From Eucommia ulmoides (lineage: Eukaryota > Streptophyta > Magnoliopsida > Garryales > Eucommiaceae), in contig CM028325.1 in assembly GCA_016647705.1 (NCBI GenBank), positions 32,530,474-32,594,473 of the forward strand: a stretch of DNA of 64,000 bases, in the 5' to 3' direction. The notes under the pieces were generated by a model. It was given only the letters and a program-made list of their open reading frames with translations, made no database searches and was not told the DNA's origin. A program made the position numbers and the translations under genes. Each line of letters starts with the position of its first letter. Positions within the stretch are counted from its first letter, which is position 1. This document shows, piece after piece, positions 1-64,000 of this stretch.

Positions 1-205
1 AAAAATAGATATACTATTTTTTTACAAAACCATTATAACTCGAGGTTTATAACCCCAGGTATTGAATGTGCGGAGAGATAAAATTGTCACAAAAGACAAA
101 ATAATTATTTGTAATATATGTTTAAAAAATATGTATTTGGTAATTTTATCATTTTATGAAGACTTCTTGATAACTGCTCCTAAAAAATGGTTGGTTTTCT
201 TTTTA
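1..205. other. Left flank of MULE-1, AT-rich, no gene
   Basis: No coding potential is seen. The stretch abuts the 9-bp target duplication of MULE-1 (TTCTTTTTA, 197-205). Because the right flank (17876-18003) looks like a piece of a Copia-type LTR, this left flank may be the rest of that LTR, but I could not align it by eye. Confidence 0.4.
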
Positions 206-236
206 GGGTGAATCGGTCGGTGGTCCTCAATTTCGC
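206..236 (+). repeat. MULE-1 left terminal inverted repeat
   Basis: Pairs imperfectly with 17836-17866 in inverted orientation. Shared blocks are GGG, AATCGG, GTCCT and AATT. The repeat is short, as in ULP1-type MULEs. Confidence 0.7.
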
Positions 237-293
237 ACCTATTTGTTAACAACTCCCGTGGCCAAACGTCACTTTCGTTTTAGTCCCACTCAA

Positions 294-302
294 TATAAAA
301 AG
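294..302 (+). promoter_or_regulatory. TATA box inside the MULE-1 left end
   Basis: TATAAAAAG lies about 305 bases upstream of the ULP1-gene ATG at 599. A pyrimidine-rich stretch suited to a 5' UTR lies between them. Promoters inside the terminal region are normal for Mutator elements. This is an inference from motif and position. Confidence 0.45.
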
Positions 303-699
303 GCGGCATGCCAAATCACATGCGCCAATGCACGCGCCCTGCCAGCGCCCCCGCCGTACTGCAGACCGCATTCGATGTGCTACGCGAAAAATCAGCGGTC
401 AGACCATCATGGTAAGCGTGTCAGACCGCAAGCGACGTCCTACGCAACAAATCGTTCCACTAAGACGCAAAACTATCTCGTTGTCTTCTTCCTCGTAGAA
501 ATGCCTAATAAAACCCTCTAAAAAACTGTGTCTTCTTCTACACTTAAGAAAATTGTGTTTTCAAAAAACTCTCAAAATAATTCTTCTTCCTTCAAAAAAT
601 GTCAAGCAAACACTCCGGCGCCGACTCACCTTCTGCTCCGAAAAGAGGTAAAAACCCGTCCATTTATTTACGATTCTACTCTATTTTTTGAGACTACTA

Positions 700-789
700 G
701 TACATGTATCTACTACTACACGATTTAGTAACTATTGAGACTACAATAGTTACATGCACCTCGAAACATTTTGTGACATGTAACTAAAA

Positions 790-827
<38 letters not shown>

Positions 828-3585
828 CATTATCGAAATATATAACTGAATATTACCCTTTCCTGTACAATTTTCGACTTATATCTGCGACTTATATTTT
901 TTTTGTTTATGAAAATAGTTACTTGTAACTAATATTACAGAAATATGTGTTATTATACACATGCAAAACGTATTCGAGATATATCAGAAATATCAAACTT
1001 TTTAACTACATATCATATATATGTAATTAAAAAGTTACATATTATTAGAACATGTAACTGGATATTACTTTTTTTTGTACTACTTTCGACTAATATGTGT
1101 GATCCTATTTATTTTTAAATGAAAATAGTTACGTGTAACTAATATTACTGAAAATATGAAATAAAAAAAGTTACAGGAAAATATCAAACTTTTTAGTATC
1201 AGAGATATGTAACTAAAAAAGTTACACATAATTGAATATTATCCTTTTGTCTGAAAGTTACATGTAATTGAATATCAGAGACATGTAACTTTAAAAAAAT
1301 TACATGTAACTATTTTCTACTTATATGTCTGATCCTATTTGTTTTCAAATAAAATAGTTATGTGTCACTAAGATTACTAAAATACCTGTCGTAATGAACA
1401 TGTAACTAAAAATGTTTGTAATATTTACCATATTTATATATTGAAGCACGGTAACTAAAAAAAGACAAAAAAAATTCTAAAATTTTATTTTTCGCCTACT
1501 AATTTGTAGTTCAACTTATATTATCACCTACTAAAATGTACTTTGTACTAAAATACAACTAACTTATATTGTTATAGATCCGAGAAAGGGAAAGACACCA
1601 ATATGTGAAGAAGATGTAGAAAATGTTATTGCCTTGACTCCAAGTCAAGAAAAGAAGTGGTACCATCAATTCAGATCATCATTCAATCAGATGATAGATC
1701 TTTTGAACGAGCTAAACCTTAGAGATGACCACAATGAATGTTTAGCTAAAACACCTTTTTGGTAAACATTTAGAGCCCTAATTGAGAAAAAAGTCACTCC
1801 GCAACAGTGTAAAAAAATGATCACCTAATTCTAGACACTATTTCTCGATATAATCCCTATAAAAATGCATTCAAAGTTGTTGGGAAGTACATCAAGGTAA
1901 AGCCCTGTGATGTACAGCTCATATTTAGGATTAGGTATGGAATAGAAATGATCAATAACAACTACGGGATGCAAATGTCGTCAAATTTTGTAATCAGAAA
2001 CAGACTGGAAGACATACCGAAATTAACAGTCCGCATGATCAAAGAGATGGCAAAAAATAAAGTAACGGGTACAACACCACTTAGGGTTAGTGATGTTGTC
2101 TGCTTACTATGCATGCATTTGTTTGCAACTTGTTTTTATGCAACCAAGGGACAATTTATTCCCTATGGCTTAGTCAAGTATGTGGATGACATTGACAAGA
2201 TGATGACATACGCTTGGGCTGAATTGATACATATGAAAATCTGATGGCACCTATTTGCTCAGACTATAGTAATCCAGTAGTAGTGAAAGGATGTGTCTTT
2301 GTTCTCCCAGTAAGTACATATTCTAACAAAAAAAGTCCTTAAATTGTTAAGTTGCTAAAAATATTATTGTATTCTGACATAAAATGCAATCTTTGTTGAA
2401 AACAAAAATGCAGTATTGATTATGCGAGCATATGACAATACAAAAATCAATTTCGGGAAGGCTGAGAGCAATTCCACGTTTCACAAAATGGGATCTAAAG
2501 AGATTAAACAAGAAGCTAAGGAAATTGGGATTGCTCTATGTCACACCAAATCAGGTACCAGATCTCTGTTTTTCTCATATTTCTTACAAAAATACTAAAA
2601 AATGTAAAGTAGAAAGAGTCAAAACATGCATACAATTACTACAAAGAAACTAGACACATGTAACTAAAAATTTTGAGAAAAATGTAACTAAAACAACTAG
2701 GAAAAATCGGTGAAAAATCTCATGTTTAAAATCTAATTGGTGAAAAATCATTTTATGTTATTAAGTTTTGATTTATTCCTTTAAGTTATATTTAACTTGT
2801 GTTTTAGTTCCGCATTGTAAGAATTGTAAGAATATTACAGGGAGCCTTTTAGTAAGTACATTCGGTTTTTATAGTGAATTCTTTTACATGTAACTAATAT
2901 TAGTTAAATTTTCATAATTGTTACTTTTCACACATATTTGGGTATTTTTAGTTACATGTACTTATATAATATTAGTTACATGTCACAATTACATATATAT
3001 GTATAATATTTTGTGACGTAACTGAAAAAATATCAAATTTTTTAGTTATATATCAGAGACATGTAACTAAAAAGTTACATATTATTGAAATATGTAACTG
3101 AAAAATATCAAATTTTTTAGATACATATCAGAGATATGTAATTAAAAAGTTACATATTGTTGAAACATATAACTGGAAAAAAAAAAAAAATTAGTTTCCT
3201 GTAACTAATACAGTAATATTACACACAAAATAGTTACATGTAACTATGTAACTTATTAGAGAAAAGTAACAAAAATATCAGTAAATTTACTTGAAAAAAT
3301 TATATAAAAACAGTATGGATATCAAAATAAAAAATTTGAACCCATGTATACGATTACTAGACATGTAACTAAAAAGTTTGAGAAACTTGTAATAGAGAGA
3401 ATATGTAACTTATTAGATACATGTAACAAAAATATGCGTAAATTTAGTTGAAAAACAACATTTAAAAATAAAACATGTGTACGATTACTAGACATGTAAC
3501 TAAAAACTTTGGGAAACATGTAACGGAAAACAAAAATACAACTTATTAGAGACATGTAACTAAAACACTTATATTTATGATTATA
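700..3585. repeat. AT-rich introns dense in an ACATGTAACTAAAAA-type motif
   Basis: The introns of the MULE-1 ULP1 gene repeat variants of ACATGTAACTAAAAA, often as the near-palindrome AGTTACATGTAACT. Clear copies are near 778, 1283, 1398, 2655, 3060, 3362, 3493 and 3555. An AT microsatellite lies at 793-825. The motif is absent from the nested solo LTR and Helitron, so it belongs to MULE-1 itself. Confidence 0.7.
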
Positions 3586-4118
3586 GGTTTTGTCGATTGA
3601 GGTATCTGAGAAACTGGGTGAAATTCAACAAGGAATTTGCAAACTGGTAGAGAGAAAGACAGCTGAATATGATTAAGATATTGCGATAATAGAAGAACAT
3701 AGTGCAAAGGAAAAAACAACTGATGATCCTCATGTTGGAAAAACGAGGAGAAAATTAAGGAAATCAGTTCATCTGCCAGATATACCCAGTTTTGATTTGG
3801 GAATTTCTGAATCTGACACTAGAGCCCCAAGGGTAGATTGAGTGAAAGAACAACTCAAGGAAAGAATCCTGCATCTGACAACATAGAATCAGGAGCAAAA
3901 AATGCAATGTGCCCAATCTGCTAAAAGGATTGAGAAATTGAATAGAGTTATTGAGGTGTTTACTGAGAAACAAGAGAAGTTGAAGAAACAGATAACGGAG
4001 TTGAGTGTGCAGCTTGTCACTCAGCAATATCGTATTGAGCATCCGTTGAGAGAGCAGATCCAATATTTCGATTGCTACTACAAACAGTTGGTGGCAAGAA
4101 AAGATGAAGAAATTGAGA

Positions 4119-5269
4119 GTTTGTGTAGCGACCCGGTTTTTCAGGGCCGTTACACTACGGTTTATCCCCTCAGATAATTTAACTCTAAAACCAAACGACT
4201 AATATTTTACTTCATAAATTTGAGAATTTTTATAATGTGACGGCGACAACTATAATTTATAAAAAAAAATTGACAAAGTTTACGATTACGGCGATAATTA
4301 TAATTTGTCAAATACTTATTCCCAATATTTTTGCAAATATTTTATTCTAAAAGAACTCGTGAAGTTTTAATCTAGGTGAAGTTAGTTATTGATCTTTTGG
4401 AGATTAATTTACCATTAATTAAATTGGATTGGACTTACTAAAGTTGGTTGTACCACTTAAAAGTTTCAATTTAGTTTTGGGTCCTTTTCGCTTTATCTTG
4501 AACTTCCATTTTGGATCATGAGTCAACTCATTTGCCTATGATATGTAAATAGTTCTATTATAAGTATTTGCCTACGCGTTTCATTTTCCTTATTATTAAA
4601 TACACAATTTTCATTCTTCATCTCTTGGTAGGCTATACCTCTTTACTTCTTGGTACCCAGTCATCAATGACCAACCCCCATCTCTTTCTCTCCCTGGGAC
4701 TCTCCCTTTCTCTCACTAGGACTCTCTCCCTAAAGCCTTCTCTCTCTTTGAGAATACGTATTTGACTCAATCACATACATGCATGGCGATAATTAAATCT
4801 CTTGACTCAAAAATTACATTTCATAAAAATCTGATAAAAATTTGATAGCGACGGTGATAATTAAATTTGTCGACTTATCGAATCAATTTTTCAACTGTAA
4901 ATATTAAATAAAATTATTACAAATAAAAACTCTAATATAATTCCTGACACCGTTTCGCTCTCACCGGCTCTGCAATCAAAACTGTGGGGTTGTGAGTTAA
5001 CGCTCAGTAGAACTCTAACCCCTTTAATACATGCATTTAATTAATATAGTAAATAAAGCATGATTTTTACATAATTATAACTATGTCATAAAATTTAACA
5101 GTTAAAATTAACCAAAAATAATAACATAAATCACACACTAAGAAAATTAAATACATATATTAGAAGAGTTAAAAATTCTATCTGAAATCTAAAGTCGAAA
5201 TTCAAACCCAAATGTTCCGAACCGAAATTCTCAAAAAAACATTCGAAATATATAATAAAAGTGAAAGTC

Positions 5270-5311
<42 letters not shown>

Positions 5312-5710
5312 TCTCGTACAGGTTTTCAACATATATAATGATCTGCATAATATAATGAACACTTGATTATATTATTATAACAATATATATACACGCGTCA
5401 CTTGATCATCATATTATTATTATTATTATAACACATATAGGTGGTGACTCGTGAAGGAGTCATCACTTATTTACATTAGTAACCTTCTTGAAATAAAGAA
5501 AATATTAATTATATCTCAAAATTTTTAAAAATATATTTTAATTAACGCATTGGTCCCAAAACTTCTAAAATTAATTTAAAATAAACATTTAACTCCAAAA
5601 AATTATCAAATATTATTTATACCATAAATTCGCAAAATAACCTCAAAAATATTAAACTTTTATATAAAATAATATTTTCAAAAATATAAATTTCTGGGTA
5701 ATACAGTTTG
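4119..5710. mobile_element. Solo LTR (Gypsy-like) with 5-bp target duplication GTTTG
   Basis: The LTR proper is 4124-5705 (1582 bp). It begins TGTAGCGACCCGG and ends GGTAATACA, so it has TG..CA ends, and it is flanked by GTTTG at 4119-4123 and 5706-5710. There is no internal gag-pol sequence, so it is a solo LTR left by LTR-LTR recombination. It splits a coiled-coil exon of the ULP1-like gene: before it the frame reads DEEIESL, after it KDQFAG, and removing LTR plus one GTTTG rejoins the frame. The start sequence resembles plant Gypsy (Tekay-like) LTRs; the family is inferred. An AT microsatellite occupies 5274-5308. Confidence 0.9.
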
Positions 5711-6192
5711 AAAGATCAATTTGCTGGACTTGGTGGCAGAGAGCCAAATGTAAAGGTGAAAGAGTTATTTGACGATGAAGAATCGTACATGCCAACAACA
5801 CATTTGGGTGCAACTTGTGACTTCAGACACAGTCCAACAGACGAATTTTTTGAGCAGAAACTACAGTTTCAGGACCTAATGAAGAGAGACGCCAAGCCAC
5901 AAATGGAAGAGGTGGTTAGGCTATATGCTGATTCGAGTGATAATGGAAAAAGATAGCTTATTCAAGAAGAAAGTACTGCTATCAAGCCTTCACACCGTAA
6001 ACAGAAGGTGAAATCGAAAGACAAAAAAACTAGTGACCCAAACTCTCTCATTAAACGAATCAAATCAAGATCACGGAAGCAAAAGGCACATGAAGAATAA
6101 TATGTATATAATAATCCTGTGAAAAGGATAAAGACAAGAAAAGATGATGAAAAGAAAGTGGATGAACCCATGGAAGTGGACAGTTATCTAGT

Positions 6193-7479
6193 CCCTGATG
6201 AAGATCCCATCAAAGCGGAAGAGTTTTGTTGCGCCGTTCTTGGATGACAAGGACTGGACACTCATGCAGACAATGTATAATCTTGAACAATTAGGGTACT
6301 AATTTACATCTAACATACATTTTTTTTACTAACTACATGTACTAAATACATAAAAATGTGAAAAATCTTGCAGGTGTTTTGTGTTTGGAGGTGAAAGAGT
6401 AGAAGTACAAGTGTCGTTGCATGATTTGTTTGGAATGCTTGTCGAAACAGAAGTTTCGAATTTTGTAAGTTTCTAAAATGTCTCTAAATTCTAAATTTAT
6501 AATGTTACTCATATATAACATATAAAAAAAAATTACTATTTTTGTAGATTATAAATGCATATGCTGAAGTTCTAATGAATAACCAAGAGCAAAAGATTAC
6601 AAAGTTTAGTCTAATACAACAGACTTTGTTGAGAAAATCATTCTTCACAATCAACTCATCATGGGTAATTTTGCATATTATTATAAAATTTATTATGTTT
6701 TAACGAAAAATATTTAACATCTGATCAAAAAAATTGCAAAAAATGATGAATGACAATTCAACAAAATACCTCGAATATTATTTCTATCCATAGTTGGTAA
6801 AAGCTTTAAGCGAGGACTATAGATATATCTATTTCCCAATGAATTCTCCAGGACGGAGTACAATTGAGAACCATTGGACATTACTCGTTCTGGATACGCA
6901 TGAGAATACATGGAGATTTTATAACTCGTTGCAGCCTAGAACCGGAAAACAAGAGGTTGACTACTATTTCAAAGATGCAAGGAAATTAGTATGTTAAAAA
7001 CATGGAACCAATACACATTTGTTTAATTATTATTATTATTATTTATTTATTTATTTTTATTTTTATATAGTTTTATTTATGTCTGTTTTTACAGAAATTG
7101 TTTGTTGAAACATTTATTAAGAAAGATCGAAACCAGAATGTATCAGACCCCTAGTCTAAATCTAGGATGACATATGTCAAGAAAACTCCACAACAGCACT
7201 CCAACGGGTTAAAAAAAAAAAAAAAAACTTTTATTTTCTCTATATGCTAGTCTTCTTAGTGTGATAACACTAATTTTTTCTTAAAAAAAATACAGTAAAG
7301 ATTGTGGAGTATTTGTGATGTACTTCATGAAACAAATAGCACTGGGAGAGGAAATTGATTCAGATTTCACAAGGGATGAGATCAGAAGAGAAAGAACATT
7401 AGTCATTGAATCTCTGTTGTATCATCTAACAAAATCTTGGACAATGAATGACTATTTGGCAAAAAAACAGCAAAACTAG
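6193..7479 (+). other. C48 (ULP1) peptidase domain exons of the MULE-1 gene
   Basis: Five introns can be read between exons at about 6193-6296, 6374-6463, 6548-6664, 6794-6988, 7095-7200 and 7297-7479. The His-Trp pair of the peptidase is in ENHWTLLVLD (His codon 6872-6874). The nucleophile is in KDCGVFVMYF (Cys codon 7303-7305), preceded by a Gln-containing PQQ. The residue usually Asp in the Y-D-S-L segment is Asn here (FYNSL, 6923-6925). One stop (TAG) lies in the exon before the Cys (about 7153). Domain order and spacing fit family C48; activity is doubtful. Confidence 0.8.
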
Positions 7480-8227
7480 ATCAATAAACCGTACGCTAAT
7501 TATTTTGAACAATTTAATTTCATGCTTTGAACAAAAATTGTTTCATGTGCGTAATGTTTTTTGATGGTTTGTTTTCATGTAATTTTTGTTATGAATTTCA
7601 TTTTACAACTATCGTATTCCAGATGCATGTCTATCCAACAATTTTCGTAGTAATATATTTGATTTTTTCTTGTTTCTAGACTATTATAACTAAAATATTA
7701 GTAATCTAGTTACATGTCACTAAAAACGATACACAGTTATTGTAAGTATTTAAATAAAACAAAAGTAAATAAAAAATAGTTACAAGTAACTGGAATCCCT
7801 ATCATTTACTTTCACCTATGTTTTATTAAAAAAAATAAAAATAATTTAAATAAAAACTAGTTACAAGCAAATAGAATCCCCTACTATCATTACTTCTAGT
7901 TACATGTATCTACACCTCTTCTTTATTTTAATATAAAAATAAATACTTTTATATGTTTCAAGTGAATCTGAAAAAAGACACTAAAACACATCTTGCGTCA
8001 TCACTACAAAAAACCACGTCATGGCCCCTTAAATGCATTGAAAACACTCAAAAAAAATCTCTTCATATTTATATATTTAAATAAATAAAAAATAAAAAAA
8101 TTATTTACAACAAAACACGTTTCCCTAGTTACAAAGTAACAAAAAATCTCTAATTATGATTAATTATATATTTGTTAATTAAAAAAAATCTAGTTACATA
8201 TACCTACACCTGTTGTTTATATAGATA
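7480..8227. repeat. MULE-1 non-coding DNA with tandem-like AGTTACATGTACCTAC segments
   Basis: AT-rich DNA downstream of the ULP1-like gene. A block of about 150-250 bases recurs imperfectly (7690-8060, 8090-8227, then 12620-13060 and 13060-13560 beyond the Helitron). Each block carries CTAGTTACATGTACCTA, CACTAAAACACATC and a TGCGTCATCACTACAAAA-like stretch. There is no gene. Confidence 0.65.
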
Positions 8228-8346
8228 CTAGAGTATAACCCGTACCTAAAGGCATGGGCATAAAACATACATCATCTATTGGGACAATTATATCAATTTG
8301 TTTTGCTATTCAACTTTAAATGTTGTATCAATTGAGACACTTACAG

Positions 8347-8590
8347 TTACAATAATACTTCAGGATAAACAATATTTGTCGTGGATAGAGATCCATATTC
8401 GGGAAGAAGTACACTTAATCGATCAAATGATATACACCTTGATAGGGCCTCATATAGTTGACCGTAACTAAAAATCGGTGTAGTCAAATCAACTCCAACA
8501 AATTTCACTAATTGTTCTTATGATTTGTTTATCGTCGTAGCATACGTCAAACGAATTGGAAACTGACGCCTTGTCATTTGAAAAGGAAAT
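8347..8590 (-). pseudogene. Helitron helicase (Pif1-like) C-terminal remnant
   Basis: The minus strand reads [20 protein letters not shown], then NKS-stop-[24 protein letters not shown] and VLLPEYG. This matches the end of the Pif1-type helicase of plant Helitrons (the TINKSQGQ region and the QLYVALSR motif VI). The expected Gln of the NKSQ motif is a TAA stop here, a C-to-T change. It lies next to the Helitron 3' end, where the helicase gene ends in autonomous relatives. Only about 80 codons remain. Confidence 0.8.
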
Positions 8591-9070
8591 TCAAAAGACA
8601 ACGGCGTCAAGGGTGCGCACTATTGCATACACTAAGAGTGCAATGTTTGGTTGGAACCTTCTACGTCTTAGGTTGTAGTACTGACGCTCTTTTCTAAGTA
8701 TATGTTCTCTAACACTCTTGTTTTCTTTCATTTTTCCTCTTTCGAATTCTCTCCACAATGGATGTACATCCCGCTCAGCCTCATCTAAAAATTGTAGAAA
8801 TTCAAATGCAGTAAGAGGTCGATGATTCTCAAATATGTTTTCTTTCGCAACAGTCCAATTTGATGGCAAACCATCCGCAATTTGGTTTATTATATCTCTC
8901 TCACTAATTTTACACTTACAATTCTGCAAACACCTAGCACTTAAAATCTTATTCATGCCATATTCTCTCACGGGACAATTTTGTAAATAAGGCTTGTAAT
9001 AGTAGAACTGTTTTTCCTTACGTAACTCTAATTTAGCACTCGTTCTCAATACAATAGTGGGTCGTACCAT
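8591..9070 (-). CDS. Unrecognised 159-codon frame inside the Helitron
   Basis: An uninterrupted frame starts at [10 protein letters not shown] and runs toward the helicase remnant. It is charged and includes [32 protein letters not shown] and a basic stretch [16 protein letters not shown]. Composition is protein-like (regular charge pattern, few low-complexity runs), unlike the surrounding DNA, so it may be a captured exon or part of a helicase-linked region. I do not recognise the family. No promoter or start context supports it as a live gene. Confidence 0.35.
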
Positions 9071-9289
9071 ATTACCTGAGATTTAAGAACAATAATTGTA
9101 ACATAAGTAAATTATAATAAAAATATGAATTAAAATATATCAGATGTAGGTTTTGATATTATATACACATATATATACACAAAATATAAACATTTCTAAT
9201 TTATCATTTCTAAAACACAAACCAAAAATATTTCTAATTTCCGTTGACCCAAACATAAACATAAAAATAAACATAATGATAGGGGAAGA

Positions 9290-9770
9290 TCTCAAGATGA
9301 ATAGGAATAGGAACAGAAACAGAGACGGGAACAGAACAGAAATAGAAACGGCAACAAAACAGAAACAGAAATGGGAACAAAACACAAATAGAAACAGGAA
9401 CGTAAACAGAAACAGAAAAAGAACATAAAATACCTGATTCTAAAGCTGCTTCCCTCCCTCGTCGCTCGCTTGTCTCTCTTCCCTCTAATTTTACAATCGA
9501 ACCGAAAGTAACTAAATAACAAAAAAAAAATGAAATAAAAAATTTGATTACAGAAAACAAATGAAAAAAAAAAAAAAAAAAAGGAACAAAATTATAAATC
9601 TGAACAGAACAAAAATAGGAACATAACAGAAACAGAACAGGAACAGGACAGGAGCAGAATAGAAACAGGAATAGAAACATGAGAACAGAACAGGAACAAA
9701 AACAAAGCAGAAATAGGAACAAGAACTCAAACAGATTCGGAAACGGAAATAGGAACATGTATATTTCTCT
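9290..9770 (+). repeat. Degenerate hexanucleotide tract (AACAGR)n
   Basis: Reads GGAACAGAAACAGGAACAG-like for most of 9296-9425 and 9600-9760. Weaker tracts lie at 10380-10450 and 11690-11850. A second repeat is overlaid: about 140 bases at 9425-9570 (CCCTCGTCGCT, TTGTCTCTCTTC, TTTTACAAT, AATTTGATTACA) recur at 10205-10350. The apparent long frames over this region on both strands are products of the repeat. Confidence 0.85.
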
Positions 9771-10837
9771 AAAAAATAATCCATATTTCTTTATAAACAC
9801 AATAAGAACAGGAATAAATATATTTCTCTAAAAAATAATACAAATTTTAAAAAAAGTATAAATATAACTAAAAACATTTCTAATTTTTTAAAAAAACATA
9901 AAATATAAACATTTCTAATTTATCATTTCTAAAACACAAACACAAACCAAAAACATTTCTAATTTTCGTTAGCCCAAACATAAACATAAACAATCTCAAG
10001 ATGAACAAGAACAGGAACAAAAAATCAAGAATTCTTAAACAGAAACAGGAGATAGATGAGTCCCAATTACTAATCTAAGCCAAGAGCTTTGAAACTTGCA
10101 TAAACAGAGTCAGGTCAGGTCGGACACTATTTGGGAACAAAAAAACAGAAACTGAAACAAAAAAACTTATTTTGGGGAAAAAAAACAGAAACACTTACCA
10201 AACGCCACCCTTAGAAACTTTTATAAGAACACTTTTCTCCCTCGTCGCTAGTTTGTCTCTCTTCTCTCTAATTTTACAATTGAACAAAAAATAACTAAAT
10301 AATTAAAAAAAAAACATTGAAATAAAAAATTTGATTACAAAAACAAATGAAAAAAATAAAGGAACAAAGTTATAAACCTGAACAGAATAAAAACAGGGAC
10401 AGAATAGGAACATAATAGAAACAGAACAGGAACAGGAACAAAACAGAAACTTTTAATTGACTCAAAAATATTCAAATAGATTTTTTTCTTTAAAATTCAT
10501 AGAGATTTTTAATTATATAATTGTTTGTCTATTTTTTTTATTTAACTTTTAATTGATATTAACTATATGAAATTAATAATTAAGAAAAAGACATCCGCAT
10601 TAGAGAAGCGAACACTTTTTTAGAAGTAAAAGTTATGTATGAAGATTGGCTTTTTTACAAATGTACTAACAAAAATATTCTTAATTAATATTCAAATATT
10701 TTATTAAAAGAAAAATTAAGGAACAAACTTATTTCTAATCTCGAAACGTAAAAAAAAAAAACAGGGACAGAGTTATCAACCTCTTTTAGTGGAGAGCAAT
10801 ATCCCAAAAAAGAAATATGGTGATATTAGCTATCAAA

Positions 10838-11027
10838 ATACCTTCATCGTCAAATGCGCGAACACGAAGAGTAGCAAGTCCATCTAGGTCAAGTTTAACT
10901 AAGTTATGAAATATTTGGATCCTTGAAAATTTATCAATGTGGACTTTGCAACGAATAATCGTTCCAGTGTTTATATCAGTGGCATAAACAACAGTCTCTT
11001 TTCGCCCACTATAAGGGGCAATAGATC
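10838..11027 (-). pseudogene. Captured exon fragment resembling plant NUP210/GP210
   Basis: The minus strand reads SIAPYSGRKETVVYATDI, then GTIIRCKVHIDKFSRIQIF and HNLVKLDLDGLATLRVRAFD. From family knowledge this resembles a conserved segment of the plant nuclear pore membrane glycoprotein NUP210 (GP210). Upstream codons contain a TGA where Arg is expected. The frame ends near GATGAAG|GTATTTTG, which fits an exon end with a GT donor. It sits inside the Helitron, so gene-fragment capture is the likely origin. It cannot encode a working nucleoporin. The assignment is from memory of the family and needs a protein search. Confidence 0.65.
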
Positions 11028-11029
11028 AG

Positions 11030-12618
11030 AATATTCATGGCAAGTGCAAATGATCCATTATTCATCAAATTTTTCAGGATGTTTTTCCACTTCTGCATAT
11101 AAGTTGCATCCTATTATCTAGATCATGTATTCTTCAAAAGGATGAATAGTTTTCAACATAACCCTATAAACCATCACCTCTAGACAGAAATTTCAGATCC
11201 AAAAATTGATAACATCATAATATTTCTTTTCATTTTCATTTTCCTCTTCGTTAATGAAGTTCGACACCAAAATCACAAAAAAGCATATACACAGAAACTA
11301 ATTTACATACCAACAACAAATCCTTTATATCATCCAAGTTTTTGGCTACATAAATTTACTTGTCATCAAATCAATTAAGTTCAAGGCCATGAAATCATTC
11401 CTAATTTCTTCTTTCCGATTTTACCAAATCAAAATCAACATCTAAGCAGGGTTAACAACATAAATCTGCTTGTAGCCATAAAAATCATTATAGGGTCATC
11501 CTATCCTTTTTAAGTTCAGTGCCATCTACCCCAAGTTTTTCTAATTGAAATCAATTTGGATTATGAACACGAAATTAGTTATCCCACAACCACAACCACC
11601 ATCACACCTAAACATCCCTCAAAATACATGAACTCTCGTATAAAAATCAGCAAATCAAAATCTTTCAAGTCCTAGGAAAATACAGAAACATAGAACGTGA
11701 ACATGAACAAAAACATAGAACATGAACAGAAACAGAAACATAGAACATGAACCAAATGTGTGTGACTAAACATTTCATTTTTAAACATAAACAGGAACAT
11801 GACAAACATAAAAAGAAATAGAAACAGAAACATAGAACATGAAACAGTAACAATGGCGGCTCACCTTTGTGCGACGGCGGGAGTGGACTGCTCGATAGCT
11901 GAACGGTGACTCAGCTGTGTGTGAAGGCAGAGGAAGACGACAGCAGAGGGCAGACGACATTTGGGGGACTATATATAGAGAAATTCAAAGGAGAGGAATT
12001 GGCAACCCTAAATCAACCCGTAACTCTAAATCAATCAATCGAGTGAGAGAGGAAAGCATACCTATTTCCATAGATAGATCAAGTGAGAGAGAAGAAATTG
12101 GAGAGATGAATAAATTGTCCAAATCGAGTTGGCGAGAGGGATGGATCGATCAACAGCTTGAGTGAGAGGGAGGGAGGCAACATGATTTAACGATCTGGGG
12201 GTGACGATGAGAAGCGGTGTAAATGAAACCCATCCAACGGTCGCGAAGATGAAGAGGAGACTATAATCGGGGGAGATTCGGAGGAAACAACTTGATTTTT
12301 GGTGGGTAATGGAAAGAGAAGACAGCGGCGATGATCGAGAGAGATAACGGAGCGGTGGATCGAGGGAGATGACGGAGTGGTGGATCGGGAGAGATTACAG
12401 CAGCGCGAATGATCAGGGGCGAGGACGGGGAGATGACGGAACGGTAGATTGGGACGATGATGAGCGGAAGTCTGAGGAGAGATGATCGAGTGCATCTGCG
12501 ACTGTAACCCTAAAAATGCATCCTATTATTTTAAAATTGATCCGACGGTCAGAAAATGTCTAGAGGTTTATTTCCGATCCGACGATCCTCTTTATCTCCG
12601 TCCTGATTTATTATATAG
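11030..12618. other. Helitron 5' half: AT-rich then GA/TC-rich, no recognised gene
   Basis: 11140-11640 is AT-rich and may hold further captured exons or introns, but none is recognisable. 11880-12500 is GC-richer. On the minus strand it is rich in Ser, Pro and His codons (12187-12495), as often seen in 5' UTR or first-exon DNA of plant genes. I would not call a gene here. Confidence 0.5.
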
Positions 12619-12619
12619 A

Positions 12620-13560
12620 TATATATAAACACTTCTATATATTTTCAAAAGTGAACTGTGACAAGACACTAAAACATAGCATGCGACATCACTGCAAAAA
12701 CTAATATATTTATTATATATTTATAAAAATATATAAATCTCTTCATATTTATATATTTTAATAATTTAAAAATAAAAAATTATTTAAAATAGAACACGTG
12801 TCCCTAGTTATATTTTGTAACTAGCGATTTGATTATTAGATTCTTTTAGTAATATATTTGTTAATTACAAAAATAATTTTTAATTCAAAACACTATACTT
12901 AGTTACATGTACCTAGAATCTTGAACTACAAAATTAAATCTAGTTACATGTACCTAAAACACATCATGCGTCATCACCTATACATTTCAAAAAAATAAAA
13001 TGTGAAAAGACTAAAACACACCATACATCATCACTGCAAAACCGACGTGATGGACTCTTAAATGCACTGAAATACTAAAAAAAATATCTTCATATTTATA
13101 TATTAATTTTTTTTTTTAAACAAGACATGTGTCCCTAGTTACAAGTAAAAACAAAATAAAAAAACTCTAAAAGTTAATTAAAAAATAAATTTAATATAAA
13201 ATATAATGATTAAACGTAATAATTATTTCTATAATTTAGTACTATTAAACCACTATACCTAGTTACATGTACCTAAAAATGTTGAACTACAATTAAATCT
13301 AGTTACAAGTAATCATAAATAAACTTCCAATATATTTCCAAAATAAATAAATGGTAAAAAATAAAAATAAAATGATTTAAATAAAAATTAATTTAAATTT
13401 AAAAATTACTCCTATTAATAATTCCAAAAAATGAATAATTTACCGATAATATACTCACATGTAAAATATAAAAAAATTAAAAAAAAAAAACACTATATCT
13501 AGTTACATGTACCTAGAATGTATAAACTGCATAGATTCTAGTTACATGTAATTATAATAA
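12620..13560. repeat. MULE-1 repeat blocks continued after the Helitron
   Basis: Continues the repeat family of 7690-8227. GACACTAAAACA and CATCACTGCAAAA recur, and TAGTTACATGTACCTA occurs near 12901, 12943, 13261 and 13501. AT-rich and non-coding. Confidence 0.65.
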
Positions 13561-13724
13561 ACATATTTATTACATAAAAAACGACGTGATGGATGTTGTA
13601 TGCAAGAAAATGATTCGTACGCTACATGTAATCATTGTTCTATCTACAAAATCGACTATAAATACGAAATCACCGTCGTTCGTGTTCATATCTTCTGCAC
13701 AAAAAGCTCCCAGAGCAAAAACAA

Positions 13725-14042
13725 ATGGAAAGCAAGTTTGAGGCTTGCACATGTTTATCAGAGTGCAACCATTTCAGGAAGATGATAGAAGAACTAATGT
13801 GGAAACTGAGCGCATGTTAGACAACTTATCAATCGATGAGACAAGAGAGAGATCAAGCAATAAAAGCGGCAGAAGATATGTGAGGAAAATTGGGTGCAGT
13901 GCAGTTAGAATGCCAACAGATGAAGGACGAATGAGATGAAACACGACGACAAGCACGCTGGCACAAGATAGAGATCAAACTCCTCAAAGATGATATCGAC
14001 TTTTACAATAATGTTCTCGCAAGACAAATCACAAACAAGTAG
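13725..14042 (+). pseudogene. Small coiled-coil protein gene of MULE-1 (105 codons, three in-frame stops)
   Basis: One frame from ATG 13725 to TAG 14040-14042 has a clear heptad-like pattern: ESKFEACTCLSECNHFRKMI, MRQERDQAIKAAEDM, GKLGAVQLECQQMKDE and WHKIEIKLLKDDIDFYNNVL. It is broken by TAG at codon 32 and by two TGA codons. In both TGA cases the neighbouring residues suggest an original CGA (Arg), so C-to-T decay explains them. The frame keeps protein-like codons across all three stops, which argues for a real third MULE-1 gene. Two Cys pairs near the start (CTC, ECNH) could bind metal. Function unknown. It lies between the ULP1-like and MURA genes. Confidence 0.6.
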
Positions 14043-14044
14043 TA

Positions 14045-14378
14045 CCACATCTGTTTTGTCTTTTTAAAGTTTTTATATGTATTTTGTTCAGTGAAAAAAA
14101 CTACTTTTGTTTATATATATATATAGGCCTTTTTTTTGTATATATCTATGAATGTTTTTGTTATATATATTTTGAATTTTTGTACTGCAATCACATATGC
14201 CTAAAAAATATAAAATAAAATGTTGCATGTTAAACAATGCACAAAAAAATTCAGATTTCAGTGACATGTAACTAAAATTTATTTCAATTAAAATTGAAAA
14301 CAACTGAAAAAAATCAAGTAACACTTGCTAAAAAATCAGAAACTGAAAAAAGAATAAAAAAAGGTAAATGTTGTTCAA
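14045..14378. other. Intergenic spacer between coiled-coil and MURA genes
   Basis: AT-rich, with TA microsatellite-like stretches (14110-14125, 14160-14175) and one ACATGTAACTAAAA motif at 14261. The two genes end towards each other here. No gene seen. Confidence 0.5.
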
Positions 14379-16909
14379 CTAAAGCGCAAGTTTGCACGTT
14401 TTCTTATTGTGTCTACCTATTCGGCCACATCGACCACACTTACGCTCCTTCACCTCACACCTTGAAGGGATTCTTTGTTTTTTCGGTCGTCTAGGTTGCC
14501 TTCTTGATAAAGGTGGCAATATGACAGGCTCTGTCTGTTCGAAAATAGGTTTTTCCATTATTGGCACTGGGTATATGCTTTTCGAATAACTCTCACGATA
14601 GAAACTACAGTGAAAGTAGTTTTCCACAAAACCATATACCAACGAGCCTATTCTCATAATTGTTGCACAGGCATTCGAACACGGGAAAGAATTCAATTGC
14701 CACAATTAACATAAACATTTTCTATTATTTAGGTCAACATAAATAGAAGGGTGGCAGTGCACTTCATTGACTCCTTCTGCGCCCTCGCTGACCAACCATG
14801 TTCGACACTCACTTATATGCCGTGACAATTTTGCATCCCAATAAGGACATTTAATTTCACTTAAGCGTAATGAATCATTCCTCCGTTGAGACATTTGTTC
14901 CATTAATGAAATACTTATCCTGTCAACCATCATAATAATTGGCATATGCTTGTAATTCCTAATCCATGCATTAAAAGACTCAGCCAAATTCGAGGACATT
15001 TCCCCATACCTTGTGCCTCGAAAAAATGCTTGACTATATCTTTCTTTTAGGAACTCTTCCATAAACTTCTCCACTCGTGTTCCCCCTTGAACAATCATGT
15101 CATCATATGCAACATGGTATAATTCTGGGGTAACTGCATAAGCGCACTCAAATAATTTAGCAACAAAAAATTCCTTTGTTTTGATAGTCTGTCCACTCAA
15201 TGCAGCTTTCAAGTTCATTTTGAGATGGTGTAAACAAAATGCATAGTAATAATGTGGAAAGACATTTCAGACTCCTTAAATAATGTTGTTGTGCCGATCA
15301 GAAATGAATGTTATGACACGTTCTGAGGTAATATAATAGATAATTGTGTCAAAAATTAGAACCAATTATCATCATTTTCAGTATCAACAATGACAAATGC
15401 AAGTGGAAACATACCTAAACAAATGAAAAACACAAAAATAACAGTAAAAAATCAAAAAACAAATTATGAATGTATACAAAACACAAAAAAAAAAAAAAAA
15501 AAATCATGAAAAAGTATTAAAAAAAAATTAGATAAAGATAAGAAGAAAAAGTATAATGTGATTAAAATGGTTAACAAATAAAAAAATATTAAAATAAATT
15601 ATTGACATGTCACTAATATTACATGGTGAAAATGTAATATAAACTGTGATATGTTATAAAAGAAGAGATACATGTCACTAATATTATAAATGACTCTAAT
15701 TTAAGTAACATGTAACTAAAAAATGAGTTGAAAACAAAAAATGTAAAACTTAGAGACATGTAACAGAAATGTGTTAATTTAAGTACCTTGATTGTCATTT
15801 TTACCACAAGTAGCAAGAAGAACTCCTTTATATCTACCAGTCAAAAATGTCCCATCCAAAAATAACATTGGGCGTATAAACTGAAATCCATGAATACACC
15901 CATGGAAAGCAACAAAAAAACGTTTAAAGCAATTTGTGTCGTCTTCATACTCCAACAACATGTAACTGTTGGGATTTGTTCTATTGCATGCTTCTACATA
16001 CCATCTCAATTGATTATATGCAAATATATGATCCCCCAAAAAGGCTATCCCTTGCATTTTCAACTCCAAACCAAAGATGATTGTATGTCATCTCAAGACC
16101 ATAACTTTTCTTGAACTCATGAAGAATATCAATAGGTCGTGTTACAGGTTTATCCTTAACAGTTTCCAACAAACAACTAACGATAACATTAGAACTCATC
16201 CTCGTGTTCTTTATAGTTCTATATGTTGCACCACATGTATGTTCATTCAGCAACTCCTTAATCTTAAAAAAAATCCATTCAAAGTATCAGTACGCGCAAA
16301 CCACTTGCAATCTCTTATATCTCTAAATGAACAATATGCAATGATACGGACTTTATAATTTTTCTTATACTTGTAACTAAATCCAATTTCAATCGAATAC
16401 TTCCTCAAGACAATACGAAATTCTTCCGCCCCACTTTTAAAATACTACCCCACACAATTGATACCTTTTGCCCACTCCGAAAATTGCAAGTACTTCTTCT
16501 CATGATGCCAAGAATAAGGTAACATATCATCATCCTCATCATCATAAACACATAAACTTGATTCCCCTGATCCACTAGGACCACTATCTACTACATTACT
16601 TAAACCCCCACCAGATGTAGCACTAAAAACATGTCCAAGGATTATAGTATTACCCTTTATTACAACTTCCACAAAATCAACACTAAATGATCTAATCAAT
16701 ATAATCATACCATCATAGTCATCTTAATCACATAACATACAGTTTGGATGACCAAGCAGAGAATAATGCATGTCAAAAGAGATTGATGACAAGCTATTCC
16801 ATCGATAGACAATCTTTTCCATGAAATTAACAAAATTCATCTCACTATCAATTTTCATAATTCCACTGTAATCCTCGTATTTACACAAAGCAATATCCAA
16901 GTTTGACAT
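14379..16909 (-). pseudogene. MURA-type transposase gene of MULE-1, decayed
   Basis: On the minus strand the likely start is MSNLDIALCKYEDYSG (16909). The N-terminal PB1-like part runs to HPNCMLCD-stop-DDYDG. Next are a Ser/Gly/Asp-rich linker (16445-16708), the MuDR DNA-binding region (SFRDIRDCKWFART, then NEHTCGA) and the MULE transposase core with FLDGTFLTGRYKGV and FISDRHNNI. A helical stretch follows with EMSSNLAESFNAWIRN, then a SWIM-type finger and a zinc knuckle (CGRCGRIGRHNKKTC). Breaks: TAA after MLCD, frameshifts near 16709 and 16260, an intron or decay at 15420-15780, and TAA after KCLC. The SWIM His is Asn (PCSNAC). Not functional as read. Confidence 0.85.
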
Positions 16910-17037
16910 TTTATATCTAAATGCATATATTGCTATAAGAAAAACATACAAAGACATGTATGAAAAAACACAGAATTACAAAATGTAACTAAACTTACTC
17001 TAAAATTGGTAGAATGTAACAAGTTTTGAACTAAAAC

Positions 17038-17068
<31 letters not shown>

Positions 17069-17536
17069 ACAAAAACAACACACAATTAAAATATAACTAA
17101 AAAGTTACACTAAAACTAGTAGCATGTAACTAAATTTGCACTAAAAAGTTTCTAAGGTCAGAACACAGATCACACAATTAGTATGTAAACTAAAAGTTTA
17201 CACTAAAACTAGTAGAATGTAACAAATTTTTCATTAAAAAAATCTCAAATAGCTAAAGATCCGAACACTTACTTTAAAAAATCCAAAAAAATGATCAAAC
17301 ACATCAACGAAGGTCAAAATCTATCGTGTTTATCAAACATATATATCACCTTACTAAAAGATCTCGTCCTATATGCAAAAAGACTTAAAGATTCGATAAT
17401 AAATCAATCAGATACTTTGCGAAAAAAATACAGTCAATTCATATCCCAAAAAATCATGATCTAACTAAAATTACGTCATAAAAAAACAATGATCAATAAA
17501 CAAATCACTAAAAACAGTGCAAAAATGATATATGTT

Positions 17537-17672
17537 ACTTACATTAGATTCGCTGATCGTTAGTCGACCTCCTGAATCAATAGAATCCAAGATCTCCAAA
17601 ACCCTAGCTAGCCGACGAACAAAATCACCGAAAAATAAAAGCCAAGAACTCTGTAACTCAAACTATATATAG
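17537..17672 (-). promoter_or_regulatory. Probable MURA promoter and non-coding first exon
   Basis: On the minus strand a TATATATAG box (17672-17664) is followed about 120 bases later by a strong splice donor, AAT|GTAAGTAAC (ending 17537). The MURA ATG lies at 16909. This suggests a 5' UTR exon spliced to the coding exon. It mirrors the promoter at the left end of MULE-1. Inferred from motifs. Confidence 0.4.
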
Positions 17673-17835
17673 GCGTGAATTCAAAATACAACAACTAAAC
17701 GATCTCAAAGAACTGCTTTATACTCTCCAAGAATCATACGTGAGCATGCGCGGGACTAAAAGATGGGAGAAAACAAATTTAGGGATTAACTCTAAACCTA
17801 ATCATAAAAAAAAAAAAACTATTCGCGGATTAGAC

Positions 17836-17866
17836 CATATAATTAGGACTAATTGCCGATTTTCCC
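17836..17866 (-). repeat. MULE-1 right terminal inverted repeat
   Basis: The minus strand starts GGGAAAATCGGCAATTAGTC and is the partner of 206-236. It is followed by TTCTTTTCA (17867-17875), the second copy of the target duplication. Confidence 0.7.
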
Positions 17867-17875
17867 TTCTTTTCA

Positions 17876-18003
17876 TTAGCCTATTCCCACAGGTTCAAGT
17901 TGCCCTAGAGGGCCTCTTCATTTTTTTAATTATTTTCTTTTATTAAGCCCCAATGGACTTGAGTTAGGTCCAGCTCCATCCATATGGGCTGTACCTAGTC
18001 AAC
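17876..18003 (-). mobile_element. Fragment of a Copia-type LTR next to MULE-1
   Basis: The minus strand begins TGTTGACTAGGTACAGCCCA and continues with GGACCTAACTCAAGTCCATTGGGGC. It is colinear with the LTR start at 31176 (TGTTGGGTAGCAGCCCAT, GGACCTAACCCAGGCCCATC). MULE-1 probably inserted into this LTR, since LTR-like sequence continues to the target duplication. Confidence 0.55.
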
Positions 18004-18495
18004 ATTCTCTAACCATATTTGGTTGTATATTCTTTTTCATTGAATGAATAAATAAGGTTGGACTTTGTCAATAACTCGTATTTATTGTTACGATACATTA
18101 TTGGGTGTCTTGAGTTGTTGTGTCTTAATTGAGTGGTGCATTAGAAAGCAAAAAATTCGGGTTTGAAGTTAATCCTGCCATAATAGTCTGGAAATTGAAG
18201 CCTGGTGCATTAGATAACATTTGGTTTCATGGAATTGAAGTTTGGAAATTGAATTTAGAGATGAATGAAGTGAAAATTCAAACATTTACATGTTTTCATT
18301 TCTAGCTTTTATATAGAGGCTCTAATTCTTTACAACCAAACACTATTAAGTGAAGTTGCTATAGTTATGAATGGGATTTAAGGCTTTGTTTGTGTAGAAA
18401 TTTTAATGGCCTAGCTCACTTTCAAAAAATGCTTTGTAAAAGGAAGATTGCCCTTGGCTTTATATATAGCTTAGGATCAGGTAACACAAGCTATA
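18004..18495. other. AT-rich intergenic DNA, nothing recognised
   Basis: No coding frame, inverted-repeat end or target duplication could be seen between the LTR fragment and the tandem repeat. Confidence 0.5.
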
Positions 18496-18658
18496 TGGGA
18501 TTCAACACGCCCCCTCACGCGCGGGGTGGACTTTGATAAACCACTACGAATGGATATCAGGAGACCCAACATCAATGTGGGATTCAATACGCCCTCTCAC
18601 ACGTAAGGTGAACTTTGACAAGCCACCGCAAACGGATATCGGAGGGCCCATCATTGTT
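18496..18658 (+). repeat. Two tandem copies of an 82-bp repeat
   Basis: TGGGATTCAACACGCCC at 18496 and TGGGATTCAATACGCCC at 18578 start two copies. Both go on with a CCTCAC, a GACTTTGA-like and an ACGGATATC-like segment. Divergence is about 20 percent. Non-coding. Confidence 0.85.
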
Positions 18659-18729
18659 AAATTGTTAAAAAAATATTAAAAAAATATAAGGGACTCTTAC
18701 ATTACCTAGAATTTGGAATAACTTTTGTT

Positions 18730-18962
18730 TGATACATTTTCTTATTGAACACACTTAATTTGATACGTAGTTAATGTATACAATTTTAATTGTTAAATTG
18801 TTTTATCAAACAGGCTCTTATTCTCTAATTATTGGGATATGTTAGAAATTAAATGTGGTTCAATATTTATTTAGTGGTAATTGGGTTTTACATAATCAAA
18901 ATTAAAATGATGAGTAAATGACGTGCTGTGTAGATAAGTACTTGCAGATGTTTCCTAATTAT
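18730..18962. repeat. Left part of segmental-duplication arm 1
   Basis: Matches 31800-31880 plus 32925-33030. For example, GGGATATGTTAGAAATTAAA here matches GGGATATTTAGAAATTAAAT there, and TTTATTTAGTGGTAATTG matches TTTATTTAGTGGTTATTG. The arm resumes at 26555 after MULE-2. Confidence 0.75.
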
Positions 18963-19207
18963 GGAGTTCTTTACGTAATAAATATAAAAAAAAAAAAAAA
19001 TCTGACAACGGATCTATTCCAACTTATTTACGAAACCCGCGTATTTCGGGGTTGGTAACCCCGGGAACTGAGATCCCGGGGTTGCCAACCCCGGGATCTT
19101 ACTTTTAATTTTTTTTTTTTTTTTTTTTTTTTTTTTGGACATAATGTCCCGGGGTTACCAACCCCGGGAACCTAAGAGCAGCCGGTCACACCCTGTGACC
19201 GGCTGCT
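18963..19207 (+). repeat. MULE-2 left terminal repeat with four hairpins
   Basis: Hairpins: CGGGGTTGGTAACCCCG at 19047-19063; 12-base arms GATCCCGGGGTT at 19072-19098; 10-base arms TCCCGGGGTT at 19147-19169; and AGCAGCCGGTCACA (19177-19190) with its perfect inverse at 19194-19207. The first and third have partners in the right terminal repeat. The second and fourth do not. Confidence 0.85.
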
Positions 19208-19298
19208 CTATGCTCAGCTGCTTTATGCAGCACAGTCCCGGCCCCCTCCCCCCCCCCCCCCCCCCCCCCCCCCCGCCAAACCCCTACCGGCTGAGACC

Positions 19299-19305
19299 AT
19301 ATAAA
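19299..19305 (+). promoter_or_regulatory. TATA box of the MULE-2 gene(s)
   Basis: ATATAAA after a 27-base C run (19248-19274). A pyrimidine-rich leader begins about 25 bases downstream. A good donor, AAAG|GTAAGTTT, at 19500 suggests a non-coding first exon followed by an intron that spans the 257-bp repeats. Confidence 0.55.
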
Positions 19306-19888
19306 CCCCAACGGCCTTCTCCATTTCATGCAACTCTCAAGCTTCAGCTTCTCCTTCTCTTTTTCCTTCTCCATCTCCTTTTTCCTTCCTCAATTTCACA
19401 AATTTTGATCATTCCATTTTTGGTGTAAAAATTTAACGAAGATTGTTCATCAATCTTTGACAAATTTCACAACTTCACAACTTCTTCCTCCTACTACAAA
19501 AGGTAAGTTTATTTTAATTTTTTTAATTTATTTGTTAATTAGATTAATATGTTTTTTACTTATTAAATTTACTTACTTGTTTAATTGTTAGTTTCATTTT
19601 TTTGTTTAATTTTCTTGTTTGTTAGTTTCATTGATTATTTGTTTTTTACATATTATATAATACACTATTTAATAAATTAGTTAGTTTAGTTGTTAATTTA
19701 ATTTTTTTTAAACATGAAAAAAATATTAGAGGATAGTTTAATTTTAATTTGTTACTTGTCTAATTTGTTAGTTAATTTTGTTTATTTTGTTAGTTAGTTT
19801 ACTTGTTTAATTTGTCGGTTCGTTACTTAAATTAATTTATAAATTAGTTAGTTAGTTTAATTTGTTAATTTAGTTGTTAAATTAAAAA

Positions 19889-21904
19889 TTACACTATGGC
19901 CCCTTTCACATGTGTAGAAAAATATAGATTAATATATTATTTAAAAGTATTGTTACTTAGTTAGAAAAATACACTTTGACCCCTTAAAGTATAACAATTA
20001 GAAAAATATATGATTTAATGTATTATTTTAGAAAAGTTTTAAAATAAATTGTTATTTGTTTTTGTTTTTTTTAATTTAGTTAAAATATTGAATTATTTAG
20101 TTTAATTTATGAATTTAGTTGTTTAATTATAAAATTTTAATTAAAAATTGTGCACTTTGACCCCTCAAAATTTGACAAATTATAAAAATTAAAATTAAAA
20201 TATATTGGTTTAAAATAAATTCTAACTTAATTTGACTTTATTTTTTGAATTTAGTTGTTTAATTATAAAAATAAAAAATTTGACCCCTCAAAATATGACA
20301 ATTACAAAAATATATAATTTAATGTATTGTTTTAGAAAAATATAAAATTTAATGTATTATTTTAAAATAAATTGTTAGTTGGTTTTTTTTTTCTTTTTTT
20401 CTTTTTTTAAAATTTAGTTAAAATTGTTAATTAGTTAGTTTAATTTATGAATGTAGTTGACCCTTCAAAGTATGATAATTAGCAAAATATAAAATTTATT
20501 TTATTGTTTTAAAATAAATTGTTAGTTGTTTATTTTTTTTTATTTAGTTAGTTAAATTTTAAGTTAAATTTAGGAATGTAGTTGTTTAATTTATAAATTT
20601 TAAATTAAAAATTGTGCACTTTGACCCCTCAAAATTATGCAAATTAGAAAAATATATATATTGGTTTAAAATAAATTGTAAGTTAATTTGAGTTTAATTA
20701 AAAAAATCCACTTTGACCCTTCAAAGTATGATAATTAGAAAAATATAAAATTTATTTTATTGTTTTAAAATAAATTGTTAGTTGTTTATTTTTTTTTTTA
20801 TTTAGTTAGTTAAATTTTAAGTTAAATTTAGGAATGTATTTGTTTAATTTATAAATTTTAAATTAAAAATTGTGCACTTTGACCCCTCAAAATTATGCAA
20901 ATTAGAAAAATATATATATTGGTTTAAAATAAATTGTAAGTTAATTTGAGTTTAATTAAAAAAATCCACTTTGACCCTTCAAAGTATGATAATTAGCAAA
21001 ATATAAAATTTATTTTATCGTTTTAAAATAAATTGTTAGTTGTTTATTTTTTTTTATTTAGTTAGTTAAATTTTAAGTTAAATTTAGGAATGTAGTTGTT
21101 TAATTTATAAATTTTAAATTAAAAATTGTGCACTTTGACCCCTCAAAATTATGCAAATTAGAAAAATATATATATTGGTTTAAAATAAATTGTAAGTTAA
21201 TTTGAATTTAATTAAAAAAATCCACTTTGACCCTTCAAAGTATGACAATTAGAAAAATATAAAATTTATTTTATTGTTTTAAAATAAATTGTTAGTTGTT
21301 TAATTTTTTTTTATTTAGTTAGTTAAATTTTAAGTTAAATTTAGGAATGTAGTTGTTTAATTTATAAATTTTAAATTAAAAATTGTGCACTTTGACCCCT
21401 CAAAATTATGCAAATTAGAAAAATATATATATTGATTTAAAATAAATTGTAAGTTAATTTGAGTTTAATTAAAAAAATTCACTTTGACCCTTCAAAGTAT
21501 GACAATTAGAAAAATATAAAATTTATTTTATTGTTTTAAAATAAATTGTTAGTTGTTTAATTTTTTTTTATTTAGTTAGTTAAATTTTAAGTTAAATTTA
21601 GAAATGTAGTTGTTTAATTTATAAATTTTAAATTAAAAATTGTGCACTTTGACCCCTCAAAATTATGCAAATTAGAAAAATATATATATTGGTTTAAAAT
21701 AAATTGTAAGTTAATTTGAGTTTAATTAAAAAAATCCACTTTGACCCTTCAATGTATGACAATTAGAAAAATATAAAATTTATTTTATTGTTTTAAAATA
21801 AATTGTTAGTTGTTTATTTTTTTTTTATTTAGTTAGTTAAATTTTAAGTTAAATTTAGGAATGTAGTTGTTTAATTTATAAATTTTAAATTAAAAATTGT
21901 GCAT
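19889..21904 (+). repeat. Tandem array of about 257-bp AT-rich units
   Basis: The landmark GTGCACTTTGACCCCTCAAA recurs at 20614, 20872, 21128, 21385 and 21642, and a last truncated start is at 21899. The spacings are 258, 256, 257, 257 and 257. Each unit contains a second, diverged half (CCACTTTGACCCTTCAAAG). Older, more diverged half-units (CTTTGACCCCTCAAA or CTTTGACCCCTTAAA) extend back to 19975. The array lies in the inferred 5' UTR intron of the MULE-2 transposase gene. Confidence 0.93.
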
Positions 21905-21994
21905 TGGTATAAGAACATACTTTTATGATTGAGTTTTAGTTGATGATATTATTTTCTTGTTTTGTTTTGCCTTTTGAAATAATAACCGCTTGAA

Positions 21995-23014
21995 ATGGAT
22001 CACGTCCGTTTGTTATTGTATTGGGGTGGTAGAATATTGGAAGGTACTGAATTCGGGATTAGTTACAGTACATCAGCTATAAAATCTTTGGTTGTCCATA
22101 AGGGAACAATCTTAGATGAATTAATTGAGATGATAAAACCGTGTGTTCTTGAGAATGAGACTGATGGGAATTTGAAACTGAAGTGTAGGATGCCGATGGC
22201 ACTTTTCGGGGCGAATTATAAATATACCCTATTTTCTATCGGGGATGACTCAGTATTAAATCAAGTACTTGAGTTACCACTTTACATGCCCTCGCTTCTT
22301 GCTGTTGAGGTGTATGTAGAGGTGGAACGAGCATTTGCTGATGGTTCGAATTTTTTCCCTGGAAGTGGTCATTTTACTAACTTATTGAGTCATAGTTTTA
22401 ATCCGTACAGTAGCCAATCTGATGGCCAATTTTTTGGCACCTTCCCCCAAGCAGTCCAGTCTAACTATATTGTCCCACCCCCTTACATTCCAGAACAATA
22501 TCATTCCCACAGTACTGCATCGACACATATTTAATGTAATATAATTTTTTTTTCTAGAGAGAACATGATCTACCACGTTAAAACTAGAAAGACTCTCATT
22601 GGGGGCCTGATCGCTCATGAAGTCACATTAGGTGATGACGCGAATTGCACATGTGGAAAGTATAAAATTTGGCGATATCCGTGCTCTCATATGCTTGTGG
22701 CCACCGAGTATAGTAGAGTTGATGCATTTCGCTATATTGCAGCTGAGTACACGATGACAAACCAATTGATGGCATGGGAGTCATCGTTTCGCCCGATTAT
22801 TCACGAGGACTATTGGCCAGAGACCAATTTTCCAAACCTTATTCCAGATCATGACAGACTTCGGGTTGTTCATCGTGGTCGACCAAATTCCACTCGCATT
22901 CAAAACGAGATGGATCAATCGCAGAGAACAATGACAAATCGTTGTGGTTTATGTTCTCAAACTGGACATGATAGGCGGAGGTGTCCATCCCGACCCCGTC
23001 ATACGCCCAATTAA
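21995..23014 (+). pseudogene. MULE-2 MURA-type transposase, catalytic core deleted
   Basis: 21995-22534 encodes an N-terminal MuDR/PB1-like part (MDHVRLLLYWGGRILEGTEF), ending in a Ser/Pro/Tyr-rich linker and TAA. 22565-23014 encodes the C-terminal part: a SWIM zinc finger with CTCGKYKIWRYPCSH (all four ligands present), then a zinc knuckle CGLCSQTGHDRRRC (CX2CX4HX4C). The DNA-binding and DDE catalytic regions that normally lie between are missing. A short T-rich stretch marks the join (22535-22564). Each half is free of stops. It could not catalyse transposition. Confidence 0.85.
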
Positions 23015-23199
23015 TCTTGTCGGTTCATTATAATTATGTTTATGCTACTTCATTTGTTTGTTATGTCAACTTTTATATATTATAAATTCCATGCACACAT
23101 TTCTTCATGATCAATGCTATATTTTGTTTATAAATATCATTAAATTTTAATTTCATACTAACAAATTTACCACAAGTGTTGACGGACCAAATTTCAACC

Positions 23200-25527
23200 A
23201 TGTCAATCCCTGGACCCGAAGATGTTTCAGTTCTACATATGCAGGCGCAACATAGGTCTGAAGTAGTATGGGCAACACAGGTAAATATTTAGACTATTGC
23301 ATTATATTAATTTTTATATTTCAGTTTTTAAAAAATTTAATGTTATTTATTGTGTCTTATTTAATGTTTCAGGATATTCGTTCTCTTGACTATCCTGGAT
23401 TCGATGGAGGAGAATGGAGAGAAAACGTTCCTCCTCAAATTATACAATTGATAGAATCAGTCGGTTTCTGCGGCCCGTTCAGGTTGTGGCCGAAGCGATT
23501 GGATAGGGCTCTCATAACTGCATTGGTAGAGAGATGGCATCCGGAAACCCACACTTTCCATCTACCCATCGGGGAGATGACCATCACATTACAGGACGTT
23601 GCCGTCTTGTTGGGGTTACCCGTGCATGGGAAACCGGTTATCGCCAATGAGCCAACGCGAGCGGGATCCGAATGGCAAGCGCTTTGCCTCCAGCTCCTTG
23701 GAATAGTACCACCAGAGGCACAGATTAGGAATGGGTGTTTGAAGCTCAAGTGGTGACGGAACACCTTTGCCGAAGTTCCTGAGGATGCCGACGAGGAAGT
23801 CATGCATTTCTACGCACGTGCGTATTGCTTGCTTATACTTGGCCAGATGTTGCTGCCTGATAAATCGCAGAACAGCGTCAGGCTAATCTACCTCCCATTG
23901 CTTAGTGACTTAACACCTAGCGTCAAGTATAGCTGGGGCAGTGCGACGCTTGCAGTCCTCTACCGCGAGCTATGTAAGGCGTCGAAGGCCAACACGAAAG
24001 ACATAGCCGGTTGTCTATTTTTGTTGGAGTGTTGGGCCTGGAAGCGGTTGTCGAGACTTCGACCTGAAGTTATCCATGAACCCCAGTATGACATCGCAAT
24101 CGCAGAGCTGGACTTCGGTAATGGTGTGATGTTCCCAACTACAACAAAGGGTGCTTGGTAACTAATTCGTATTTTATTTTTAATTTCATTTACCATGTAA
24201 TAAATATTTATTTATGGATATTAAACTTATGATTTATATGTTTGTTGTACAGGTGGACCCTCGAATTCAATTTAGAAAACTTACCGATGCATATTCTAGC
24301 GGTGTATCGCGATCAGTTAGATTGCTTGCAGAATGACGAGGTTACTTATTTATTTATATCAAAATTTAAATAAATTTATTTCTTTATTTATTTAAATAAA
24401 TTTATATTTTGTTTTGACAGGTTATTTGGATGCCCTATATCTTGTCGACTTTGCCTCCATATACTACAGATGGAGAAGATATATGGATAGCATCGCTACC
24501 TCTCATTTGTTTCGAGGTCGTCGAATACACGTATCCCCTGCGCGTGCTACGACAGTTTGGTTATCGCCAAGGGGTTCCTCAGCCGGTAATTATGGATCGG
24601 GACTTGCACAAAATGACTCGGCAAGGATACTTTGGTGTAAACTGGACTGAGAAGCACCACGCACATATAGTTGCGTGGAATAGACGACGAGCACCAGATG
24701 TGCGCAGATTTCAGCAAGGGATAGGGGTTGACCAAGGATACATGGATTGGTATTAAAGAATCACACGAAGGATCTTGGTCAACCCGGTGTACCGACCTGA
24801 GTTTGGGTATCTAGCAACGGGAGGACGAGTTGTGTTAGAAGTATGGCCCCCATTTGACTGTACCATCTGTTTAGTTATATGAGTTTGATTATATTGTTAT
24901 TATTCATGTATTAAATAACCAATTATATGTGTTTCGTAGGATACGGAGGTATCAAACCTGATACGCTTGAGTGATCTAACTCTGCAGTCGGGTACTGCGG
25001 AATCAGGTATTGCATTGGCTCATGCCATCAATGATGGCACCATTGGGAAGATGCACCGAGGAGTACCACGCCATGTGGCACTTGACGTTCCTCCATCTCC
25101 GCAGCCTGCACATCAGTCTCCTCGTCAGCAATGGACTTCTGATGCCTACTATCCAGATAGTGTGGGTGATGTCGGACCATCTACATCATACAACATGGGT
25201 GCTTATGACGGACCATCTAGCACGTACGGATTGGGTGACGGTGCTGGGCCTTCCGACGTGTACCAGATGCACGACCCTTATTCGCATGGGCCATTGCAGC
25301 TGTCATCTTCATTCTTCACTCCTGCGATGGACGAAATTGTCTCAACTTCAAGCGTGAATCCTCCAATGGCATTTGTCCAACCGACAAGATTGGAAAGACA
25401 AGTGTCACCGGTGCCATGGTTGGGGGACGATGGACAAGTTACACAGCTTCATGACGAGGTTGAGGAACCTCTAATTGCTCAACGCCGAGGGTGGAGGAAC
25501 GTCCGACGTAGGCCTTGTGGTACATAG
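23200..25527 (+). pseudogene. Plant-mobile-domain (MAIN-like/PP7-long-form-like) gene of MULE-2
   Basis: Exon 1 is 23200-23280 (MSIPGPEDVSVLHMQAQHRS). Exon 2 is 23373 to about 24158, with WHPETHTFHLPIGEMTITLQ and DVAVLLGLPVHGKPV, the hallmark PMD motif. Exon 3 is about 24253-24339 and exon 4 about 24421-24840. Exon 5 (24940-25527) is a Ser/Pro/Gly-rich tail ending RRPCGT. Stops: TGA at 23754 (LKLKW-stop-RNTFAEVP) and TAA near 24755 (YMDWY-stop-RITRR). All introns keep GT-AG ends. PMD proteins such as MAIN and MAIL1 act in the nucleus in gene and transposon silencing. Transposon copies are common; what this one does is unknown. Confidence 0.85.
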
Positions 25528-26189
25528 TTAGTTAAATAGTAGATAGTTTAAGTATAGGATTGTAAATACAATTTTTTGTAAATAATCCTTTTTTTTTTTA
25601 ACGTTTGTAGAGGTTAAAAAGTTGTTAATCTACCGTACATATTTATTATTCTTGAATTTGAAAGAAAATTTTTTGAAGGTAGACATGATATAGACAAGGT
25701 ATAACAAACGCAATACATAACAAAGACAATACATAAAAATTAAAGTACATAATATCACGAAAAATAGTTGTCAAAAAAATATTAAAGTAACAAACTAACT
25801 AAGAAATTAAACAAGTAATCTAACAAATTAAATTAACTAACTACTTAACAAATTAAATAAGTAAAGTAAATAACAAACAGATTAACTAAATAATAATTTA
25901 TTTAAATTTTGAGATGTTAAAGTTCCTAATTTTAATTAAATAACTAAATTAATAAATTAAATTAACAAAATAACTTAAAAAATAAATTAACTAAATTAAT
26001 TATAAATTAAGTAAAAAATATAATAATCAAATTAACAAATATATTAAAATTACCTGAAAATCCGAGAGATGAAAGAATTGTAAGAAGGGGTCGGTTGGAG
26101 AAGGTTGAGAGATGAAAGAGTTTCAAACAGTTGCGGAAGGGGAAGGGATTAGATTTGGCGGATTTTTTTTATTTTATTTTTTTTAAGAT
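25528..26189. other. AT-rich right subterminal region of MULE-2
   Basis: No gene. 25790-26050 read in reverse resembles the left subterminal intron DNA (TTAGTTAGTTTAATTTGTTA-like runs of 19740-19880). On the minus strand a donor-like TTTTCAG|GTAATTTTAATA (about 26053) mirrors the left-end donor at 19500. The inverted repeat of this element therefore reaches past the hairpins into exon/intron-like DNA. Confidence 0.5.
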
Positions 26190-26554
26190 GGATGGTCCCG
26201 GGGTTGGTAACCCCGTGACCCGTCAGCCGCCGGAGCTGCTGTCGACGGCGACGGCAGCTGTCCGGCATAACATCCCGGGATGGTCACAGCTGAAGCTTGC
26301 ACAAGCTGTGCAAGCTTCAACTGCTTGCACAAGCGGCTAGCGGCTAGCCACTTGTGCAAGCGACTATAGCTTAGGTCCCGGGGTTGGTAACCCCGGGACT
26401 ATTTGTCCAAAAAAAAAAAATTAATAAAATAAAATAATTCGAAAATTCTGGGGTTACCAACCCCGAAATACGTGGATTCCGTAATTAAGTTAGAATAAAT
26501 CTGTTATCAGAATTTTTTTTTTTTTTTTTTTATATTTATTAGGTAAAGAACTCC
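26190..26554 (-). repeat. MULE-2 right terminal repeat with hairpins
   Basis: Hairpins: CGGGGTTGGTAACCCCG at 26199-26215; GAAGCTTGCACA (26292-26303) with inverse 26307-26318; CTTGCACAAG (26324-26333) with inverse 26351-26360 enclosing GGCTAGC repeats; 10-base arms TCCCGGGGTT at 26376-26398; and a diverged copy at about 26448-26465. The outer part mirrors 18963-19170. The HindIII-like hairpins have no counterpart at the left end. Confidence 0.85.
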
Positions 26555-26580
26555 CTAATTATGCATCAAATTTTAACAAC

Positions 26581-26730
26581 CATTACTAGTCGCTAAAGCC
26601 TTGTAAGCACTAAGCAATCGATGTCGAAACGTCGCCGGAGCAGTTCCCTTTCAACATCGCGGGTCTCTCCGAAGGTTCTCTTCAATAGGCGCCGAAGACA
26701 GGATCTCTATATCAATTAAGGTTAGAGACG
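26581..26730 (-). pseudogene. Fragment of the small basic-protein gene family (cf. 56383-56853)
   Basis: Contains GTCGAAACGTCGCCGG, TCTCTCCGAAGGTTCTC and GCGCCGAAGACA. It is collinear with 33145-33300 and with the 3' half of the intact gene at 56383-56853. Same strand as the kinase copies. Only a C-terminal piece remains. Confidence 0.6.
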
Positions 26731-26890
26731 ATCCTCTTTACATACAGTTCTGTTCATGTTGAATTAAACCTTCTAAAAATAGCAATAAATAGATATTTAC
26801 AGAGGGAAATGATTTTTACAGCAATAAATTCTCTCTTTATGGAAAATCTTCTGATAAAAAAGTGGAAGTCTCTGTAAACGAAGTTCTTGG

Positions 26891-28905
26891 TCAAAAGGAG
26901 GCCGGCCTTGGTGGAATTTGAAGGGACTGAAGGCTACCTTCCAACATCTCCAGTGCCTTCCTTATCGACGGTCTATCTGAAGGATTTGTTTGGATGCACC
27001 ATAAACTCACCAAAATCATTTTCTTCACGGTTTCCTCTTGATCTTCTTCAATCCCAACTCCTTCGACTCTTAGATTTCCCCCAAATTCGATATACTTATA
27101 GATCCAATCCGGAAAATACATTTCACTCGTAGTTGTGGATCCCCCTCCAAAATTGATTCTGTCTTTCGTTCCTGCCATTTCTAGCACCATCATTCCGTAG
27201 CTGTAGACATCAGATTTGTGGGAAACTCCTCCCAAAATCCTTAAGAAAACTTCGGGTGCAATGTATCCGATCGTTCCTCTTGCATCCAACATCGATAAAA
27301 TACTCTCCTTCCTCTGGCAAAGCTTAGCAAGCCCGAAATCTGCGATTTTAGGGCAAAAATTTTGGTCGAGGAGAATATTGTGAGGTTTAATGTCGAAATG
27401 AACGATCCATGTGTTGCAGCCTTGGTGTAGATACTCCAAACCTCGAGCGATTCCAACTGAAATCTCATACAGCGTTTTCCAATGTAATGGAGGACTTTTG
27501 TCTTGAGGTCCGTCGTTGCATATGAACTTGTCTAAGGATCCGTTTGGCATGAACTCGTATATCAAAACTCTTTTTGTCCCCTTATAACAGAAACCCAGTA
27601 GAGTAACGACATTGACATGAGAAGTTCTGCTAATGCTGGCAACTTCGTTGATGAATTCCTCTCCTTTTCCTTTCATTTTGCTCAAAATCTTGACAGCGAC
27701 GAGACGGCCGTCTGGTAGTTTTCCTTTGAAAACACTGCCGAATCCTCCTTGGCCTAGTTTTTCCGAGAACGAGTTTGTCATTTTCTTGATTTCTGGGAAA
27801 TTGTAACATTTTGGAACGAGAGATCCGTAGCTCTTTATTAGGTCTTCAATGTCTCGATCACTTGTGCTTTTATGCTTCCAGCATGCCATTGCTCTAAATA
27901 ATGAGTTTTGTCTTCTGATAAGCCTGGATATATAAAGGTTGTAGATTGGTCAATGGTCACGAATCAATTATAAAAACGTGATATGTGCAGTATAATGTTT
28001 GGGCGAGTCTTCTCCCAATATTGGTAGGTCCTGTAATTGGTCAATTTTTTAAAGAAGATCGGCAAGTGTCTTTTGTCATCTTCTGCCATCATTATTGAAT
28101 GGAGAGGTGAAAACATTGAACGCAGCCTTCGTTGATTTGCGGCCGTTGTAAGTCAGAGGAAAAATTCATATTTCTCTCCATCCTCTGCCTATGAAATGGC
28201 AGAGTTTCTGAAGCACATGTACATCTCAAAATTGAAGAAGAGCGAGATGTAAATCATTTCATTTTATCTCTCATAATATTTGTTTTGTTTTATCCATTTA
28301 CACGCTTCCGCACAACAAAAATTAATTGAAATCGTAACATATGACTTGCATATAATGGTTGGAAACTTGAAACGGAGTCTTAATGCAAAATTAATGATCG
28401 CATTTATCTTGTAAAATTAATGTAATTAAGGTTTTGTGGAAGCAAGTAAGATCGTGGACTCTTTCCAAATTAAAAGATTCATAGCTAGAAGCTAAAAGAG
28501 AAAATTTGAAATCATCCAAACAAGAAATAAGGGGCCACATACCAGTTCCAGTACCGCAGACAAGTCGGTAGGGTCGATCCGAACAAAAGCAAATGAACGA
28601 ATCGGAGGTCAAATTGGAGGTTGTATTATGCCCACATCGTCCTTCAGAGTGAACGCACCGACTGCATTCTCCATCATTGGATCTCCACCTCCGCTCAAAA
28701 CTGCTATCAATAGCCTGTCTTAAATCACTCACTGTTGCCGAAACGCTCGATAGGGCCGCGGCATACGTCTGATTTACTGGAACCGAGATGTTGATATCAC
28801 AGCTCGAGTTAAACCTGGACGAATTTGCCGGTACAAAATAGCCCTTTCTTCTGGTCCTATTCCCGGCGCATTCGAATTGATTTCGAATGGATTGGTTCAA
28901 GTTGT
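26891..28905 (-). pseudogene. LRK10L-like receptor kinase copy 1, truncated, membrane segment lost
   Basis: 26891-27889 is a 332-codon open kinase frame. It has GQGGFGSVF, the ATP-site Lys in LVAVKIL, VHFDIKPHNILLD (non-RD type with Phe for Arg), ADFGLAKL and APEVF. Upstream, 28391-28905 keeps the C-terminal half of the extracellular domain ([12 protein letters not shown] to CGTGTG, Cys-rich). Compared with copy 2 it has lost the start codon, signal peptide and first about 140 codons at a C9 tract (28910). It also lost the donor of the 33-bp exon and about 64 bases encoding the transmembrane helix (near 27920). The kinase domain alone is intact, so a soluble kinase from MACWKHKSTS is possible but unproven. 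Confidence 0.85.
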
Positions 28906-30559
28906 GTTCCCCCCCCCACCCAACAAACAAAAATAAATAAATAGGGGATTGAGTGTTTGTTTAGTATTTCTGTGTTTAATTTTTTGTTTGTTCCTTACAA
29001 ATTTAAAATGAAAATAAATTACGAGAGAAGAAAATAAAAACAAAATCTCGATGAATTTTCAGATTTGTAGTGTGAAAAAATGGTAAATGATAAAAAAAAA
29101 AAAAAAAAAAAAAAAATGTTGATTAGCTAAATACATAAACAAAATAAAGCTTAAGACAGAAAAACTTATTTTAGCTCTATTTAATCTTACTAATATTTGT
29201 AAGACATATATTCAACGAACATATTTAAAAGAAAAAAGAAAAAAATCCTTGATTGATGAGACCATACGTTCAATGATTTATCAATTAGAAAGTAGGAGCG
29301 TAAAATTTTGAGACGAGAATTTCTTTTCCAGAAACCTCAGTAATTTTATTTGATTCATCAATTCTATTCAAATTAATCACAAACATCAATAGAAATATAT
29401 TACTCGTTTGGAGGGAATGATATGGATTTGGTATATTTTCTAACCAAACTTGGTGATTGTTGCATGGATTTATTGCATTCCTTGTTGGGAAAAATCAGCA
29501 ATTAATTAAAAGGGCACTGACCGAGTACTTTCTTTTTGAGATTTTAATAACTGATTACATCCGCTTGTTTTATTTTGCACCAATCACTATTTTTAGGAAT
29601 TCGTGGACTAATTTACCCCTCATTAATAAGCGGTTACATTCTTTACACTACTTTCAGTTTTTATTAATCCTAAAAAACATGAAAACAAATATGATTACTT
29701 CCAATAAAAAAAAAGTTTGAACATGAAATATGCGATTTTATTATGAATTTATTGTTGAAAAATAATTTTTTTACACAATAATTATCGGGGAATCGTAATC
29801 TTTAAAATGAGATATTAATCATTTTTTTTTTAAAGATGTAAATCATATTTCATGTAAATGTTACATATAATATCTTATAGTTCGTGTGTCACCAAATGTT
29901 GAATGTAACACTCTGTGATTGATGTTAATTTTTTTTTGGGAGTTTTAAATTGAGATGCATGTGAATATTATATATAACATTAACATCACTATATTTTGTG
30001 TTCCCCATGAATGTTGAATATAACATCCAATGTAATAGAAAATAACATTAATTAATATTGATAATAAAACAAATTATATGCGTGTTGAATGTAACATGAC
30101 TTACTGATAAAGGTGAATTTGATGTTAAATGTAACGCATGAAAACTGAAAATTCTAGAAGTACCTTATTAAATGTAACATGAAATATGAAAACTAAAATT
30201 AATATAACGAAATAGAGAATTTGATATCATTTCGTAGATCTTATTTAGACGAATTCGAATATATAATTAGATTGTGAAAAAAAAAATGTGTACAATAATA
30301 GTTATTTTGATTTTAATAAAATAACTTTATTGAGTATGGAAACTATCCATCTCTATAAACTCGCAAAAGGTAAATCTGTAATCTGGCAACCGAAGGTTTT
30401 TGAATATGGGATCAAATGGTTTGTGAAAACTTTCGGGTGGGAGTTATTGGTTTATTATATACTAATTGGCATTTATCGGTAATAGGTAATTACTTTTAGG
30501 CTTATTACGTAATTTTTCCATAATTAAATTTATTTTTTCTATTTATGTGATTAAAATAG
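28906..30559. other. Duplication-arm edge and AT-rich intergenic DNA
   Basis: 28930-29330 matches the upstream flank of copy 2 (36541-36770 and 37465-37650), which defines the right end of arm 1. 29330-29800 holds nothing recognised; the small plus frame at 29457-29720 has no support. Confidence 0.55.
29820..30315. repeat. Dispersed repeat shared with 45700-46095
   Basis: Shared text includes GATCTTATTTAGA, GAATATATAATT and CAATAATAGTTATTTT. Both copies are dotted with ATGTAACAT. Non-coding, with divergence roughly 20-25 percent by eye. Confidence 0.6.
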
Positions 30560-30928
30560 GATTACTAATTTCAACACCCATAAATATTAACCAAAATAAA
30601 GCAAATAATAAATAAAACGGGAGCACGATTTTTACGTGAAAAACCCGAAAGCAAGAAAAAATCTATAGGTCCAAAGTTCGATATCAACTTGCATTATTAT
30701 AAAAATAGTGGGATTACAATTATTCACACTTTTAAGATAAAACTCTTGGATCACCACATGAACATCACCGAAAATGGTGGATTCAACAAGAAACAATAAA
30801 TAAGGGTATAGAGAGAAATACTGAATCACAAATCAAGACCGATGGAAACGAAGTACTTGATGCCAAAAACAAACCCTTGAAATTTCAGTCCAAACGGAAA
30901 TAGAATGGTATCGTCAAGACGAAGTTGT

Positions 30929-31009
<81 letters not shown>

Positions 31010-31310
31010 CGTATGTATTCTCAAAAAAACCCCAAAAAAAAGGTTGTTACTTTCTTTTTTATTAGCCTGGTCTCGCAGGCTGCAAGAAGTAGCCTAGTAA
31101 GCCTATTTTTCCTTTTATTATGCCCCGATGGGCCTGGGTTAGGTCCACACACATGGGCTGCTACCCAACAAATCTCTCCCTTCAACTCATGTGGAGAGAT
31201 GCAAGAGACCTGCTCTCTCTTTGCAACTCTCATGCCTCTGTCTCAGAAGAACTTTTATCATCATATCTGAACCGTTCTCATCTGTGTATATGTTCTTTAG
31301 ATGTACCAAC
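30560..31310 (-). mobile_element. Copia LTR with the 3' end of pol
   Basis: On the minus strand 31310-31230 reads DENGSDMIKVLLRQRHESCK, the end of a Copia reverse transcriptase/RNase H frame. A polypurine tract (AAGGGAGAGAT, about 31190) follows, and the LTR starts TGTTGGGTAGCAGCCCAT at 31176. The LTR runs on through a CT/AT microsatellite and ACGTAAAAATCGTGCTCCC, typical of Copia U5, to about 30560. The rest of the element is missing, so it is a 3' remnant. Confidence 0.7.
30932..31006 (+). repeat. Compound microsatellite (TC)n(TA)n
   Basis: (CT) 30932-30970 is followed by (AT) to 31006, inside the Copia LTR. Frames over it are artefacts. Confidence 0.95.
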
Positions 31311-31799
31311 TTCATATTCAACACATTATAAATCTAATAGTACCTCACATATGTTTGGATCTTGAATGAAACGTTGAATTCTTTGAAAGATGAATGGCAT
31401 TCTGACTATCGTAGTAAAGGTAAGGGAAACGGAAATAACACAATTACAATAACTACCCTTAAAGTTTTCTAATATTTTATTTTGTATTCTTATTTTTAAT
31501 TTTTGAACAATTTTGAGCTAGGATTGAAAATGACCGAATTACCCTTACTAAAACGTTGACTGTTAAGCTAGACTTAATAGAGAGGTCAATTTGGAACAAA
31601 AATCAAATGTGAAGGACCAAAATTGTCAACTTCCAAATCTGATAGACCAATTGAGCACCCATGCGATTTGTCGGGGACCAAAAAGGTCATCATCTCATAA
31701 ATGTTTGATAGCTTTAAGTGAGAAATGCTAAAAAAAAATGAGAGACACAAATGTTACTTCAAATTTAAGTGGTTGTTTTATTTATTTATTTTTTATTTT
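31311..31799. other. Intergenic, nothing recognised
   Basis: AT-rich DNA without coding frames. 31540-31690 has phrases such as GACCAATTGAGCACCCATG typical of old TIR-element ends, but no partner was found. Confidence 0.4.
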
Positions 31800-31886
31800 T
31801 TATTTTTATCAAATACATTTAATTTGATAAATACTTAATGTATTCAATTTTAAATGTTAAATTATGGTATGGAACCAGCACTTAGG

Positions 31887-32918
31887 GTATATTTGATAAC
31901 CACTTAATTTTTTAGTGCTGAAAAATTTAAGTACTCAATTTTAAGTGCTGAAATTTTAAGTGCTAAAAATACCAAAAGTTTAATTGATAAACTTAAAATT
32001 TTAAGTGCTGAAAATTCAATTGTTGATTTTTTATTTTTATTTTTTTTTGTTTGATAAATGCAAAATTTGAAGACTGAAAATTATTTAATTTACATAACTA
32101 TATATATCATTCAATCAAAATAATTTTATTTTGTGTTATATTTTATGTTTTTTAGTTTTGTTTTCTATTTTTTTTTTTTGAGTTTTTATTGTTTTGGTTT
32201 TAGTTTACTATTTTGTGTTTTGTTTATTATATTATTGCTTGTGATTTTCTTTTCTTTTTTCCATATTATTTTGTGTTTCCTATATTTTTCTTTTATGATT
32301 TTCTTTTATTAATTTTTGGGTTCTATTTTTATTTTATTTGATTCTTTCATTTTCTATTATTATTATTTTTTTTACTTTTTACTTTCTAATTCTTTGCTTT
32401 TGATTTATTTTCCTATCTTATATTTTTTTTTTTACTTTTTTTCTGTTTTTGCTTCTTTTGAATCAAAATAGAAAATAAGATATTTAAAAAAATGAAAAAT
32501 AAACAAAGTAAAAAAAAAATTGAAAAAAAATTGAAAAAAAATCAAACTGAAAAATGAAAATTTTAAAATTTAATATTAAAAAAAACTAAAGAAAAAAAAA
32601 ATAAGAAAATAATATTTTATAATATTGATCAATAAATTCATAAAAAAATAATAATAATATCAAATCAATTGATTAAAAAAATTCAACAATTTTGATATTA
32701 TTATTAATAAATAAATAAATAACTTAAAATTAAAATTTTCATTGAAATACCCCCACAAAATTAAGTAAAATATGTTTTGCTTTATTTTTTATTTATATTT
32801 TGACTTAATTTTTAAGTTAACTTAATTAATTAAATTATTTGAATTATATTTATTAGACAAATTTAATTAATTAAGTGTTTAATATAATAAATTTTAAGTG
32901 CTTAATATAAACTGTTAG
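31887..32918. mobile_element. AT-rich insertion in duplication arm 2, MITE/TIR-like
   Basis: Arm 1 (18790-18840) runs directly across this point, while arm 2 holds about 1.03 kb extra. The left end reads GGGTATATTTGATAACCACTTAA and the inverted right end GTTTATATTAAGCACTTAA, a weak terminal inverted repeat. The target duplication is not clear (TTA or CTA at the edges). There are long A/T runs and no gene. Confidence 0.55.
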
Positions 32919-33124
32919 TCTATGCTTATTGGGATATTTAGAAATTAAATTCGGTTTAATATTTATTTAGTGGTTATTGTGTTTAGATAATCAAAATTAA
33001 AATGGAGAGTCCATCATCTATGAAGAAAGTGTTAAAAGTGCAATGAACATGAAATATCAAAGTGTAATAAGGTCTTGATTGATTACTCCTATTATTTATT
33101 TCTTTCCTGATTATCCATGAAATT

Positions 33125-33345
33125 TTAACAGGCATTTCTGGTCGCCAAACCCTTGTATGCAATCGATGCCGGAACGTCGCCGGCACGGCGGAGCCACAAC
33201 CTCCACCTGCATAAGTAGTTCTCTGTTATAGCCGTCTTTCGACATCTCGGGCCTCTCCGGAGGTTCTCTCTTCAATCAGCGTCGAAGACACGATCAATGA
33301 TCTCTTTTCTCTTCTCTGGAGAATCATGCCGAATGCCCATCTTTT
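33125..33345 (-). pseudogene. Fragment of the small basic-protein gene family (second copy)
   Basis: The minus strand reads PATFRHRLHTRVWRPEMPVK, matching SATFRQRLRRRAWRPALLTI at the end of the intact gene at 56383-56853. The match runs on through TCTCTTTTCTCTTC. It lies downstream of kinase copy 2, as 26581-26730 lies downstream of copy 1, so the arrangement predates the duplication. Confidence 0.7.
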
Positions 33346-33565
33346 CGCTAGATCAATTAAGGAGAGAGTTCTGTTCATATTGTTCTTGCAATTTATTCAT
33401 CAGCTGCTCACGTGATAAGTTCAATTTTCCTAAGGATTGAAGCTTTGGCAAAGAAGTTTCACCGTTCCACTTTTTCGTGTTTCTTATGAATTAGACCTTC
33501 TAAAAACAGCAATAAATAGATCTTTACAGGGAGAAAGGATTTTTACAGCAATAAACTCTATCTCT

Positions 33566-36291
33566 TTATGGAAAATCTTCTGAGAAAAAAGTGGAAGTCT
33601 CTCTAAACGAATTTTTTGGAGAAAATAAGGGCCTTGGTGGAATTTGAAGGGACTGAAGGCTACCTTCCAACATCTCCAGTACCTTACTTATGGATGGTCT
33701 ATCTGAAGGATTTGTTTGGATGCACCATAAACTCACCAAAATCATTTTCTTCACAGTTTCCTCTTGATCTTCTTCAATCTCAACTCCTTCGACTCTTAGA
33801 TTTCCCCCAAATTCGATATACTTATAGATCCAATCCGGAAAATACGTTTCACTCGTAGTTGTGGACCCCCCTGCAAAATTGTTTTTGTTTTTTGCTCCCG
33901 CCATTTCTAGCACCATCATTCCGTAGCTGTAGACATCGGATTTATGGGAAACTCCTCCCAAATTCCTTAAGAACACTTCGGGAGCAATGTATCCAATCGT
34001 TCCTCTTGCATCCAACATCGATAAAATACTCTCCTTCCTCTGACAAAGCTTAGCAAGCCCGAAATCTGCGATTTTAGGACAAAAATCTTGGTCGAGGAGA
34101 ATATTTTGGGGTTTGATGTCGAAATGAACGATCCTCGTGTTGCAGCCTCGGTGTAGATAATCCAAACCTCGAGCGATTCCAACCGAAATCTCATATAATG
34201 TTTTCCATTGCAATGGAGGATTTTTGTCTTGTGGTCCGTCGTTGCATATGAACTTGTCTAAGGATCCGTTTGGCATGAACTCATAGATTAAAGCTCTTTT
34301 TGTCCCCTTATAACAGAATCCCAATAGAGTAACGACATTGACATGAGAAGTTCGGCTAATGCTGGCAACTTCATTGATGAATTCCTCTCCATTTCCTTTC
34401 ATTTCGCTCAAAATCTTGACCGCGACGAGGTGGCCGTCTGGTAGCTTTCCTTTGAAAACACTGCCGAATCCTCCTTGGCCTAGTTTTTCCGAGAACGAGT
34501 TTGTCATTTTCTTGATTTCTGAGAAATTGTAACGTTTTGGAGCGAGAGATCCATAACTCTTTATTAGGTCTTCAATGTCTTGATCACTTGTGTTTTTATG
34601 CTTCCAGTAGGCCATTGCTCTAAATGATGAGCTTTGTCTTCTGAAATAGCTGAATATAGCTAGTGCGATTATCATCGTCCCAACTGCACTAACTGATAAG
34701 CCTGCATATAGAAAGGTTGGAAACTGGTCAATGGTCGAATATCGACGAATCAATTATAAATTGAAAACAAAAAACGTGAGATCCAAATATGTGCAGTAGA
34801 AAGTTTGGGCGGTGTACCTATGGCAAGACTTCTCCCAATATTGTTACGTCCTGTAAGAAAATAACGTTGAGTTAGTCATTCTTAATGGGAAAATATAACT
34901 GATCGATGCACATTTTTGTGCTAAATTTAACTCCTCGAACTGGATCATCAAAACAAGAAGGTGCTATTGCTAAGCATATCCCTAGTGTATCGAGTGAAAT
35001 ACGTAAAAGACTGACTTGGAAGTACAAATGGAAAATTTGAGTTCTAAACAACGAAATCCTATTCTCGCATGGTGCGTGATCTGGACAGATCAATTCCAAC
35101 TTTCTGGACAGAAACTGTAATGACCGTTTCCCTCGTGAACGGAAATCCTCTTGAGCATTCCGTCGCTGAGGGTTTGAACTTTTATCTAAAAACATAGAGG
35201 AGAGAAAAGACAACTCGGGAAAATCGAAGAACATTCAACCACGAAGATCAAATCTGCGAGACAGTGTTCAAGTTCAACATGAGCGGCAAATCCTCCTTAC
35301 CCTTTCCCTTTCCCTTCTGGTTAGGGATGTGTTAGATTTCCTTCTTGTTTACCATTTTCGGTTTTCTCCAGATCTGTGTCAATGTTCCATAACAACGAAT
35401 CCTGGTTCATTGGTTTTAAATATATTTTAATTATTGAACCTAGTTCTCTAGCAAAATTAATGTAATTAAGTTTTTTTGGAAGCAGCTAAGACGGGGGATA
35501 AGGGGCCACATACCAGTTCTAGTTCCTGTACCGCATACAAGTTGGTAGGGTCGATCCGAACAAAAGCAAATGAACGAATCGGAGGTCGAATTGGAGGTCG
35601 TATTATGCCCACATCGCCCTCCGGACTGAACGCACCGATCGCATTCTCCATCGTTGGATCTCCACGTCAGTCCGAAACCGCTATCAATAGCCTGCCTTAG
35701 ATCACTCACCGTTGCCGAAGCGCTCGATAGGGCCGCAGCATATGTCTGATTTACCGGAACCGAGATGCTGACATCACAGCTCGAGTTAAACCAGGACGAA
35801 TTTGCCGGTACAAAATAGCCCGTTCTTCTGGTCATGTTCCCGGCGCATTCGAATTGATTTCGGATGGATTGGTTCGAGCTGCAGCCGTAGTACAGGGCCA
35901 GGTTCTGGAAACCGGGTTGGTAATCAAAAAAGTTGAAATTCAAGGTGGTGTTGCGAAAAGAGTCTGGACAAGAATTGTTATAGAGATCTTGTCTGGCAAC
36001 GGTTAGAATCTGGTTCGAGTTGTCGATTGCGAGAACTCGATATTGCATGTTTGTAATCGTAAGGAGTGGGGAATTGCCGGTGCAAGTAAGCCGGAAACTG
36101 GGGTGGCCGCAGTATGCCGGCCGGTTTTGTCCCCAGAAAGGATAAGTAAGGTTGTTGAAGTTTGCGCATCGGAATGACTGACTGCAGTTTGAGTATTGCT
36201 GGTTAGCCTGAGACCGGACCACCGGTACAACGTGGATCAGAAGAAGACAAAGGACGGCGATGGTGATCGGCATGAGATTATTAGTGTCCAT
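33566..36291 (-). CDS. LRK10L-like receptor-like protein kinase, copy 2 (intact)
   Basis: Three exons: 36291-35514, 34851-34819 and 34701-33566, with GT-AG introns (CTG|GTATGT, TTACAG|GACG, ATAG|GTACAC, ATGCAG|GCTTA). They total 1947 nt in frame, 648 codons plus stop. In order the protein has a signal peptide ([20 protein letters not shown]), a Cys-rich GUB_WAK-type galacturonan-binding-like ectodomain ([19 protein letters not shown]) and a C-terminal WAK-associated Cys cluster ([12 protein letters not shown]). Then come a transmembrane helix ([13 protein letters not shown]) followed by basic residues, and the kinase with [24 protein letters not shown] and ADFGLA. The HFD motif makes it non-RD, as in the LRK10L-2 group linked to immunity or stress. 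Predicted plasma-membrane receptor; ligand unknown. Confidence 0.92.
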
Positions 36292-36771
36292 TTTTCATAT
36301 GAAATATTTTTCCGATTTGCCCACATTTATGAGTTTATGGAGGGGTTGGAGTCAAAGGGAGAGGCTTCTTCTGTTGCTTGAAAAGGTCTGCGCCATTTGT
36401 TTTGACTCGTTGGAGGTGTTCAAATGTTGCTTTTGACCTTTTCTCCTGAGTTGAATTGCACAGCGACAATGTTCAAGGATTTCTTTTATTTATTTATTTA
36501 TTTATTTATTAAAGCATGTTAAAAGCCCTCCCTAAAGAAAATAGGGGATTGATTGTTTGTTTAGTATTTCTGTGTTTAATTTTTTCTTTGTTCCCAACAA
36601 ATTTAAAATAAAAATAAACTATGGGAACAAAAAAGAAAAAAAAAAAATCCATGGATTTTCAGATTTTTAGTGTGAAAAGATAATAAATGATTAAAAAAAT
36701 TAATCTTGACCCAAAAAAACAAACAAACAAACTATTTCTATTCTATATAAAAAAATAAAAATGAAAACTTA
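36292..36771. promoter_or_regulatory. Upstream region of the intact kinase gene
   Basis: Likely holds its promoter. No strong TATA box at a standard distance was identified. A (TTTA)n run lies at 36487-36510. The homologous region in copy 1 is cut off at a C9 tract, which removes this promoter there. Confidence 0.35.
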
Positions 36772-37461
36772 GGTTGCATTTGGCTAAGATAATTTAAGAA
36801 TGAATTTTACTTTAAAAAGAAATTTCACAATTTATTTTCTAAAATATCTTCTTTGGGTAAAATCCATTAAATTTGTAAAATTGGTTTTTAAAGGGAAAAA
36901 AAAATGATTATTTTTTCAAAACAAGTATTATTTCCAAATCCTTCGAAAGAAATATTTCACTTCTCCGAATAAGTATAATTAAAATTATATTATTAAAATA
37001 GTTATAAAATAGTATATTTAAAATTATATGATAGCTATACAATATATGTACAAAAATAGTATAATTAAATAGGTATAAAAATAGAATAATTAAAATGACA
37101 ATATTAAACTCTAATTACAGGCATAAAAATTATATTATTAAATTAATAAAAATAAAAATTATAATATTAAGAATATTTTCACATTTTTCTATTATTAAAA
37201 TTTAGTGGATTTCAAAAATTATAATATTAGGAATATTTTCACATTTTTCTATTATTAAAATTTAGTGGATTTCAAAATTCTACATACAAATACTTGTCTA
37301 TCCAAAAAATGAAATTTTAAAATTACACACTCAAATTCTTCATTTAAAATAATTATTCAAATAAGGAATTTACAAATGATGCAATTTCAAAATTCAAAAT
37401 TTTAAAATCTCATTATTTGCAAATTTAAAAAATTTATCAAATTCCTTATCTAAATGAAACC
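36772..37461. mobile_element. Tourist-like (PIF/Harbinger) MITE with TTA target duplication
   Basis: Begins GGTTGCATTTGGCTAAG and its inverted end begins GGTTTCATTTAGATAAGG. TTA flanks both sides (36769-36771, 37462-37464). Arm 1 has AAAACTTATTTTAG, the uninterrupted site, near 29170. A 60-bp tandem duplication (37155-37274) lies inside. 690 bp, non-coding. Confidence 0.85.
37155..37274 (+). repeat. 60-bp direct tandem duplication
   Basis: Two nearly identical units starting AAAATTATAATATTA and ending ATTTAGTGGATTTCA. Located inside the MITE. Confidence 0.9.
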
Positions 37462-37516
37462 TTAGCCTTTTGGAGAACTTACAAAGTTTTGAGGAGTTTA
37501 TTTGAGCTCTCTTTAA

Positions 37517-37560
<44 letters not shown>

Positions 37561-37694
37561 CAAGCATATTTAGAAAGAAAAATCTCTTGCATTATTGAGT
37601 TTATACATTCAATAATAAAAATCTTTCATTTTTATGAGAATTCCAATTTGCCCACCGAAACAGAGCAAAAATTGAAACACAATGCATAAAAAAG

Positions 37695-38279
37695 GAAATG
37701 TGACTTTTTTAGCCCTCTATATTTGGGATGAGAGTTCAATTGACCACTAGTATTTCGGGTTTGACACATTTGGTCTTCCATTATTGAAATTGGTTTCGAT
37801 TTAGCCCAATTGATAAAGGCGTCAGTAAATTTAGACGGAAATACGTCACATGTTAAGCACGTAACCTTATAGCCAAGGGTACATAGATCATTTCAGCGTG
37901 ATCACCTTCTTCAACCCAAAACCGATCAGATAAAAAAAACGACGGTCTCCACCTCCCTCAACACAACACCAATGACCACCGCCACCATCATATCACCGAT
38001 GCCACCCAACCACCCTGCCACTCCCTAGCCTATCCCCATTCCCCTGTTCTACTCCCCAACCCACCCCCTGCTCCCTTGTTCCAATCATCAACCCACTTTC
38101 CGACTTCCTATTTCAAGAATGGGTTTTGCTTCGTCGTAGTAGCGGTGGTTTGGTGGTGAAGGAATAAGGGAGAACGGTGAAGGTAGATTGCAGGGAGAGG
38201 GAAAAGTTGTAGAGAAGAGAGAGGAGAGAACAGTGGCGGCGGTCGTAGGGCTCGGATATCAGATCATTCTTTCTTTCTT

Positions 38280-38358
<79 letters not shown>

Positions 38359-38875
38359 GTCGTCGGACGAAAGATGGATGCCAGAATGGACAAGAGCTCA
38401 AAATTGATTGAAATGAGGGAAAAAAAATTAGGACTCTTAAAATTTGAATGACTTTTAAAAGACCTTATTAAATTAATTATAGAAAAATGACAAACAAAAT
38501 GATGAAATTATCCTTAATTTTAAAGTAAAATGCCGAAATTATTGCATTTAAGTCTAAAGCACAAGGATGTAAGTAGTAACGAAAATACCATAGGAGCGTA
38601 GGTGTAATTCGGTCTAACCACAAGGATGCAAAATATAACTAACCCATGTAGGCTAAAAATGAGAGAAAAGCTTTTTTGGACTCAAAATGATGGAAAAAAA
38701 AAACCCTTAGACTAACTATTGACCGTGAGATTTAACCAATAAAATTTTAATTTGAGTAAAATTGAATCCAATTTCAATAATGAGTAACCAAATGTGTCAA
38801 ACACTAAATACTGAGGGCCAATTGAACATCAACTCCATTTATGACGGACCAAAAAAGCTATTTTTTCACGAATTT
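37695..38875. mobile_element. TIR element (non-autonomous), unit 1 of the mosaic array
   Basis: Left CAATTGACCACTAGTATTTC and GTTTGACACATTTGG match, inverted, CAATTGGCCCTCAGTATTTA and GTTTGACACATTTGG at the right end. CATTATTGAAATTGG follows in both, giving over 100 bp of imperfect inverted repeat. Inner DNA is GC-richer (37920-38260). No target duplication is certain. The inner part recurs at 40466-40538, 46437-46502 and 49560-50500. Confidence 0.7.
38269..38354 (+). repeat. Palindromic compound microsatellite (CT)n(AT)n(AG)n
   Basis: A TTTC/CT tract to 38290, AT 38292-38322, then AG to 38354. The CT and AG arms are complementary across the AT centre, so the whole tract can fold on itself. 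Confidence 0.95.
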
Positions 38876-38910
38876 TTTTTTTTTTAAAAAATACACATCT
38901 TCATTTACAA

Positions 38911-40372
38911 TTCTAATTTGGGATAATACCTCAGATAGTCAAACACTCCCTATTTGTATTTTTTAAGTTTCACCGACATCTAATCAATTATCAAAATGAC
39001 GTGGGACCAACCTTATAATATTATGTGAGAGAACACTAATATCCCTTTATTATTAAAATCATAGATAAATTACCAATTATACCTTTTGACAATCAACTTT
39101 ATATTTTATTTTTCAAAAATAACCCTAATACTTTTTGAATAAGATAAAACTCTCCTTGTTTAACATTTTTCCCTTTTCAACTCCTCCCTCCTCTCTCCCT
39201 CTCTTACTCTCTTTTTTCCTTACCTTTTTTTCTTTTTTCATTTTTCATTTTTCTTCTTCTTTCTTGCGAGGTACAACTAGAAATTACTATAGTTAAGAAA
39301 TCGACCATAGACCAATTCCCTCTTCTTCATTGAAGCCGCTCCTGCTCGCCGTTCTCTTCTTCAATCACAACCGTTGTCACTGTCTCGTCGCTTCTTTAAT
39401 TGGATCTTTGTCATTCATTTCTCGCAATCGTCGTTTTGATGGCATCATTGTAGATTGCCTCTGCCATTTGTGTTTCGTCGCAATTGCAGAGTTTTTGGAT
39501 GAGAACACCATAACTGGAGGTGTCAAGCTCCATGCCTCGCCAGAGAGCGAAATCAACGGCCGAAATCACTTTCGAAACTATTGAACAACGCTAAATGAAC
39601 TGTTGAGTCACTTGTTGAGCAGAAGGAAATAGAATGCAACGAATTAGTTGTTCACTAGTGAAAACAATTAGACTCCTGTGGCCAATAGGGATCGTCGGAA
39701 TTGAAGGTTCTTCAGGCGGAGGACAAGTATTAAATGGTCTATTGGTCTTACAGGTGTAAACAACCCGAGAACGGAGAAGGATTTGTACGGACACCGCCAT
39801 TTCCTGAGCAATGGTGACGAATAGTAAAGAAACCCTAGATTTTTTATTTTTTATTTTCTGTTAACCTTTGAATTCACTGTCCCAATTTCTGCTTCTGGAT
39901 ATCGATTGTTTTGGGCACCATTAATAAGCTGCGAATTAGATGGGTTGAGAGGAAAAGATGAGATGGTTGATGACGGAGAAAATTGGCCATGTTGGTAGAG
40001 ATCGACTGATGTGTGTATATGGATGGGTTAAGAGAGAGAGAGAAGCGATGGTCGATGGCGGAGGAGGTTGGCTATAGTGATGGTGGTCGGACGAAGTGGA
40101 TATGGATGGGTTGAGATGGTGGTCGTGATCGGTAGAAGAAGTGAGGAGAGAGAGAGAGATAATGAAGAAAAAAAGGATTTTTTTTTTTTTTTTTTTTATA
40201 AGAAAAAAAAAAAGAAAAGGATAAAAGTTGGTAATTGAGGGTATAAAAGTCATTGCCTCATTATTATATTTTTATTCAGTTTAAGTAAGGGTAAATTGTT
40301 CAATTTTGCCTATTAAGGGGTTTTACTGGTACTTTTGGTAATTGATGGGATATTGGTAAAACTTTAGAAAAA

Positions 40373-40408
<36 letters not shown>

Positions 40409-40435
40409 GTTTTGAAGTATTACCCCTTTGAAATT
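38911..40435. mobile_element. Mutator-type non-autonomous element, copy 1
   Basis: The element (38920-40426) starts GGGATAATACCTCAGATAG. Its inverted end starts GGGGTAATACTTCAAAACAC, and the two match on for about 80 bp (CATCAATTACCAAAA vs AATCAATTATCAAAA). TTCTAATTT precedes it. The right copy of that duplication is damaged (TTTGAAATT), but it is intact in copy 3 (50519-51924). Inside, 39180-39840 is GC-richer and may be a captured 5' gene part: an 84-codon frame at 39330-39584 with no recognised family. A 35-G run lies at 40373-40407. Confidence 0.8.
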
Positions 40436-40538
40436 CTTGTTATTACTATCAATGTAACCAAACAAAGGAGAGCGAGGAGAGAGAACAATGACGGTGGTTG
40501 TAGGGCTCGGATATTGGATCTCTCTCTATATACATATA

Positions 40539-43219
40539 TTAGTTTTAAGCCCGTGCTAAGCGCGGATTATGAAATAATTTCATGAATTTTTCACGAAGTT
40601 TGAAATAAAAACAAAAATACGAAAATAATAAAAACATACCTACGAACCAAAAAAAAAAAAGTCACACTATTCTATAAAATTAAAAGAAAAAAAAGGTAAA
40701 AAGTATCTGCAATTTTCTATGGAGTTTGATAGCAAAAGTAACATCCAATTTAAAGAGTTGGTCCATCAATTTTAACACCTCCACCTCCTCAACCTTTACA
40801 CCCTTAATAATTACAGATTTTACCTCAAAACATGTAAAAAAATCCAGTTCCAAATAAAGTCGAATCCACCAAATTCCTTTAAAATGTTTCGCAAGAGATT
40901 ATATATAATTGAACTTTGAAGCTAGTTTGAGAGATCAATTTTGAAGTACACCACCTTTCGGAATATTATTTCATTAATAAATTTCTTCAGCCTTACGATT
41001 AACGATTCTTGAATCTGATTTGCTTACCACATCTTAAAATGTTGCCACTTAAATGAAATCAATGTTTGTAATACATCCATAAGTTTCATAGTACATGAAG
41101 AACCATCTTTGTCTATCATTATCACTGTCATAACCAATTTTACATTCTTTTATTCAACCTTCTTTCATGTCAGAACAACAGAACAATAACACAACTAAAT
41201 GATAAGCACAACTCCTACTAATATAATCTTTTTTTTTCTTTTCTTTTTTTATTTGTTATCCAAAAAGTAAAAAGACTAAATTGCTTGCCAAACAGCAATT
41301 TGATTTTAGAGAGAGCAAGAAACTTGTCAACCAACTAAATGTAGCGTCGCTGCAGGAGCGAGAAGGTGCCACTTCATTTGCAAAACAGAAAAGGATATGC
41401 AATTAATAAATGATAAAAAGAGGGGGGGGGGGGGGGGGGGGGTTTTCAAACCCACACGCGCCGTCACACTGCAATCAACATTACAAAAAATAAATCAATT
41501 TCTAAGTAGTCGAACCCACATCCACCGTCTCACCTCACCGATGCGTCAACATTGGAGACCAATTTCTCTAAGGTCTGTGAATTATTAACTTTGCAAAGAT
41601 GAACTCAGATCCCAAAAACCAAATAAAAAAAAAAAAAACTCACTAAATCGGACTTGTAGAAAAGTAACAACACAAAATCAAACTCAGATCTAGATAAAGT
41701 CACCAAAATTGAACTTGTAAGAAGGTTAGGGTCGTGAAAAGAATGATGTTGGAGCGCATAAGATTGAACTCTTTAATTATACAACATGATCAAAACTAAG
41801 AAGAAAACACTTTTTTTTAAACGCCTAAATAGAGAAAAAATTATATGCCATATCAGGAAAAAAAAATCATTTTTTTTCTTTTGTGCAAGAAACAGTACAT
41901 GGAAGAAATTAAGAATTTTGATTTTTTTCTATCCAAACAGAACTTAAACAGAAGGATACACCAAAAACTTCTCGCAAATCTTCTCACATAAGTTGTGCTT
42001 ATCCAAAACTGTGCTCAAATAGGTAAAAAATTATAGTCTATGAGATTGTCACCCCATATCGGAAGAAACTAAAAATTTTGAATATTAATTTTTATCTCAT
42101 CCCCATTGCTCCCACCATCAATTATCATCATGTTTCCATCTGCAAATTGTCATATTCATTTCTCAACAGATTGGCATCAAATATACATTTCTCAATCTGA
42201 AATACCCATTCAAACACATTTCTCAACAGATTTCATCACCCCCATCACTCTGAAATACCCATCCACATTCTTCATCCCCAACAGTACCTGATTTTGAGCA
42301 ACTTCAGCTTTAATCCAAAGAAACTCAGCCACGATATCCAAAAACAAAGGTGAAGAACAAAGGTGAGAAAAATGTAGAGCCAATAATTATGTAGATGGGA
42401 GAGAGCTACCTAGACGATTGTGAGAACGACAGTGATCGAAAGTGAGGGAGAAGTCGAAGTAGCGAGATCTGGTGATCGTGCAGATCTGAACACCGTTGGC
42501 CATCGCCATCCAGATCTGACCTCGCCACAACCATCATCGGCCATCGTCACCCAGATATGACCACCGCGAACTTTACTGGCCACAACCACTATGTATCGCC
42601 GCCATCTAGATCCAACCTCGCCGCGAACACCGTCGGCCATCCCCATCTAGATCCTACAACCCCAAACTTTACCGCCCCCAAATCCAACCATCACGATGCA
42701 TCGCCATCTAGATCTGACCTCGCCGCGACCACCATCGGCCATAACCATCCAGATCCGACCACCCCAAACTTCACCGCCCCTAAATCCGACCACCGCGACT
42801 CATTACTATCCAGATCCAACCTCGCCACGACCACTGCCGAACATCGTCATCCAGATAGTCGCCGAACTTCACCGCCTTCAAATCCGACCACTGGCGTCTC
42901 AATCTGGCCATTTTGAACCAGATCGGGAGTGAGATCGGGAGCAGTGAGTACAACGACGGTGAGTGGCGAGGTCGACAGCGAAAGTGGCTGCGAGATCGGA
43001 GGTGGTAGATTCGGCGGCAACGGGTGGGGCTGCAATAGAGATCGAGATGGGGTGGCGATGGGGATAGAGATCGATGGTCTTCCGTTTGTCACGACGATGT
43101 GCTCGGTTCCAGACGGCCCTGGTAATTCGGAGCGTCGATGGATAGGGGAAGGCGATGGAGATGGGGATGGCAGAAGACGAAGCCGCGAGCTCGGGTGAGA
43201 GAAAGAGAGAGACTATAGA
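40539..43219 (-). mobile_element. Helitron A (truncated at its 5' end by an LTR)
   Basis: The 3' end is at 40539: the minus strand ends CCGCGCTTAGCACGG, a hairpin of six-base arms and TTA loop, then GCTTAAAACTAA (CTAA end, inserted next to T). It is almost identical to Helitron B (46503-49407) through 43219, where TGTCACACCCC begins. The remaining about 190 bp of its 5' end are missing. It carries a roughly 100-bp minisatellite (42500-42900) and no helicase. Confidence 0.82.
42500..42900 (+). repeat. GC-richer minisatellite of about 100 bp in Helitron A
   Basis: The landmark ATCTAGATCYRACCTCGCCGCG recurs near 42509, 42604, 42705 and 42804. Units stay in one frame, giving a repeated PDPTTPNFTAPKSDHRD-like pattern, but there are no other signs of a gene. 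Helitron B has the same array at about 48570-48970. Confidence 0.75.
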
Positions 43220-45690
43220 TGTCACACCCCATCCCGGGACCGGCGTGACGACAACATGACATCACCAACAACCTATCAACTAATGAACGACAATATACAT
43301 ACATTTAGATAAACAATCCTCTAATATGGGGACACACCCGTCCCAAAAATTTTTCCTTTTTATTTTACTTACATAATGTATTTATCCATGGACATTTTAT
43401 AGGCTCACCTCTGACAGCTCATCTCAAAACTCTCATATAACTCCATCACATAACTCTACCTAGTGCCAGTAGGGGACCGACTCCTAGCCGTTTTACCTGC
43501 GAGTGTACTGCCTTCTTAGTAAAAATATTTTTTAAGATAATAATACATTCTAAATAATACCATATTTAAATGGATCAAGCTTAATGCATATAAACAAACA
43601 CATTTTGAACAGTAGTATAAAAAGATTATATACCACAAGAAAACTCTTTCTTCCTACCATTCAGAATTTTATCATCCATAAATATATATCAAATATATGA
43701 AAACCGTCCAAACCATCAGCATAAAATAATATGATAATTCACCAACGATGATATAATAAAATACTACATCAATACGTATAACAAAACATCACATACGACC
43801 AAATACTACATATAACACTACATCTCACCACACCACACCACATCACACCACACTACACCACATCACACCATCCCCACACCTGGGCTAGCCATGTGATCGT
43901 TTTAACCTCACGATCGGGAGTTGCAACGGTACCGTATTCCGTAGGATATGCCTTCCTAGCGGAATATAACAACGCTCCGCTGGACTATGCCAGATGGGTG
44001 AAACAACGCTCCGCTGGACTAAGCCAGACGGGTGAATATCCACCACCAATCTCCACCTCACCTCACCTCAACAACAACAACTCATCTCTACCTCAACCAC
44101 AACAATTCCGTTCACCATCAACTGACACCTCAACAACAAACAATGATATCCACAATATCAGAAATGCCCAAAATAATCTTTGATCCATGTAAGTTAGAAA
44201 ATTCATCCATTTTCAAGTAAACACATTTTTCCATCATATATATATATATATATATATGAAAATAGATTTTTGGAAGAAGACAGTACACTCACCTGATTAT
44301 CCGTTTTTGAAGACTTTGATCGCCTATTCTTTACAAGTTCTTCGGTGCCTGCGAACCTAATAGTGACAGGGCCTAAATTAATACTTTATGCAAACAATAA
44401 CCTAATCCCGCAATGCAGACTCAAATTTCCGTAACTTCCTATTCCCCACCTTTTTATTTATAAAAATTGTTATTCAGTTAATTTCACTCCGTTACTAATT
44501 GTTGTATAAAATTTATTTATGTGAACGGTCCCGAATTTATTATCTTGGTTACAAAATTTTACTGCTAGAATTAAATTTAATAAACTATACTAAACTTAAC
44601 GAAAAACGTTATTAAAATTAACCGTGGCGAGACTGTTACGATTACAGGAATTGTAATGCTAAATAAAATTTAATTTAACGAGAATTAATAATCGATTTGA
44701 AATTTCACCTGTTTCCGAATCGTTCGGCGGCCACGAGATGGGTTTTGAATTTTCCTAGGGTGGTTTCTGCAATTTCTCTCTCTTTTTTTTTTTTTTTTCC
44801 TTTCTTTTCCTTATTTTCCTTTCTCTGTTTTGGCCTTTGCTTCCTGTTTCGGTTCACAGTCCCGGCCGACCACCCTCCGTTCACGCCACCGCCTGTCGGC
44901 CATCCACAACCAACCACAACCACTTACAATTGCACACACACACACACACACATACAACGCAGACCAAGCAGCGGAGCACACACCCCGACAGTTTCACACA
45001 CCCACTTCTCTCTCTCTCTCTCTACACTCCACTCCGGCGTCAACTCCGGCCACACCTTGACATACCACATCCGGACCACCGTCGAACCAAACCCATACGC
45101 AAAGCACACACATACACACATGATTAACGATGAGCACCCTCGCACCGAAACACACCCACACACACATTTGATCGCGCCGCCGACGAACTGGACGGACCGA
45201 CTGAACACCCTCTCTCTCTCTTCGTTTTTGTTTTGGATTCCACCGACGACAACTCCAGCAACCTCACCCACGACGACAACACTCATATACCCACTTCTTT
45301 CTCTCTCTATCTTTCACTTACCGTCGGCCCGATTAACCGACAGCGACATACACATGCACATGATCCGATCACATACACACAACGGAACACACACAAAACA
45401 CACACTCCGACGACGTTGAACGACCGCCACCCACCTACCGAACGGACTCTCTTCTCTCTCTGTTTTCTCCTTCTTCTTTTTTCTGTTGTGTGTGTGTGTC
45501 AATATGTACGTATGTATGTATGTTTATATATGTGTTGAAAAAAAAGCCCAAACCTCACCGATCTACTGTTCCTCCCTCTCCGTTCTCGATTCTTCTTCTC
45601 TTCTTTTTTTTTTTTTCTTCGTTTTCGTTTGATCGCAAGGCACACACACATATACATATATAATATATTTAAATTACACTAACCTCCCCT
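43220..45690 (+). mobile_element. Gypsy-like LTR sequence interrupting Helitron A (right end unresolved)
   Basis: Begins TGTCACACCCCATCCCGGGA directly after ATAGA of Helitron A, the uninterrupted sequence of which is seen at 49282 in Helitron B. A TATA tract lies at 44238-44258. CAACGCTCCGCTGGACTA is tandemly repeated (43970-44020). A CA/CT-rich, GC-richer section (44700-45640) resembles a long LTR leader. The expected second ATAGA with Helitron DNA after it was not found, so the right end was probably deleted. The right coordinate is approximate. Confidence 0.55.
44697..45640 (+). repeat. Low-complexity CT/CA/GT-rich tract
   Basis: Runs of (CT)n, (CA)n and (GT)n and scattered CCGACGAC-like text. 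Frames of up to 240 codons exist in several phases at once (Thr-His repeats), which shows that composition, not coding, keeps them open. Confidence 0.75.
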
Positions 45691-45699
45691 CTATTTTTT

Positions 45700-46095
45700 T
45701 TCATTAGTTTTAGTTTTCACATTCATATTACATGTAACATGATATTTTTTAAATTTTTAGTTCTTAATTATAAGATGTTACATGTAACATCCCATGAAAT
45801 GTAACATTGATGTTACATGAATATTAAAAATAACATGATGTAATTACTAACCTTTTGATTTTGGTTTTGGTTTGATTTTGGTTAATGTTACATGTAACAT
45901 CCTCTGAATTATAGATGTTACATTTCCCATGTGGAATGTAACATGAATGTGAAAATTGAAAACTAATAAAAAAAATAGTGAATTTGATATCGTTTTGAAG
46001 ATCTTATTTAGATGAATCTGAATATATAATTCTATTTTAAAAAAAATATATACAACAATAGTTATTTTCATTTTAATAAATGATTATCTATTATC
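45700..46095. repeat. Dispersed repeat with two perfect ATGTTACATGTAACAT palindromes
   Basis: Palindromes at 45775-45790 and 45885-45900; half-sites nearby (45730, 45800, 45940). Homologous to 29820-30315. Non-coding. Confidence 0.75.
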
Positions 46096-46252
46096 TAAAT
46101 TAGCTCCGCAAGATAGGGATGTATTATGTAGGCACAATAATTAGGGGTATTCTCGTCACAAAAATGGCAAAAGGACCGCTCGGTTCATAAAAAAAAAAAG
46201 TTGGTGTAATTGATAGTTTTCAACCATTTTTGGGATCTCCCGATAAGTATCC

Positions 46253-46384
46253 CTATATTTTTATTCAGTTTAAGTAAGGGTAAATTGGTCAATTTTGCCT
46301 ATACAGGGGTTTGACTTGTACTTTTGATAATTGATGGGATATTGGTAGAACTTTAGAAAAAGACGGGGAAGTATTACCCCTTTT
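46253..46384. mobile_element. 3' remnant of the Mutator-type non-autonomous element (copy 2)
   Basis: Matches 40267-40426 (TTTATTCAGTTTAAGTAAGG, GATGGGATATTGGTA, AAGTATTACCCC) and is cut off on its left. Confidence 0.8.
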
Positions 46385-46502
46385 AATTTTATCTTGAAAT
46401 TCATGTTATTACTATCCATGTAACCAAACAAATGAGAGAGAGGGGAGAGAACAATGACGGTGGTTGTAGGGCTCGGATATTGGATCTCTCTCTTTATATA
46501 TA

Positions 46503-49407
46503 TTAGTTTTAAGCCCGTGCTAAGCGCGGATTATGAAATAATTTCATGAATTTTTCACGAAGTTTGAAATAAAAAAAAAATACAAAAATAATAAAAACAT
46601 ACCTACGAACCAAAAAAAAGTCACACTGTTCTATAAAATTAAAAGAAAAAAAAAGGTAAAAAGTATCTGCAATTTTTTATGGAGTTTGATAGCAAAAGTA
46701 ACGTCCAATTTAAAGAGTTGGTCCATCAATTTTAACACCTCCACCTCCTCAACCTTTACACCCTTAATAATTACAGATTTTACCTCAAAACATGTAAAAA
46801 AATCCAGTTCCAAATAAAGTCGAATCCACCAAATTCCTTGAAAATGTTTCGCAAGAGATTATATATAATTGAACTTTGAAGCTAGTTTGAGAGATCAATT
46901 TTGAAGTACTCCACCTTTCGGAATATTATTTCATTACCAAATTTCTTCAGTCTTACGATTAACGATTCTTGAATCTGATTTGCTTACCACGTCTTAAAAT
47001 GTTGCCACTTAAATGAAATCAATGTTTATAATACATCCATAAGTTTTATAGTACATAAAGAACCATCTTTGTCTGTTATTATCACTGTCATAACCAATTT
47101 TACATTCTTTTATTCAACCTTCTTTCATATCAGCACAACAGAACAAGAACACAACTAAATGATAAGCACAACTCCTACTAATATAATCTTCTTCTTTTTT
47201 TTTTTTTTATTACTATTTGTTATCCAAAAAGTAAAAAGACTAAATTGCTTGCCAAACAACAATTTGATTTTGGAGAGAGCAAGAAACTTGTCAACCAACA
47301 AAATGTAGCATCGCTGCAGGAGCGAGAAGGTGCCGCTTCATTTGCAAAACAGAAAAGGATATGCAATCAATAAATGATTAAAAAAAAAAAAAGAGGGGGG
47401 GGGGGGGGGGGGGGAGGGAGGAACCGTCAAACCCACACGCGCCATCACATTGCAATCACCATTACAAAAAATAAATCAATTTCTAAGTAGTCGAACCCAC
47501 ATCCACCGTCTCACCTCACCGATGCGACCCACATCCACCGTCTCACCTCACCGATGCGTCAACATTAGAGACCAATTTCTCTAAAGTCTGAATTATTAAC
47601 TTTGGCAAAGATGAACTCAAATCCCAAAAACCAAATGAAAAAAAAAAAAAAAAACTCACTAAATCGGACTAGTAGAAAAGTAACAACACAAAATCAAACT
47701 CAAATCTAGATAAAGTCACCAAAATTGGACTTGTACGAAGGTTAGGCTCATGAAAAGAATGATGTTGGAGCGCATAAGATTGAACTCTTTAATTATACAA
47801 CATGATCAAAACTAAGAAGAAAACACTTTTTTTTAAACGTCTAAATAGAGAAAAAATTATATGCCATATCAAGAAAAAAAAAAATCATTTTTTTTTCTTC
47901 TGTGCAAGAAACAGTACATAGAAAAAACTAAGAATTTTGATTTTTTTTTCTATCTAAACATAACTTAAACAGAAGGATACACCAAAAACTTCTCGCAAAT
48001 CTTCTTACATAAGTTGTGCTTATCCAAAACTGTGCTCAAATAGGTAAAAAATTATAGTCTATGAGATTGTCACCCCATATCAGGAAAAACGATCAAGTTT
48101 TTTTTCTTCTGTGCGAGAAATAGTAAACGGAAGAAACTAAAAATTTCGAATATTATTTTTTATCTCATCCCCATTGCTCCCACCATCAATCATCATCATG
48201 TTTCCATCTGCAAATTGTCATATTCATTTCTCAACAGATTGGCATCAAATATACATTTCTCAATCTGAAATACCTATTCAAACACATTTCTCAATAGATT
48301 TCATCACCCCCATCACTCTGAAATACCCATCCACATTTTTCATCCCCAACAGTACCTGATTTTGAGCAACTTCGGCTTTAATCCAAAGAATCTCAGCCAC
48401 GATATCTAAAAACAAAGGTGAAGAACAAAGGTGAGAAAAATGTAGAGCCAATAATTATGTAGATGGGAGAGCTACCTAGACGATTGTGAGAACGACGATG
48501 ATCGAAAGTGAGGGAGAAGTCGAAGTAGCGAGATCTGGTGATCGTGCAGATTTGAACACCGTCGCCCATCGCCATCTAGATTCAACCTCACCGCGATCAC
48601 CGTCGGCCATCGTCATCCAGATATGACCATCGCGAACTTTATCGGCCCCAAATCCGACAACCACGACGTATCGCCGACATCCAGATCCAACCTCGCCGCG
48701 AACACCGCTGGCCATCCCCCCATCTAGATCCTACAACCCCGAACTTTACCGCCCCCAAATCCGACCACCGCGACGCTTTGCCATCTAGATCCGACCTCGC
48801 CGCGACCACCGTTGGCCATAACCATCCAGATCCGACCACCCCAAACTTCACTGCCCCTAAATCCGACCACCGCGACTCATTGCTATCCAAATCCAACCTC
48901 GCCACGACCACTGCCGGACATTGTCATCCAGACCATCGTCGAACTTCACTGCCTTCAAATCCAATCACCGTTGTCTCGATCTGGCTATTTTGAACCAGAT
49001 CGGGAGTGAGATCGAGAATAGTGAGTGCAATGACGGTGAGTGGCGAGGTCGGTAGCGAGATCAGAGGTGGCAGATTTGGCCGCGACGGGTGGGGGTGCAA
49101 TGGAGATCGAGATGGGGTGGAGATAGGGATGGAGATCGATGGTCTTCCGTTTGTTACGGCGATGTGCTCGGTTGCAGATGGCGCTGGTAATTCGGAGCGT
49201 CGGCGGATGGGGGAAGGCGATGGACATGGGGATGGCGAAAGACGAAGCCACGAGCTCGGGTGAGAGAAAGAGAGAGACTATAGAGTGCAGGGTGTGGCCA
49301 GTCCAATTGAGGATTAGGATTGGAATTTGGAAATAAGGTTAGTGGAGATTTTTAATAATAATAGTGGGGAGAGAATTAAAGTTAGCCGTCAATTTTAGTA
49401 GTATAGA
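46503..49407 (-). mobile_element. Helitron B, complete ends
   Basis: The minus strand starts TCTATACTACTAAAATTGAC (from 49407), the classic plant Helitron 5' end. It ends with the CCGCGCTTAGCACGG hairpin and CTAA (46503). It is inserted between A and T. 2905 bp, non-autonomous, no helicase frame; same minisatellite as Helitron A. The same left junction (GGATCTCTCTCTNTATATA) as Helitron A shows that the pair arose by duplication, not by two insertions. Confidence 0.88.
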
Positions 49408-50518
49408 TGAATGCTAGCCCTTTGAAATGGGAGCACATGGTTGCAAGGATGAGAGATCCTCGATTCTAATACATTTGAAGGGCTTGGGTTCTACTTTTAT
49501 ATATAACATAAGATATATGTATGTGTATACATCATAGAGAGAGAGAGACACACACACACACAGATGACGCCGTCGGACGAAAGATGGACGCCAAAACAAA
49601 AAGGAACACAAAATTGATTGAAATGAGGAAAAAAATTACGACCCTTCAAATTTGAATGACTTTTAAAAGACCATATTACATTAATTAGAGAAAAATGACA
49701 ATATTATCCTAAATTTTAAAGTAAAATGATGAAATTATCCTTATTTCTGTTAGATTTTTAATTATTGCATTTAAGTTTGAAGCACAGGGATGTAAATACT
49801 GACGAAAATATTATAGGGGTGTAAATGTAATTCGGGTTAACCACAGGGATGTAAAGTGTAACTAACCCATATAGGCTGAAAAAGAGAAATAAGATGTTTT
49901 GGACTCAAATTAATGAAAAAAATACCCTTAAACTAACGGTTGACCGTAAGTTTTGACTAATAAAATTGTACCAATTTTAGAAACACTTAAAATAAGTGTA
50001 CCATATCTATAGGGATAATCAAATAAGGATGATATATCTATCATAAGTTCGAATCCCTCAGATAACTCCAAATAATTAGACAAAAATGGCTAGTTAACAG
50101 CTACTTTTAGATCAAATCCACGGAATCCTTCAATCCTGAAACTGCCAGGTTGGTTGACCGACCAATGACCCATCGATCAACCGAGCGATTCAGTTCGTAG
50201 CCCAAGCCATTTCTCAAACATGGTCGGTTGACCAATCCCCCAAGGGTTAGTTGACAAATCAATTCAAGATGCTCCCCAGCCCATTTTTCAACCTTGGGTG
50301 GTTGATCGATCGATTCAGAAAGTTCACTTTTCAGTCATGGGTTGACCGTGAATTTTGACTAATAAAATTGCAATTTGGGTCAAATTGATCCAATTTCAAT
50401 AATGAGTAACCAAATGTATCAAACACTAAGTACTGTGCAACAACTCTATTTATGAGGGACCAAAAAAATAATTTTTCCAGAAAAAAATAAAAAAAAATAT
50501 GCATGTCTTCATTTATAA
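49408..50518. mobile_element. Right half of the mosaic TIR element, array unit 3
   Basis: GATGACGCCGTCGGACGAAAG (49563) matches 38354, and similarity continues to the inverted-repeat end near 50478. About 150 bp next to Helitron B (49408-49550) are not in unit 1. A 370-bp foreign piece (49969-50338) splits it. Confidence 0.7.
49938..50370. repeat. 370-bp insert of LTR-related DNA between 30-bp direct repeats
   Basis: GGTTGACCGTAAGTTTTGAC (49938) and GGTTGACCGTGAATTTTGAC (50339) start about 31-bp direct repeats that end AATAAAATTG. The insert (49969-50338) resembles 60880-61260 inside the solo LTR at 58878-61755 (ACCATATCTATAGGGAT, TTCGTAGCCCAAG-like, many GGTTGACCGA sites). Confidence 0.75.
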
Positions 50519-51924
50519 TTCTAATTTGTATGATACATCAGATAGTCAAGTACTCATTGTTTTTTTTTTCTTTATTTTTTCAACTAATAACCCATCAATT
50601 ATGAAAATGGCATGGACCAATCTTATAATATTAGGTGAACCTTATAATATTACGGGAGAGAACATTAATATTCTTTATCATTAAAATTATAAATAAATTA
50701 TCAATTATACCATTTGACAGTTAATATTTTACCAATATGACAAAATTATCGTTGTTTGAACATTTTTTCCTTTTCAACTTCCACCCCTCCCTCTCTGACT
50801 TTCTCTTTTCCTCACCTTTTTTTTTACTTTTTTCTTCTCTTCTTCTTTCTTCTCTCCGCTCCTGTTCGCCGTTCTCTTCTTCAATCACACCCGTTGTCAC
50901 CATCTCACCACTTCTTTAATTGGACCTTTGTCGTTCAATTCTCGCAATCTCCGTTTTGATGGCATCATTATAGATTGCCTCTGCATTTGTGTTTCGTCAC
51001 AATCGCAGAATTTCTGGATGAGAACACCGTAGCTGGAGTGTCAAGCTCCATGCCTCTCCGGAGAGCAAAATCAACGACTGAAATCGCTTCCGGAACTATC
51101 TAACAACGCGAAATGAACCACTGAGTCACTTGTCGAGCAAAAGGTAATAGACTGCGACGAATTAGTGAAAAAATTAGACTCCTGTGGTCAATGGGGATCG
51201 CGAGAACTGAAGGAATCGAAGGTTCTACTGGCGGAGGACAAGTGTTAAACGGTCTTACAGGTATGAACAACCCGACAACGGAGAAGGATATGAATGGGCA
51301 CCGCCATTTGGCCTGAGCAGTGGCGACAAATGGTAAAGAAACCCTAGATTTTTAATTTTTTGTTTTCTATTAACCACTTAATTCACCGTCCCAATTTCTG
51401 CTGCTGGGTATCGATTGTTTTGGGTACAATTAATAAGCTGCAAATTGGATAGGTTGAGAGGGAGGGATGAGGTGGTTGATGACGGAGATAATTGGCCATG
51501 TTGGTGGAGATTGACTGATGCGTCTATATGGATGGGTTAAGAGAGAGAGAGAGAGAGAGAGAGATGATGGTAGATGACGGAGGAGGTTGGCCATAGTGAC
51601 GGTGGTCGGCAGAAGAGGACATGAATGGGTTGAGATGGTGGTCGTGATCAGAGGAAGAAGTGGGTATTGATGGCGAAGAGAGAGAGGAAGTGGGTACTGA
51701 TGGAGATTGGAGAGAGAGAGAGAGAATAAAAAAAGAAAGGAAGATAAAAGTTGGTAATTGAAGGTATAAAAGTCATTGCATCATAATATTTTTATTCAAT
51801 TTAAAATAAGGGTAAATTGGTCAATTTGACTAACAGGGCTTTCACTGATAATTTTGATAATTAATGAGATATGGATAGAATTTAAAAAAAGAGAGGGTGT
51901 CTAAAGTATTATCACTTCTAATTT
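50519..51924. mobile_element. Mutator-type non-autonomous element, copy 3, with 9-bp TSD TTCTAATTT
   Basis: The element 50528-51915 starts GTATGATACATCAGATAG, and its inverted end starts GTGATAATACTTTAGACAC. TTCTAATTT lies at 50519-50527 and again at 51916-51924. 1388 bp, homologous to 38920-40426 throughout. A GA run lies at 51540-51566. Confidence 0.9.
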
Positions 51925-53240
51925 CATCTTGATATTCATGCTATTACAATCCATGTAACCAAACAGAACTTGTGTGCATATATAAATATGTAGAAGTTAC
52001 TAATATAATTTTTATTTTTTTAAATCCATTCATTATGTGTGTCTATAATTAGTATAATTAAATTTAATCGCCTGAAAAGTGAACCTAAAATTGTGGACAT
52101 CTTGTTCTCCTGATTTCAAATTGAGAATCTGGTACAAATCTATTTATAGGCCCAGCAGCTTTAATTAGTAGGCTTCCAAAAGTAGAATTCAGACACCACC
52201 ACCCGGCACCAGGGGAGTTTCTTGGTTGGAGAGCGGAGCCACCATGCAGGAATTAATCCTATTTTCCCACCACATGTATCCTAGTCCTAGTATTACCAAA
52301 TGTTATCATATAATTATATGGGTTAATGGCATTTTCTTCCCCCCAATAATTTACTTGATTTGCAATTTATCTGTGTAGTATTTTCCTATTACTTGTAAGG
52401 AATAGTTGGAGCTAATCACATTTTAGATAAATAAATTTGCATGGCTCGTAGATCCATTTAAATTTTTAGATCTATTTTGCTTTATGTTGAAATAAAATTT
52501 GCGTTTTTTATTGTTTTTTAATTGTATATTATTTTTGTTTATTTGTTATGATAGTAGTGATGGGTTGATGGTGACGGTGATAGTAAATATTTGTTATGAT
52601 GGTGACGGTAATAATAGTGAATGTTTTTCTCGTTTAATTGAACTATTAATTTGGAGGTAATGTATGAAAATTTCAATAAACGCTTGCGTCGTCTACCCTC
52701 TTTCGATTAGGTCCTTTCTCTATGTTCTCTCCTCGAATTCATGAGGCAACTGTTTCTCTTCCTCTTTTTTCTGTCTTTCGATTTTGTCACCACCTAGATT
52801 AATTGTGTCAAGAGGATTCAAGACTTATTGAAATTTCGTACAACTAAGGATTGTACAATTTCACTAGAGTTCTAATTAGATGTAGAGAACTAATTGGGTT
52901 TCTTCGAATCAAGTCATTGAAGACATTCGTGTTCATCGATCTCTCTAAATCATTCATCAAAGTTTTTTTAATGCTCACCTATTTGTGCTCTTTTTTCTCC
53001 TCCGATCTGAGCGCAAATGGAAATCATGTTCTGGGTGTCATTTAAGATAATTTTATGTTTATCTCAAGCTAGTGTTATTCAATATGGTGATGACGATGAT
53101 GATGAACAATGGTGACTATGGAGATGGTGATGATGAATAAGATGTAATTGGTTTGTGGATTTCACTTTGTACCCTTAAATTTTTGGATGAGCGTCTAAAT
53201 TATTCCTAAAAAAATTAATTTTAACGAAAAAAGTAACACT
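51925..53240. other. Intergenic, no gene recognised
   Basis: 51925-51970 is the array's shared right flank (ATCCATGTAACCAAACA). 52551-52620 and 53080-53140 contain short GATGGTGATGA-type repeats. The frame at 52851-53045 has no supporting features. Confidence 0.5.
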
Positions 53241-53255
53241 CGCATTACAAGAAGG

Positions 53256-54845
53256 GAGTAAGTCCGAGCAACAGGTGAGATCCTAGGTTTATGAGTAAGG
53301 TGTTGGGCTCTGCTCGTCCTGAACATAAGTCACCCCTCGGTTTCCCGTTGGGATACAACTCGGGGTTTTGAGAACCCTTCGCCCATGATGTCATTTTAGG
53401 TGGCTCCACTTGGTTTGGAATTCCCAAAAAACCACCAATCAATTGCCCTTATTCCCAATGTCTGAGTGAAAGGGGTTGGGAATAGAAATCTTCGTATTAA
53501 AGCGAAATCCCGATTCACAAAGTAAAAAACTTGAACGACGATGACTATTTGAGTTTCGAGCCATTGTTTATTGCATTGTAATTTATTGCATAATGATTTG
53601 ACGACTAGTGTTGTTTTACCTCTATGAGGTTGTCAACATGTCAACCGTTGATTTGGGTTTATTTGAGTCGTTGATGTCCCTTCTAAAAGGGAGACTTGGC
53701 CTTGGAACCACCCATGGTTAGTGGACCGAATCCATTAGTATGGAACATTTTCGTTTCCAAATGAAATCCTCATTCCTTTTCCATATCCAGTTGGAGTTCA
53801 AGGAGCAAAAGGAAAGAAACACGTCGGGTAAGTGCATCTGATTACGTGCTACTTGTGTGCTACCCGTTATTTTTATAATTAGATTTATTTTACCTCACAT
53901 TGTATCTATCACATGGTTTTTATTCAGGTCATTAATTGAGTATATCTGTATTGGGGTGGTAGAAACTCCTTATGGGAATAAAATTGTCATTTTTTGTATT
54001 TACGAGTTTGAGTGGATTAGATACGTTTGGGTTGGTGTCTAATCAGGATATCTAAGGTTTCGATATTTTTTCATATGAAAAATATTAGGATTTGATTTTT
54101 ATTCTGCAAAAAGGTTAGATTATTCTTTTCCCTTGAAAAGATTATGTTTTAATTCTTTCTGTAATTGAATTAAGTGTGATTGTGAAGGTTCGTCTTAAAC
54201 TTGTGAAAAGGATATAGTGGTAGGTTGATTATTAGCCTATAAAAAAATCAAGTGTATAAATGTTGATTCTGAACCTGTGAAAATAATCAAAATTATAAGA
54301 ATTTAGTTTCTACATGTGAAAGGAATCAGAGGTTTAATTGCAAATCTTTGTGGAGCTCGAGGGACTAGGTGTAGGTAAGCGTAACTTGCCAAATCAGGAT
54401 AAATTCTTGTGTGATGCGTTGTACAAGCAATGCACACGTGAGTAGGTCTGTCAGCGTTGCACTTTCAGTATGACAATTAATATGGTTTTAAATCGTAAAA
54501 GGAAATTTGTCAAATTTTCTGGTAGTAGAGGAGATTCGATATATCTGCCTGATAGTGCACCCACACATTTATAGGCATGGTATGACTTGATATGGAAGTC
54601 TCCCAGAATCCAAAGTGGTCTCCTGAATCATCCCAAAAAAATGTTGGGATTAAGGAGTTAGCACCTTAGAATAAGTCATCCAACCACCTTTCCATATTTG
54701 GTGGAGGAGGGGGTAAGTCTCGAATAACGGGTAAGGTCCCGGGCTAATGAGTAAGGTCCCAAAACTCGTCCCAAGTGTAAGTCAAATCTCGATTTCTATT
54801 GGAATATGGCTCGAGGATTTAAGGCCCCTATGTTTGGTCGGGATT
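53256..54845 (+). repeat. Pair of diverged direct repeats about 1.45 kb apart
   Basis: 53256-53395 and 54707-54845 share GGGNGTAAGTC, GGTAAGGTC-like, ATGAGTAAGGT, CTCGTCC and AAGTCA in the same order. The second is followed by a 43-base A run (54873-54915), which may be a retroelement tail. Confidence 0.6.
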
Positions 54846-54864
54846 TGCAAAAATTATAATCTTG

Positions 54865-54872
<8 letters not shown>

Positions 54873-54915
<43 letters not shown>
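54873..54915 (+). repeat. Poly(A) run of 43 bases
   Basis: Uninterrupted A. It follows a GC-richer 170-bp stretch, so a SINE- or LINE-type 3' end is possible, but no target duplication was identified. Confidence 0.9.
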
Positions 54916-54918
<3 letters not shown>

Positions 54919-56382
54919 ATATCTTATAATTAAAATCAGAAGCCAAATTTCGAGAATTTAGCAAACTCAACTATCTATCATCACTCTAATCCTACTTCCT
55001 ATTGAAATGAAGGCCACGGTTAAAAATTGGAGAAAAAACACTAGCAATTGATGAGGGTTAATAATTGCTCGGACAAGGCTAACTTACAGCGGCTGTACCA
55101 TATAACTCACAAATTCGCCTTGAAAAAGTCGCAAGATTTTAAACAAACTTATAACTTTTCAAAAAAAACTTGTAACCTGTAACTTGTAACTTTTTAGATG
55201 CACTTGTAATTTTTTTAAAGCAAACTTGTAACTTGCGCACTGTGTTATAGGAGGGTCCATAATTATTTTTTTCTTGAAAATGAATTAGGTTAAAAACTTG
55301 AAATGTGAAAGAATTAAAAATACATAAGATAAGGGAAGTGTTTGGAAATAAGGGCAGAAACAAAGAATATTTCGAAACATGGATAAATGGAGAGAAGAAG
55401 AAAAGAAAAACGAAAAAAATATTATTGACCCTTATATTTTGAATTAGTGTTAAAATAACTCTTATTAAAATTTTTAAAAGGTTTTGACATTTATTAACTA
55501 ATTTTAGTTGACTTTTACCTGTTGACTGCTAAAGTGAATGAAAACATTAACCATTGCAATTAATTCTTAAAAATAGGTGGTGTAATTGGCAACGGAAAAA
55601 AAAAAAAATAAAAATACAAAGTGCAATTCAGTCTAACCACATGGATTTATAAAATTGTAAATAATTTTTATTTTTTTTTGGATAAATGTTTATATAATTT
55701 TTTTTTGGTTATAAATGTTTATATAATTATATTTTTGGTATTGGATGTATGAATGTAGGTTGTTTATTTGAAAAAATTTGGAAGATAGAAAAGAGAAAAT
55801 CTAATCTAATGTTATATATAAAAGCGGAGGGTAATGTTTGAGAATGAATGAGAAATAAGAACACATTTTTCACTCTCTTTTCACAAATTTAGCAAACACA
55901 TACACGTGCACTATTACATAGTAGAATTAATACATAATTTAATAATCATTTAATATATTATTTTTTTAATTATAATGACAATAAAATATTCTATTACATA
56001 TAGTTGAATTAATAAAATTTACAATAAAATTTAAGTAGATATTTAGACTACAATTATACATTAATAAAATAAACAATTAAAATTAAATAATAAATCAGAT
56101 AAATTAAAAAAAAAAAAAAAAAATCTTTAATAAATAAAAATATCTCGCACATTGTGCGAGTATAAACTAATTTAAAAATAAAATGCAACTCGCAATGCAA
56201 ATATTACCCAAGACTAGATTTTACTCGACTATGCTTGCAAGGAGTCGAGATTACATCAAGGTGGAAAAGTAAAATAAACTATTTATTATTTATTTATTTA
56301 TTAAAGCTCGTGAAGAAAAAGAAAAAAAAAAACAAAACTTATTTCCAAAATTTTCATCAAATTCCTACATAGACAATAGACT
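54916..56382. other. AT-rich intergenic DNA
   Basis: Local runs of AACTTGTAAC-type repeats (55145-55235) and TTTATATAATT repeats (55670-55735). No gene. Confidence 0.5.
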
Positions 56383-56853
56383 TTACTCGGCGATGGTTAA
56401 AAGTGCCGGTCGCCAAGCCCTTCTGCGCAACCGTTGCCGAAACGTCGCCGACAACGGTCTAAGAGAGCGACTCCAACCGCGCCGCACGACGGAGCCGCGG
56501 CTACCTGCGTAAGCAGTTCCCTGTAAGTGCTCTCCATCGACATCTCTGCTATCTCCGGAGACTCTCCTCTCCTCAAGCGGCGGCGAAGACACGAACAAGT
56601 CCCTCAGCTTGTGTCTGACAACGATCTCTTTTCTCTTCACCGGAGAATTTCCCTCCGCATCCTTCCGATCCGCCGCGGAATCCTCATCGTGGCGGAGAAA
56701 TCTCGGGCCACCGCTGACGGTGCGGCGAAGCAACATCCGGAGAGTCTTTCGACGGCGGAGGTGAATCACAGGGCTCGTAGTCGGACTTCGCGTCGGGCTT
56801 CCGGCTACGGCGCATTGAGTAGCTAAATGCTTGAATTTCTGGAGCGTCGCCAT
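56383..56853 (-). CDS. Small basic protein of unknown function (156 codons)
   Basis: Reads MATLQKFKHLATQCAVAGSP, then TRSPTTSPVIHLRRRKTLRM, a Ser/Asp-rich middle, KEIVVRHKLRDLFVSSPPLE, and ends SATFRQRLRRRAWRPALLTI. The start at MATLQKF was chosen over the in-frame ATG seven codons upstream (MVESRLK) because it opens the compact conserved-looking part. GC-richer than its surroundings and free of stops, it looks like a single-exon nuclear gene. Similar short proteins exist in other dicots as uncharacterised proteins; I know no function. The basic Arg clusters suggest nuclear or nucleic-acid contact (inference). C-terminal fragments of a relative lie at 26581-26730 and 33125-33345. Confidence 0.7.
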   Translation of the reverse strand: MATLQKFKHLATQCAVAGSPTRSPTTSPVIHLRRRKTLRMLLRRTVSGGPRFLRHDEDSAADRKDAEGNSPVKRKEIVVRHKLRDLFVSSPPLEERRVSGDSRDVDGEHLQGTAYAGSRGSVVRRGWSRSLRPLSATFRQRLRRRAWRPALLTIAE

Positions 56854-57344
56854 TTTTAACCTCGATTCAACCAACTAACTAATTTGAAAAGCTAAAAGAA
56901 AATTGTGAGAGAAAGATGAATCGATTGGTAGAGAGAGAAAGTGAAATCGATTTGTAGAGAGAGAAAGTGAGATCGAACTTCTTCTGATTTGGAATTTTCC
57001 ATGGATTCCCTGTGTTCTTCTTTACATTTTTTAGAAATTGATGAAAGATGAGCGAAAAAGAAAAATAATTTTCGGGGTTTTAATAGAATACGAATCGGGT
57101 TTTCTAATGAACTTGATTGGGCGAATATCAACCGTTGATTTCGGTCATCGTAAGACTTCAAAACTGACGAAAATGAATGTGTTGTTACACGTGGCCCAAT
57201 ATACGGTGATCGTGGTTTGTAGTGGGCCCGATGAGTAACTTCGCATGAATACACGCTAAAAAGTACTTTTGTCTCACATTCAATCATTTTTAAGTTTAGG
57301 AAAATGCCATTGACACACAAAAACACATCCTCGGTGGGGGAGGG
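56854..57344. promoter_or_regulatory. Upstream region of the small gene
   Basis: On the minus strand it contains a GA-rich leader (56895-56975) typical of plant 5' UTRs. No firm TATA box was identified. Confidence 0.35.
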
Positions 57345-57905
57345 TTTAACAATAGGGGTGGTGTCATGGCCCACAGTCCACCCAGCTCGAACGGCCCAAC
57401 CCAATTTTTTTAGGATTTGGACTTAGAGTTTGAACCCACGGATAGATTCTGAGCCTAGATTTTAGGACTCGGTCAAATTTAGGACCGGACTTGGGTAAGA
57501 CCCAAAAATTTTAAGGTCGACCCGACCTGACTCGAAGAAAATAAAAAAATAATATACATATATATATATATATATACAAAATAATAATTAATTAGCTTGT
57601 TGAACGTTTATTAAACTTTTAATATTTTTGATTTGTTTGGAATATTGCTTTACCTTTAAAAATTATAATTTTAATATTTCTTATTGGTTTGGTGTTGAAT
57701 TTTTTGTATTTATCTTTGAAATTAAAAAAAAAGGGCGGGGGCTCGTGGGCCGGGCTCTGAGCTTAAAATTTTCTTATAGGGCTGGGCTTGGGCATAGGAA
57801 TAGGGCCCGACGGTCGGGTCGGGCCAGGCTCGGGCCTAGAGTTTTTTTGTAATTTTCTAGTCTAAACCCGGCCCGGCCCGACCCATGACCATTCCTATTT
57901 AACAA
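57345..57905. mobile_element. hAT-like MITE with 8-bp target duplication TTTAACAA
   Basis: The element (57353-57897, 545 bp) begins TAGGGGTGGTGTCATGGCC and its inverted end begins TAGGAATGGTCATGGG. TTTAACAA flanks it exactly (57345-57352, 57898-57905). Inside, subterminal GGGCCGGGC- and CCCGACC-type motifs repeat on both strands. No gene. Confidence 0.9.
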
Positions 57906-58530
57906 TAAAAACTAAAAACTAAAAACAAAATAATCTATTATATAAAACAGGACAATTTTTGTTGATTATGACAAATTTATGATTAGGACAAACAAAATAT
58001 GACTAGGACAAATAAAATTGCTAACGAGACTAAATAAATTTTTTGATTAGGACAAACATAAAAAAATTAACTCAATTTTGGGTAAATGATTAACTCATTT
58101 CCTTAATTAATTTAATTACACAATTGAGCAATTACACAATTCTTTAATTTTCGATTATTAAACATAGCAATTAGTGAGAATATAAAAAAGAACGGATTTA
58201 TTTGGTTTTGTTGAGCTATAAAAAAGGAAACAAGTCTTTTTTCTATATATTTCTTAATTTCTTAAATATTGAGATACATAGAGGGCCCTAAATTAACATT
58301 AATTTGTTATTTAAGAAATTGGAGTTTCAACAAATTAAGGTTAATTTAGGGCAAAACACTTTAATTAGAGCTTAACATTAATGCCTAAACTTTTTGCCCC
58401 AATTCACCCCCCTCTTCCGGTTTTCTCCCTCAAAACACAAATTGGAGCTTGATTAGACCTAACAACAAATTGTATAAATTTGACTGCGAGAATAGTAGCG
58501 GCTAAGCAGTTGGCGGAGCTGCGAAGATGC
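57906..58530. other. AT-rich flank with short GATTAGGACAAA repeats
   Basis: ATTAGGACAAACA-type motifs recur at 57978, 58008 and 58040. The last 100 bases become GC-richer toward the ATG at 58531 and may be a promoter/5' UTR. Confidence 0.4.
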
Positions 58531-61500
58531 TCGGATCTGGCATGTTACAACGACAACAGGTCTGGTTTGCTCTTCCTCACTCTACATTCTCTCTTTTTGA
58601 TCAGGCTATTTTTCAATTGTTATTTGAAATTGAAAATAATTCAATTTTAGATTGAAATGAAGCTCAGTTCAATTCAATATTTGGATTGAAATGCAAGTGT
58701 GTGCTATGATCAATTTTGATTTATCTAACCAGATTTGGCTTTGATTTTGCTAATTCTAGCTTTGATTTGCCTATAACTTAGGAAATCCCCATCTAACTCG
58801 ATCTCCATCTCTCTCTAATTTGCTTATAACTCAGTGTTTCTATTTTGGTATTATGCAGTGGCTGTATGAATGGAATTTGTTGGCCCAATGAGCTACCTAA
58901 GAGGGGGTGAATTGGGTAGTGATAAAATTTAATCCAAATAATAATAGTTCAATAATTCAAATAATTAATTTAATCCTAAATTAATTATTATCTCTTTATA
59001 GCAGCGAAAATATATTATCAACTAGATGCACACCAAACAACAATATATAAGTAAATAAATAAAGTAGCACATTACGATATACCTTGGTTCACCAAGCTAC
59101 TCTTGACTAATCCAATCCTCTGAACCCCACGTTGATTTGCACCCACTAAACTCAAGATTCCTTTAACAAATAGTAAACAAACAAATATTTACATAATTAT
59201 TTTTTTCGCAGGCTCAGAATCAATTTTTACAAAAAAAAAAATTCACAGGCTCAAGAATAACCTTATCTTTTTCACAGGCTAAAGATTAACTTTTTCTTTT
59301 TCCCAGACTCAAGAATAACCTTATTTTTTTCTTAGGCCCAAGACTAACCTAATCTTTTCATAGGCTAAAGATCAAACTTAATTCTTTTATACCTTAGGCT
59401 AAGAATCAAACCTCACAATCACTTCAAGTATCATTTTCCCTGGTAATGATGAAACCTTTACAATTCACTCACAATTCTAATTCTAGTCAGGAATAATTTT
59501 TCCTTCATCTTTTTGTACTCTAGGCAAAGATCAAAATCTCAATCTTTTTACTGAAAGAGATTGAAACCAACTACCCCTGATTAGATACTCCTAATAATAT
59601 CTAATCCGTACACAGCTCACCAATTACAAAAATTGATAAGTTCTTCCCACTCGGAGCTTCTACCACCATTGATTAATTAATACTCAATTAATGTCTCGAT
59701 ACTAGTGATAGAAATAAAGTAAGGCTAAACTTTTACAAATTTCTTTTTCACAGGCTCGGGAATAATCTTATCTTTTTCACAAGCTAAAGATTAACCTTTT
59801 TTTTTTTTTTTTTTTTTTTCTAGGCTCAAGAATAACCTTATTTTTTTCTCAGGCTCAAGACTAACCTAATCTTTTCACAGGCTAAGGATCAAGCCTAATT
59901 CTTTTATACCTTAGGCTAAGAATCAAACCTCACAATCACTCCAAGTATCATTTTCCCAAGTAAGGATGAAACATTTACAATTCACTCACAATTCTAATTC
60001 TAGTCAGGAATAATTTTCCCTTATTTTTTTTGTACTCTAGGCAAAGATCAAAACCTTAATCTCTTTACCGGAAGTGATTGAAACCAGCTACCTCTGATTA
60101 GACACTCCCAATAGTATCTAATCCACACATAACTCACCAATTACAAAAATTGATAAGTTCTTCTCACTCGGAGTTTCTACCACTATTGATTAATTAATAC
60201 TCAATAAATGTCCCGATACTAGTGATAGAAATAAAGTGAGGAAACAAAATCTGATTATAATAAAGAATGCGGGTAACACAATTAAGCACGTAATCATATT
60301 AACACACAAATCATTTTTAAAAGATTTTTATACTTTTAAAGTTCAAAAATGATTTCTCAAAAAAATCAATTCACCAAGCAAATAATAATAATAAAATACT
60401 TAATTAAATAATAAGTTTGGAATGATCTCACCAGGAAAACACCAAATAGAGTGCACGTAGTATCGCAAGACAGCTTATATCGGTGACGCTAACTCAAATA
60501 GTGTTTGAACTCAAGAACTTCTTAATAATTGATCTTACATTGATCTCTCAAAATAATATCAGAATGATGACTCTTAGAAAAGTTTAGAAACTGAATAGTT
60601 CTTGATATTGTGTGTATTGTTCTCATGTTATGTGAAATTCCCAAGTCTATATATAAGGAATTAGAACAAGCCTTCCAACGGCTAGTTTTTAAATAATAAG
60701 TATCTAAAAATCACTTATAGACTCCATATATCATTATGACTTAATCTTGGTATAATTCACTCAATAATATCTTTTAAAATATTCAATTAAATCCCTAAAA
60801 TATTTACTCAAATTCAATTAAATAAGATAGAAAGAATTTCATGTACCAAATTGAGAAATATAAAAAATATATAAACCATATCTATAGGGATGACAAAATA
60901 TCAATGATATATATTTAATGCTATCATATCTCTAAATTTTTTCTTATATCTTAACCATAAACGGCTAGTAATGGCTACTATTTTATCAGAATCCTCGAAA
61001 TCCTCTAAACCTGAAACAAACTCATTAGTCGACTGATCAACGCCCACAAGTCGACTGCCCGATTCAGGTTGTAGCCCAAGACAAACATTTCTCGCTCATC
61101 GGTTGACCGGTAATTCACGGTTGGACGACCGAACGATACAAAGAGCTTCTCAAGCCAAAATCTATTCACCCATCGGTCGACTGCCCATTCTCCATTTGTC
61201 GACCGGACAATTCAGCAAGTTTCACAGGTCGACTTGCCTATCGATCGAACATTTCAAGAACTTTGGCTCATTTTCATAAGTCGACCGTTACACTTCTATA
61301 AGTTGACCAAACCCTGCTGGAACTTGTTCCTCAATTCATTTTTCATTCAATTTCTTCGACATTTTTACCCCTTTAACCGATTTCTTTTCTCGGTTAGCTC
61401 CACTAAATTCTTAGATTCAATTTTAATCACTTATCTTTCTTCAAATACACATAGGAGCAAATATGTTAATTAATTACGATCCTATAAAAAACACACATAA

Positions 61501-62581
61501 TTGTAAAAATATTTTGTGTTGTGTGTGATCCTAATCGGAATACATTAAGAGTAAAAATTTAACCTGCGTTGTTTTTCCTAGGTTCTTCAATTTCTTCGGT
61601 CTTTTAACATCCATCATGTTTGTTAGTCTCTTCAACATTCATTTTCTTCATGATAATATCTTCACTGAAACTTATAAACTGAAACACTTAATAAATCCGT
61701 TAGTTTCACAAAAAATATCAGCATTTAATTGTCCATCAAAATCTTAGGATCAACAGAATTAATCATCGCTCAAATTAGTTTGTTTGTATGGAATTTTATA
61801 GAAGTGCCGGTCAAATTAAGTTTTTTGTTTATTTCTTTCATATTAAATTCAGCTGATGACTATTAAATGCTTACACAAAATAATGAAATCAAACAACAGA
61901 AAGAGAATTGCAGTTGTGTTGTGTTTTGCATTGGGGATGAGCATGTACATGCCATTAATTCTTCAATGAAAGTGTATGACAGTATAACTACTAGATACAT
62001 TGATTTCTGCAACTTTTCTTGCTCAAACCATGTGTGTGTTTATATTTTTGTGAGCATTGGTTGGATTCTACAGGAATCAACCTATTCCTATCCTCATGGA
62101 TCATGATCATGTTGGTGTCTAATTACTCCATGTTATAGATTTAAATAAGCATCTTAAATTTGGACATGAAATTGTGTTATGGGGTAAGTGTATTTTAAAA
62201 ACAATTGCCTGAATTTGTTGATCGTTGATCAAACACATGAGAGATTCCAAATTTTGGTGTTCAATTGATTTGATCACCGTATTCACACACACAGATAGAA
62301 CACCTGCATAAATACTAATAGGTAAGAACAGAAGAGCAGGGTCTATTAAAATAGTAGTAGTAGGTGGTGGTGTTTCATTTGTAGAGGTAGCTCCACCCTT
62401 ATTAGATTATCTATTTATTGCATTAGCCCTTACCCTATATGGTAAAGTTTACTATAATGAAATGTGTCTAATCTATATTTATATTGGTTTTTATGTAATA
62501 GACTCCATTTTCTACAGGCAGAGACCAAAGGATGATAAGTGGAAGCATGATCTTTACGATTATGATACAGTTCATGTTTCA
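58531..62581 (+). CDS. Possible 5' exons of a plant gene (two exons, function unknown)
   Basis: Exon 1 58531-58563 (MLGSGMLQRQQ) ends in a donor, ACAG|GTCTGG. Exon 2 (about 62520-62581) follows an acceptor, TCTACAGGCAG|AGACC, and reads in frame RPKDDKWKHDLYDYDTVHVS with a GT donor. A third exon may start at 62785 after TTTGCAG (GPRLASW) but soon meets a stop. The peptide is not recognised with confidence. The solo LTR lies wholly inside intron 1. This could be a live gene continuing beyond the window or a fragment. Coordinates span exons plus intron. Confidence 0.4.
58873..61760. mobile_element. Solo LTR (Copia-like) with 5-bp target duplication GAATT
   Basis: The LTR proper 58878-61755 (2878 bp) begins TGTTGGCCCAATGAGCTACC and ends TTAGGATCAACA. 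GAATT lies at 58873-58877 and 61756-61760. The start, followed by AAGAGGGGGTGAATTGGGT, is the form seen in SIRE/Maximus-type Copia LTRs. No internal genes. It contains a tandem duplication of about 510 bp. Confidence 0.9.
59241..60240 (+). repeat. Tandem duplication of about 510 bp inside the solo LTR
   Basis: CACAGGCTCAAGAATAACC at about 59243 and CACAGGCTCGGGAATAATC at about 59750 start copies that both run to GTGATAGAAATAAAGT (59705, 60225). Each copy is itself made of short CACAGGCTNAAGA repeats. Confidence 0.85.
61761..62519. other. Intron or intergenic DNA right of the solo LTR
   Basis: No coding segment recognised. The plus frame at 61867-62106 lacks splice or start support. Confidence 0.4.
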
Positions 62582-62785
62582 GGTATGATATTTAGAAACT
62601 AAGAGACTGGTTCTCATGTTTGTTAATCATAGTCTTATAAGTGAACAAAATTAAAGTAATAAAGAGGCAAAAAATCAAATCCATGGGTTTAAAAAAAAAA
62701 AAAAAACAAAGGTAGATAACAAATATATCCCAAAAGAGACGTGGGTGACCAGTAGAATTATGCAAACATATTTTGCTATTTGCAG

Positions 62786-64000
62786 GGCCTAGATTAGCTT
62801 CTTGGATTGATATTATCATGTCATTCTACAAGGAGGTTTATATTTTCATTATTGAAGATTGAAAATTTGGGTTACACAAGTCATGCATGGGTACTAAGAA
62901 TAATGACACAAACAGTCTTTATATGATATTTTTTTTAAATGGAAATAATTCAGATTCTAAACTGGAATATGGAAATTTAGATTTGGAAAACCCTAAACCC
63001 AAAAAAAAAAAATATCTGGAAAGGGAAAAATGAAATTGATCCTAAAGAACAATTTATAAACAAGTCATATCCAGTTTTTTTCCCCCTTATAAAATGTAAC
63101 CCGATCTTACTATTGAAAAAAAATAATAAAAAACATGATGAAGAATTTTCATTTGCCTTTCACTATTTAAATTGAGATTTTTCTTGATCATGGGTCTCTT
63201 AAAGATACCAGGCAGTAATTGAATCTAAAGACATTTCTGTTGGTTCATCTGTCAGCATACCATGTCCTAATAATCGAGATGAAGAAATTAAGAAGCAGCA
63301 AATGAAGAACTCAAAATCAAAGCTTTCAAGATGAGAAAACTCAAGATTATGATCGTTCTTCAATCGATTACAATACGATTCATTAAGATCTCAATGAATC
63401 AGATCCAAAACATAAACTAAGCGATATATAATTAGAATAGAGAAATATTGGAATAAATAAATGATTTTTTTTATCGGTTTTTATTCCGATTTATTGATTT
63501 TTTTTATTTTTTTTTGTCTGTCTATCTGTCTGTAGGCATTATTAAAAAAAGATTTGAATTGTGGAGATGGTATCATTCATCTGCCATGAGACAATACTTG
63601 ATTGTTATCGCAATTTGATAAGGTAAGATTAAGGCATTAATTTTATTTTATTTTATTTATTTCAGTTTTCAAATGTATCTTCAAGTAAATTTATGTTCTA
63701 ATTATTGAATTTTTTTATGTTATTGTTTTTTAATATGATATATTGTCATTAAATTAAACATTTTATTCATGATTGTTGTGAGATAGAACATATTGTTTTA
63801 GTTTGACCATATTTTTATTTGTTACGATGGCTAAAGGATATTTCTTGAATTTGATGTTCTCAATGGGTAATAAAATTTATAACTCTAAGATTCTCTTTAC
63901 TTTCTATGTAATTTTCATGTCTAAATTCGTTTCTTTTGTATTTTAATTGTTTTAGGGTGTAGATGAAGCAAAAAAGAGAATTTATTAGAAGTTTTATATA
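62786..64000. other. Window end, AT-rich, no gene recognised
   Basis: Short A/T tracts and a (TCTG)n-like run at 63511-63532. A downstream exon of the 58531 gene could lie here, but none is supportable. Confidence 0.4.

Follow-up and report, generated by a model that had tools for sequence, protein, structure and literature searches.

A non-TIR Mutator-like element of Eucommia ulmoides with VANDAL/KAONASHI anatomy, a candidate VANC-like DUF1985-ULP1 protein and a dispersed family-specific motif

The 64,000-nucleotide stretch of Eucommia ulmoides DNA analyzed here (the window) raises the question of which kind of transposon lies between positions 206 and 17,866, and what its ULP1-like gene may do for it. 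The original prediction placed there a Mutator-like element (MULE) with defined ends, and both limits could be established, as homology between the window and the five copies read whole (10.9-11.6 kb long) begins at 197-206 and ends at 17866-17877, i.e., within 11 bp of the ends, and in none of the five did it continue into the flanks. The exact ends of the element are GGGTGAATCGG at 206 and ATTTTCCC at 17866.

206..17866, unstranded: whole MULE copy, 17,661 bp
197..205, + strand: left target-site duplication TTCTTTTTA
17867..17875, + strand: right target-site duplication TTCTTTTCA, 8 of 9 versus the left
206..235, + strand: 5' terminus, GGGTGAATCGGTCGGTGGTCCTCAAT...
17837..17866, - strand: 3' terminus, inward reading GGGAAAATCGGCAATTAGTCCTAATT...

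The genome search that had been proposed returned many other copies with the same ends and different flanks, mostly with 9-bp duplications among those tested, and at least 26 further end pairs of this Mutator-like family were found. With positions 206-600 as query, alignments started at base 1 in 37 of 40 scored matches and by base 2 in 39 (40 scored of 74 candidates, the window itself among them); with positions 17500-17866, the last base was reached in 31 of 40 and all 40 came within four bases of it (40 scored of 165 candidates). As both queries finish at the boundary, the stop in homology is shown instead by the whole-copy and flank comparisons: oriented 5' flanks differ among 30 loci, and three of 30 3' ends have one common flank, which is a duplicated host segment. 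The predicted 9-bp direct repeat, matching at eight of nine positions, was read around the window copy (TTCTTTTTA/TTCTTTTCA). Moreover, in the 21 paired copies taken into the duplication test, out of 27 pairs, nine were identical at 9/9 and 15 had at most two mismatches, a level reached by 44 of 420 mispaired controls; the means were 1.5 and 4.8 mismatches, respectively. Of the remaining six pairs, two became exact when an 8-bp repeat or a shift of 1 bp was allowed, and four did not. Of the inverted ends that had been claimed, the positions stood, whereas inverted identity was weak, at 11-16 of 30 terminal positions in five copies, and the element is therefore of the non-TIR type. All six copies examined (the window copy and the five others) are broken, with stops.

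Two nested insertions had also been proposed, and both were recovered in the window copy:

4124..5705, unstranded: nested solo LTR, 1,582 bp, TG...CA, with the 5-bp duplication GTTTG at 4119-4123 and 5706-5710
8228..12619, - strand: nested Helitron, 4,392 bp, 5' TCTATATAATAAATC ... ACTCTAG 3', between A and T

The 3' hairpin of the Helitron is no stronger than in shuffles, so the identification rests on its TC...CTAG ends, its A/T site and the uninterrupted insertion site present in copies C12 and C13.

We then focused our attention on the ULP1-like gene, which resolves into nine exons found at the same position in six copies, and whose GT..AG boundaries come from a single copy.

599..647, + strand: exon 1 of the DUF1985-ULP1 (putatively VANC-like) gene, with ATG
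1578..2309, + strand: exon 2, DUF1985-like region
2414..2554, + strand: exon 3
3587..4123, + strand: exon 4, first part, coiled-coil-like, interrupted by the LTR
5706..6295, + strand: exon 4, second part, basic region
6374..6464, + strand: exon 5
6548..6664, + strand: exon 6
6740..6988, + strand: exon 7, NHW and FYNSL
7095..7207, + strand: exon 8, PQQ
7297..7484, + strand: exon 9, DCGVF, C-terminus

The spliced exons of copy C1_30.4 match Pfam Peptidase_C48 (ULP1) with an E value of 9.4e-12 (45.7 bits, cut-off 20.7), bearing out the ULP1 assignment, and NHW, QQ and DCGVF are retained across six copies; we take NHW in exon 7 to hold the catalytic His and DCGVF in exon 9 the catalytic Cys. A PDB sequence search with ULP1 gave SENP5 as its best match, a weak one (E 0.031). 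The Pfam DUF1985 score in the window's family is 13.6-14 bits, under the cut-off of 35.1, and BLASTP links the region to DUF1985 frames of two further families, here called C (2e-34) and B (2e-28), single frames which are themselves below the cut-off. An AlphaFold2 model of the DUF1985 region had a mean pLDDT of 36 and was set aside. A Pfam scan of exon pieces, which covered exon 4 from about 330 bp onwards, gave no DUF287 match up to E 0.1.

The remaining two genes lie at the other side of the element:

13725..14042, + strand: small coiled-coil-like gene, single exon, three internal stops in the window copy
14379..15414, - strand: MURA transposase exon 2, C-terminal part, SWIM
15787..16909, - strand: MURA transposase exon 1, DNA-binding domain and start of the MULE domain

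The MURA gene was likewise correctly anticipated, as DBD_Tnp_Mut (2.2e-12) and SWIM (9.3e-7) score above their Pfam cut-offs; the MULE domain (2.5e-5), split by the intron between two separately scanned exons, reaches 25.1 bits, under its cut-off of 27.6. MURA-type transposase domains and 9-bp target duplications, the marks of a MULE (whose duplications measure 8-11 bp, most often 9), occur together with those of the KAONASHI type, namely a ULP1 (C48) gene opposite to mudrA and absent or degenerate TIRs. The third gene of the original prediction encodes 107 aa in full-length copies, in a protein that looks coiled-coil-like and has Pfam matches that are all under cut-off. This gene is a conserved component of the family, with at least 111 protein matches in the genome (150 scored of 173 candidates). 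Among the six close copies, in-frame dN/dS was 0.50 for the ULP1 gene (out-of-frame controls 0.43-0.90), 0.51 for MURA (0.48-0.58) and 0.61 for the small gene (0.47-0.95); since some out-of-frame controls are equally low, no selection is shown at this level for any of the three. Across subfamilies, the in-frame value of the small gene (0.42) is the lowest among six frames, so that purifying selection is supported solely for this gene, and at that distance.

A short motif is dispersed through the non-coding DNA of the element. The most enriched 9-mer in six copies, ranked among those occurring at least 30 times, is AGTTACATG (147 observed versus 1.2 expected), and TAGTTACATGT, allowing one mismatch, has 46-61 sites per copy, against Markov-shuffle means of 0.35-0.7 (20 shuffles per copy). 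Part of the sites show the palindromic form TAGTTACATGTAACTA, which occurs at 987 places genome-wide (reversed control, 2). Simple and tandem repeats are likewise enriched in 6-kb control blocks of the window, where ratios reach 187. K-mer enrichment is thus insufficient alone, and the motif is singled out by its number, its dispersion and the genome controls. The original prediction mentioned neither this motif, nor non-autonomous partners, nor a link to VANDAL/KAONASHI anti-silencing.

702..1408, unstranded: cluster of TAGTTACATGT, intron 1, 13 matches with at most one mismatch
2656..3562, unstranded: motif cluster, intron 3, 13 matches
7707..8201, unstranded: motif cluster downstream of the DUF1985-ULP1 gene, 6 matches
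12900..13554, unstranded: motif cluster upstream of the small gene, 12 matches
14264..14274, - strand: lone match between the small gene and MURA
15605..15968, - strand: motif cluster, MURA intron, 4 matches, the last within exon 1
16369..16379, - strand: lone match within MURA exon 1
16981..17132, - strand: two matches upstream of MURA

In five copies, 256 matches fall in 29.6 kb of non-coding DNA and 10 in 26.6 kb of exons (23-fold rarer), and none of the 52 matches of the window copy lies inside the solo LTR or the Helitron. Between the window and the five copies, conservation is higher in motif columns (0.924) than in the rest of the non-coding columns (0.873). For copy C2_28.0 versus the remaining four, the value for motif columns (0.879) does not exceed that for the whole remainder of the non-coding columns (0.885), but only that for shifted neighbours (0.811-0.853). 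A helical 10.5-bp periodicity of motif spacing was reportedly described by Sasaki in 2022; it was not seen here (resultant 0.13, 50 spacings).

Related DUF1985 families have different motifs. Matches to motifs A, B and C numbered 266, 0 and 6 in the window's family (A, five copies), 0, 51 and 0 in family B (one locus), 0, 0 and 36 in family C (two loci), and 0, 0 and 5 in the 46 kb of the window outside the element, where motif A was thus not found. Motifs B and C were chosen from the very loci used for counting, so the test lies only in the near-empty off-diagonal cells. The family B palindrome occurs at 1,968 places genome-wide (control, 0). A common AGT-based recognition rule (YAGTATTAY, AGTTGTCC, TAGTTACATGT, CAGTAGATATC) was considered and dropped, because GTTGAATGTAAC of family C lacks AGT.

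The motif also extends to much shorter elements. All eight palindrome loci sampled outside known copies, containing 10 of the 49 palindrome sites listed on C1, match one short non-autonomous MULE family of 636-676 bp, in which the motif array forms the middle part of MITE-like elements. For three of these, both ends were read, with 9-bp duplications of 9/9, 8/9 and 8/9, and alignment of their 110-bp ends with those of autonomous copies beats all 200 shuffles in six of six comparisons per end. This family has 4,350 first-look candidates, 40 of which were scored, all near full length (86-100%).

Taken together, we consider it fairly probable, by analogy with characterized elements, that this is a VANDAL/KAONASHI-style non-TIR MULE whose VANC-like DUF1985-ULP1 protein acts on the element's own motif against silencing. 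Mobilization would be due to MURA, as supported by its domains and by the 9-bp duplications around copies. In this reading, the DUF1985-coiled-coil-ULP1 protein would be a motif-directed anti-silencing factor recognizing TAGTTACATGT and its palindromic form TAGTTACATGTAACTA within the element's introns and intergenic DNA; by analogy, this recognition would lift silencing across the whole element and render the three genes expressible. Of the proteins encoded by the element, we infer that the DUF1985 one is the partner of the motif, and the ULP1 domain may plausibly trim SUMO or a related modifier off silencing proteins at the bound site. The short MULEs would share this password and probably the transposase.

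This anatomy is of a known kind, while the motif is apparently new: 113 papers contain one of three motif strings, and the 20 of them that were listed concern other matters by their titles, so that TAGTTACATGT was not met in print. In the available published descriptions, KAONASHI (KI-MULE/KIU, Arabidopsis) and the ULP-bearing MULEs of melon, rice and grapevine also have a ULP1 gene reverse to mudrA and weak or no TIRs, KIU being one of three genes in its elements; the present family differs from KAONASHI in host genome and in having TAGTTACATGT. Non-autonomous VANDALs, partners of autonomous ones, are said by Sasaki (2022) to carry the autonomous element's motif; the Eucommia partners differ in being a short MITE-like population with a motif-array middle. 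The accessible portion of a review (PMC13317346) describes KIU as a VANC with Ulp1. In the available part of Hosaka 2017 (PMC5735166), VANC21 binds YAGTATTAY and the targets of VANC6 carry AGTTGTCC/AGTTGTAC, both in non-coding tandem repeats. As far as these descriptions go, VANDAL21 (Hiun) has three genes, and in VANDAL21 and VANDAL6 (VANC21/VANC6) introns and upstream regions are densely populated by a short motif specific to each family, part of it in tandem repeats that vary in copy number; however, their motifs are YAGTATTAY and AGTTGTCC/AC, whereas the Eucommia motif is palindromic at part of its sites. Moreover, published VANCs contain DUF287, while the Eucommia protein has a ULP1 domain and no DUF287 in the exon pieces scanned.

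Other roles for the motif have to be weighed. It could be a site for synapsis bound by the transposase or the small protein, comparable to subterminal repeats elsewhere among DNA transposons, with a different role for the ULP1 gene. The short elements do retain ends and motif array together, and a 2.8-kb deletion derivative keeps 17 matches, but the termini are motif-free in all six copies read (497-542 bp at 5', 707-734 bp at 3') and the motif is dispersed through introns across the element. In addition, families B and C couple a different motif with a DUF1985 gene, although a matching transposase is still conceivable there, as no MURA was recognized in the 6-10 kb read at their loci; overall, we regard this role as unlikely. 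Palindromic sites are often recognized by host factors acting as dimers, and the clusters upstream of the small gene, upstream of MURA and within introns would suit a host transcription factor driving the element's genes. Nevertheless, three different motifs in three related families better fit element-encoded factors, and the other 46 kb of the window are devoid of the motif, which leaves the host factor a distinctly unlikely explanation.

It is also conceivable, if very improbable, that the motif is functionless, amplified by tandem-repeat slippage in non-coding DNA and inherited by the short elements. Intron 1 does contain ~175-bp repeats whose copy number varies between copies, and on C1 the family B motif forms part of a satellite-like array that spans at least 33 kb; against this, the motif occurs in both orientations, in separate introns and intergenic parts beyond tandem arrays, and its columns exceed shifted neighbours in conservation in both comparisons. 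Finally, frequent and independent ULP capture by MULEs has been suggested from grapevine data (available part of PMC2528002), and the six broken copies, with selection on the ULP1 gene not demonstrated, would agree with a captured host gene fragment that is a passenger only. We give this the slimmest chance, considering the nine-exon structure with its splice sites and constant place, the preserved NHW, QQ and DCGVF, and the same DUF1985-coiled-coil order in family C, where ULP1 is degenerate.

Returning to a DUF1985-ULP1 protein acting on its own motif, the other DUF1985 families with other passwords suggest that each system would act on its own kin. We tentatively propose, at somewhat less than even chances, that at least three anti-silencing systems exist in parallel, each with a DUF1985 protein and its own password (TAGTTACATGTAACTA, CAGTAGATATCTACTG, GTTGAATGTAAC), that passwords have spread beyond their autonomous owners into a large population of short MULEs, with a middle consisting of hardly anything but a password array, and in one case into the satellite-like array, and that success of non-autonomous elements needs the password besides the ends. 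Sequence-specific anti-silencing by transposons has been shown in Arabidopsis; the corresponding anatomy is seen here in Eucommia, where each of three families has its own motif. This yields predictions as to the motif bound by each protein and the sets of elements that should lose methylation jointly, and makes it possible to ask whether selection favours non-autonomous elements that carry the password. Moreover, it provides candidates for sequence-specific demethylation factors, and suggests motif arrays as a possible source of satellite DNA.

The original prediction saw in positions 206-17866 of the window (G000:C1:32530474-32594473) a ULP1-type Mutator-like element with defined ends, and proposed a search of the genome with both of them. 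That search, carried out on 946.7 Mb, did find further copies of this family, here called family A (the best 40 of 74 and the best 40 of 165 candidates were scored). When end matches were paired by contig, strand and distance, at least 27 end pairs were obtained including the window, that is, at least 26 besides it, with spans of 2.8 to 13.9 kb, and the oriented 5' flanks differ among 30 loci. Homology to five whole copies does not continue into the present flanks: it ends within 11 bp of positions 206 and 17866. The 9-bp target duplication is perfect in 9 of the 21 pairs for which both ends were in hand, and shows at most two mismatches in 15 of 21, as compared to 44 of 420 mispaired controls; of the six pairs exceeding two mismatches, two can be fitted by taking the repeat as 8 bp or moving it by 1 bp, and the other four show no clear fit. 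As the two element ends agree at just 11-16 of 30 positions in the five copies, family A elements are of the non-TIR type. Three 3' ends, L036, L038 and L047 (C3:43683197, C376:4384 and C3:43710245), have the right flank TTAATTAAATGCAT in common, and are therefore probably duplicated host segments rather than separate insertions.

Gene models were derived from the five whole copies and the window, where the element is interrupted by two later insertions. On the plus strand lies a gene of nine exons, spliced at GT..AG sites.

Exons 2-3, plus strand: DUF1985-like part (gene model)
Exon 4, plus strand: coiled-coil-like and basic region (gene model)
Exons 5-9, plus strand: ULP1 domain (Peptidase_C48, E 9.4e-12)
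Two exons, minus strand: MURA transposase (gene model)
Insertion of 1,582 bp: solo LTR, duplication GTTTG
Insertion of 4,392 bp: Helitron, between A and T, empty site seen in copies C12 and C13

Within the Helitron, a minus-strand frame (window 8591-9082) with a sub-cut-off copia gag match (Retrotran_gag_2, E 1.8e-4) is perhaps a captured fragment. Intron 1 (window 648-1577, and the same intron elsewhere) holds tandem repeats of approximately 175 bp in variable number, up to about seven in copy C1_30.4. Outside the element, window 20457-21903 is a tandem repeat with a 257-bp unit (5.6 copies, 97% matches).

In the ULP1 domain, NHW and DCGVF are present in all six copies, as is QQ (PQQ, but SQQ in one copy), and an Asn (FYNSL) stands at the usual Asp position in the six; the catalytic His would lie in NHW and the catalytic Cys in DCGVF. 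The small gene encodes 107 amino acids and has at least 111 genome matches (best 150 of 173 candidates scored). Among ten more divergent copies (61-71% identity), its in-frame dN/dS is 0.42 (95% 0.27-0.63), as compared to 0.67-1.15 for the five other frames, with partly overlapping intervals, and lies below these in 93-100% of bootstraps. Among the six close copies, the frame control fails for all three genes, the in-frame value not being set apart: 0.50 versus 0.43-0.90 in other frames for the ULP1 gene, 0.51 versus 0.48-0.58 for MURA, and 0.61 versus 0.47-0.95 for the small gene. None of the six is free of stops: the ULP1 gene has 5-9 and MURA 3-9 (terminal stops counted, frame-shifted codons excluded). 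Taking the commonest codon of each column as reference, a C-to-T type change, on one strand or the other, accounts for 59 of the 80 stops, which fits the expectation for long-methylated DNA.

The principal new finding is a motif dispersed through the non-coding DNA of the elements. The most enriched 9-mer among those seen at least 30 times in the six copies is AGTTACATG (147 versus 1.2 expected). With at most one mismatch, TAGTTACATGT occurs 46-61 times per copy, compared to 0.35-0.7 on average over 20 Markov shuffles of each copy; the window's other 46 kb have none. In five copies, non-exon DNA holds 256 motif matches in 29.6 kb, and exons 10 in 26.6 kb; of 52 matches in the window copy, exons account for two, and the LTR and the Helitron for none. 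At the element ends the motif is likewise lacking, over 497-542 bp (5') and 707-734 bp (3'). Between the window and the five copies, motif columns are more conserved than other non-coding columns (0.924 versus 0.873); in copy C2_28.0 they are close to the non-coding average (0.879 versus 0.885), yet exceed shifted neighbours (0.811-0.853). Two divergent copies, L086 and L087 (1.5 kb each), carry three exact AGTTACATG apiece, and a 2.8-kb deletion copy on C17 retains 17 motif matches. Elsewhere in the window (45727-45894), ATGTTACATGTAACAT-like palindromes, akin to the family A motif but distinct, are grouped in about 170 bp.

Genome-wide, there are 987 exact matches to the palindrome TAGTTACATGTAACTA, compared to two for the reversed pattern. 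Among the matches listed, 49 sites are on C1, 48 of them more than 15 kb from any scored end or small-gene match there. Eight loci, covering 10 of the 49 and including two chosen for closely spaced palindrome pairs, were read, and all eight match a family of short, non-autonomous MULEs. Three of these elements, with both ends read, measure 636, 643 and 676 bp and have 9-bp duplications (8/9, 9/9 and 8/9). Aligned with the autonomous family A ends, the ends of these three score better than 200 of 200 shuffles. The remaining five loci match these three over 400-580 bp parts at about 67-85% (best match each); at least L089 is apparently truncated, and L076 and L090 extend beyond the stretch read. 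One short element used as genome query gave 4,350 first-look candidates, the best 40 scored all being near full length (86-100%).

DUF1985 has at least 124 genome matches at E up to 0.01 (best 150 of 580 candidates scored), with 34 exceeding the cut-off, and no match in 14 control genomes. Other DUF1985 families were sampled at three loci: family B (L071), with motif CAGTAGATATCTACTG (1,968 in the genome versus 0 for the control), and family C (L072 and L073), with motif GTTGAATGTAAC. Matches of motifs A/B/C number 266/0/6 in family A (five copies), 0/51/0 in B, 0/0/36 in C and 0/0/5 in the window's other 46 kb; the table is close to diagonal, its diagonal cells not being independent, since the motifs were chosen from the same loci. 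Family B and C proteins are related to the family A protein, with 33-35% identity in DUF1985. A counterpart of the exon-4 region was found in L071 and L072, and ULP1 remains in L073 (degenerate) and L072 (a short piece); the 10 kb of L071 gave no match to ULP1, MURA or the small gene. The family C ULP1 remnant (L073:4744-5106, on to 5628) has YW for family A HW and DWG for DCG. DUF1985 genes are paired 4.9-5.2 kb apart at L071 (C8:56406000-56415999), and such pairs recur in at least 12 further places, which suggests one element with two VANC-like genes. A CAGTAGATATCTACTG array of at least 33.6 kb (G000:C1:12306131-12339774), in which 54 of the 65 steps come close to a multiple of 219.5 bp, lies beside a DUF1985 match at C1:12301986 and looks like a satellite grown out of motif repeats.

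In Arabidopsis, VANC21 binds YAGTATTAY, VANC6 targets carry AGTTGTCC/AGTTGTAC (Hosaka 2017, PMC5735166), and VANC motifs sit in non-coding tandem repeats, with VANCs lifting silencing from their own family (PMC5735166; also PMC10398659). A 2026 review (PMC13317346) places a Ulp1 domain in some VANCs (KIU), in elements with three genes, KIU among them; other reports describe ULP MULEs in grapevine (PMC2528002) and non-TIR VANDALs (PMC6446971). As the family A element has the same anatomy as the Arabidopsis VANDAL, and some VANCs carry Ulp1, we read it as belonging to the VANDAL/VANC kind, with a new motif. We infer that the DUF1985-ULP1 protein of family A would likewise bind the family's motif and bring about demethylation.
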